A DNA stretch of 64,000 bases from Muricea muricata (Eukaryota > Cnidaria > Anthozoa > Malacalcyonacea > Plexauridae), in the NCBI GenBank assembly GCA_963855995.1, contig OY979718.1, positions 29,793,282-29,857,281 of the forward strand. Direction: 5' to 3'. Of this stretch, positions 1 to 64,000 are shown one piece after another. How positions within the stretch are numbered: position 1 is the stretch's first letter; each line of letters opens with the position of its first letter. The position numbers and the translations under genes were made by a program. A model generated the notes under the pieces. The model saw only the letters and a program-made list of their open reading frames with translations. It was not told the origin of the DNA and did no database searches.

Positions 1-1054
1 AAGCGATTTGAACGTAAAAACATGCTGAAATCACCAACGAAAAGTTGCTGTTTTAAATCGATCAGGGTGACGTTTTAGAGCTTAAAATGATGTTTTCAGT
101 GCTAAAGTGAACAAGTTGAGCGCAATAATGTACTGCAATCACGGACCTAAAGGGGACCTAATAAATGGAAATTGCAGAACTTAGCAAGTCGGGAATCAGG
201 TTTTCGGCGCTCAAACTATCGAGATGAGCGAAGTAACCCGTTGACAAGAGAAACCTATAACTCTCTTGTAAACTGAAAAGAAACGATCTTAGAACCAGCA
301 AAATTGCGTTTTAAGTGTTCTAGAAGCGATTTGAGCGTAAAAACATGCTCAAATCACTAACTTAAAATCGCCGTTTTAAATCCATCAGGGTGACGTTTTA
401 GAGCTTAAAATGATGTTTTCAGTGCTAAAGTGAACGAGTTGAGCGCAATGATGTACTGCAATCGCGGACCTAAAAGAGACCTTCTAAATGGTAATTGCAG
501 AACTTAGCAAGTTGGGAATCAGGTTTTTGGCGCTCAAACCAACGGGATGAGCGAAATGACATGTTGAAATGAGAAACCTATAACTTGCTTGTAAACTGAA
601 AAGAAACGATCTTAGAACAATCAAAATCGCGTTTTAAGCGTTCTAGAAGTGATTTGAGCGTAAAAATATGCTCAAATCACCAACTTAAAATTGCCGTTTT
701 AAATCGATCAGGGTGACGTTTTAGAACTTAAAATGATGTTTTCTGTGCTAAAGTGAACGAGTTGAGCGCAATAACGTACTGCAATGACGGACCTGAAAGA
801 GACACAATAAATGGAAATTGCAGAACTTAGCAAGTCGGGAATCAGGTTTTCGGCGCTAAACTATCGAGATGAGCGAAGTAACCCGTTGACATGAGAAACC
901 TATAACTCTCTTGTAAACTGAATAGAAACGATCTTAGAACCATCAAAATTGCGTTTTAAGCGTTCTAGAAGCGATTTGAACGTAAAAACATGCTCAAATC
1001 ACCAACGAAAAATTGCTGTTTTAAATCGATCAGGGTGACGTTTTAGAGCTTAAA

Positions 1055-4000
1055 ATTATGTTTTCAGTGCTAAAGTGAACGAGTTGAGCGCAATAATGTA
1101 CTGCAATGACGGACCTAAAAGAGACCCAATAAATGGAAATTGCAGAACTTAGCAAGTCGGGAATCAGGTTTTCGACGCTCAAACCATCGGGATGAGCGAA
1201 ATGACATGTTGAAATGAGAAACATATAACTTGCTTGTACACTGAACAGAAACGATCTTAGAACCATAAAAATCGCGTTTTAAGTGTTCTAGAAGCGATTT
1301 GAGCGTAAAAACATGCTCAAATCACCAACTAAAAATCGCCGTTTTATGTCGATCAGGGCGACGTTTTAGAGCTTAAAATGATGTTTTCAGTGCTAAAGTG
1401 AACGAGTTGAGTGCAATGATGTACTGCAATAACGAACCTAAAAGAGACCTTCTAAATGGAAATAGCAGAACTTAGCAAGTCGGGAATCACGTTTTCGGCG
1501 CTCACACCATCGGGATAAGCGAAATGACATGTTGAAATGAGAAACCTATAACTTGCTTGTACACTGAACACAAACGATCTTAAAACTATAAAAATCGCGT
1601 TTTAAGCGCTCTAGAAGCGATTTGAACGTAAAAACATGCTGAAATCACCAACGAAAAGTTGCTGTTTTAAATCGATCAGGGTGACGTTTTAGAGCTTAAA
1701 ATGATGTTTTCAGTGCTAAAGTGAACAAGTTGAGCGCAATAATGTATTGCAATCACGGACCTAAAAGAGACCTAATAAATGGAAATTGCAGAACTTAGCA
1801 AGTCGGGAATCAGGTTTTCGGCGCTCAAACTATCGAGATGAGCGAAGTAACCCGTTGACATGAGAAACCTATAACTCTCTTGTAAACTGAAAAGAAACGA
1901 TCTTAGAACCAGCAAAAATTGCGTTTTAAGTGTTCTAGAAGCAATTTGAGCGTAAAAACATGCTCAAATCACCAACTAAAAATCGCCGTTTTATGTCGAT
2001 CAGGGCGACGTTTTAGAGCTTAAAATGATGTTTTCAGTGCTAAAGTGAACGAGTTGAGTGCAATGATGTACTGCAATGACGGACCTAAAAGAGACCCAAT
2101 AAATGGAATTTGCAGAACTTAGCAACTCGGGAATCATGTTTTCGGCGCTCAAACTATCGAGATGAGCGAAGTAACCCGTTGACATGAGAAACCTATAACT
2201 TTCTAGTAAACTGAACAGCAACGATCTTAGAACCATCAAAATTGCGTTTTAAGTGTTCTAGAAGCGATTTGAGCGTAAAAACATGCTCAAATCACCAACT
2301 AAAAATCGCCGTTTTATGTCGATCAGGGCGACGTTTTAGAGCTTAAAATGATGTTTTCAGTGCTAAAGTGAACGAGTTGAGTGCAATGATGTACTGCAAT
2401 AACGGACCTAAAAGAGACCTTCTAAATGGAAATTGCAGAACTTAGCAAGTCGGGAATCACGTTTTCGGCGCTCAAACCATCGGGATAAGCGAAATGACAT
2501 GTTGAAATGAGAAACCTATAACTTGCTTGTACACTGAACAGAAACGATCTTAGAACTATAAAAATCGCGTTTTAAGCGCTCTAGAAGCGATTTGAACGTA
2601 AAAACATGCTCAAATCACCAACGAAAAGTTGCTGTTTTAAATCGATCAGGGTGACGTTTTAGAGCTTAAAATGATGTTTTCAGTGCTAAAGTGAACAAGT
2701 TGAGCGCAATAATGTACTGCAATCACGGACCTAAAGGGGACCTAATAAATGGAAATTGCAGAACTTAGCAAGTCGGGAATCAGGTTTTCGGCGCTCAAAC
2801 TATCGAGATGAGCGAAGTAACCCGTTGACATGAGAAACCTATAACTCTCTTGTAAACTGAAAAGAAACGATCTTAGAACCAGCAAAATTGCGTTTTAAGT
2901 GTTCTAGAAGCGATTTGAGCGTAAAAACATGCTCAAATCACTAACTTAAAATCGCCGTTTTAAATCCATCAGGGTGACGTTTTAGAGCTTAAAATGATGT
3001 TTTCAGTGCTAAAGTGAACGAGTTAAGCGCAATAATGTACTGCAATGACGGACCTAAAAGAGACCCAATAAATGGAAATTGCAGAACTTAGCAAGTCGGG
3101 AATCAGGTTTTCGGCGCTCAAACCATCGGGATGAGCGAAATGACATGTTGAAATGAGAAACATATAACTTGCTTGTACACTGAACAGAAACGATCTTAGA
3201 ACCATAAAAATCGCGTTTTAAGTGTTCTAGAAGCGATTTGAGCGTAAAAACATGCTCAAATCACCAACTAAAAATCGCCGTTTTATGTCGATCAGGGCGA
3301 CGTTTTAGAGCTTAAAATGATGTTTTCAGTGCTAAAGTGAACGAGTTGAGTGCAATGATGTACTGCAATAACGAACCTAAAAGAGACCTTCTAAATGGAA
3401 ATTGGAGAACTTAGCAAGTCGGGAATCACGTTTTCGGCGCTCAAACCATCGGGATAAGCGAAATGACATGTTGAAATGAGAAACCTATAACTTGCTTGTA
3501 AACTGAACACAAACGATCTTAAAACTATAAAAATCGCGTTTTAAGCGCTCTAGAAGCGATTTGAACGTAAAAACATGCTGAAATCACCAACGAAAAGTTG
3601 CTGTTTTAAATCGATCAGGGTGACGTTTTAGAGCTTAAAATGATGTTTTCAGTGCTAAAGTGAACAAGTTGAGCGCAATAATGTATTGCAATCACGGACC
3701 TAAAAGAGACCTAATAAATGGAAATTGCAGAACTTAGCAAGTCGGGAATCAGGTTTTCGGCGCTCAAACTATCGAGATGAGCGAAGTAACCCGTTGACAT
3801 GAGAAACCTATAACTCTCTTGTAAACTGAAAAGAAACGATCTTAGAACCAGCAAAAATTGCGTTTTAAGTGTTCTAGAAGCGATTTGAGCGTAAAAACAT
3901 GCTCAAATCACCAACTAAAAATCGCCGTTTTATGTCGATCAGGGCGACGTTTTAGAGCTTAAAATGATGTTTTCAGTGCTAAAGTGAACGAGTTGAGTGC

Positions 4001-4824
4001 AATGATGTACTGCAATGACGGACCTAAAAGAGACCCAATAAATGGAATTTGCAGAACTTAGCAACTCGGGAATCATGTTTTCGGCGCTCAAACTATCGAG
4101 ATGAGCGAAGTAACCCGTTGACATGAGAAACCTATAACTTTCTAGTAAACTGAACAGCAACGATCTTAGAACCATCAAAATTGCGTTTTAAGTGTTCTAG
4201 AAGCGATTTGAGCGTAAAAACATGCTCAAATCACACCCTAAAAATCGCCGTTTTATGTCGATCAGGGCGACGTTTTAGAGCTTAAAATGATGTTTTCAGT
4301 GCTAAAGTGAACGAGTTGAGTGCAATGATGTACTGCAATAACGGACCTAAAAGAGACCTTCTAAATGGAAATTGCAGAACTTAGCAAGTCGGGAATCACG
4401 TTTTCGGCGCTCAAACCATCGGGATAAGCGAAATGACATGTTGAAATGAGAAACCTATAACTTGCTTGTACACTGAACAGAAACGATCTTAGAACTATAA
4501 AAATCGCGTTTTAAGCGCTCTAGAAGCGATTTGAACGTAAAAACATGCTCAAATCACCAACGAAAAGTTGCTGTTTTAAATCGATCAGGGTGACGTTTTA
4601 GAGCTTAAAATGATGTTTTCAGTGCTAAAGTGAACAAGTTGAGCGCAATAATGTACTGCAATCACGGACCTAAAGGGGACCTAATAAATGGAAATTGCAG
4701 AACTTAGCAAGTCGGGAATCAGGTTCTCGGCGCTCAAACTATCGAGATGAGCGAAGTAACCCGTTGACATGAGAAACCTATAACTCTCTTGTAAACTGAA
4801 AAGAAACGATCTTAGAACCAGCAA
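1055..4824. repeat. 6-monomer higher-order repeat, two copies (period 1,939 bp)
   Basis: The segments about 1,055-2,885 and 2,994-4,824 match monomer by monomer at an offset of 1,939 bp (six units). Linked rare variants recur at that offset. AACGAACCTAAAAG is at 1,431 and 3,370, CACAAACGATCTTAAAAC is at about 1,570 and 3,509, and the CTCGGGAATCATG plus ATGGAATTTGC monomer begins its open frame at 2,000 and 3,939. The copies diverge after 2,885/4,824, where GCAAAATTG is replaced by GCAAAAATTG and the following spacer changes. Confidence 0.85.
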
Positions 4825-5785
4825 AAATTGCGTTTTAAGTGTTCTAGAAGCGATTTGAGCGTAAAAACATGCTCAAATCACCAACTAAAAATCGCCGTTT
4901 TATGTCGATCAGGGCGACGTTTTAGAGCTTAAAATGATGTTTTCAGTGCTAAAGTGAACGAGTTGAGTGCAATGATGTACTGCAATGACGGACCTAAAAG
5001 AGACCCAATAAATGGAATTTGCAGAACTTAGCAACTCGGGAATCATGTTTTCGGCGCTCAAACTATCGAGATGAGCGAAGTAACCCGTTGACATGAGAAA
5101 CCTATAACTTTCTAGTAAACTGAACAGCAACGATCTTAGAACCATCAAAATTGCGTTTTAAGTGTTCTAGAAGCGATTTGAGCGTAAAAACATGCTCAAA
5201 TCACACCCTAAAAATCGCCGTTTTATGTCGATCAGGGCGACGTTTTAGAGCTTAAAATGATGTTTTCAGTGCTAAAGTGAACGAGTTGAGTGCAATGATG
5301 TACTGCAATAACGGACCTAAAAGAGACCTTCTAAATGGAAATTGCAGAACTTAGCAAGTCGGGAATCACGTTTTCGGCGCTCAAACCATCGGGATAAGCG
5401 AAATGACATGTTGAAATGAGAAACCTATAACTTGCTTGTACACTGAACAGAAACGATCTTAGAACTATAAAAATCGCGTTTTAAGCGCTCTAGAAGCGAT
5501 TTGAACGTAAAAACATGCTCAAATCACCAACGAAAAGTTGCTGTTTTAAATCGATCAGGGTGACGTTTTAGAGCTTAAAATGATGTTTTCAGTGCTAAAG
5601 TGAACAAGTTGAGCGCAATAATGTACTGCAATCACGGACCTAAAGGGGACCTAATAAATGGAAATTGCAGAACTTAGCAAGTCGGGAATCAGGTTCTCGG
5701 CGCTCAAACTATCGAGATGAGCGAAGTAACCCGTTGACATGAGAAACCTATAACTCTCTTGTAAACTGAAAAGAAACGATCTTAG
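3760..5785. repeat. 3-monomer tandem duplication (period 970 bp)
   Basis: The segments about 3,760-4,815 and 4,730-5,785 match at an offset of 970 bp, which is three monomers. The rare spacer variant CACACCCTAAAAATCG occurs at about 4,231 and 5,201 (and again near 8,754 in a larger duplicate). GGTTCTCGG occurs at about 4,723 and 5,693, whereas other copies read GGTTTTCGG. The unit is nested inside and extends the neighbouring 6-monomer repeat, so array growth here happened at more than one scale. Confidence 0.85.
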
Positions 5786-7465
5786 AACCAGCAAAATTGC
5801 GTTTTAAGTGTTCTAGAAGCGATTTGAGCGTAAAAACATGCTCAAATCACTAACTTAAAATCGCCGTTTTAAATCCATCAGGGTGACGTTTTTGAGCTTA
5901 AAATGATGTTTTCAGTGCTAAAGTGAACGAGTTGAGCGCAATGATGTACTGCAATCGCGGACCTAAAAGAGACCTTCTAAATGGTAATTGCAGAACTTAG
6001 CAAGTTGGGAATCAGGTTTTTGGCGCTCAAACCAACGGGATGAGCGAAATGACATGTTGAAATGAGAAACCTATAACTTGCTTGTAAACTGAAAAGAAAC
6101 GATCTTAGAACAATCAAAATCGCGTTTTAAGCGTTCTAGAAGTGATTTGAGCGTAAAAATATGCTCAAATCACCAACTTAAAATTGCCGTTTTAAATCGA
6201 TCAGGGTGACGTTTTAGAACTTAAAATGATGTTTTCTGTGCTAAAGTGAACGAGTTGAGCGCAATAACGTACTGCAATGACGGACCTGAAAGAGACACAA
6301 TAAATGGAAATTGCAGAACTTAGCAAGTCGGGAATCAGGTTTTCGGCGCTCAAACTATCGAGATGAGCGAAGTAACCCGTTGACATGAGAAACCTATAAC
6401 TCTCTTGTAAACTGAAAAGAAACGATCTTAGAACCAGCAAAAATTGCGTTTTAAGTGTTCTAGAAGCGATTTGAGCGTAAAAACATGCTCAAATCACCAA
6501 CTAAAAATCGCCGTTTTATGTCGATCAGGGCGACGTTTTAGAGCTTAAAATGATGTTTTCAGTGCTAAAGTGAACGAGTTGAGTGCAATGATGTACTGCA
6601 ATGACGGACCTAAAAGAGACCCAATAAATGGAATTTGCAGAACTTAGCAACTCGGGAATCATGTTTTCGGCGCTCAAGCTATCGAGATGAGCGAAGTAAC
6701 CCGTTGACATGAGAAACCTATAACTTTCTAGTAAACTGAACAGCAACGATCTTAGAACCATCAAAATTGCGTTTTAAGTGTTCTAGAAGCGATTTGAGCG
6801 TAAAAACATGCTCAAATCACCAACTAAAAACCGCCGTTTTATGTCGATCAGGGCGACGTTTTAGAGCTTAAAATGATGTTTTCAGTGCTAAAGTGAACGA
6901 GTTGAGTGCAATGATGTACTGCAATAACGGACCTAAAAGAGACCTTCTAAATGGAAATGGCAGAACTTAGCAAGTCGGGAATCACGTTTTCGGCGCTCAA
7001 ACCATCGGGATAAGCGAAATGACATGTTGAAATGAGAAACCTATAACTTGCTTGTACACTGAACAGAAACGATCTTAGAACTATAAAAATCGCGTTTTAA
7101 GCGCTCTAGAAGCGATTTGAACGTAAAAACATGCTCAAATCACCAACGAAAAGTTGCTGTTTTAAATCGATCAGGGTGACGTTTTAGAGCTTAAAATGAT
7201 GTTTTCAGTGCTAAAGTGAACAAGTTGAGCGCAATAATGTACTGCAATCACGGACCTAAAGGGGACCTAATAAATGGAAATTGCAGAACTTAGCAAGTCG
7301 GGAATCAGGTTTTCGGCGCTCAAACTATCGAGATGAGCGAAGTAACCCGTTGACATGAGAAACCTATAACTCTCTTGTAAACTGAAAAGAAACGATCTTA
7401 GAACCAGCAAAATTGCGTTTTAAGTGTTCTAGAAGCGATTTGAGCGTAAAAACATGCTCAAATCA
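4918..7465. repeat. Segmental duplication A, copy 1 (11-monomer offset, 3,554 bp)
   Basis: This matches 8,472-11,019 at a constant offset of 3,554 bp. Shared rare variants are CACACCC in the spacer, CGTTTTTGAGC (5,886 / 9,440), GTTGGGAATCAGG with TTTTTGGCG, CTCAAGCTATCG (about 6,675 / 10,229) and AAAACCGCCG (about 6,828 / 10,382). Private differences are few, for example GTCAATCAGG in copy 2. Confidence 0.85.
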
Positions 7466-8100
7466 CCAACTAAAAATCGCCGTTTTATGTCGATCAGGGC
7501 GACGTTTTAGAGCTTAAAATGATGTTTTCAGTGCTAAAGTGAACGAGTTGAGTGCAATGATGTACTGCAATGACGGACCTAAAAGAGACCCAATAAATGG
7601 AATTTGCAGAACTTAGCAACTCGGGAATCATGTTTTCGGCGCTCAAGCTATCGAGATGAGCGAAGTAACCCGTTGACATGAGAAACCTATAACTTTCTAG
7701 TAAACTGAACAGCAACGATCTTAGAACCATCAAAATTGCGTTTTAAGTGTTCTAGAAGCGATTTGAGCGTAAAAACATGCTCAAATCACCAACTAAAAAT
7801 CGCCGTTTTATGTCGATCAGGGCGACGTTTTAGAGCTTAAAATGATGTTTTCAGTGCTAAAGTGAACGAGTTGAGTGCAATGATGTACTGCAATGACGGA
7901 CCTAAAAGAGACCCAATAAATGGAATTTGCAGAACTTAGCAACTCGGGAATCATGTTTTCGGCGCTCAAGCTATCGAGATGAGCGAAGTAACCCGTTGAC
8001 ATGAGAAACCTATAACTTTCTAGTAAACTGAACAGCAACGATCTTAGAACCATCAAAATTGCGTTTTAAGTGTTCTAGAAGCGATTTGAGCGTAAAAACA
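7415..8100. repeat. Single-monomer tandem duplication (323 bp)
   Basis: Two adjacent monomers, about 7,415-7,737 and 7,738-8,060, are identical as far as I can see. Both carry the rare CTCAAGCTATCGAG and TTTCTAGTAAAC variants. The corresponding place in the 3,554-bp duplicate (near 11 kb) has only one such monomer, so this gain is local and later than that duplication. Unequal exchange or slippage by one unit would explain it. Confidence 0.8.
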
Positions 8101-8471
8101 TGCTCAAATCACCAACTAAAAATCGCCGTTTTATGTCGATCAGGGCGACGTTTTAGAGCTTAAAATGATGTTTTCAGTGCTAAAGTGAACGAGTTGAGTG
8201 CAATGATGTACTGCAATAACGGACCTAAAAGAGACCTTCTAAATGGAAATGGCAGAACTTAGCAAGTCGGGAATCACGTTTTCGGCGCTCAAACCATCGG
8301 GATAAGCGAAATGACATGTTGAAATGAGAAACCTATAACTTGCTTGTACACTGAACAGAAACGATCTTAGAACTATAAAAATCGCGTTTTAAGCGCTCTA
8401 GAAGCGATTTGAACGTAAAAACATGCTCAAATCACCAACGAAAAGTTGCTGTTTTAAATCCATCAGGGTGA

Positions 8472-11019
8472 CGTTTTAGAGCTTAAAATGATGTTTTCAG
8501 TGCTAAAGTGAACGAGTTGAGTGCAATGATGTACTGCAATGACGGACCTAAAAGAGACCCAATAAATGGAATTTGCAGAACTTAGCAACTCGGGAATCAT
8601 GTTTTCGGCGCTCAAACTATCGAGATGAGCGAAGTAACCCGTTGACATGAGAAACCTATAACTTTCTAGTAAACTGAACAGCAACGATCTTAGAACCATC
8701 AAAATTGCGTTTTAAGTGTTCTAGAAGCGATTTGAGCGTAAAAACATGCTCAAATCACACCCTAAAAATCGCCGTTTTATGTCGATCAGGGCGACGTTTT
8801 AGAGCTTAAAATGATGTTTTCAGTGCTAAAGTGAACGAGTTGAGTGCAATGATGTACTGCAATAACGGACCTAAAAGAGACCTTCTAAATGGAAATTGCA
8901 GAACTTAGCAAGTCGGGAATCACGTTTTCGGCGCTCAAACCATCGGGATAAGCGAAATGACATGTTGAAATGAGAAACCTATAACTTGCTTGTACACTGA
9001 ACAGAAACGATCTTAGAACTATAAAAATCGCGTTTTAAGCGCTCTAGAAGCGATTTGAACGTAAAAACATGCTCAAATCACCAACGAAAAGTTGCTGTTT
9101 TAAATCGATCAGGGTGACGTTTTAGAGCTTAAAATGATGTTTTCAGTGCTAAAGTGAACAAGTTGAGCGCAATAATGTACTGCAATCACGGACCTAAAGG
9201 GGACCTAATAAATGGAAATTGCAGAACTTAGCAAGTCGGGAATCAGGTTCTCGGCGCTCAAACTATCGAGATGAGCGAAGTAACCCGTTGACATGAGAAA
9301 CCTATAACTCTCTTGTAAACTGAAAAGAAACGATCTTAGAACCAGCAAAATTGCGTTTTAAGTGTTCTAGAAGCGATTTGAGCGTAAAAACATGCTCAAA
9401 TCACTAACTTAAAATCGCCGTTTTAAATCCATCAGGGTGACGTTTTTGAGCTTAAAATGATGTTTTCAGTGCTAAAGTGAACGAGTTGAGCGCAATGATG
9501 TACTGCAATCGCGGACCTAAAAGAGACCTTCTAAATGGTAATTGCAGAACTTAGCAAGTTGGGAATCAGGTTTTTGGCGCTCAAACCAACGGGATGAGCG
9601 AAATGACATGTTGAAATGAGAAACCTATAACTTGCTTGTAAACTGAAAAGAAACGATCTTAGAACAATCAAAATCGCGTTTTAAGCGTTCTAGAAGTGAT
9701 TTGAGCGTAAAAATATGCTCAAATCACCAACTTAAAATTGCCGTTTTAAATCGATCAGGGTGACGTTTTAGAACTTAAAATGATGTTTTCTGTGCTAAAG
9801 TGAACGAGTTGAGCGCAATAACGTACTGCAATGACGGACCTGAAAGAGACACAATAAATGGAAATTGCAGAACTTAGCAAGTCGGGAATCAGGTTTTCGG
9901 CGCTCAAACTATCGAGATGAGCGAAGTAACCCGTTGACATGAGAAACCTATAACTCTCTTGTAAACTGAAAAGAAACGATCTTAGAACCAGCAAAAATTG
10001 CGTTTTAAGTGTTCTAGAAGCGATTTGAGCGTAAAAACATGCTCAAATCACCAACTAAAAATCGCCGTTTTATGTCAATCAGGGCGACGTTTTAGAGCTT
10101 AAAATGATGTTTTCAGTGCTAAAGTGAACGAGTTGAGTGCAATGATGTACTGCAATGACGGACCTAAAAGAGACCCAATAAATGGAATTTGCAGAACTTA
10201 GCAACTCGGGAATCATGTTTTCGGCGCTCAAGCTATCGAGATGAGCGAAGTAACCCGTTGACATGAGAAACCTATAACTTTCTAGTAAACTGAACAGCAA
10301 CGATCTTAGAACCATCAAAATTGCGTTTTAAGTGTTCTAGAAGCGATTTGAGCGTAAAAACATGCTCAAATCACCAACTAAAAACCGCCGTTTTATGTCG
10401 ATCAGGGCGACGTTTTAGAGCTTAAAATGATGTTTTCAGTGCTAAAGTGAACGAGTTGAGTGCAATGATGTACTGCAATAACGGACCTAAAAGAGACCTT
10501 CTAAATGGAAATGGCAGAACTTAGCAAGTCGGGAATCACGTTTTCGGCGCTCAAACCATCGGGATAAGCGAAATGACATGTTGAAATGAGAAACCTATAA
10601 CTTGCTTGTACACTGAACAGAAACGATCTTAGAACTATAAAAATCGCGTTTTAAGCGCTCTAGAAGCGATTTGAACGTAAAAACATGCTCAAATCACCAA
10701 CGAAAAGTTGCTGTTTTAAATCGATCAGGGTGACGTTTTAGAGCTTAAAATGATGTTTTCAGTGCTAAAGTGAACAAGTTGAGCGCAATAATGTACTGCA
10801 ATCACGGACCTAAAGGGGACCTAATAAATGGAAATTGCAGAACTTAGCAAGTCGGGAATCAGGTTTTCGGCGCTCAAACTATCGAGATGAGCGAAGTAAC
10901 CCGTTGACATGAGAAACCTATAACTCTCTTGTAAACTGAAAAGAAACGATCTTAGAACCAGCAAAATTGCGTTTTAAGTGTTCTAGAAGCGATTTGAGCG
11001 TAAAAACATGCTCAAATCA
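8472..11019. repeat. Segmental duplication A, copy 2
   Basis: Partner of 4,918-7,465. The left junction lies close to 8,471, where the preceding sequence (CGAAAAGTTGCTG ... AAATCCATC) differs from that before copy 1. The right junction is near 11,019, where CACTAACTTAAAATCG replaces CACCAACTAAAAATCG. A further related tract with the same order of monomers lies near 20.0-22.5 kb, at an offset of 10,984 bp (34 monomers). Confidence 0.85.
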
Positions 11020-12661
11020 CTAACTTAAAATCGCCGTTTTAAATCCATCAGGGTGACGTTTTAGAGCTTAAAATGATGTTTTCAGTGCTAAAGTGAACGA
11101 GTTGAGCGCAATGATGTACTGCAATCGCGGACCTAAAAGAGACCTTCTAAATGGTAATTGCAGAACTTAGCAAGTTGGGAATCAGGTTTTTGGCGCTCAA
11201 ACCAACGGGATGAGCGAAATGACATGTTGAAATGAGAAACCTATAACTTGCTTGTACACTGAACAGAAACGATCTTAGAACCATAAAAATCGCGTTTTAA
11301 GTGTTCTAGAAGCGATTTGAGCGTAAAAACATGCTCAAATCACCAACTAAAAATCGCCGTTTTATGTCGATCAGGGCGACGTTTTAGAGCTTAAAATGAT
11401 GTTTTCAGTGCTAAAGTGAACGAGTTGAGTGCAATGATGTACTGCAATAACGAACCTAAAAGAGACCTTCTAAATGGAAATTGCAGAACTTAGCAAGTCG
11501 GGAATCACGTTTTCGGCGCTCAAACCATCGGGATAAGCGAAATGACATGTTGAAATGAGAAACCTATAACTTGCTTGTACACTGAACACAAACGATCTTA
11601 AAACTATAAAAATCGTGTTTTAAGCGCTCTAGAAGCGATTTGAATGTAAAAACATGCTGAAATCACCAACGAAAAGTTGCTGTTTTAAATCGATCTGGGT
11701 GACGTTTTAGAGCTTAAAATGATGTTTTCAGTGCTAAAGTGAACAAGTTGAGCGCAATAATGTATTGCAATCACGGACCTAAAAGCGACCTAATAAATGG
11801 AAATTGCAGAACTTAGCAAGTCGGGAATCAGGTTTTCGGCGCTCAAACTATCGAGATGAGCGAAGTAACCCGTTGACATGAGAAACCTATAACTCTCTTG
11901 TAAACTGAAAAGAAACGATCTTAGAACCAGCAAAATTGCGTTTTAAGTGTTCTAGAAGCGATTTGAGCGTAAAAACATGCTGAAATCACTAACTTAAAAT
12001 CGCCGTTTTAAATCCATCAGGGTGACGTTTTAAAGCTTAAAATGATGTTTTCAGTGCTAAAGTGAACGAGTTGAGCGCAATGATGTACTGCAATCGCGGA
12101 CCTAAAAGAGACCTTCTAAATGGTAATTGCAGAACTTAGCAAGTTGGGAATCAGGTTTTTGGCGCTCAAACCAACGGGATGAGCGAAATGACATGTTGAA
12201 ATGAGAAACCTATAACTTGCTTGTAAACTGAAAAGAAACGATCTTAGAACAATCAAAATCGCGTTTTAAGCGTTCTAAAAGTGATTTGAGCGTAAAAATA
12301 TGCTCAAATCACCAACTTAAAATTGCCGTTTTAAATCGATCAGGGTGACGTTTTAGAACTTAAAATGATCTTTTCTGTGCTAAAGTGAACGAGTTGAGCG
12401 CAATAACGTACTGCAATGACGGACCTGAAAGAGACACAATAAATGGAAATTGCAGAACTTAGCAAGTCGGGAATCAGGTTTTCGGCGCTCAAACTATCGA
12501 GATGAGCGAAGTAACCCGTTGACATGAGAAACCGAAAACTCTCTAGTAAACTTAACAGAAACGATCTTAGAACCATCAAAATTGCGTTTTACCCATTCTA
12601 GAACGATTTGAGCGTGAAAACATGCTCAAATCACCAACTAAAAATTGCTGTTTTAAATCGC

Positions 12662-14412
12662 TCAGGGTGATGTTTTAGAGCTTAAAATGATGTTTTCAGT
12701 GCTAAAGTGAACGAGTTGAGCGCAATAATGTACTGCAATCACGGACCTAAAAGAGACCCAATAAATGGAAATTGTAGAACTTAGCAAGTCGGGAATCATG
12801 TTTTCGGCGCTCAAACTATCGAGATGAGCGAAGTAACCTGTTGACATGAGAAACCTATAACTCTCTTGTAAACTGAAAAGAAACGATCTTAGAACCAGCA
12901 AAATTGCGTTTTACCCGTTCTAGAACGATTTTAGCGTGAAAACATGCTCAAATAACCAACTTAAAATCGCCGTTTTAAATCGATCAGGGTGACGTTTTTG
13001 AGCTAAAAATGATGTTTTCAGTGCTAAAGTGAACGAGTTGAGCGCATTGATGTACTGCATTCACGGACCTAAAAGAGACCTTCTAAATTGAAATTGCAGA
13101 ACTAAGCATGTCGGGAATCATATTTTCGGCTCTCAAACCATCGAGATTAGCAAAATAACACCTTGACATGAGAAACGTAGAGCTTACTTGTGAACTGAGA
13201 AGAAACGATCTTATAACCATCAAAATCGCGTTTTAAGCATTCTAGAAGCGATTTGAACGTAAAAACATGCTCAAATCACCAACGAAAAATTGCTGTTTTA
13301 AATCGATCAGGGTGACGTTTTAGAGCTTAAAATGATGTTTTCAGTGCTAAAGTGAACGAGTTGAGCGCAATGATGTACTGCATTCACGGACCTAAAAAAG
13401 ACCTAATAAATGGAAATTGCAGAACTTAGCAAGTCGGGAATCAGGTTTTCGGCGCTCAAACCATCGGGATGAGCGAAATGACATGTTGAATTGAGAAACC
13501 TATAACTTTCTTGTACACTGAACAGAAACGATCTTAGAACCATAAAAATCGCGTTTTAAGCGTTCTAGAAGCGATTTGAACGTAAAAACATGCTCAAATC
13601 ACCAACGAAAAATTGCTGTTTTAAATCGATCAGGGTGACGTTTTAGAGCTTAAAATGATGTTTTCAGTGCTAAAGTGAACGAGTTGAGCGCAATAATGTA
13701 CTGCAATGACGGACCTAAAAGAGACCCAATAAATGGAAATTGCAGAACTTAGAAAGTCGGGAATCATGTTTTCGGCGCTCAAACTATCGAGATGAGCGAA
13801 GTAACCCGTTGACATGAGAAACCTATAACTTTCTAGTAAACTGAACAGCAACGATCTTAGAACCATCAAAATTGCGTTTTAAGTGTTCTAGAAGCGATTT
13901 GAGCGTAAAAACATGCTCAAATCACCAACTAAAAACCGCCGTTTTATGTCGATCAGGGCGACGTTTTAGAGCTTAAAATGATGTTTTCAGTGCTAAAGTG
14001 AACGAGTTGAGTGCATTGATGTACTGCAATGACGGACCTAAAAGAGACCCAATAAATGGAATTTGCAGAACTTAGCAAGTCGGGAATCATGTTTTCGGCG
14101 CTCAAACTATCGAGATGAGCGAAGTAACCCGTTGACATGAGAAACCTATAACTTTCTAGTAAACTGAACAGCAACGATCTTAGAACCATCAAAATTGCGT
14201 TTTAAGTGTTCTAGAAGCGATTTGAGCGTAAAAACATGCTCAAATCACCAACTAAAAATCGCCGTTTTATGTCGATCAGGGCGACGTTTTAGAGCTTAAA
14301 ATGATGTTTTCAGTGCTAAAGTGAACGAGTTGAGTGCAATGATGTACTGCAATAACGGACCTAAAAGAGACCTTCTAAATGGAAATTGCAGAACTTAGCA
14401 AGTCGGGAATCA
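12662..14412. repeat. Segmental duplication B, copy 1 (offset 16,451 bp)
   Basis: This matches 29,113-30,863. Shared rare states are GGTGATGTTTTAG at the start, GAGCTAAAAATGATG (near 13,003 / 29,454), and in the divergent monomer CGAGATTAGCAAAATAAC rather than the usual GATAATTGGC. A tract of about 240 bp (about 13,280-13,520 here) belongs to a different monomer subfamily from that in the partner (about 29,730-29,960), while the sequence on both sides matches. Confidence 0.8.
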
Positions 14413-17400
14413 GGTTTTCGGCGCTCAAACCATCGGGATGAGCGAAATGACATGTTGAAATGAGAAACCTATAACTTTCTTGTACACTGAACAGAAACGA
14501 TCTTAGAACCATAAAAATCGCGTTTTATGCGTTCTAGAAGCGATTTCAGCGTAAAAATATGCTCAAATCACCAACTAAAAGTTGCCGTTTTAAATCAATC
14601 AGGGTGACGTTTTAAAGCTTAAAATGATGTTTTCAGTGCTAAAGTGAACGAGTTGAGCGCAATGATGTACTGCATTCACGGACCTAAAAGAGACCTCCTA
14701 AATTGAAATTGCAGAACTAAGCATGTCGGGAATCATATTTTCGGCTCTCAAACCATCGATAATTGGCAAAATAACACCTTGACATGAGAAACGTAGAGCT
14801 TACTTGTGAACTGAGAAGAAACGATCTTAGAACCATCAAAATCGCGTTTTAAGCATTCTAGAAGCGATTTGAACGTAAAAACATGCTCAAATCACCAACT
14901 AAAAGTTGCCGTTTAAAATCGATCAGGGTGACGTTTTAAAGCATAAAATGATGTTTTCAGTGCTAAAGTGAACGAGTTGAGCGCAATGATGTACTGCATT
15001 CACGGACCTAAAAAAGACCTAATAAATGGAAATTGCAGAACTTAGCAAGTCGGGAATCAGGTTTTCGGCGCTCAAACCATCGAGATGAGCGAAATGACAT
15101 GTTGAAATGAGAAACCTATAACTTTCTTGTACACTGAACAGAAACGATCTTAGAACCATAAAAATCGCGTTTTAAGCGTTCTAGAAGCGATTTGAACGTA
15201 AAAACATGCTCAAATCACCAACTAAAAGTTGCCGTTTAAAATCGATCAGGGTGACGTTTTAAAGCATAAAATGATGTTTTCAGTGCTAAAGTGAACGAGT
15301 TGAGTGCAATGATGTACTGCAATCAGGGACCTAAAAGAGACATTCTAAATGTAAATTGCAGAACTTAGAAAGTCGGGAATCAGGTTTTCGGCGCTCAAAC
15401 CATCGGGATGAGCGAAATGACATGTTGAAATCAGAAACTTATAACTTGCTTGTAAACAGAACAGAAACGATCTTAGAACCAACAAAATCGCGTTTTAAGC
15501 GTTCTAGAAGCGATTTGAGCGTAAAAATATGCTCAAATCACCAACTAAAAGTTGCCGTTTTAAATCAATCAGGGTGACGTTTTAAAGCTTAAAATGATGT
15601 TTTCAGTGCTAAAGTGAACGAGTTGAGCGCAATGATGTACTGCATTCACGGACCTAAAAAAGACCTAATAAATGGAAATTGCAGAACTTAGCAAGTCGGG
15701 AATCAGGTTTTCGGCGCTCAAACCATCGGGATGAGCGAAATGACATGTTGAAATGAGAAACCTATAACTTTCTTGTACACTGAACAGAAACGATCTTAGA
15801 ACCATAAAAATCGCGTTTTAAGCGTTCTAGAAGCGATTTGAACGTAAAAACATGCTCAAATCACCAACGAAAAATTGCTGTTTTAAATCGATCAGGGTGA
15901 CGTTTTAGAGCTTAAAATGATGTTTTCAGTGCTAAAGTGAACGAGTTGAGCGCAATAATGTACTGCAATGACGGACCTAAAAGAGACCCAATAAATGGAA
16001 ATTGCAGAACTTAGCAAGTCGGGAATCATGTTTTCGGCGCTCAAACTATCGAGATGAGCGAAGTAACCCGTTGACATGAGAAACCTATAACTTTCTAGTA
16101 AACTGAACAGCAACGATCTTAGAACCATCAAAATTGCGTTTTAAGTGTTCTAGAAGCGATTTGAGCGTAAAAACATCCTCAAATCACCAACTAAAAATCG
16201 CCGTTTTATGTCGATCAGGGCGACGTTTTAGAGCTTAAAATGATGTTTTCAGTGCTAAAGTGAACGAGTTGAGTGCAATGATGTACTGCAATAACGGACC
16301 TAAAAGAGACCTTCTAAATGGAAATTGCAGAACTTAGCAAGTCGGGAATCACGTTTTCGGCGCTCAAACCATCGGGATAAGCGAAATGACATGTTGAAAT
16401 GAGAAACCTATAACTTGCTTGTACACTGAACAGAAACGATCTTAGAACTATAAAAATCGCGTTTTAAGCGCTCTAGAAGCGATTTGAACGTAAAAACATG
16501 CTCAAATCACCAACGAAATGTTGCTGTTTTAAATCGATCAGGGTGACGTTTTAGAGCTTAAAATGATGTTTTCAGTGCTAAAGTGAACGAGTTGAGCGCA
16601 ATGATGTACTGCATTCAAGGACCTAAATGAGACCTTCTAAATTGAAATTGCAGAACTAAGCATGTCGGGAATCATATTTTCGGCTCTCAAACTATCGATA
16701 ATTGGCAAAATAACACCTTGACATGAGAAACGTAGAGCTTACTTGTGAACTGAGAAAAAACGATCTTAGAACAATCAAAATCGCGTTTTAAGCATTCTAG
16801 AAGCGATTTGAACGTAAAAACATGCTCAAATCACCAACTAAAAGTTGCCGTTTAAAATCGATCAGGGTGACGTTTTTAAGAATAAAATGATGTTTTCAGT
16901 GCTAAAGTGAACGAGTTGAGCGCAATGATGTACTGCAATCACGGACCTAAAAGAGACATTCTAAATGTAAATTGCAGAACTTATCAAGTCGGGAATCAGG
17001 TTTTCGGCGCTCAAACCATCGGGATGAGCGAATTGACATGTTGAAATCAGAAACCTATAACTTGCTTGTAAACAGAACAGAAACGATCTTAGAACCAACA
17101 AAATTGCGTTTTAAGCGTTCTAGAAGCGATTTGAGCGTAAAAATATGCTCAAATCACCAACTAAAAGTTGCCGTTTTAAATCAATCAGGGTGACGTTTTA
17201 AAGCTTAAAATGATGTTTTCAGTGCTAAAGTGAACGAGTTGAGCGCAATGATGTACTGCATTCACGGACCTAAAAAAGACCTAATAAATGGAAATTGCAG
17301 AACTTAGCAAGTCGGGAATCAGGTTTTCGGCGCTCAAACCATCGGGATGAGCGAAGTAACCCGTTGAGATGAGAAACCTATAACTCTCTTGTAAACTGAA

Positions 17401-20400
17401 AAGAAACGATCTTAGAACCAGCAAAATTGCGTTTTACCCGTTCTAGAACGATTTGAGCGTGAAAACATGCTCAAATCACCAACTTAAAATCGCCGTTTTA
17501 AATCGATCAGGGTGACGTTTTTGAACTTAAAATGATGTTTTCAGTGCTAAAGTGAACGAGTTGAGCGCAATGATGTACTGCATTCACGGACCTAAAAGAG
17601 ACCTTTTAAATTGAAATTGCAGAACTAAGCATGTCGGGAATCATATTTTCGGCTCTCAAACCATCGATAATTGGCAAAATAACACCTTGACATGAGAAAC
17701 GTAGAGCTTACTTGTGAACTGAGAAGAAACGATCTTAGAACCATCAAAATCGCGTTTTAAGCATTCTAGAAGCGATTTGAACGTAAAAACATGCTCAAAT
17801 CACCAACTAAAAATCGCCGTTTTATGTCGATCAGGGCGACGTTTTAGAGCTTAAAATGATGTTTTCAGTGCTAAAGTGAACGAGTTGAGTGCAATGATGT
17901 ACTGCAATAACGGACCTAAAAGAGACCTTCTAAATGGAAATTGCAGAACTTAGCAAGTCGGGAATCACGTTTTCGGCGCTCAAACCATCCGGATAAGCGA
18001 AATGACATGTTGAAATGAGAAACCTATAACTTGCTTGTACACTGAACAGAAACGATCTTAGAACTATAAAAATCGCGTTTTAAGCGCTCTAGAAGCGATT
18101 TGAACGTAAAAACATGCTCAAATCACCAACGAAAAGTTGCTGTTTTAAATCGATCAGGGTGATGTTTTAGAGCTTAAAATGATGTTTTCAGTGCTAAAGT
18201 GAACGAGTTGAGCGCAATAATGTACTGCAATCACGGACCTAAAAGAGACCTAATAAATGGAAATTGCAGAACTTAGCAAGTGGAGAATCAGGTTTTCGGC
18301 GCTCAAACTATCGAGATGAGCGAAGTAACCCGTTGACATGAGAAACCTATAACTCTCTTGTAAACTGAATAGAAACGATCTTAGAACCATCAAAATTGCG
18401 TTTTAAGCGTTCTAGAAGCGATTTGAACGTAAAAACATGCTCAAATCACCAACGAAAAATTGCTGTTTTAAATCGATCAGGGTGACGTTTTAGAGCTTAA
18501 AATTATGTTTTCAGTGCTAAAGTGAACGAGTTGAGCGCAATAATGTACTGCAATGACGGACCTAAAAGAGACCCAATAAATGGAAATTGCAGAACTTAGC
18601 AAGTCGGGAATCAGGTTTTCGGCGCTCAAACCATCGGGATAGGCGAAATGACATGTTGAAATGAGAAACATATAACTTGCTTGTACACTGAACAGAAACG
18701 ATCTTAGAACCATAAAAATCGCGTTTTAAGTGTTCTAGAAGCGATTTGAGCGTAAAAACATGCTCAAATCACCAACTAAAAATCGCCGTTTTATGTCGAT
18801 AAGGGCGACCTTTTAGAGCTTAAAATGATGTTTTCAGTGCTAAAGTGAACGAGTTGAGTGCAATGATGTACTGCAATAACGAACCTAAAAGAGACCTTCT
18901 AAATGGAAATTGCAGAACTTAGCAAGTCGGGAATCACGTTTTCGGCGCTCAAACCATCGGGATAAGCGAAATGACATGTTGAAATGAGAAACCTATAACT
19001 TGCTTGTACACTGAACACAAACGATCTTAAAACTATAAAAATCGCGTTTTAAGCGCTCTAGAAGCGATTTGAACGTAAAAACATGCTGAAATCACCAACG
19101 AAAAGTTGCTGTTTTAAATCGATCAGGGTGACGTTTTAGAGCTTAAAATGATGTTTTCAGTGCTAAAGTGAACAAGTTGAGCGCAATAATGTATTGCAAT
19201 CACGGACCTAAAAGAGACCTAATAAATGGAAATTGCAGAACTTAGCAAGTCGGGGATCAGGTTTTCGGCGCTCAAACTATCGAGATGAGCGAAGTAACCC
19301 GTTGACATGAGAAACCTCTAACTCTGTTGTAAACTGAAAAGAAACGATCTTAGAACCAGCAAAAATTGCGTTTTAAGTGTTCTAGAAGCGATTTGAGCGT
19401 AAAAACATGCTCAAATCACCAACTAAAAATCGCCGTTTTATGTCGATCAGGGCGACGTTTTAGAGCTTAAAATGATGTTTTCAGTGCTAAAGTGAACGAG
19501 TTGAGTGCAATGATGTACTGCAATGACGGACCTAAAAGAGACCCAATAAATGGAATTTGCAGAACTTAGCAACTCGGGAATCATGTTTTCGGCGCTCAAA
19601 CTATCGAGATGAGCGAAGTAACCCGTTTACATGAGAAACCTATAACTTTCTAGTAAACTGAACAGCAACGATCTTAGAACCATCAAAATTGCGTTTTAAG
19701 TGTTCTAGAAGCGATTTGAGCGTAAAAACATGCTCAAATCACCAACTAAAAATCGCCGTTTTATCTCGATCAGGGCGACGTTTTAGAGCTTAAAATGATG
19801 TTTTCAGTGCTAAAGTGAACGAGTTGAGTGCAATGATGTACTGCAATAACGGACCTAAAAGAGACCTTCTAAATGGAAATTGCAGAACTTAGCAAGTCGG
19901 GAATCACGTTTTCGGCGCTCAAACCATCGGGATAAGCGAAATGACATGTTGAAATGAGAAACCTATAACTTGCTTGTACACTGAACAGAAACGATCTTAG
20001 AACTATAAAAATCGCGTTTTAAGCGCTCTAGAAGCGATTTGAACGTAAAAACATGCTCAAATCACCAACGAAAAGTTGCTGTTTTAAATCGATCAGGGTG
20101 ACGTTTTAGAACTTAAAATGATGTTTTCAGTGCTAAAGTGAACAAGTTGAGCGCAATAATGTACTGCAATCACGGACCTAAAGGGGACCTAATAAATGGA
20201 AATTGCAGAACTTAGCAAGTCGGGAATCAGGTTTTCGGCGCTCAAACTATCGAGATGAGCGAAGTAACCCGTTGACATGAGAAACCTATAACTCTCTTGT
20301 AAACTGAAAAGAAACGATCTTAGAACCAGCAAAATTGCGTTTTAAGTGTTCTAGAAGCGATTTGAGCGTAAAAACATGCTCAAATCACTAACTTAAAATC

Positions 20401-23400
20401 GCCGTTTTAAATCCATCAGGGTGACGTTTTAGAGCTTAAAATGATGTTTTCAGTGCTAAAGTGAACGAGTTGAGCGCAATGATGTACTGCAATCGCGGAC
20501 CTAAAAGAGACCTTCTAAATGGTAATTGCAGAACTTAGCAAGTTGGGAATCAGGTTTTTGGCGCTCAAACCAACGGGATGAGCGAAATGACATGTTGAAA
20601 TGAGAAACCTATAACTTGCTTGTAAACAGAAAAGAAACGATCTTAGAACAATCAAAATCGCGTTTTAAGCGTTCTAGAAGTGATTTGAGCGTAAAAATAT
20701 GCTCAAATCACCAACTTAAAATTGCCGTTTTAAATCGATCAGGGTGACGTTTTAGAACTTAAAATGATGTTTTCTGTGCTAAAGTGAACGAGTTGAGCGC
20801 AATAACGTACTGCAATGACGGACTTGAAAGAGACACAATAAATGGAAATTGCAGAACTTAGCAAGTCGGGAATCAGGTTTTCGGCGCTCAAACTATCGAG
20901 ATGAGCGAAGTAACCCGTTGACATGAGAAACCTATAACTCTCTTGTAAACTGAAAAGAAACGATCTTAGAACCAGCAAAAATTGCGTTTTAAGTGTTCTA
21001 GAAGCGATTTGAGCGTAAAAACATGCTCAAATCACCAACTAAAAATCGCCGTTTTATGTCGATCAGGGCGACGTTTTAGAGCTTAAAATGATGTTTTCAG
21101 TGCTAAAGTGAACGAGTTGAGTGCAATGATGTACTGCAATGACGGACCTAAAAGAGACCCAATAAATGGAATTTGCAGAACTTAGCAACTCGGGAATCAT
21201 GTTTTCGGCGCTCAAACTATCGAGATGAGCGAAGTAACCCGTTGACATGAGAAACCTATAACTCTCTTGTAAACTGAAAAGAAACGATCTTAGAACCAGC
21301 AAAAATTGCGTTTTAAGTGTTCTAGAAGCGATTTGAGCGTAAAAACATGCTCAAATCACCAACTAAAAATCGCCGTTTTATGTCGATCAGGGCGACGTTT
21401 TAGAGCTTAAAATGATGTTTTCAGTGCTAAAGTGAACGAGTTGAGTGCAATGATGTACTGCAATGACGGACCTAAAAGAGACCCAATAAATGGAATTTGC
21501 AGAACTTAGCAACTCGGGAATCATGTTTTCGGCGCTCAAACTATCGAGATGAGCGAAGTAACCCGTTGACATGAGAAACCTATAACTTTCTAGTAAACTG
21601 AACAGCAACGATCTTAGAACCATCAAAATTGCGTTTTAAGTGTTCTAGAAGCGATTTGAGCGTAAAAACATGCTCAAATCACCAACTAAAAATCGCCGTT
21701 TTATGTCGATCAGGGCGACGTTTTAGAGCTTAAAATGATGTTTTCAGTGCTAAAGTGAACGAGTTGAGTGCAATGATGTACTGCAATAACGGACCTAAAA
21801 GAGACCTTCTAAATGGAAATTGCAGAACTTAGCAAGTCGGGAATCACGTTTTCGGCGCTCAAACCATCGGGATAAGCGAAATGACATGTTGAAATGAGAA
21901 ACCTATAACTTGCTTGTACACTGAACAGAAACGATCTTAGAACTATAAAAATCGCGTTTTAAGCGCTCTAGAAGCGATTTGAACGTAAAAACATGCTCAA
22001 ATCACCAACGAAAAGTTGCTGTTTTAAATCGATCAGCGTGACGTTTTAGAGCTTAAAATGATGTTTTCAGTGCTAAAGTGAACAAGTTGAGCGCAATAAT
22101 GTACTGCAATCACGGACCTAAAGGGGACCTAATAAATGGAAATTGCAGAACTTAGCAAGTCGGGAATCAGGTTTTCGGCGCTCAAACTATCGAGATGAGC
22201 GAAGTAACCCGTTGACATGAGAAACCTATAACTCTCTTGTAAACTGAAAAGAAACGATCTTAGAACCAGCAAAATTGCGTTTTAAGTGTTCTAGAAGCGA
22301 TTTGAGCGTAAAAACATGCTCAAATCACTAACTTAAAATCGCCGTTTTAAATCCATCAGGGTGACGTTTTAGAGCTTAAAATGATGTTTTCAGTGCTAAA
22401 GTGAACGAGTTGAGCGCAATGATGTACTGCAATCGCCGACCTAAAAGAGACCTTCTAAATGGTAATTGCAGAACTTAGCAAGTTGGGAATCAGGTTTTTG
22501 GCGCTCAAACCAACGGGATGAGCGAAATGACATGTTGAAATGAGAAACCTATAACTTGCTTGTACACTGAACAGAAACGATCTTAGAACCATAAAAATCG
22601 CGTTTTAAGTGTTCTAGAAGCGATTTGAGCGTAAAAACATGCTCAAATCACCAACTAAAAATCGCCGTTTTATGTCGATCAGGGCGACGTTTTAGAGCTT
22701 AAAATGATGTTTTCAGTGCTAAAGTGAACGAGTTGAGTGCAATGATGTACTGCAATAACGAACCTAAAAGAGACCTTCTAAATGGAAATTGCAGAACTTA
22801 GCAAGTCGGGAATCACGTTTTCGGCGCTCAAACCATCGGGATAAGCGAAATGACATGTTGAAATGAGAAACCTATAACTTGCTTGTCAGCTGAACACAAA
22901 CGATCTTAAAACTATAAAAATCGCGTTTTAAGCGCTCTAGAAGCGATTTGAACGTAAAAACATGCTGAAATCACCAACGAAAAGTTGCTGTTTTAAATCG
23001 ATCAGGGTGACGTTTTAGAACTTAAAATGATGTTTTCTGTGCTAAAGTGAACGAGTTGAGCGCAATAATGTACTGCAATGACGGACCTAAAAGAGACCCA
23101 ATAAATGGAAATTGTAGAACTTAGCAAGTCGGGAATCATGTTTTCGGCGCTCAAACTATCGAGATGAGCGAAGTAACCTATTGACATGAGAAACCTATAA
23201 CTCTCTTGTAAACTGAAAAGAAACGATCTTAGAACCAGCAAAATATCGTTTTACCCGTTCTAGAACGATTTGAGCGTGAAAACATGCTCAAATCACCAAC
23301 TTAAAATCGCCGTTTTAAATCGATCAGGGTGACGTTTTTGAGCTTAAAATGATGTTTTCAGTGCTAAAGTAAACGAGTTGAGCGCATTGATGTACTGCAT

Positions 23401-26400
23401 TCACGGACCTAAAAGAGACCTTCTAAATTGAAATTGCAGAACTAAGCATGTCGGGAATCATATTTTCGGCTCTCAAACCATCGATAATTGGCAAAATAAC
23501 ACCTTGACATGAGAAACGTAGAGCTTACTTGTGAACTGAGAAGAAACGATCTTAGAACCATCAAAATCGCGTTTTAAGCATTCTAGAAGCGATTTGAACG
23601 TAAAAACATGCTCAAATCACCAACTAAAAGTTGCCGTTTAAAATCGATAATGGTGACGTTTTAAAGCATAAAATGATGTTTTCAGTGCTAAAGTGAACGA
23701 GTTGAGCGCAATGATGTACTAAAATCAGGGACCTAAAAAAGACATTCTAAATGTAAATTGCAGAACTTAGAAAGTCGGGAATCAGGTTTTCGGCGCTCAA
23801 ACCATCGGGATGAGCGAAATGACATGTTGAAATCAGAAACCTATAACTTGCTTGTAAACAGAACAGAAAAGATCTTAGAACCAACAAAATCGCGTTTTAA
23901 GCGTTCTAGAAGCGATTTAAGCGTAAAAATATGCTCAAATCACCAACTAAAAGTTGCCGTTTTAAATCAATCAGGGTGACGTTTTAAAGCTTAAAATGAT
24001 GTTTTCAGTGCTAAAGTGAACGAGTTGAGCGCAATGATGTACTGCATTCACGGACCTAAAAAAGACCTAATAAATGGAAATTGCAGAACTTAGCAAGTCG
24101 GGAATCAGGTTTTCGGCGCTCAAACCATCGAGATGAGCGAAATGACATGTTGAAATGAGAAACCTATAACTTTCTTGTACACTGAACAGAAACGATCTTA
24201 GAACCATAAAAATCGCGTTTTAAGCGTTCTAGAAGCGATTTGAACGTAAAAACATGCTCAAATCACCAACGAAAAATTGCTGTTTTAAATCGATCAGGGT
24301 GACGTTTTAGAGCTTAAAATGATGTCTTCAGTGCTAAAGTAAACGAGTTGAGCGCAATAATGTACTGCAATGACGGACCTAAAAGAGACCTTCTAAATGG
24401 AAATTGCAGAACTTAGCAAGTCGGGAATCACGTTTTAGGCGCTCAAACCATCGGGATAAGCGAAATGACATGTTGAAATGAGAAACCTATAACTTGCTTG
24501 TACACTGAACAGAAACGATCTTAGAACTATAAAAATCGCGTTTTAAGCGCTCTAGAAGCGATTTGAACGTAAAAACATGCTCAAATCACCAACGAAAAGT
24601 TGCTGTTTTAAATCGATCAGGGTGACGTTTTAGAGCTTAAAATGATGTTTTCAGTGCTAAAGTGAACGAGTTGAGCGCAATAATGTACTGCAATCACGGA
24701 CCTAAAAGAGACCTAATAAATGGAAATTGCAGAACTTAGCAAGTCGGGAATCAGGTTTTCGGCGCTCAAACTATCGAGATGAGCGAAGTAACCCGTTGAC
24801 ATGACAAACCTATAACTCTCTTGTAAACTGAAAAGAAACGATCTTAGAACCAGCAAAATTGCGTTTTACCCGTTCTAGAACGATTTGAGCGTGAAAACAT
24901 GCTCAAATAACCAACTTAAAATCGCCGTTTTAAATCGATCAGGGTGACGTTTTTGAGCTTAAAATGATGTTTTCAGTGCTAAAGTGAACGAGTTGAGCGC
25001 ATTGATGTACTGCATTCACGGACCTAAAAGAGACTTTCTAAATTGAAATTGCAGAACTAAGCATGTCGGGAATCATATTTTCGGCTCTCAAACCATCGAT
25101 AATTGGCAAAATAACACCTTGACATGAGAAACGTAAAACTTACTTGTGAACTGAGAAGAAACGATCTTAGAACCATCAAAATCGCGTTTTAAGCATTCTA
25201 GAAGCGATTTGAACGTAAAAACATGCTCAAATCACCAACTAAAAATCGCCGTTTTATGTCGATCAGGGCGACGTTTTAGAGCTTAAAATGATGTTTTCAG
25301 TGCTAAAGTGAACGAGTTGAGTGCAATGATGTACTGCAATAACGGACCTAAAAGAGACCTTCTAAATGGAAATTGCAGAACTTAGCAAGTCGGGAATCAC
25401 GTTTTCGGCGCTCAAACCATCGGGATAAGCGAAATGACATGTTGAAATGAGAAACCTATAACTTGCTTGTACACTGAACAGAAACGATCTTAGAACTATA
25501 AAAATCGCGTTTTAAGCGCTCTAGAAGCGATTTGAACGTAAAAACATGCTCAAATCACCAACTAAAAGTTGCCGTTTAAAATCGATCATGGTGACGTTTT
25601 AAAGCATAAAATGATGTTTTCAGTGCTAAAGTGAACGAGTTGAGCACAATGATGTACTGCAATCAGGGACCTAAAAAAGACATTCTAAATGTAAATTGCA
25701 GAACTTAGAAAGTCGGGAATCAGGTTTTCGGCGCTCAAACCATCGGGATGAGCGAAATGACATGTTGAAATGAGAAACATATAACTTGCTTGTACACTGA
25801 ACAGAAACGATCTTAGAACCATAAAAATCGCGTTTTAAGTGTTCTAGAAGCGATTTGAGCGTAAAAACATGCTCAAATCACCAACTAAAAATCGCCGTTT
25901 TATGTCGATCAGGGCGACGTTTTAGAGCTTAAAATGATGTTTTCAGTGCTAAAGTGAACGAGTTGAGTGCAATGATGTACTGCAATAACGAACCTAAAAG
26001 AGACCTTCTAAATGGAAATTGCAGAACTTAGCAAGTCGGGAATCACGTTTTCGGCGCTCAAACCATCGGGATAAGCGAAATGACATGTTGAAATGAGAAA
26101 CCTATAACTTGCTTGTACACTGAACACAAACGATCTTAAAACTATAAAAATCGCGTTTTAAGCGCTCTAGAAGCGATTTGAACGTAAAAACATGCTGAAA
26201 TCACCAACGAAAAGTTGCTGTTTTAAATCGATCAGGGTGACGTTTTAGAGCTTAAAATGATGTTTTCAGTGCTAAAGTGAACAAGTTGAGCGCAATAATG
26301 TATTGCAATCACGGACCTAAAAGAGACCTAATAAATGGAAATTGCAGAACTTAGCAAGTCGGGAATCAGGTTTTCGGCGCTCAAACTATCGAGATGAGCG

Positions 26401-27210
26401 AAGTAACCAGTTGACATGAGAAACCTATAACTCTCTTGTAAACTGAAAAGAAACGATCTTAGAACCAGCAAAAATCGCGTTTTAAGCGCTCTAGAAGCGA
26501 TTTGAGCGTAAAAACATGCTCAAATCACTAACTTAAAATCGCCGTTTTAAATCCATCAGGGTGACGTTTTAGAGCTTAAAATGATGTTTTCAGTGCTAAA
26601 GTGAACGAGTTGAGCGCAATGATGTACTGCAATCACGGACCTAAAAGAGACCTTCTAAATGGTAATTGCAGAACTTAGCAAGTTGGGAATCAGGTTTTTG
26701 GCGCTCAAACCAACGGGATGAGCGAAATGACATGTTGAAATGAGAAACCTATAACTTGCTTGTAAACTTAAAAGAAACGATCTTAGAACAATCAAAATCG
26801 CGTTTTAAGCGTTCTGGAAGTGATTTGAGCGTAAAAATATGCTCAAATCACCAACTTAAAATTGCCGTTTTAAATCGTTCAGGGTGACGTTTTAGAACTT
26901 AAAATGATGTTTTCTGTGCTAAAGTGAACGAGTTGAGCGCAATAACGTACTGCAATGACGGACCTGAAAGAGACACAATAAATGGAAATTGCAAAACTTA
27001 GGAAGTCGGGAATCAGGTTTTCGGCGCTCAAACTATCAAGATGAGCGAAGTAACCCGTTGACATGAGAAACCGAAAACTCTCTAGTAAACTTAACAGAAA
27101 CGATCTTAGAACCATCAAAATTGCGTTTTACCCATTCTAGAACGATTTCAGCGTGAAAACATGTTCAAATCACCAACTAAAAATTGCTGTTTTAAATCGC
27201 TCAGGGTGAC

Positions 27211-27282
27211 GTTTTAGAGCTTAAAATGATGTTTTCAGTGCTAAATGTTTTAAGTGTTAAAATGATGTTTTCAGTGCTAAAT
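27211..27282. repeat. Rearranged monomer: 36-bp tandem duplication plus internal deletion
   Basis: Two 36-bp copies lie back to back (27,211-27,246 and 27,247-27,282), both running from GTTTTA through AAAATGATG to GTGCTAAAT. They differ at four adjacent bases (GAGC against AGTG). After the second copy the sequence jumps straight to ATGTAAATTGCAG, skipping about 60 bp of the normal monomer between two CTAAA motifs. The net loss is 24 bp: neighbouring markers lie 945 bp apart where 969 is expected. Confidence 0.85.
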
Positions 27283-28504
27283 GTAAATTGCAGAACTTAG
27301 AAAGTCGGGAATAAGGTTTTCGGCGCTCAAACCATCGGGATGAGCGAAATGACATGTTGAAATCAAAAACCTATAACTTGCTTGTAAACAGAACAGAAAC
27401 GATCTTAGAACCAACAAAATCGCCTTTTAAGCGTTCTAGAAGCGATTTGAGCGTAAAAATATGCTCAAATCACCAACTAAAAGTTGCCGTTTTAAATCAA
27501 TCAGGGTGACGTTTTAAAGCTTAAAATGATGTTTTCAGTGCTAAAGTGAACGAGTTGAGGGCAATGATGTACTGCATTCACGGACCTAAAAAAGACCTAA
27601 TAAATGGAAATTGCAGAACTTAGCAAGTCGGGAAACAGGTTTTCGGCGCTCAAACCATCGGGATGAGCGAAATGACATGTTGAAATGAGAAACCTATAAC
27701 TTTCTTGTACACTGAACAGAAACGATCTTAGAACCATAAAAGTCGCGTTTTAAGCGTTCTAGAAGCGATTTGAACGTAAAAACATGCTCAAATCACCAAC
27801 GAAAAATTGCTGTTTTAAATCGATCAGGGTGACGTTTTAGACCTTAAAATGATGTTTTCAGTGCTAAAGTGAACGAGTTGAGCGCAATAATGTACTGCAA
27901 TGACGGACCTAAAAGAGACCATATAAATGGAAATTGCAGAACTTAGCAAGTCGGGAATCATGTTTTCGGCGCTCAAACTATCGAGATGAGCGGAGTAACC
28001 CGTTGACATGAGAAACCTATAACTTTCTAGTAAACTGAACAGCAACGATCTTAGAACCATCAAAATTGCGTTTTAAGTGTTCTAGAAGCGATTTGAGCGT
28101 AAAAACATGCCCAAATCACCAACTAAAAATCGCCGTTTTATGTCGATCAGGGCGACGTTTTAGAGCTTAAAATGATGTTTTCAGTGCTAAAGTGAACGAG
28201 TTGAGTGCAATGATGTACTGCAATAACGGACCTAAAAGAGACCTTCTAAATGGAAATTGCAGAACTTAGCAAGTCGGGAATCACGTTTTCGGCGCTCAAA
28301 CCATCGGGATAAGCGAAATGACATGTTGAAATGAGAAACCTATAACTTGCTTGTACACTGAACAGAAACGATCTTAGAACTATAAAAATCGCGTTTTAAG
28401 CGCTCTAGAAGCGATTTGAACGTAAAAACATGCTGAAATCACCAACGAAAAGTTGCTGTTTTAAATCGATCAGGGTGACGTTTTAGAGCTTAAAATGATG
28501 TTTT

Positions 28505-28575
28505 CAGTGCTAAAGGGGACCTAATAAATGGAAATTGATGTTTTCACGGACCTAAAGGGGACCTAATAAATGGAA
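28505..28575. repeat. Rearranged monomer with back-and-forth junctions
   Basis: The normal order is TTTTCAGTGCTAAAG, then about 30 bp, then CGGACCTAAAGGGGACC and ATAAATGGAAATTGC. Here TGCTAAA joins directly to GGGGACCTAATAAATGG. The sequence then returns to GATGTTTTCA and jumps again to CGGACCTAAAGGGG, so GGGGACCTAATAAATGG appears twice (about 28,515 and 28,557). Each joint falls on a short match (CTAAA, ATTG/GATG, TCA). The overall length barely changes (about 3 bp). The pattern fits replication template switching. Confidence 0.8.
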
Positions 28576-29112
28576 ATTGCAGAACTTAGCAAGTCGGGAA
28601 TCAGGTTTTCGGCGCTCAAACTATCGAGATGAGCGAAGTAACCCGTTGACATGAGAAACCTATAACTCTCTTGTAAACTGAAAAGAAACGATCTTAGAAC
28701 CAGCAAAATTGCGTTTTAAGTGTTCTAGAAGCGATTTGAGCGTAAAAACATGCTCAAATCACTAACTTAAAATCGCCGTTTTAAATCCATCAGGGTGACG
28801 TTTTAGAGCTTAAAATGATGTTTTCAGTGCTAAAGTGAACGAGTTGAGCGCAATGATGTACTGCAATCGCGGACCTAAAAGAGACCTTCTAAATGGTAAC
28901 TGCAGAACTTAGCAAGTTGGGAATCAGGTTTTTGGCGCTCAAACCAACGGGATGAGCGAAATGACATGTTGAAATGAGAAACCTATAACTTGCTTGTAAA
29001 CTGAAAAGAAACGATCTTAGAACAATCAAAATCGCGTTTTAAGCGTTCTAGAAGTGATTTGAGCGTAAAAATATGCTCAAATCACCAATTTAAAATTGCC
29101 GTTTTAAATCGA

Positions 29113-30863
29113 TCAGGGTGATGTTTTAGAGCTTAAAATGATGTTTTCAGTGCTAAAGTGAACGACTTGAGCGCAATAATGTACTGCAATGACGGACCTA
29201 AAAGAGACCCAATAAATGGAAATTGTAGAACTTAGCAAGTCGGGAATCATGTTTTCGGCGCTCAAACTATCGAGATGAGCGAAGTAACCCGTTGACATGA
29301 GAAACCTATAACTCTCTTGTAAACTGAAAAGAAACGATCTTAGAACCAGCAAAATTGCGTTTTACCCGTTCTAGAACGATTTTAGCGTGAAAACATGCTC
29401 AAATAACCAACTTAAAATCGCCGTTTTAAATCGATCAGGGTGACGTTTTTGAGCTAAAAATGATGTTTTCAGTGCTAAAGTGAACGAGTTGAGCGCATTG
29501 ATGTACTGCATTCACGGACCTAAAAGAGACCTTCTAAATTGAAATTGCAGAACTAAGCATGTCGGGAATCATATTTTCGGCTCTCAAACCATCGAGATTA
29601 GCAAAATAACACCTTGACATGAGAAACGTAGAGCTTACTTGTGAACTGAGAAGAAACGATCTTAGAACCATCAAAATCGCGTTTTAAGCATTCTAGAAGC
29701 GATTTGAACGTAAAAACATGCTCAAATCACCAACTAAAAGTTGTTGTTTAAAATCGATCAGGGTGACGTTTTAAAGCATAAAATGATGTTTTCAGTGCTA
29801 AAGTGAACGAGTTGAGCGCAATGATGTACTGCAATCAGGGACCTAAAAGAGACATTCTAAATGTAAATTGCAGAACTTAGAAAGTCGGGAATCAGGTTTT
29901 CGGCGCTCAAACCATCCGGATGAGCGAAATGACATGTTGAAATCAGAAACCTATAACTTTCTTGTACACTGAACAGAAACGATCTTAGAACCATAAAAAT
30001 CGCGTTTTAAGCGTTCTAGAAGCGATTTGAACGTAAAAACATGCTCAAATCACCAACGAAAAATTGCTGTTTTAAATCGATCAGGGTGACGTTTTAGAGC
30101 TTAAAATGATGTTTTCAGTGCTAAAGTGAACGAGTTGAGCGCAATAATGTACTGCAATGACGGACCTAAAAGAGACCCAATAAATGGAAATTGCAGAACT
30201 TAGCAAGTCGGGAATCATGTTTTCGGCGCTCAAACTATCGAGATGAGCGAAGTAACCCGTTGACATGAGAAACCTATAACTTTCTAGTAAACTGAACAGC
30301 AACGATCTTAGAACCATCAAAATTTCGTTTTAAGTGTTCTAGAAGCGATTTGAGCGTAAAAACATGCTCAAATCACCAACTAAAAATCGCCGTTTTATGT
30401 CGATCAGGGCGACGTTTTAGAGCTTAAAATGATGTTTTCAGTGCTAAAGTGAACGAGTTGAGTGCAATGATGTACTGCAATGACGGACCTAAAAGAGACC
30501 CAATAAATGGAATTTGCAGAACTTAGCAAGTCGGGAATCATGTTTTCGGCGCTCAAACTATCGAGATGAGCGAAGTAACCCGTTGACATGAGAAACCTAT
30601 AACTTTCTAGTAAACTGAACAGCAACGATCTTAGAACCATCAAAATTGCGTTTTAAGTGTTCTAGAAGCGATTTGAGCGTAAAAACATGCTCAAATCACC
30701 AACTAAAAATCGCCGTTTTATGTCGATCAGGGCGACGTTTTAGAGCTTAAAATGATGTTTTCAGTGCTAAAGTGAACGAGTTGAGTGCAATGATGTACTG
30801 CAATAACGGACCTAAAAGAGACCTTCTAAATGGAAATTGCAGAACTTAGCAAGTCGGGAATCA
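29113..30863. repeat. Segmental duplication B, copy 2
   Basis: Partner of 12,662-14,412. Within the mismatched tract the monomer near 29,955 changes from the AATCAGAAACC type (normally followed by TTGCTTGTAAACAGAAC) to a TTTCTTGTACACTG ending. That combination is a hybrid and suggests that this copy contains a recombination breakpoint. After 30,863 the partners diverge (AATCACG against AATCAGG). The same monomer has a 2-bp loss at TTTTCGGGCTC. Confidence 0.8.
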
Positions 30864-32654
30864 CGTTTTCGGGCTCAAACCATCGGGATAAGCGAAATGA
30901 CATGTTGAAATGAGAAACCTATAACTTGCTTGTACACTGAACAGAAACGATCTTAGAACTATAAAAATCGCGTTTTAAGCGCTCTAGAAGCGATTTGAAC
31001 GTAAAAACATGCTCAAATCACCAACGAAAAGTTGCTGTTTTAAATCGATCAGGGTGACGTTTTAGAGCTTAAAATGATGTTTTCAATGCTAAAGTGAACG
31101 AGTTGAGCGCAATAATGTACTGCAATCACGGACCTAAAAGAGACCTAATAAATGGAAATTGCAGAACTTAGCAAGTCGGGAATCAGGTTTTCGGCGCTCA
31201 AACTATCGAGATGAGCGAAGTAACCCGTTGACATGAGAAACCTATAACTCTCTTGTAAACTGAAAAGAAACGATCTTAGAACCAGCAAAATATCGTTTTA
31301 CCCGTTCTAGAACGATTTGAGCGTGAAAACATGCTCAAATCACCAACTTAAAATCGCCGTTTTAAATCGATCAGGGTGACGTTTTTGAGCTTAAAATGAT
31401 GTTTTCAGTGCTAAAGTAAACGAGTTGAGCGCATTGATGTACTGCATTCACGGACCTAAAAGAGACCTTCTAAATTGAAATTGCAGAACTAAGCATGTCG
31501 GGAATCATATTTTCGGCTCTCAAACCATCGATAATTGGCAAAATAACACCTTGACATGAGAAACGTAGAGCTTACTTGTGAACTGAGAAGAAACGATCTT
31601 AGAACCATCAAAATCGCGTTTTAAGCATTCTAGAAGCGATTTGAACGTAAAAACATGCTCAAATCACCAACTAAAAGTTGCCGTTTAAAATCGATCATGG
31701 TGACGTTTTAAAGCATAAAATGATGTTTTCAGTGCTAAAGTGAACGAGTTGAGCGCAATGATGTACTGCAATCAGGGACCTAAAAGAGACAATCAAAATG
31801 TAAATTGCAGAACTTAGAAAGTCGGGAATCAGGTTTTCGGCGCTCAAACCATCGGGATGAGCGAAATGAAATGTTGAAATCAGAAACCTATAACTTGCTT
31901 GTAAACAGAACAGAAAAGATCTTAGAACCAACAAAATCGCGTTTTAAGCGTTCTAGAAGCGATTTGAGCGTAAAAATATGCTCAAATCACCAACTAAAAG
32001 TTGCCGTTTTAAATCAATCAGGGTGACGTTTTAAAGCTTAAAATGATGTTTTCAGTGCTAAAGTGAACGAGTTGAGCGCAATGATGTACTGCATTCACGG
32101 ACCTAAAAAAGACCTAATAAATGGAAATTGCAGAACTTAGCAAGTCGGGAATCAGGTTTTCGGCGCTCAAACCATCGAGATGAGCGAAATGACATGTTGA
32201 AATGAGAAACCTATAACTTTCTTGTACACTGAACAGAAACGATCTTAGAACTATAAAAATCGCGTTTTAAGCGCTCTAGAAGCGATTTGAACGTAAAAAC
32301 ATGCTCAAATCACCAACGAAAAGTTGCTGTTTTAAATCGATCAGGGTGACGTTTTAGAGCTTAAAATGATGTTTTCAGTGCTAAAGTGAACGAGTTGAGC
32401 GCAATAATGTACTGCAATCACGGACCTAAAAGAGACCTAATAAATGGAAATTGCAGAACTTAGCAAGTCGGGAATCAGGTTTTCGGCGCTCAAACTATCG
32501 AGATGAGCGAGGTAACCCGTTGACATGAGAAACCTATAACTCTCTTGTAAACTGAAAAGAAACGATCTTAGAACCAGCAAAATTGCGTTTTACCCGTTCT
32601 AGAACGATTTGAGCGTGAAAACATGCTCAAATCACCAACTTAAAATCGCCGTTT

Positions 32655-34490
32655 TAAATCGATCAGGGTGACGTTTTAGAGCTTAAAATGATGTTTTCAG
32701 TGCTAAAGTGAACGAGTTGAGCGCAATAATGTACTGCAATCACGGACCTAAAAGAGACCTAATAAATGGAAATTGCAGAACTTAGCAAGTCGGGAATCAG
32801 GTTTTCGGCGCTCAAACTATCGAGATGAGCGAAGTAACCCGTTGACATGAGAAACCTATAACTCTCTTGTAAACTGAAAAGAAACGATCTTAGAACCAGC
32901 AAAATTGCGTTTTACCCGTTCTAGAACGATTTGAGCGTGAAAACATTCTCAAATCACCAACTTAAAATCGCCGTTTTAAATCGATCAGGGTGACGTTTTT
33001 GAGCTTAAAATGATGTTTTCAGTGCTAAAGTGAACGAGTTGAGCGCATTGATGTACTGCATTCACGGACCTAAAAGAGACCTTCTAAATTGAAATTGCAG
33101 AACTAAGCATGTCGGGAATCATATTTTCGGCTCTCAAACCATCGATAATTGGCAAAATAACACCTTGACATGAGAAACGTAGAACTTACTTGTCAACTGA
33201 GAAGAAACGATCTTAGAACCATCAAAATCGCGTTTTAAGCATTCTAGAAGCGATTTGAACGTAAAAACATGCTCAAATCACCAACTAAAAGTTGCCGTTT
33301 AAAATCGATCAGGATGACGTTTTAAAGCATAAAATGATGTTTTCAGTGCTAAAGTGAACGAGTTGAGCGCAATGATGTACTGCAATCAGGGACCTAAAAG
33401 AGACATTCTAAATGTAAATTGCAGAACTTAGAAAGTTGGGAATCAGGTTTTCGGCGCTCAAACCATCGGGATTAGCGAAATGACATGTTGAAATCAGAAA
33501 CCTATAACTTGCTTGTAAACAGAACAGAAACGATCTTAGAACCAACAAAATCGCGTTTTAAGCGTTCTAGAAGCGATTTGAGCGCAAAAATATGCTCAAA
33601 TCACCAACTAAAAGTTGCCGTTTTAAATCAATCAGGGTGACGTTTTTAAGCTTAAAATGATGTTTTCAGTGCTAAAGTGAACGAGTTGAGCGCAATGATG
33701 TACTGCATTCACGGACCTAAAAGAGACCTCCTAAATTGAAATTGCAGAACTAAGCATGTCGGGAATCATATTTTCGGCTCTCAAACCATCGATAATTGGC
33801 AAAATAACACCTTGACATGAGAAACGTAGAGCTTACTTGTGAACTGAGAAGAAACGATCTTAGAACCATCAAAATCGCGTTTTAAGCATTCTAGAAGCGA
33901 TTTGAACGTAAAAACATGCTCAAATCACCAACTAAAAGTTGCCGTTTAAAATCGATCAGGGTGACGTTTTAAAGCATAAAATGATGTTTTCAGTGCTAAA
34001 GTAAACGAGTTGAGCGCAATGATGTACTGCATTCACGGACCTAAAAAAGACCTAATAAATGGAAATTGCAGAACTTAGCAAGTCGGGAATCAGGTTTTCG
34101 GCGCTCAAACCATCGAGATGAGCGAAATGACATGTTGAAATGAGAAACCTATAACTTTCTTGTACACTGAACAGAAACGATCTTAGAACCATCAAAATTG
34201 CGTTTTAATTGTTCTAGAAGCGATTTGAGCGTAAAAACATGCTCAAATCACCAACTAAAAATCGATTTTTATGTCGATCAGGGCGACGTTTTAGAGCTTA
34301 AAATGATGTTTTCAGTGCTAAAGTGAACGAGTTGAGTGCAATGATGTACTGCAATAACGGACCTAAAAGAGACCTTCTAAATGGAAATTGCAGAACTTAG
34401 CAAGTCGGGAATCACGTTTTCGGCGCTCAAACCATCGGGATAAGCGAAATGACATGTTGAAATGAGAAACCTATAACTTGCTTGTACACT
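32655..34490. repeat. Segmental duplication C, copy 1 (offset about 15,498 bp)
   Basis: This matches 48,153-49,988. Shared rare states are AACATTCTCAAATC (32,943 / 48,441), CAGGATGACG (33,309 / 48,807), GAGCGCAAAAATATGC, CGTTTTTAAGC, GAGACCTCCTAAATTG, TTTTAATTGTTCTAG (near 34,203 / 49,701) and the shortened AATCGATTTTTATG spacer (34,260 / 49,757). Between about 33,933 and 34,175 the two copies belong to different monomer subfamilies. Confidence 0.85.
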
Positions 34491-36680
34491 GAACAAAAAC
34501 GATCTTAGAACCAACAAAATCGCGTTTTAAGCGTTCTAGAAGCGATTTGAGCGTAAAAATATGCTTAAATCACCAACTAAAAGTTGCCGTTTTAAATCAA
34601 TCAGTGTGACCTTTTAAAGCTTAAAATGATGTTTTCAGTGCTAAAGTGAACGAGTTGAGCGCAATGATGTACTGCATTCACGGACCTAAAAAAGACCTAA
34701 TAAATGGAAATTGCAGAACTTAGCAAGTCGGGAATCAGGTTTTCGGCGCTCAAACCATCGGGATGAGCGAAATGACATGTTGAAATGAGAAACCTATAAC
34801 TTTCTTGTACACTGAACAGAAACGATTTTAGAACCATAAAAATCGCGTTTTAAGCGTTCTAGAAGCGATTTGAACGTAAAAACATGCTCAAATCACCAAC
34901 GAAAAATTGCTGTTTTAAATCGATCAGGGTGACGTTTTAGCGCTTAAAATGATGTTTTCAGTGCTAAAGTGAACGAGTTGAGCGCAATAATGTACTGCAA
35001 TCTTGGACCTAAAAGAGACCTAATAAATGGAAATTGCAGAACTTAGCAAGTCGGGAATCAGGTTTTAGGCGCTCAAACTATCGAGATGAGCGAAGACCCG
35101 TTGACATGAGAAACCTATAACTCTCTTGTAAACTGAAAAGAAACGATCTTAGAACCAGCAAAATTGCGTTTTAAGTGTTCTAGAAGCGATTTGAGCGTAA
35201 AAACATGCTCAAATCACTAACTTAAAATCGTCGTTTTAAATCCATCAGGGTGACGTTTTAGAGCTTAAAATGATGTTTTCAGTGCTAAAGTGAACGAGTT
35301 GAGCGCAATGATGTACTGCAATCACGGACCTAAAAGAGACCTTCTAAATGGTAACTGCAGAACTTAGCAAGTTGGGAATCAGGTTTTTGGCGCTCAAACC
35401 AACGGGATGAGCGAAATGACATGTTGAAATGAGAAACCTATAACTTTCTTGTAAACTGAAAAGAAACGATCTTAGAACAATCAAAATCGCGTTTTAAGCG
35501 TTCTAGAAGTGATTTGAGCGTAAAAATATGCTCAAATCACCAACTTAAAATTGCCGTTTTAAATCGATCAGGGTGACGTTTTAGAACTTAAAATGATGTT
35601 TTCTGTGCTAAAGTGAACGAGTTGAGCGCAATAACGTACTGCAATGACGGACCTGAAAGAGACACAATAAATGGAAATTGCAGAACTTAGCAAGTCGGGA
35701 ATCAGGTTTTCGGCGCTCAAACTATCGAGATGAGCGAAGTAACCCGTTGACATGAGAAACCGAAAACTCTCTAGTAAACTTAACAGAAACGATCTTAGAA
35801 CCATCAAAATTGCGTTTTACCCATTCTAGAACGATTTGAGCGTGAAAACATGCTCAAATCACCAACTAAAAATTGCTGTTTTAAATCGCTCAGGGTGACG
35901 TTTTAGAGCTTAAAATGATGTTTTCAGTGCTAAAGTGAACGAGTTGAGCGCAATAATGTACTGCAATGACGGACCTAAAAGAGACCCAATAAATGGAAAT
36001 TGTAGAACTTAGCAAGTCGGGAATCATGTTTTCGGCGCTCAAACTATCGAGATGAGCGAAGTAACCCGTTGACATGAGAAACCTATAACTCTCTTGTAAA
36101 CTGAAAAGAAACGATCTTAGAACCAGCAAAATTGCGTTTTACCCGTTCTAGAACGATTTGAGCGTGAAAACATGCTCAAATCACCAACTAAAAGTTGCCG
36201 TTTTAAATCGATCAGGGTGACGTTTTAAAGCATAAAATGATGTTTTCAGTGCTAAAGTGAATGAGTTGAGCGCAATGATGTACTGCAATCAGGGACCTAA
36301 AAGAGACATTCTAAATGTAAATTGCAGAACTTAGCAAGTCGGGAATCAGGTTTTCGGCGCTCAAACCATCGGGATGAGCGAAATGACATGTTGAAATCAG
36401 AAACCTATAACTTGCTTGTAAACAGAACAGAAACGATCTTAGAACCAACAAAATCGCGTTTTAAGCGTTCTAGAAGCGATTTGAGCGTAAAAATATGCTC
36501 AAATCACCAACTAAAAGTTGCCGTTTTAAATCAATCAGGGTGACGTTTTAAAGCTTAAAATGATGTTTTCAGTGCTAAAGTGAATGAGTTGAGCGCAATG
36601 ATGTACTGCAATCAGGGACCTAAAAGAGACATTCTAAATGTAAATTGCAGAACTTAGCAAGTCGGGAATCAGGTTTTCGG

Positions 36681-36703
36681 CGCTCAAACCATCGGGATGA
36701 GCG
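36681..36703. other. Second dyad in each monomer: CGCTCA / TGAGCG
   Basis: Complementary 6-bp arms at 36,681-36,686 and 36,698-36,703 are separated by 11 bp. The arms carry the same TGAGCG core as the 9-bp dyad about 120 bp downstream, and TTGAGCGC also occurs at 36,589. Each typical monomer therefore has five copies of the core in mixed orientation. The arms persist in most subfamilies, but variants reading GATAAGCG or GATTAGCA break the right arm. Confidence 0.65.
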
Positions 36704-36800
36704 AAATGACATGTTGAAATCAGAAACCTATAACTTGCTTGTAAACAGAACAGAAACGATCTTAGAACCAACAAAATCGCGTTTTAAGCGTTCTAGAAGC

Positions 36801-36828
36801 GATTTGAGCGTAAAAATATGCTCAAATC
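36801..36828. other. Conserved dyad in each monomer: GATTTGAGC / GCTCAAATC
   Basis: Two perfectly complementary 9-bp arms (36,801-36,809 and 36,820-36,828) are separated by 10 AT-rich bases. The same dyad is present at the same place in most monomers. Some subfamilies weaken it: GATTTGAACG on the left arm gives one mismatch, and GCTGAAATC on the right arm gives another. It lies just right of the TTCTAGAA palindrome and an AATCGC...GCGATT inverted pair, so this part of the monomer holds nested dyads. Such a structure could be a protein-binding dyad or a cruciform or hairpin. That role is inference; only the symmetry is seen. Confidence 0.75.
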
Positions 36829-38966
36829 ACCAACTAAAAGTTGCCGTTTTAAATCAATCAGGGTGACGTTTTAAAGCTTAAAATGATGTTTTCAGTGCTA
36901 AAGTGAACGAGTTGAGCGCAATGATGTACTGTATTCACGGACCTAAAAAAGACCTAATAAATTGAAATTGCAGAACTTAGCAAGTCGGGAATCATGTTTT
37001 CGGCGCTCAAACTATCGAGATGAGCGAAGTAACCCGTTGACATGAGAAACCTATAACTTTCTTGTACACTGAACAGCAACGATCTTAGAACCATCAAAAT
37101 TGCGTTTTAGTGTTCTAGAAGCGATTTGAGCGTAAAAATATGCTCAAATCACCAACTTAAAATTGCCGTTTTAAATCGATCAGGGTGACGTTTTAGAACT
37201 TAAAATGATGTTTTCTGTGCTAAAGTGAACGAGTTGAGCGCAATAACGTACTGCAATGACGGACCTGAAAGAGACACAATAAATGGAGATTGCAGAACTT
37301 AGCAAGTCGGGAATCAGGTTTTCGGCGCTCAAACTATCGAGATGAGCGAAGTAACCCGTTGACATGAGAAACCGAAAACTCTCTAGTAAACTTAACAGAA
37401 ACGATTTTAGAACCATCAAAATTGCGTTTTACCCATTCTAGAACGATTTGAGCGTGAAAACATGCTCAAATCACCAACTAAAAATTGCTGTTTTAAATCG
37501 CTCAGGGTGACGTTTTAGAGCTTAAAATGATGTTTTCAGTGCTAAAGTGAACGAGTTGAGCGCAATAATGTACTGCAATGACGGACCTAAAAGAGACCCA
37601 ATAAATGGAAATTGTAGAACTTAGCAAGTCGGGAATCATGTTTTCGGCGCTCAAACTATCGAGATGAGCGAAGTAACCCGTTGACATGATAAACCTATAA
37701 CTTTCTAGTAAACTGAACAGCAACGATCTTAGAACCATCAAAATTGCGTTTTAAGTGTTCTAGAAGCGATTTGAGCGTAAAAACATGCTAAAATCACCAA
37801 CTAAAAATCGCCGTTTTATGTCGATCAGGGCGACGTTTTAGAGCTTAAAATGATGTTTTCAGTGCTAAAGTGAACGAGTTGAGTGCAATGATGTTATGCA
37901 ATAACGGACCTAAAAGAGACCTTCTAAAATGAAATTGCAGAACTTAGCAAGTCGGGAATCACGTTTTCGGCGCTCAAACCATCGGGATAAGCGAAATGAC
38001 ATGTTGAAATGAGAAACCTATAACTTGCTTGTACACTGAACAGAAACGATCTTAGAACTATAAAAATCGCGTTTTAAGCGCTCTACAAGCGATTTGAACG
38101 TAAAAACATGCTGAAATCACCAACGAAAAGTTGCTGTTTTAAATCGATCAGGGTGACGTTTTAGAGCTTAAAATGATGTTTTCAGTGCTAAAGTGAACAA
38201 GTTGAGCGCAATAATGTACTGCAATCACGGACCTAACAGAGACATAATAAATGGAAATTGCAGAACTTAGCAAGTTGGGAATCAGGTTTTCGGCGCTCAA
38301 ACTATCGAGATGAGCGAAGTAACCCGTTGACATGAGAAACCTATAACTCTCTTGTAAACTGAAAAGAAACGATCTTAGAACCATCAAAATTGCGTTTTAA
38401 GTGTTCTAGAAGTGATTTAGCGTAAAAACATGCTCAAATCACCAACTAAAAATCGCCGTTTTATGTCGATCAGGGCGACGTTTTAGAGCTTAAAATGATG
38501 TTTTCAGTGCTAAAGTGAATGAGTTGAGTGCAATGATGTACTGCAATAACGGACCTAAAAGAGACCTTCTAAATGGAAATTGCAGAACTTAGCAAGTCGG
38601 GAATCATGTTTTCGGCGCTCAAACCATCGGGATAAGCGAAATGACATGTTGAAATGAGAAACCTATAACTTGCTTGTACACTGAACAGAAACGATCTTAG
38701 ATCTATAAAAATCGCGTTTTAAGCGCTCTAGAAGCGATTTGAACGTAAAAACATGCTGAAATCACCAACGAAAAGTTGCTGTTTTAAATCGATCAGGGTG
38801 ACGTTTTAGAGCTTAAAATGATGTTTTCAGTGCTAAAGTGAACGAGTTGAGCGCAATAATGTACTGCAATCACGGACCTAAAAGAGACCTAATAAATGGA
38901 AATTGCTGAACTTAGCAAGTCGGGAATCAGGTTTTAGGCGCTCAGACTATCGAGATGAGCGAAGAC

Positions 38967-41900
38967 CCGTTGACATGAGAAACCTATAACTCTCTTGTAA
39001 ACTGAAAAGAAACGATCTTAGAACCAGCAAAATTGCGTTTTAAGTGTTCTAGAAGCGATTTGAGCGTAAAAACATGCTCAAATCACTAACTTAAAATCGT
39101 CGTTTTAAATCCATCAGGGTGACGTTTTAGAGCTTAAAATGATGTTTTCAGTGCTAAAGTGAACGAGTTGAGCGCAATGATGTACTGCAATCACGGACCT
39201 AAAAGAGACCTTCTAAATGGTAACTGCAGAACTTAGCAAGTTGGGAATCAGGTTTTTGGCGCTCAAACCAACGGGATGAGCGAAATGACATGTTGAAATG
39301 AGAAACCTATAACTTGCTTGTAAACTGAAAAGAAACGATCTTAGAACAATCAAAATCGCGTTTTAAGCGTTCTAGAAGTGATTTGAGCGTAAAAATATGC
39401 TCAAATCACCAACTTAAAATTGCCGTTTTAAATCGATCAGGGTGACGTGTTAGAACTTAAAATGATGTTTTCTGTGCTAAAGTGAACGAGTTGAGCGCAA
39501 TAACGTACTGCAATGACGGACCTGAAAGAGACACAATAAATGGAAATTGCAGAACTTAGCAAGTCGCGAATCAGGTTTTCGGCGCTCAAACTATCGAGAT
39601 GATCGAAGTAACCCGTTGACATGAAAAACCGAAAACTCTCTAGTAAACTTAACAGAAACGATCTTAGAACCATCAAAATTGCGTTTTACCCATTCTAGAA
39701 CGATTTGAGCGTGAAAACATGCTCAAATCACCAACTAAAAATTGCTGTTTTAAATCGCTCAGGGTGACGTTTTAGAGCTTAAAATGATGTTTTCAGTGCT
39801 AAAGTGAACGAGTTGAGCGCAATAATGTACTGCAATGACGGACCTAAAAGAGACCCAATAAATGGAAATTGTAGAACTTAGCAAGTCGGGAATCATGTTT
39901 TCGGCGCTCAAACTATCGAGATGAGCGAAGTAACCCGTTGACATGAGAAACCTATAACTCTCTTGTAAACTGAAAAGAAACGATCTTAGAACCAGCAAAA
40001 TTGCGTTTTACCCGTTCTAGAACGATTTGAGCGTGAAAACATGCTCAAATCACCAACTTAAAATCGCCGTTTTAAATCGATCAGGGTGACGTTTTTGAGC
40101 TTAAAATGGTGTTTTCAGTGCTAAAGTGAACGAGTTGAGCGCAATGATGTACTGCATTCACGCACCTAAAAGAGACCTTCTAAATTGAAATTGCAGAACT
40201 AAGCATGTCGGGAATCATATTTTCGGCTCTCAAACCATCGATAATTGGCAAAATAACACCTTGACATGAGAAACGTAGAGCTTACTTGAGAACTGAGAAA
40301 AAGCGATCTTAGAACCATCAAAATCGCGTTTTAAGCATTCTAGAAGCGATTTGAACGTAAAAACATGCTCAAATCACCAACTAAAAGTTGCCGTTTAAAA
40401 TCGATCAGGGTGACGTTTTAAAGCATAAAATGATGTTTTCAGTGCTAAAGTGAACGAGTTGAGCGCAATGATGTACTGCAATCAGGGACCTAAAAGAGAC
40501 ATTCTAAATGTAAATTGCAGAACTTAGCAAGTCGGGAATCAGGTTTTCGGCGCTCAAACCATCGGGATGAGCGAAATGACATGTTGAAATCAGAAACCTA
40601 TAACTTGCTTGTAAACAGAACAGAAACGATCTTAGAACCAACAAAATCGCGTTTTAAGCGTTCTAGAAGCGATTTGAGCGTAAAAATATGCTCAAATCAC
40701 CAACTAAAAGTTGCCGTTTTAAATCAATCAGGGTGACGTTTTAAAGCTTAAAATGATGTTTTCAGTGCTAAAGTGAACGAGTTGAGCGCAATGATGTACT
40801 GTATTCACGGACCTAAAAAAGACCTAATAAATGGAAATTGCAGAACTTAGCAAGTCGGGAATCATGTTTTCGGCGCTCAAACTATCGAGATGAGCGAAGT
40901 AACCCGTTGACATGAGAAACCTATAACTTTCTTGTACACTGAACAGCAACGATCTTAGAACCATCAAAATTGCGTTTTAAGTGTTCTAGAAGCGATTTGA
41001 GCGTAAAAATATGCTCAAATCACCAACTTAAAATTGCCGTTTTAAATCGATCAGGGTGACGTTTTAGAACTTAAAATGATGTTTTCTGTGCTAAAGTGAA
41101 CGAGTTGAGCGCAATAACGTACTGCAATGACGGACCTGAAAGAGACACAATAAATGGAGATTGCAGAACTTAGCAAGTCGGGAATCAGGTTTTCGGCGCT
41201 CAAACTATCGAGATGAGCGAAGTAACCCGTTGACATGAGAAACCGAAAACTCTCTAGTAAACTTAACAGAAACGATCTTAGAACCATCAAAATTGCGTTT
41301 TACCCATTCTAGAACGATTTGAGCGTGAAAACATGCTCAAATCACCAACTAAAAATTGCTGTTTTAAATCGCTCAGGGTGACGTTTTAGAGCTTAAAATG
41401 ATGTTTTCAGTGCTAAAGTGAACGAGTTGAGCGCAATAATGTACTGCAATGACGGACCTAAAAGAGACCCAATAAATGGAAATTGTAGAACATAGCAAGT
41501 CGGGAATCATGTTTTCGGCGCTCAAACTATCGAGATGAGCGAAGTAACCCGTTGACATGAGAAACCTATAACTTTCTAGTAAACTGAACAGCAACGATCT
41601 TAGAACCATCAAAATTGCGTTTTAAGTGTTCTAGAAGCGATTTGAGCGTAAAAACATGCTCAAATCACCAACTAAAAATCGCCGTTTTATGTCGATCAGG
41701 GCGACGTTTTAGAGCTTAAAATGATGTTTTCAGTGCTAAAGTGAACGAGTTGAGTGCAATGATGTTATGCAATAACGGACCTAAAAGAGACCTTCTAAAA
41801 TGAAATTGCAGAACTTAGCAAGTCGGGAATCACGTTTTCGGCGCACAAACCATCGGGATAAGCGAAATGACATGTTGAAATGAGAAACCTATAACTTGCT

Positions 41901-43064
41901 TGTACACTAAACAGAAACGATCTTAGAACTATAAAAATCGCGTTTTAAGCGCTCTAGAAGCGATTTGAACGTAAAAACATGCTGAAATCACCAACGAAAA
42001 GTTGCTATTTTAAATCGATCAGGGTGACGTTTTAGAGCTTAAAATGATGTTTTCAGTGCTAAAGTATAACTAGTTGAGCGCAATAATGTACTGCAATCAC
42101 GGAGCTAAAAGAGACCTAATAAATGGAAATTGCAGAACTTAGCAAGTCGGGAATCAGGTTTTCGGCGCTCAAACTATCGAGATGAGCGAAGTAACCCGTT
42201 GACATGAGAAACCTATAACTCTCTTGTAAACTGAAAAGAAACGATTTTAGAACCAGCAAAATTGCGTTTTACCCGTTCTAGAACGATTTGAGCGTGAAAA
42301 AATGCTCAAATCACCAACTTAGAATCGCCCTTTTTAAATCGATCAGGGTGACGTTTTTGAGCTTAAAATGATGTTTTTAGTGCTAAAGTGAACGAGTTGA
42401 GCGCAATGATGTACTGCATTCACGGACCTAAATGAGACCTTCTAAATTGAAATTGCAGAACTAAGCATGTCGGGAATCATATTTTCGGCTCTCAAACTAT
42501 CGATAATTGGCAAAATAACACCTTGACATGAGAAACGTAGAGCTTACTTGTGAACTGAGAAAAAACGATCTTAGAACCATCAAAATCGCGTTTTAAGCAT
42601 TCTAGAAGCGATTTGAACGTAAAAACATGCTCAAATCACCAACTAAAAGTTGCCGTTTAAAATCGATCAGGGTGACGTTTTAAAGCATAAAATGATGTTT
42701 TCAGTGCTAAAGTGAACGAGTTGAGCGCAATGATGTACTGCAATCAGGGACCTAAAAGAGACATTCTAAATGTAAATTGCAGAACTTTGCAAGTCGGGAA
42801 TCAGGTTTTCGGCGCTCAAACCATCGGGATGAGCGAATTGACATGTTGAAATCAGAAACCTATAACTTGCTTGTAAACAGAACAGAAACGATCTTAGAAC
42901 CAACAAAATCGCGTTTTAAGCGTTCTAGAAGCGATTTGAGCGTAAAAATATGCTCAAATCACCAACTAAAAGTTGCCGTTTTAAATCAATCAGGGTGACG
43001 TTTTAAAGCTTAAAATGATGTTTTCAGTGCTAAAGTGAACGAGTTGAGCGCAATGATGTACTGT
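38967..43064. repeat. Segmental duplication D, copy 1 (offset 11,307 bp, about 4.1 kb)
   Basis: This matches 50,274-54,371 over about 12-13 monomers. Shared rare states are AGTCGCGAATCAGG (39,562 / 50,869), GAGATGATCGAAG, AAAATGGTGTTTTC (40,106 / 51,413), TTCACGCACC (40,157 / 51,464), GAGAAAAAGCGATC and ACTGTATTCACGG. I can see roughly ten to fifteen private differences, for example GACGTGTTAG near 39,446. The duplication therefore predates the nearly identical 7-monomer repeats that overlap its right part. Confidence 0.88.
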
Positions 43065-46000
43065 ATTCACGGACCTAAAAAAGACCTAATAAATGGAAAT
43101 TGCAGAACTTAGCAAGTCGGGAATCATGTTTTCGGCGCTCAAACTATCGAGATGAGCGAAGTAACCCGTTGACATGAGAAACCTATAACTTTCTTGTACA
43201 CTGAACAGCAACGATCTTAGAACCATCAAAATTGCGTTTTAAGTGTTCTAGAAGCGATTTGAGCGTAAAAATATGCTCAAATCACCAACTTAAAATTGCC
43301 GTTTTAAATCGATCAGGGTGACGTTTTAGAACTTAAAATGATGTTTTCTGTGCTAAAGTGAACGAGTTGAGCGCAATAACGTACTGCAATGACGGACCTG
43401 AAAGAGACACAATAAATGGAGATTGCAGAACTTAGCAAGTCGGGAATCAGGTTTTCGGCGCTCAAACTATCGAGATGAGCGAAGTAACCCGTTGACATGA
43501 GAAACCGAAAACTCTCTAGTAAACTTAACAGAAACGATCTTAGAACCATCAAAATTGCGTTTTACCCATTCTAGAACGATTTGAGCGTGAAAACATGCTC
43601 AAATCACCAACTAAAAATTGCTGTTTTAAATCGCTCAGGGTGACGTTTTAGAGCTTAAAATGATGTTTTCAGTGCTAAAGTGAACGAGTTGAGCGCAATA
43701 ATGTACTGCAATGACGGACCTAAAAGAGACCCAATAAATGGAAATTGTAGAACATAGCAAGTCGGGAATCATGTTTTCGGCGCTCAAACTATCGAGATGA
43801 GCGAAGTAACCCGTTGACATGAGAAACCTATAACTTTCTAGTAAACTGAACAGCAACGATCTTAGAACCATCAAAATTGCGTTTTAAGTGTTCTAGAAGC
43901 GATTTGAGCGTAAAAACATGCTCAAATCACCAACTAAAAATCGCCGTTTTATGTCGATCAGGGCGACGTTTTAGAGCTTAAAATGATGTTTTCAGTGCTA
44001 AAGTGAACGAGTTGAGTGCAATGATGTTATGCAATAACGGACCTAAAAGAGACCTTCTAAAATGAAATTGCAGAACTTAGCAAGTCGGGAATCACGTTTT
44101 CGGCGCACAAACCATCGGGATAAGCGAAATGACATGTTGAAATGAGAAACCTATAACTTGCTTGTACACTGAACAGAAACGATCTTAGAACTATAAAAAT
44201 CGCGTTTTAAGCGCTCTAGAAGCGATTTGAACGTAAAAACATGCTGAAATCACCAACGAAAAGTTGCTATTTTAAATCGATCAGGGTGACGTTTTAGAGC
44301 TTAAAATGATGTTTTCAGTGCTAAAGTATAACTAGTTGAGCGCAATAATGTACTGCAATCACGGAGCTAAAAGAGACCTAATAAATGGAAATTGCAGAAC
44401 TTAGCAAGTCGGGAATCAGGTTTTCGGCGCTCAAACTATCGAGATGAGCGAAGTAACCCGTTGACATGAGAAACCTATAACTCTCTTGTAAACTGAAAAG
44501 AAACGATCTTAGAACCAGCAAAATTGCGTTTTACCCGTTCTAGAACGATTTGAGCGTGAAAAAATGCTCAAATCACCAACTTAGAATCGCCCTTTTTAAA
44601 TCGATCAGGGTGACGTTTTTGAGCTTAAAATGATGTTTTTAGTGCTAAAGTGAACGAGTTGAGCGCAATGATGTACTGCATTCACGGACCTAAATGAGAC
44701 CTTCTAAATTGAAATTGCAGAACTAAGCATGTCGGGAATCATATTTTCGGCTCTCAAACTATCGATAATTGGCAAAATAACACCTTGACATGAGAAACGT
44801 AGAGCTTACTTGTGAACTGAGAAAAAACGATCTTAGAACCATCAAAATCGCGTTTTAAGCATTCTAGAAGCGATTTGAACGTAAAAACATGCTCAAATCA
44901 CCAACTAAAAGTTGCCGTTTAAAATCGATCAGGGTGACGTTTTAAAGCATAAAATGATGTTTTCAGTGCTAAAGTGAACGAGTTGAGCGCAATGATGTAC
45001 TGCAATCAGGGACCTAAAAGAGACATTCTAAATGTAAATTGCAGAACTTTGCAAGTCGGGAATCAGGTTTTCGGCGCTCAAACCATCGGGATGAGCGAAT
45101 TGACATGTTGAAATCAGAAACCTATAACTTGCTTGTAAACAGAACAGAAACGATCTTAGAACCAACAAAATCGCGTTTTAAGCGTTCTAGAAGCGATTTG
45201 AGCGTAAAAATATGCTCAAATCACCAACTAAAAGTTGCCGTTTTAAATCAATCAGGGTGACGTTTTAAAGCTTAAAATGATGTTTTCAGTGCTAAAGTGA
45301 ACGAGTTGAGCGCAATGATGTACTGTATTCACGGACCTAAAAAAGACCTAATAAATGGAAATTGCAGAACTTAGCAAGTCGGGAATCATGTTTTCGGCGC
45401 TCAAACTATCGAGATGAGCGAAGTAACCCGTTGACATGAGAAACCTATAACTTTCTTGTACACTGAACAGCAACGATCTTAGAACCATCAAAATTGCGTT
45501 TTAAGTGTTCTAGAAGCGATTTGAGCGTAAAAATATGCTCAAATCACCAACTTAAAATTGCCGTTTTAAATCGATCAGGGTGACGTTTTAGAACTTAAAA
45601 TGATGTTTTCTGTGCTAAAGTGAACGAGTTGAGCGCAATAACGTACTGCAATGACGGACCTGAAAGAGACACAATAAATGGAGATTGCAGAACTTAGCAA
45701 GTCGGGAATCAGGTTTTCGGCGCTCAAACTATCGAGATGAGCGAAGTAACCCGTTGACATGAGAAACCGAAAACTCTCTAGTAAACTTAACAGAAACGAT
45801 CTTAGAACCATCAAAATTGCGTTTTACCCATTCTAGAACGATTTGAGCGTGAAAACATGCTCAAATCACCAACTAAAAATTGCTGTTTTAAATCGCTCAG
45901 GGTGACGTTTTAGAGCTTAAAATGATGTTTTCAGTGCTAAAGTGAACGAGTTGAGCGCAATAATGTACTGCAATGACGGACCTAAAAGAGACCCAATAAA

Positions 46001-46270
46001 TGGAAATTGTAGAACATAGCAAGTCGGGAATCATGTTTTCGGCGCTCAAACTATCGAGATGAGCGAAGTAACCCGTTGACATGAGAAACCTATAACTTTC
46101 TAGTAAACTGAACAGCAACGATCTTAGAACCATCAAAATTGCGTTTTAAGTGTTCTAGAAGCGATTTGAGCGTAAAAACATGCTCAAATCACCAACTAAA
46201 AATCGCCGTTTTATGTCGATCAGGGCGACGTTTTAGAGCTTAAAATGATGTTTTCAGTGCTAAAGTGAAC
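40737..46270. repeat. 7-monomer higher-order repeat, two full and two partial copies (period 2,262 bp)
   Basis: Full units are 41,051-43,312 and 43,313-45,574. A partial unit precedes them from about 40,737 and another follows to about 46,270, where GTTGAGTGCAATGATGTTATG is replaced by GTTGAGCGCAATGATGTACTG. By eye the two full units differ at only about two places, CACTAAACAG against CACTGAACAG (41,909 / 44,171) and CGATTTTAG against CGATCTTAG (about 42,243 / 44,505). Markers repeating at exactly 2,262 bp include the divergent-subfamily box at 42,480 and 44,742 and the CGCACAAACC variant. This is the most recently homogenised part of the window. Confidence 0.92.
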
Positions 46271-48152
46271 GAGTTGAGCGCAATGATGTACTGCAATCAG
46301 GGACCTAAAAGAGACATTCTAAATGTAAATTGCAGAACTTAGAAAGTCGGGAATCAGGTTTTCGGCGCTCAAACCATCGGGATTAGCGAAATGACATGTT
46401 GAAATCAGAAACCTATAACTTGCTTGTAAACAGAACAGAAACGATCTTAGAACCAACAAAATCGCGTTTTAAGCGTTCTAGAAGCGATTTGAGCGTAAAA
46501 ATATGCTCAAATGACCAACTAAAAGTTGCCGTTTTAAATCAATCAGGGTGACGTTTTTAAGCTTAAAATGATGTTTTCAGTGCTAAAGTGAACGAGTTGA
46601 GCGCAATGATGTACTGCATTCACGGACCTAAAAGAGACCTTCTAAATTGAAATTGCAGAACTAAGCATGTCGGGAATCATAATTTTGGCTCTCAAACCAT
46701 CGATAATTGGCAAAATAACACCTTGACAAGAGAAACGTAGAGCTTACTTTTGAACTGAGAAGAAACGATCTTAGAACCATCAAAATCGCGTTTTAAGCAT
46801 TCTAGAAGCGATTTGAACGTAAAAACATGCTCAAATCACCAACTAAAAGTTTCCGTTTAAAATCGATCAGGGTGACGTTTTAAAGCATAAAATGATGTTT
46901 TCAGTGCTAAAGTGAACGAGTTGAGCGCAATGATGTACTGCATTCACGGACCTAAAAAAGACCTAATAAATGGAAATTGCAGAACTTAGCAAGTCGGGAA
47001 TCAGGTTTTCGGCGCTCAAACCATCGAGATGAGCGAAATGACATGTTGAAATGAGAAACCTATAACTTTCTTGTACACTGAACAGAAACGATCTTAGAAC
47101 CATAAAAATCGCGTTTTAAGCGTTCTAGAAGCGATTTGAACGTAAAAACATGCTCAAATCACCAACTTAAAATCGCCGTTTTAAATCGATCAGGGTGACG
47201 TTTTAGAGCTTAAAATGATGTTTTCAGTGCTAAAGTGAACGAGTTGAGCGCAATGATGTACTGCATTCACGGACCTAAAAGAGACCTTCTAAATTGAAAT
47301 TGCAGAACTAAGCATGTCGGGAATCATATTTTCGGCTCTCAAACCATCGATAATTGGCAAAATAACACCTTGACATGAGAAACGTAGAGCTTACTTTTGA
47401 ACTGAGAAGAAACGATCTTAGAACCATCAAAATCGCGTTTTAAGCATTCTAGAAGCGATTTGAACGTAAAAACATGCTCAAATCACCAACTAAAAGTTTT
47501 CGTTTAAAATCGATCAGGGTGACGTTTTAAAGCATAAAATGATGTTTTCAGTGCTAAAGTGAACGAGTTGAGCGCAATGATGTACTGCATTCACGGACCT
47601 AAAAAAGACCTAATAAATGGAAATTGCAGAACTTAGCAAGTCGGGAATCAGGTTTTCGGCGCTCAAACCATCGAGATGAGCGAAATGACATGTTGAAATG
47701 AGAAACCTATAACTTTCTTGTACACTGAACAGAAACGATCTTAGAACCATAAAAATCGCGTTTTAAGCGTTCTAGAAGCGATTTGAACGTAAAAACATGC
47801 TCAAATCACCAACGAAAAATTGCTGTTTTAAATCGATCAGGGTGACGTTTTAGAGCTTAAAATGATGTTTTCAGTGCTAAAGTGAACGAGTTGAGCGCAA
47901 TAATGTACTGCAATGACGGACCTAAAAGAGACCTTCTAAATGGAAATTGCAGAACTTAGCAAGTCGGGAATCACGTTTTAGGTGCTCAAACCATCGGGAT
48001 AAGCGAAATGACATGTTGAAATGAGAAACCTATAACTTGCTTGTACACTGAACAGAAACGATCTTAGAACTATAAAAATCGCGTTTTAAGCGCTTTAGAA
48101 GCGATTTGAACGTAAAAACATGCTCAAATCACCAACGAAAAGTTGCTGTTTT

Positions 48153-49988
48153 AAATCGATCAGGGTGACGTTTTAGAGCTTAAAATGATGTTTTCAGTGC
48201 TAAAGTGAACGAGTTGAGCGCAATAATGTACTGCAATCACGGACCTAAAAGAGACCTAATAAATGGAAATTGCAGAACTTAGCAAGTCGGGAATCAGGTT
48301 TTCGGCGCTCAAACTATCGAGATGAGCGAAGTAACCCGTTGACATGAGAAACCTATAACTCTCTTGTAAACTGAAAAGAAACGATCTTAGAACCAGCAAA
48401 ATTGCGTTTTACCCGTTCTAGAACAATTTGAGCGTGAAAACATTCTCAAATCACCAACTTAAAATCGCCGTTTTAAATCCATCAGGGTGACGTTTTTGAG
48501 CTTAAAATGATGTTTTCAGTGCTAAAGTGAACGAGTTGAGCGCATTGATGTACTGCATTCACGGACCTAAAAGAGACCTTCTAAATTGAAATTGCAGAAC
48601 TAAGCATGTCGGGAATCATATTTTCGGCTCTCAAACCATCGATAATTGGCAAAATAACACCTTGACATGAGAAACGTAGAACTTACTTGTCAACTGAGAA
48701 GAAACGATCTTAGAACCATCAAAATCGCGTTTTAAGCATTCTAGAAGCGATTTGAACGTAAAAACATGCTCAAATCACCAACTAAAAGTTGCCGTTTAAA
48801 ATCGATCAGGATGACGTTTTAAAGCATAAAATGATGTTTTCAGTGCTAAAGTGAACGAGTTGAGCGCAATGATGTACTGCAATCAGGGACCTAAAAGAGA
48901 CATTCTAAATGTAAATTGCAGAACTTAGAAAGTCGGGAATCAGGTTTTCGGCGCTCAAACCATCGGGATTAGTGAAATGACATGTTGAAATCAGAAACCT
49001 ATAACTTGCTTGTAAACAGAACAGAAACGATCTTAGAACCAACAAAATCGCGTTTTAAGCGTTCTAGAAGCGATTTGAGCGCAAAAATATGCTCAAATCA
49101 CCAACTAAAAGTTGCCGTTTTAAATCAATCAGGGTGACGTTTTTAAGCTTAAAATGATGTTTTCAGTGCTAAAGTGAACGAGTTGAGCGCAATGATGTAC
49201 TGCATTCACGGACCTAAAAGAGACCTCCTAAATTGAAATTGCAGAACTAAGCATGTCGGGAATCATATTTTCGGCTCTCAAACCATCGATAATTGGCAAA
49301 ATAACACCTTGACATGAGAAACGTAGAGCTTACTTGTGAACTGAGAAGAAACGATCTTAGAACCATCAAAATCGCGTTTTAAGCATTCTAGAAGCGATTT
49401 GAACGTAAAAACATGCTCAAATCACCAACGAAAAATTGCTGTTTTAAATCGATCAGGGTGACGTTTTAGAGCTTAAAATGATGTTTTCAGTGCTAAAGTG
49501 AACGAGTTGAGCGCAATAATGTACTGCAATCACGGACCTAAAAGAGACCCAATAAATGGAAATTGCAGAACTTAGCAAGTCGGGAATCATGTTTTCGGCG
49601 CTCAAACTATCGAGATGAGCGAAGTAACCCGTTGACATGAGAAACCTATAACTTTCTAGTAAACTGAACAGCAACGATCTTAGAACCATCAAAATTGCGT
49701 TTTAATTGTTCTAGAAGCGATTTGAGCGTAAAAACATGCTCAAATCACCAACTAAAAATCGATTTTTATGTCGATCAGGGCGACGTTTTAGAGCTTAAAA
49801 TGATGTTTTCAGTGCTAAAGTGAACGAGTTGAGTGCAATGATGTACTGCAATAACGGACCTAAAAGAGACCTTCTAAATGGAAATTGCAGAACTTAGCAA
49901 GTCGGGAATCACGTTTTCGGCGCTCAAACCATCGGGATAAGCGAAATGACATGTTGAAATGAGAAACCTATAACTTGCTTGTACACTG
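48153..49988. repeat. Segmental duplication C, copy 2
   Basis: Partner of 32,655-34,490. Isolated differences include TCGGG against TTGGG near 48,930 and GATTAGTGAAAT against GATTAGCGAAAT near 48,968. The tract 49,430-49,688 (CGAAAAATTGCTG ... TTTCTAGTAAACTGAACAGC) runs smoothly into CATCAAAATTGCG, as that subfamily does elsewhere. This copy therefore looks ancestral and the one at 34 kb looks replaced. Confidence 0.85.
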
Positions 49989-50273
49989 AACAGAAACGAT
50001 CTTAGAACTATAAAAATCGCGTTTTAAGCGCTCTAGAAGCGATTTGAACGTAAAAACATGCTGAAATCACCAACGAAAAGTTGCTGTTTTAAATCGATCA
50101 GGGTGACGTTTTAGAGCTTAAAATGATGTTTTCAGTGCTAAAGTGAATGAGTTGAGTGCAATGATGTACTGCATTCACGGACCTAAAAGAGAACCAATAA
50201 ATGGAAATTGCAGAACTTAGCAAGTCGGGAATCATCTTTTCGGCGCTCAAACTATCGAGATGAGCGAAGTAAC

Positions 50274-53200
50274 CCGTTGACATGAGAAACCTATAACTCT
50301 CTTGTAAACTGAAAAGAAACGATCTTAGAACCAGCAAAATTGCGTTTTAAGTGTTCTAGAAGCGATTTGAGCGTAAAAACATGCTCAAATCACTAACTTA
50401 AAATCGTCGTTTTAAATCCATCAGGGTGACGTTTTAGAGCTTAAAATGATGTTTTCAGTGCTAAAGTGAACGAGTTGAGCGCAATGATGTACTGCAATCA
50501 CGGACCTAAAAGAGACCTTCTAAATGGTAACTGCAGAACTTAGCAAGTTGGGAATCAGGTTTTTGGCGCTCAAACCAACGGGATGAGCGAAATGACATGT
50601 TGAAATGAGAAACCTATAACTTGCTTGTAAACTGAAAAGAAACGATCTTAGAACAATCAAAATCGCGTTTTAAGCGTTCTAGAAGTGATTTGAGCGTAAA
50701 AATATGCTCAAATCACCAACTTAAAATTGCCGTTTTAAATCGATCAGGGTGACGTTTTAGAACTTAAAATGATGTTTTCTGTGCTAAAGTGAACGAGTTG
50801 AGCGCAATAACGTAGTGCAATGACGGACCTGAAAGAGACACAATAAATGGAAATTGCAGAACTTAGCAAGTCGCGAATCAGGTTTTCGGCGCTCAAACTA
50901 TCGAGATGATCGAAGTAACCCGTTGACATGAAAAACCGAAAACTCTCTAGTAAACTTAACAGAAACGATCTTAGAACCATCAAAATTGCGTTTTACCCAT
51001 TCTAGAACGATTTGAGCGTGAAAACATGCTCAAATCACCAACTAAAAATTGCTGTTTTAAATCGCTCAGGGTGACGTTTTAGAGCTTAAAATGATGTTTT
51101 CAGTGCTAAAGTGAACGAGTTGAGCGCAATAATGTACTGCAATGACGGACCTAAAAGAGACCCAATAAATGGAAATTGTAGAACTTAGCAAGTCGGGAGT
51201 CATGTTTTCGGCGCTCAAACTATCGAGATGAGCGAAGTAACCCGTTGACATGAGAAACCTATAACTCTCTTGTAAACTGAAAAGAAACGATCTTAGAACC
51301 AGCAAAATTGCGTTTTACCCGTTCTAGAACGATTTGAGCGTGAAAACATGCTCAAATCACCAACTTAAAATCGCCGTTTTAAATCGATCAGGGTGACGTT
51401 TTTGAGCTTAAAATGGTGTTTTCAGTGCTAAAGTGAACGAGTTGAGCGCAATGATGTACTGCATTCACGCACCTAAAAGAGACCTTCTAAATTGAAATTG
51501 CAGAACTAAGCATGTCGGGAATCATATTTTCGTCTCTCAAACCATCGATAATTGGCAAAATAACACCTTGACATGAGAAACGTAGAGCTTACTTGCGAAC
51601 TGAGAAAAAGCGATCTTAGAACCATCAAAATCGCGTTTTAAGCATTCTAGAAACGATTTGAACGTAAAAACATGCTCAAATCACCAACTAAAAGTTGCCG
51701 TTTAAAATCGATCAGGGTGACGTTTTAAAGCATAAAATGATGTTTTCAGTGCTAAAGTGAACGAGTTGAGCGCAATGATGTACTGCAATCAGGGACCTAA
51801 AAGAGACATTCTAAATGTAAATTGCAGAACTTAGCAAGTCGGGAATCAGGTTTTCGGCGCTCAAACCATCGGGATGAGCGAAATGACATGTTGAAATCAG
51901 AAACCTATAACTTGCTTGTAAACAGAACAGAAACGATCTTAGAACCAACAAAATCGCGTTTTAAGCGTTCTAGAAGCGATTTGAGCGTAAAAATATGCTC
52001 AAATCACCAACTAAAAGTTGCCGTTTTAAATCAATCAGGGTGACGTTTTAAAGCTTAAAATGATGTTTTCAGTGCTAAAGTGAACGAGTTGAGCGCAATG
52101 ATGTACTGTATTCACGGACCTAAAAAAGACCTAATAAATGGAAATTGCAGAACTTAGCAAGTCGGGAATCATGTTTTCGGCGCTCAAACTATCGAGATGA
52201 GCGAAGTAACCCGTTGACATGAGAAACCTATAACTTTCTTGTACACTGAACAGCAACGATCTTAGAACCATCAAAATTGCGTTTTAAGTGTTCTAGAAGC
52301 GATTTGAGCGTAAAAATATGCTCAAATCACCAACTTAAAATTGCCGTTTTAAATCGATCAGGGTGACGTTTTAGAACTTAAAATGATGTTTTCTGTGCTA
52401 AAGTGAACGAGTTGAGCGCAATAACGTACTGCAATGACGGACCTGAAAGAGACACAATAAATGGAGATTGCAGAACTTAGCAAGTCGGGAATCAGGTTTT
52501 CGGCGCTCAAACTATCGAGATGAGCGAAGTAACCCGTTGACATGAGAAACCGAAAACTCTCTAGTAAACTTAACAGAAACGGTCTTAGAACCATCAAAAT
52601 TGCGTTTTACCCATTCTAGAACGATTTGAGCGTGAAAACATGCTCAAATCACCAACTAAAAATTGCTGTTTTAAATCGCTCAGGGTGACGTTTTAGAGCT
52701 TAAAATGATGTTTTCAGTGCTAAAGTGAACGAGTTGAGCGCAATAATGTACTGCAATGACGGACCTAAAAGAGACCCAATAAATGGAAATTGTAGAACAT
52801 AGCAAGTCGGGAATCATGTTTTCGGCGCTCAAACTATCGAGATGAGCGAAGTAACCCGTTGACATGAGAAACCTATAACTTTCTAGTAAACTGAACAGCA
52901 ACGATCTTAGAACCATCAAAATTGCGTTTTAAGTGTTCTAGAAGCGATTTGAGCGTAAAAACATGCTCAAATCACCAACTAAAAATCGCCGTTTTATGTC
53001 GATCAGGGCGACGTTTTAGAGCTTAAAATGATGTTTTCAGTGCTAAAGTGAACGAGTTGAGTGCAATGATGTTATGCAATAACGGACCTAAAAGAGACCT
53101 TCTAAAATGAAATTGCAGAACTTAGCAAGTCGGGAATCACGTTTTCGGCGCACAAACCATCGGGATAAGCGAAATGACATGTTGAAATGAGAAACCTATA

Positions 53201-54371
53201 ACTTGCTTGTACACTGAACAGAAACGATCTTAGAACTATAAAAATCGCGTTTTAAGCGCTCTAGAAGCGATTTGAACGTAAAAACATGCTGAAATCACCA
53301 ACGAAAAGTTGCTATTTTAAATCGATCAGGGTGACGTTTTAGAGCTTAAAATGATGTTTTCAGTGCTAAAGTGAACTAGTTGAGCGCAATAATGTACTGC
53401 AATCACGGAGCTAAAAGAGACTTAATAAATGGAAATTGCAGAACTTAGCAAGTCGGGAATCAGGTTTTCGGCGCTCAAACTATCGAGATGAGCGAAGTAA
53501 CCCGTTGACATGAGAAACCTATAACTCTCTTGTAAACTGAAAAGAAACGATCTTAGAACCAGCAAAATTGCGTTTTACCCGTTCTAGAACGATTTGAGCG
53601 TGAAAAAATGCTCAAATCACCAACTTAGAATCGCCCTTTTTAAATCGATCAGGGTGACGTTTTTGAGCTTAAAATGATGTTTTTACTGCTAAAGTGAACG
53701 AGTTGAGCGCAATGATGTACTGCATTCACGGACCTAAATGAGACCTTCTAAATTGAAATTGCAGAACTAAGCATGTCGGGAATCATATTTTCGGCTCTCA
53801 AACTATCGATAATTGGCAAAATAACACCTTGACATGAGAAACGTAGAGCTTACTTGTGAACTGAGAAAAAACGATCTTAGAACCATCAAAATCGCGTTTT
53901 AAGCATTCTAGAAGCGATTTGAACGTAAAAACATGCTCAAATCACCAACTAAAAGTTGCCGTTTAAAATCGATCAGGGTGACGTTTTAAAGCATAAAATG
54001 ATGTTTTCAGTGCTAAAGTGAACGAGTTGAGCGCAATGATGTACTGCAATCAGGGACCTAAAAGAGACATTCTAAATGTAAATTGCAGAACTTTGCAAGT
54101 CGGGAATCAGGTTTTCGGCGCTCAAACCATCGGGATGAGCGAATTGACATGTTGAAATCAGAAACCTATAACTTGCTTGTAAACAGAACAGAAACGATCT
54201 TAGAACCAACAAAATCGCGTTTTAAGCGTTCTAGAAGCGATTTGAGCGTAAAAATATGCTCAAATCACCAACTAAAAGTTGCCGTTTTAAATCAATCAGG
54301 GTGACGTTTTAAAGCTTAAAATGATGTTTTCAGTGCTAAAGTGAACGAGTTGAGCGCAATGATGTACTGCA
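50274..54371. repeat. Segmental duplication D, copy 2
   Basis: Partner of 38,967-43,064. Private changes include ACGTAGTGC (50,812), GGGAGTCATG (51,196), TTCGTCTCTC (51,530), CTAGAAACG and ACGGTCTTAG (52,579). The right junction is at about 54,370, where ACTGCATTC replaces ACTGTATTC. At 53,370 it reads CTAAAGTGAACTAG, whereas both 7-monomer units at 42 and 44 kb read CTAAAGTATAACTAG. Confidence 0.88.
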
Positions 54372-56617
54372 TTCACGGACCTAAAAAAGACCTAATAAAT
54401 GGAAATTGCAGAACTTAGCAAGTCGGGAATCGGGTTTTCGGCGCTCAAACCATCGGGATGAGCGAAATCACATGTTGAAATGAGAAACCTATAACTTGCT
54501 TGTACACTGAACAGAAACGATCTTAGAACCATAAAAATCGCGTTTTAAGCGTTCTAGAAGCGATTTGAACGTAAAAACATGCTCAAATCACCAACGAAAA
54601 ATTGCTGTTTTAAATCGATCAGGGTGACGTTTTAGAGCTTAAAATGATGTTTTCAGTGCTAAAGTGAACGAGTTGAGCGCAATAATGTACTGCAATGACG
54701 GACCTAAAAGAGACCCAATAAATGGAAATTGTAGAACTTAGCAAGTCGGGAATCATGTTTTCGGCGCTCAAACTATCGAGATGAGCGAAGTAACCCGTTG
54801 ACATGAGAAACCTATAACTCTCTTGTAAACTGAAAAGAAACGATCTTAGAACCAGCAAAATTGCGTTTTACCCGTTCTAGAACGATTTGAGCGTGAAAAC
54901 ATGCTCAAATCACCAACTTAAAATCGCCGTTTTAAATCGATCAGGGTGACGTTTTTGAGCTTAAAATGATGTTTTCAGTGCTAAAGTGAACGAGTAAAGC
55001 GCAATGATGTACTGCATTCACGGACTTAAAAGAGACCTTTTAAATTGAAATTGCAGAACTAAGCATGTCGGGAATCATATTTTCGGCTCTCAAACCATCG
55101 ATAATTGGCAAAATAACACCTTGACATGAGAAACGTAGAGCTTACTTGTGAACTGAGAAGAAACGATCTTAGAACCATCAAAATCGCGTTTTAAGCATTC
55201 TAGAAGCGATTTGAACGTAAAAACATGCTCAAATCACCAACTAAAAATCGCCGTTTTATGTCGATCAGGGCGACGTTTTAGAGCTTAAAATGATGTTTTC
55301 AGTGCTAAAGTGAACGACTTGAGTGCAATGATGTACTGCAATAACGGACCTAAAAGAGACCTTCTAAATGGAAATTGCAGAACTTAGCAAGTCGGGAATC
55401 ACGTTTTCGGCGCTTAAACCATCGGGATAAGCGAAATGACATATTGAAATGAGAAACCTATAACTTGCTTGTACACTGAACAGAAACGATCTTAGAACTA
55501 TAAAAATCGCGTTTTAAGCGCTCTAGAAGCGATTTGAACGTAAAAACATGCTCAAATCACCAACGAAAAGTTGCTGTTTTAAATAGATCAGGGTGACGTT
55601 TTAGAGCTTAAAATGATGTTTTCAGTGCTAAAGTGAACGAGTTGAGCGCAATAATGTACTGCAATCACGGACCTAAAAGAGACCTAATAAATGGAAATTG
55701 CAGAACTTAGCAAGTCGAGAATCAGGTTTTCTTCGCTCAAACTATCGAGATGAGCGAAGTAACCCGTTGACATGAGAAACCTATAACTCTCTTGTAAACT
55801 GAAAAGAAACGATCTTAGAACCAGCAAAATTGCGTTTTACCCGTTCTAGAACGATTTGAGCGTGAAAACATGCTCAAATCACCAACTTAAAATCGCCGTT
55901 TTAAATCGATCAGGGTGACGTTTTTGAGCTTAAAATGATGTTTTCAGTGCTAAAGTGAACGAGTTGAGCGCAATGATGTACTGCATTCACGGACCTAAAA
56001 GAGACCTTCTAAATTGAAATTGCAGAACTAAGCATGTCGGGAATCATATTTTCGGCTCTCAAACCATCGATAATTGGCAAAATAACACCTTGACATGAGA
56101 AACGTAGAGCTTACTTGTGAACTTAGAAGAAACGATCTTAGAACCATCAAAATCGCGTTTTAAGCATTCTAGAAGCGATTTGAACGTAAAAACATGCTCA
56201 AATCACCAACTAAAAGTTGCAGTTTAAAATCGATCAGGGTGACGTTTTAAAGCATAAAATGATGTTTTCAGTGCTAAAGTGAACGACTTGAGCGCAATGA
56301 TGTACTGAAATCAGGGACCTAAAAGAGACATTCTAAATGTAAATTGCAGAACTTAGCAAGTCGGGAATCAGGTTTTCGGCGCTCAAACCATCGGGATGAG
56401 CGAAATGACATGTTGAAATCAGAAACCTATAACTTGCTTGTAAACAGAACAGAAACGATCTTAGAACCAACAAAATCGCGTTTTAAGCGTTCTAGAAGCG
56501 ATTTGAGCGTAAAAATATGCTCAAATCACCAACTAAAAGTTGCCGTTTTAAATCAATCAGGGTGACGTTTTAAAGCTTAAAATGATGTTTTCAGTGCTAA
56601 AGTGAACGAGTTGAGCG

Positions 56618-56620
56618 CAA
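56618..56620. other. Target-site duplication CAA, left copy
   Basis: The satellite reads GAGCGCAA up to the insert and CAATGATG after it, whereas intact monomers read GAGCGCAATGATG, so CAA is duplicated. A 4-bp reading (GCAA) is possible only if the terminal G of the right end is assigned to the target, which would make the element ends asymmetric. Confidence 0.85.
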
Positions 56621-56655
56621 CACGCCTGGCATTTTTGCATGCGAAAACGCTAGTT
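56621..56655 (+). repeat. Left terminal inverted repeat of the transposon (35 bp)
   Basis: It begins CACGCCTGGCATTTTTG and matches the reverse complement of 59,752-59,786 at 33 of 35 positions. Mismatches are at positions 18 (C here, A in the partner) and 27 (A here, T in the partner). Similarity stops after CGCTAGTT. Confidence 0.93.
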
Positions 56656-56938
56656 TAAAGTGTGACAATTTTTTTGCCACCGCGCGTCAAAATTGGAGAG
56701 CTTGGTAGCGAATTTAATTCTTGAAAAATTCTTTAAATTCATCGAGTTATTCCTCGTGCGCGTTTTCCTGGAGGATTATCTGATGGTAATAGGGAGATAG
56801 AGGGTTTTTCGAGGATCAAAATGATATCAATATTGCCATGGTTACATGCAATGTTTTTCTACGGGAAGGCTTCTTGTTCGAGGCATTTCGCGCAATGGCG
56901 ACTTTTTGTACGGTGTTGTAAAAATGTGACAACTTCGG

Positions 56939-56996
56939 CTTGTATAGGCTCCTTCGTTCCGGCTTCTTTTCATTTAATTTTTGTTGCCTATACAAG
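56939..56996. repeat. Perfect 11-bp inverted repeat, CTTGTATAGGC / GCCTATACAAG
   Basis: The arms are at 56,939-56,949 and 56,986-56,996 with a 36-bp spacer. It lies about 320 bp inside the left terminus. It could be a subterminal protein-binding site or a chance dyad. The symmetry is all I can see. Confidence 0.6.
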
Positions 56997-57426
56997 TTAA
57001 GACATCTATAAAAGTTTGTATGTTTTTTGTTTTTCGAAAAATGTTAGTAAAACATAAAAAATTGCTTTTACAAAGGCATGAATTTTGGCGAATTGTGAAT
57101 AAAGGTGCAAGAAATGGTTCGGCGCGTTCACGGTTAAAGGGAAGGATCAAAAAGCTAAAAACACAACTCAAAAACCTAAGCGATTGCTCCAAAAGGTAGG
57201 AAACGTGTTATAGATTTTGTATTTCTTGTGATAACGTTTCTGATTTATTGTTTTTCCATAAAATTTCAAGTCAACATATCACAATATAGTATTCATCAAA
57301 GAAGAACTCACATATATTTTTGTGTTGATGAATTTATTTTCGCCTGTTAAAGTGCCTAAGTTTGTTAACTGTTCAGAAAATCTGCTATTTAAAAGTAGTT
57401 GTAATATATATAATGCTATATTTTGC

Positions 57427-57442
57427 TATATATATATATATA
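57427..57442. repeat. TA dinucleotide microsatellite (8 units)
   Basis: A run of eight TA repeats follows TTTTGC and precedes GTGTTCATATG. A shorter TATATATA run lies about 25 bp upstream. It is a simple repeat inside the transposon, likely length-variable. Confidence 0.9.
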
Positions 57443-57470
57443 GTGTTCATATGCCACAATGGGTTTTAGT

Positions 57471-57585
57471 ATAACCACTACACCAAGCTCAATGATATGG
57501 CCCAGGTCAATGATCATTAAAAATTTCTGCCAGACTAAAATTAACAACTCTCTGAAAGAAAATGAAAATAGATGTAGTTGGTTAT
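57471..57585. repeat. Weak foldback: ATAACCACTACA / TGTAGTTGGTTAT
   Basis: The arms at 57,471-57,482 and 57,573-57,585 pair with one bulged base across a spacer of about 90 bp. This may be the eroded ends of a small nested element. No flanking duplication is evident, so it could also be chance in AT-rich DNA. Confidence 0.35.
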
Positions 57586-58480
57586 GATATGTTTGTGCTA
57601 TGCTGGTGATTTATAGGGCTAAACATTTTGCACTAATCCACTTGACAGTCAAGCTATAAGTACTACATGGCCCAACCCAGAGTAATGAATTTATTATAAA
57701 TTGATAGATGATTATTAGCAAAGAGAAATTGATGGTTGATGATTGCCGGGAAAGATTTTGTTAATAGTGAACAATATGGGCTATATATTTATTGAGAGTT
57801 ATTGTTAATAGTACACCTGTTTTAGACATCTGCATTTGAAAGGACTGTTTAATAGTCAGCAATTAAAGGTGATTTTGTATAAAGCTTGACATAGTACAGA
57901 ATATATTTGAATTCACCTATGCCTGCACCATTGTATATATTAATATTTTTCTGCTATTTATACAATTTCTTATATCATTGTGCTATGTGAGCCAAATTAG
58001 TAATTCAAGAATTATAACAAAAAATGTTTACAGCAAATTTCTTTTCAAAATATATGATTAAAGTTCTGATTTCTAATCATCTTGTCTTAGCCAAATTTTA
58101 GTGGGTTGAACAAAACACCTGAAACATGATATATTTGATAGGTTGGTGACATATATGCTATAACATTTATGATCTGACCAAACTAACATTCTGCTTGTGT
58201 TATTTAGATTGTTTCCAACTGCCTGTATCAGCTGACATCACAAGTCATAAATCATATTATGATTATCATAATTAGGGCAGACATTGTGTGGTCTCCCCCA
58301 AGCAGATATTTGGTAGATTTTAACTATATTATTACCCACCTATATAAGGTTATTATACAAACAAGTTATAAGTTTTCACAGGAAGGTCAGGGTTTTGCAC
58401 ATCAGACAATTAATGAACCTATATGTGTCACATTGTACTAGGGTGTAATTGCCTAATTGGTCAAATTAGTTAACTTTTTT

Positions 58481-58664
58481 ATAGTTTGCCTAAGCCATTG
58501 AGCAACAGATCCCCCTTGGCAAGTAAAATTGGTTTCATAGTGGGTAATACTGAACATGTCCCCACTACTTCATTACACATATACATAATAGACTATTGCT
58601 TTTACTTGTCAAGGGAAGCCTATGGATACTAACTGTTTGAACCATTGAGTCCGAAGCAAACTAT
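58481..58664. repeat. Nested foldback, about 184 bp, MITE-like remnant
   Basis: Three arm pairs are concentric. ATAGTTTGC at 58,481-58,489 pairs with GCAAACTAT at 58,656-58,664. CCCTTGGCAAGTAAAA at 58,513-58,528 pairs with 58,600-58,615 at 15 of 16 positions. TAGTGGG at 58,538-58,544 pairs with CCCACTA at 58,561-58,567. CCATTGAG also occurs as a direct repeat on each side (58,495 and 58,642). I find no convincing target duplication. A decayed foldback element is the simplest reading. Confidence 0.6.
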
Positions 58665-58823
58665 GACAATATATGAATTTAAGACAATTTATTCAGTATT
58701 TAATTTTAAATTTACAAAGCCTGTAACTATTGTGTAAATTACAGTAATTAACCATATAAAATAAAAAACAGTTTTGCTTTTTATCTTTTGTTGGTCTAAT
58801 TCACACAAATGATATAGAGAATA

Positions 58824-58927
58824 ATACATGGGTGCTCGGAAATACCAGATGTATTTCGAGTGTTGAACATGATATCTCACGAGTAAGCGCAGAGAAATAA
58901 ATCTGGTAATTCCAAGCACCCATGTAT
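58824..58927. mobile_element. Short MITE-like element with 27-bp inverted ends, nested in the transposon
   Basis: The arms 58,824-58,850 and 58,901-58,927 are inverted repeats with 25 of 27 matches: ATACATGGGTGCTCGGAAAT on the left pairs with a right arm reading ATTCCAAGCACCCATGTAT. About 50 bp separate them. If the ends are CATGGGTGCT...AGCACCCATG, the flanks on both sides are TA, as expected for a Tc1/mariner-type target duplication. TA also falls inside the symmetric sequence, so the duplication is not proven. The whole unit is about 100 bp and non-coding. Confidence 0.65.
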
Positions 58928-59040
58928 TTTTCTGTTTATTATTATAAACTACAGGTTTTCCACCAATATAAAATGTCCAGAAGCTATGATTGGTAATTGT
59001 TTGAAAAGCGATAATTTTGACATGTGAAATGATCATAAAT

Positions 59041-59076
59041 AATCTCACATGTGAGATTAATCTCACATGTGAGATT
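59041..59076. repeat. Doubled 18-bp perfect palindrome
   Basis: AATCTCACATGTGAGATT is its own reverse complement and occurs twice in immediate succession (59,041-59,058 and 59,059-59,076). The 36 bp are therefore both a direct and an inverted repeat and could form alternative hairpins. A degenerate half (CATGTGAAATGATC) lies just upstream. It may be a slippage product or a binding site. Confidence 0.85.
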
Positions 59077-59751
59077 ATCAGTTTTATCAGTGCTTAAAAT
59101 CCTTATAAAGCACTGTACTTTATATAATAAACTATAATAATGTACACCCTAACTAACAAAGCATCAGTTGTTGTATGACGAAACTGTTGAGACTTACACG
59201 ATGAGAATGTCTTTCATAAAATCTTTCTGCTTTTATATTGTTTATTGCTGTGACCATATTAATACTGTTTGGTGCAAATTCATTCTTGTACTAGTTTAGT
59301 AGCTAATGTATTACAAGATAGCATATTGTTTTCATATTTCTTGTGATCACTTCCTGACGGGTAAAAACTTCTAAACAAAGTTTCCAATTGTGTACTGTGA
59401 CAAGACAAGAAGATTTTGACAAAATTTGCTCGCACTCAGCTATTCACTGCAATAATGCAATTGTGACTGTCCAGTGTCCACTCTATCCAATATATAATCG
59501 AAGCCTTCACAGAGAAGAAAACGTGGCATGGAAAATTGTCCTGCTGTAACATTTGTACAATCCTTTCTTAAAAACTTAAATCCCTTCATTTTCCTTGCCA
59601 TAGTATTGTGCATCTCTTGTCTTATTGTAATTTGGGATTTCGTGCAAATAAAATTTGTTCGCCATTTTGAATCAATAACGAGGAATACTTGGTGTAAGCC
59701 GAAGTTATTGGATATTTTTTGCGGAGTAACCGCTGGATTTGCGTACAGGCG

Positions 59752-59786
59752 AACTAGCGATTTCGCATTCAAAAATGCCAGGCGTG
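59752..59786 (-). repeat. Right terminal inverted repeat of the transposon (35 bp)
   Basis: Read on the minus strand from 59,786 it begins CACGCCTGGCATTTTTG, then A, then ATGCGAAAT and CGCTAGTT. The first 17 bases are identical to the left end. It directly abuts satellite sequence starting CAATGATGTACTGC. Confidence 0.93.
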
Positions 59787-59789
59787 CAA
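59787..59789. other. Target-site duplication CAA, right copy
   Basis: Second copy of the 3-bp duplication, followed by TGATGTACTGCATTCACGG. This is the continuation expected for a monomer following the GTAAATTGC subfamily, as at 54,359 and 24,026. Confidence 0.85.
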
Positions 59790-59949
59790 TGATGTACTGC
59801 ATTCACGGACCTAAAAAAGACCTAATAAATGGAAATTGCAGAACTTAGCAAGTCGGGAATCAGGTTTTCGGCGCTCAAACCATCGGGATGAGCGAAATGA
59901 CATGTTGAAATGAGAAACCTATAACTTGCTTGTACACTGAACAGAAACG

Positions 59950-60605
59950 ATCTTAGAACCATCAAAATCGCGTTTTAAGCGTTCTAGAAGCGATTTGAAC
60001 GTAAAAACATGCTCAAATCACCAACGAAAAATTGCTGTTTTAAAACGATCAGGGTGACGTTTTAGAGCTTAAAATTATGTTTTCAGTGCTAATGTGAACG
60101 AGTTGAGCGCAATAATGTACTGCAATGACGGACCTAAAAGAGACCCAATAAATGGAAATTGCAGAACTTAGCAAGTCGGGAATCAGGTTTTCGGCGCTCA
60201 AACCATCGGGATGAGCGAAATGACATGTTGAAATGAGAAACCTATAACTTGCTTGTACACTGAACAGAAACGATCTTAGAACCATCAAAATCGCGTTTTA
60301 AGCGTTCTAGAAGCGATTTGAACGTAAAAACATGCTCAAATCACCAACGAAAAATTGCTGTTTTAAAACGATCAGGGTGACGTTTTAGAGCTTAAAATTA
60401 TGTTTTCAGTGCTAATGTGAACGAGTTGAGCGCAATAATGTACTGCAATGACGGACCTAAAAGAGACCCAATAAATGGAAATTGCAGAACTTAGCAAGTC
60501 GGGAATCAGGTTTTCGGCGCTCAAACCATCGGGATGAGCGAAATGACATGTTGAGATGAGAAACATATAACTTGCTTGTACACTGAACAGAAACGATCTT
60601 AGAAC
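59950..60605. repeat. Single-monomer tandem duplication next to the insert
   Basis: Two consecutive monomers both carry TTTTAAAACGATCAGG (60,031 and about 60,360, instead of AAATCGATC), AAAATTATG and GCTAATGTGAACG. The combination is otherwise absent from the left block, so the duplication is local to the right flank. Confidence 0.7.
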
Positions 60606-63600
60606 CATAAAAATCGCGTTTTAAGTGTTCTAGAAGCGATTTGAGCGTAAAAACATGCTCAAATCACCAACTAAAAATCGCCGTTTTATGTCGATCAGGG
60701 CGACGTTTTAGAGCTTAAAATGATGTTTTCAGTGCTAAAGTGAACGAGTTGAGTGCAATGATGTACTGCAATAACCAACCTAAAAGAGACCTTCTAAATG
60801 GAAATTGCAGAACTTAGCAAGTCGGGAATCACGTTTTCGGCGCTCAAACCATCGGGATAAGCGAAATGACATGTTGAAATGAGAAACCTATAACTTGCTT
60901 GTACACTGAACACAAACGATCTTAAAACTATAAAAATCGCGTTTTAATCGCTCTAGAAGCGATTTGAACATAAAAACATGCTGAATCACCAACGAGAAGT
61001 TGCTGTTTTAAATCGTTCAGGGTGACGTTTTAGAGCTTAAAATGATGTTTTCAGTGCTAAAGTGAACGAGTTGAGCGCAATAATGTACTGCAATCACGGA
61101 CCTAAAAGAGACCTAATAAATGGAAATTGCAGAACTTAGCAAATCGGGAATCAGGTTTTCGGCGCTCAAACTATCGAGATGAGCGAAGTAACCCGTTGAC
61201 ATGAGAAACCTATAACTCTCTTGTAAACTGAAAAGAAACGATCTTAGAACCAGCAAAATTGCGTTTTAAGTGTTCTAGAAGCGATTTGAGCGTAAAAACA
61301 TGCTCAAATCACTAACTTAAAATCGTCGTTTAAAATCCATCAGGGTGACGTTTTAGAGCTTAAAATGATGTTTTCAGTGCTAAAGTGAACGAGTAGAGCG
61401 CAATGATGTACTGCAATCACGGACCTAAAAGAGACCTTCTAAATGGTAATTGCAGAACTTAGCAAGTTGGGAATCAGGTTTTTGGCGCTCAAACCAACGG
61501 GATGAGCGAAATGACATGTTGAAATGAGAAACCTATAACTTGCTTGTAAACTGAAAAGAAACGATCTTAGAACAATCAAAATCGCGTTTTAAGCGTTCTA
61601 GAAGTGATTTGAGCGTAAAAATATGCTCAAATCACCAACTTAAAATTGCCGTTTTAAATCGATCAGGGTGACGTTTTAGAACTTAAAATGATGTTTTCTG
61701 TGCTAAAGTGAACGAGTTGAGCGCAATAACGTACTGCAATGACGGACCTGAAAGAGACACAATAAATGGAAATTGCAGAACTTAGGAAGTCGGGAATCAG
61801 GTTTTCGGCGCTCAAACTATCGAGATGAGCGAAGTAACCCGTTGACATGAGAAACCGAAAACTCTATAGTAAGCTTAACAGAAACGATCTTAGAACCATC
61901 AAAATTGCGTTTTACCCATTCTAGAACGATTTGAGCGTGAAAACATGCTCAAATCACCAACTAAAAATTGCTGTTTTAAATCGCTCAAGGTGACGTTTTA
62001 GAGCTTAAAATGATGTTTTCAGTGCTAAAGTGAACGAGTTGAGCGCAATAATGTACTGCAATGACGGACCTAAAAGAGACCCAATAAATGGAAATTGTAG
62101 AACTTAGCAAGTCGGGAATCAGGTTTTCGGCGCTCAAACCATCGGGATGAGCGAAATGACATGTTGAAATGAGAAACCTATAACTTGCTTGTACACTGAA
62201 CAGAAACGATCTTAGAACCATCAAAATCGCGTTTTAAGCGTTCTAGAAGCGATTTGAACGTAAAAACATGCTCAAATCACCAACGAAAAATTGCTGTTTT
62301 AAATCGATCAGGGTGACGTTTTAGAGCTTAAAATTATGTTTTCAGTGCTAATGTGAACGAGTTGAGCGCAATAATGTACTGCAATGACGGACCTAAAAGA
62401 GACCCAATAAATGGAAATTGCAGAACTTAGCAAGTCGGGAATCAGGTTTTCGGCGCTCAAACCATCGGGATGAGCGAAATGACATGTTGAGATGAGAAAC
62501 ATATAACTTGTTTGTACACTGAACAGAAACGATCTTAGAACCATAAAAATCGCGTTTTAAGTGTTCTAGAAGCGATTTGAGCGTAAAAACATGCTCAAAT
62601 CACCAACTAAAAATCGCCGTTTTATGTCGATCAGGGCGACGTTTTAGAGCTTAAAATGATGTTTTCAGTGCTAAAGTGAACGAGTTGAGTGCAATGATGT
62701 ACTGCAATAACGAACCTAAAAGAGACCTTCTAAATGGAAATTGCAGAACTTAGCAAGTCGGGAATCACGTTTTCGGCGCTCAAACCATCGGGATAAGCGA
62801 AATGACATGTTGAAATGAGAAACCTATAACTTGCTTGTACACTGAACACAAACGATCTTAAAACTATAAAAATCGCGTTTTAATCGCTCTAGAAGCGATT
62901 TGAACATAAAAACATGCTGAATCACCAACGAGAAGTTGCTGTTTTAAATCGATCAGGGTGACGTTTTAGAGCTTAAAATGATGTTTTCAGTGCTAAAGTG
63001 AACGAGTTGAGCGCAATAATGTACTGCAATCACGGACCTAAAAGAGACCTAATAAATGGAAATTGCAGAACTTAGCAAGTCGGGAATCAGGTTTTCGGCG
63101 CTCAAACTATCGAGATGAGCGAAGTAACCCGTTGACATGAGAAACCTATAACTCTCTTGTAAACTGAAAAGAAACGATCTTAGAACCAGCAAAATTGCGT
63201 TTTAAGTGTTCTAGAAGCGATTTGAGCGTAAAAACATGCTCAAATCACTAACTTAAAATCGTCGTTTTAAATCCATCAGGGTGACGTTTTAGAGCTTAAA
63301 ATGATGTTTTCAGTGCTAAAGTGAACGAGTTGAGCGCAATGATGTACTGCAATCACGGACCTAAAAGAGACCTTCTAAATGGTAATTGCAGAACTTAGCA
63401 AGTTGGGAATCAGGTTTTTGGCGCTCAAACCAACGGGATGAGCGAAATGACATGTTGAAATGAGAAACCTATAACTTGCTTGTAAACTGAAAAGAAACGA
63501 TCTTAGAACAATCAAAATCGCGTTTTAAGCGTTCTAGAAGTGATTTGAGCGTAAAAATATGCTCAAATCACCAACTTAAAATTGCCGTTTTAAATCGATC

Positions 63601-63831
63601 AGGGTGACGTTTTAGAACTTAAAATGATGTTTTCTGTGCTAAAGTGAACGAGTTGAGCGCAATAACGTACTGCAATGACGGACCTGAAAGAGACACAATA
63701 AATGGAAATTGCAGAACTTAGGAAGTCGGGAATCAGGTTTTCGGCGCTCAAACTATCGAGATGAGCGAAGTAACCCGTTGACATGAGAAACCGAAAACTC
63801 TATAGTAAGCTTAACAGAAACGATCTTAGAA
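60049..63831. repeat. 6-monomer higher-order repeat right of the insert, two copies (period 1,936 bp)
   Basis: Copies at about 60,049-61,895 and 61,985-63,831 match at 1,936 bp. Shared rare states are GCTAATGTGAACG, GTTGAGATGAGAAAC, TTTTAATCGCTC, TTGAACATAAAAAC, GCTGAATCACCAACGAGAAG (a 1-bp loss plus a substitution, 60,978 / 62,914) and CTCTATAGTAAGCTTAAC (61,862 / 63,798). The second copy diverges at about 63,832, where CATAAAAATCGCG replaces CATCAAAATTGCG. Confidence 0.88.
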
Positions 63832-64000
63832 CCATAAAAATCGCGTTTTAAGCGTTCTAGAAGCGATTTGAACGTAAAAACATGCTCAAATCACCAACGA
63901 AAAATTGCTGTTTTAAATCGATCAGGGTGACGTTTTAGAGCTGAAAATGATGTTTTCAGTGCTAAAGTAAACGAGTTGAGCGCAATAATGTACTGCAATG

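Follow-up and report, generated by a model that had tools for sequence, protein, structure and literature searches.

DNA transposons of the CMC kind (CACTA/Mirage/Chapaev) are described with terminal inverted repeats of the form CA..TG, mostly CAC..GTG (PMC12730594, PMC4079192). The account of CACTA/EnSpm elements in PMC12730594 gives CAC..GTG termini and 3-bp target duplications. Chapaev elements, as described in PMC4079192, generally make duplications of 3 to 4 bp and have invariable CAC/GTG ends, and the same source gives TWA as the target of Chapaev3. Transib/RAG1-type elements are described with 5-bp duplications (PMC4411706).

The window, the whole 64,000-nucleotide stretch analysed here (C3:29793282-29857281), belongs to a genome of 453 Mb in 74 contigs. 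It carries one large insert, which is very probably a non-autonomous cut-and-paste DNA transposon of the CMC kind with its transposase supplied in trans. That it represents a recently active, new non-autonomous family of a known transposon kind is well supported.

The Window Insertion and Its Empty Site

The window consists of a 323-bp satellite from end to end, and the insert is the only large break in the array. Outside the element 99.998% of the window matches the monomer, with no match on the minus strand. The element occupies 56621-59786 (3,166 bp, CAC..GTG ends), so that coordinates 56618-59789 take in the element and both flanking CAA. A sequence-only reading of the window had reported 35-bp terminal inverted repeats matched at 33 of 35 positions, with CAA on both sides; these were found at 56621 and 59786 and in the flanks, the two mismatches lying at repeat positions 18 and 27. 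The features are as follows.

1..56620, plus strand: 323-bp satellite array left of the element, from monomer matches
56618..56620, no strand: left target duplication CAA, read in the sequence
56621..59786, plus strand: probable non-autonomous DNA transposon, 3,166 bp, subfamily A, common end to end to copies elsewhere in the genome
56621..56655, plus strand: left 35-bp terminal inverted repeat, CATGCGAAAACG variant, with 66 exact and 14 one-mismatch genome matches (80 of 80 listed)
58808..58943, no strand: imperfect foldback inside the element, arms of 50 nt, 86% complementary
59657..59786, minus strand: right-end block (about 130 bp) with similarity to two other families' right ends
59752..59786, minus strand: right 35-bp terminal inverted repeat, AATGCGAAATCG variant (170 genome matches for both variants, 100 of them listed)
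59787..59789, no strand: right target duplication CAA, read in the sequence
59787..64000, plus strand: 323-bp satellite array right of the element, from monomer matches

Removal of the element with one CAA restores GAGCGCAATGATG, which occurs 58 times in the window, and the claimed continuity of the monomer after excision was thereby confirmed. Elsewhere in the window, 186 matches each cover more than 95% of the 322-bp joined flank, the best of them gap-free at 99.69%. Unoccupied paralogues had been placed at 24,000, 36,557 and 54,304; the empty site is real, but these positions are 27-48 bp off, the nearest true starts being 24027, 36591 and 54352.

The frames of the window copy reach 134 aa at most; five of the 12 with 60 aa or more were compared with Pfam and gave nothing at E of 1 or below. 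The copy is apparently non-coding and lacks any recognisable enzyme. The earlier description of a DNA transposon with CAC..GTG ends, a short duplication and no recognisable enzyme was thus borne out. The window yielded no RNA family above the gathering score and no tRNA. Parts of the foldback recur as inverted self-matches in many other copies, and the right-end block has an ATG at 59665 on the minus strand, within the shared CAAAATGGCG context.

A Recently Mobile Family

When up to 3 mismatches are allowed, the genome has 170 matches to the 35-bp end and none to its reversed control pattern, so the ends are not a product of chance. The ends of the family are denoted CACGCCTGG and CACGCCTGGCATTTTTG and open with CACGCC; the left variant with at most one mismatch accounts for 80 matches, all listed. 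When window 56615-57200 was the query, 293 candidate places were obtained, of which 40 were scored and were 94-100% identical; window 59200-59789 gave 344, of which 40 were scored. Each left end was paired with the closest right end facing it at no more than 30 kb; the 83 right-type and 80 left-type places among the matches listed gave 73 pairs, 67 of them shorter than 9.3 kb; two of the 73 have one right end in common, so at most 72 are real.

Duplications were read in 60 of the 67 pairs shorter than 9.3 kb. In every one of the 60 copies two or three positions distinguish the left end from the right, which makes the asymmetry a trait of the family. Duplications of 3 bp flank 44 of the 60 and duplications of 4 bp flank ten, two copies have 2 bp, one has 1 bp and three have none. 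The 58 copies with distinct flanks give 44, 8, 2, 1 and 3 in the same classes, so that six of them lack a 3- or 4-bp duplication, against a chance expectation per copy of 1/64 for 3 bp and 1/256 for 4 bp. The ten 4-bp duplications are not 3-bp ones extended by chance, because their sequences are not single-base runs and so fail the 3-bp test. No target consensus was found among the duplications. The sequence-only reading had proposed a search for further copies that share the ends and are flanked by 3-bp duplications; such copies exist (170 end matches, 44 of 60 copies), although the duplication is not uniformly 3 bp: it is so in 44 of the 58 distinct-flank copies and 4 bp in eight. Further flanks agree on both sides of a C6 insertion (AGTT), of C1:69710386-69720959 (AAT) and of C1:17665124-17677962 (CTG). 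At C1:21710785/21710786 two copies (L031 and L032) abut tail to head with zero bases between them and no outer duplication.

An alignment of 50 copies of 2.9-3.36 kb resolves subfamilies of 15, 26 and 8 members, with one copy left over. Distances from copy to subfamily consensus range from 0.16 to 2.45% for the 49 copies in the three subfamilies, and no consensus has a frame longer than 114 aa. The window copy differs from L017, on another contig (C1:6461800-6464947), by 0.16%, about 5 differences, which argues for recent movement; judged by such distances, the movement of the family is recent on any ordinary clock.

The extra length of the long members read (L011, L013, L023, L024, L031, L043 and L064) appears to be other inserted DNA: several of the inserts have inverted ends of their own and one holds a Tc1-like DDE_3 fragment. 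The nested insert of L024, 5.9 kb long at element positions 1098-6979, is bounded by inverted ends close to CCAGGTTGCAGAGTTTGC and shows a 9-bp overlap where it is inserted; its 405-residue frame matches nothing in Pfam. C4:12783069-12795177, considered as a long member, was rejected, since in the part read only the left 269 bp are common. A search of viral contigs with the 17-bp end gave no match.

Related Families and a Candidate Transposase

A second family, with ends CACGCTTGGCAAAAATGCATGC, is nested at position 186 of the copy at C1:17665124-17677962. This 12.8-kb copy, read except for about 9 kb, was rejected as an autonomous member on account of the nesting and of the two transposase searches, neither of which matched there. 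The end pattern of the second family (CACGCTTGG.., at most 3 mismatches) has 94 genome matches, some of them a third variant, against none for its control; they form 42 pairs, 36 of which span 2.6-3.7 kb. The element at C1:9328470-9336817, 8,348 bp long and with CACGCTTGG ends, has the third variant, CACGCTTGGCAAAAACGCACGC, at its borders. It is flanked by four A on one side and five on the other, and a run of A is weak evidence of a duplication.

The 8,348-bp relative has an open frame of 744 residues ending at 9331938, of which the last 311 residues were read. Neither Pfam, searched to an E of 10, nor PDB gave a match for this part, while it has 132 matches in the genome at 32-100% identity, or 112 places when those within 5 kb are merged. 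The nearest match, 96% identical (C1:14399854-14400783), belongs to a 743-residue frame; an end of the third variant lies 5.2 kb away, the corresponding distance in the relative being 4.9 kb.

The families are joined by their right ends. The relative and the second family are 75% identical over 129 bp, the second family and the window family 71% over 130 bp, and the relative and the window family, compared directly, 81% over 36 bp. All three have the CAAAATGGCG context about 120 bp in, and their left ends are alike in little beyond the terminal repeat. As its right end is linked to that of the relative through an intermediate family, the window family, tied to the others through its ends only, appears to belong to a wider group in which some members are likely to be autonomous. 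The 8.3-kb relative may show a possible form of the group's autonomous element and is a candidate mover only.

None of the 132 matches to the enzyme of the relative lies inside the 73 window-family pairs, and the enzyme has no match at a useful E-value in the window or in the copies read, long members included. An element combining the window family's own ends with a transposase was not found in the 60 of 73 pairs that were read through. The full-length, transposase-encoding relative that the sequence-only reading had proposed to look for thus exists in part: there is a transposase-like frame, but the ends of its element are related rather than identical, and the superfamily is not settled by it, since it matches neither PF02992 nor PF06918 and, in the part read, nothing in Pfam. 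The transposase fragment has no confirmed relative in viral contigs, where one stretch matched a pattern, nor in prokaryote genomes (39 matched a pattern) or phages.

In the last 311 residues the C(2)C and H(3-4)H motifs of DDE/D transposases are not clear by eye. The C-terminus of the frame has an EG.E pattern, which we take to resemble the surroundings of the catalytic glutamate of RAG1. The score of an alignment with RAG1 was reached by 148 of 3000 shuffles, and for this reason the likeness counts as a pointer rather than as evidence. When the C-terminal piece of the fragment was searched against PDB, five weak matches came back, all unrelated.

Assignment to a Transposon Group

The CA..TG, here CAC..GTG, terminal inverted repeats of the window family are those of CMC elements, and the 2- to 5-bp duplications of that kind are seen as 3 bp in 44, 4 bp in 8 and 2 bp in 2 of the 58 distinct-flank copies. 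Satellites are prone to recombination copying and assembly error, and the host of the window copy is a satellite; even so, it is scarcely credible that the insert is a recombination-copied segment or a misassembly, because exact ends are common to unlinked copies and short duplications flank 52 of the 58 distinct-flank copies, mostly outside satellite. The sequence-only reading had proposed a CACTA/EnSpm-like or Chapaev-type element; ends and duplications fit these groups, whereas the enzyme evidence places the family in neither. An origin within Chapaev, as distinct from Chapaev3, is a serious if somewhat doubtful candidate. The CAC..GTG termini and the 3- or 4-bp duplications of 52 of the 58 copies agree with it. 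PF06918, which is linked to Chapaev, has no genome match above the cut-off, and the family's own enzyme was not found in the pairs read. Chapaev3 has the same CAC..GTG ends and 3-bp duplications and was rejected, since TWA fits only 4 of the 44 3-bp duplications; Transib and RAG1-type elements, to which the relative's frame bears a faint C-terminal resemblance, were likewise rejected because their duplications are of 5 bp, a length found in none of the 58 distinct-flank copies, against 3-4 bp in the window family.

Membership in CACTA/EnSpm proper, with movement by the genome's Transposase_21 (PF02992) enzymes, is unlikely. Such enzymes are at hand, with 64 genome matches, 54 of them above the cut-off, and frames of up to 906 residues among those free of stops, and the termini and 3-bp duplications are EnSpm features. 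CACTA/EnSpm ends are CACTA/CACTG, however, whereas those of the window family open with CACGCC, and 8 of the 58 copies have 4-bp duplications; none of the 64 matches lies inside the 73 pairs of window-family ends, the 744-residue frame has no PF02992 match, and the sharing of 9-mers between the subterminal regions falls inside the range that shuffles give. Also different is one CACTA family of the TRC type in animals, described with CCC ends and 2-bp duplications (PMC4298943). We are equally hesitant about placing the autonomous relatives in a transposase lineage outside the named CMC groups: the last 311 residues match neither Pfam nor PDB and yet belong to a large and diverse family, but that comparison covers a C-terminal part and those two databases only. 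A more specific version, which we regard as improbable, is that the enzyme family (132 matches, frames of about 744 residues) may be a sister lineage, so far unrecognised, to the CMC/RAG1-like transposases, associated with CAC..GTG ends and duplications of 3-4 bp, that still moves non-autonomous families, including into satellite arrays. The enzyme family, whose read part matches nothing in Pfam, could bear on the tree of RAG1 and CMC transposases once its full sequence is read.

For the window insert as a non-autonomous CMC-kind element, we infer an enzyme, a cut-and-paste route and supply in trans. A transposase provided by a related autonomous element would bind the asymmetric 35-bp ends and excise the 3.2-kb DNA; the element would then be joined to a staggered cut, in this case in one monomer of the 323-bp satellite, and repair would leave the 3-bp, sometimes 4-bp, duplication.

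Insertions in the Satellite and Array Turnover

A 28-bp word of the satellite, with at most 3 mismatches, occurs 39,595 times in the genome (control 0), and the satellite accounts for about 12.8 Mb, 2.8% of the genome; this is a minimum, since diverged arrays escape the search. The insertion events of the window family with distinct flanks number 64, comprising the 58 above and six more; for four of these six (C5, C6c, C9 and a C1 event found in three copies) the left flank alone defines the event. Eight of the 64 lie in satellite on seven contigs: C3 (the window), C5, two on C6, C10 (in a diverged array), C11, C15 and C16. They are found at 32-62% of the length of their contigs, the window copy near the middle of a large one, which suggests, without proof, that the satellite is centromeric or pericentromeric. 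The excess of 8 in 64 over a 2.8% share (P 4e-4) is not firm because that share is a lower bound. Three of the eight insertions are near monomer position 84-88 (P 0.016); as this was tested after being seen, and the C10 position was placed by eye, the clustering is only a hint.

The insertion on C11 is present as three copies (L054-L056, C11:8.26-8.29 Mb) spaced at 12.9 and 15.2 kb; on either side their flanks agree completely over 380 bp, and within 3,215 bp there is at most one difference. One C6 insertion is present twice with flanks identical over 320 bp. Both insertions have therefore multiplied with their arrays. The window insertion, as far as the window shows, is not multiplied. Its host monomer is 1.55% from the nearest monomers, and to its right (window ~60110-63990) a six-monomer block of 1,936 bp stands in tandem, the repeats being 0-0.93% apart over the five monomer pairs compared. 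The proposal that the insertion postdates the last homogenisation of its monomer is compatible with these data, although the same family shows the opposite order on C11 and C6. Similarly, the insertion called single is alone in its 64 kb, but the satellite has taken in the family at least eight times independently, and two of these insertions were multiplied. Recent insertions in satellite are markers of array turnover, and with one element family in arrays on seven contigs this turnover can be clocked.

Left ends with the same mutation occur at C1:69087883, 69148116 and 69167372, the left flanks being 1/300 bp off the first; on this flank identity the three are another multiplied insertion, with flanks that do not match the satellite. 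A fourth end with that mutation, at C1:69710386, has a different flank. C1 (124 Mb, 27.4% of bases) holds 44 of the 67 window-family pairs (P 8e-11), 30 of the 42 related-family pairs, 47 of the 64 PF02992 matches and 91 of the 112 transposase places, and only 2 of its 44 window-family pairs lie between 38 and 90 Mb.
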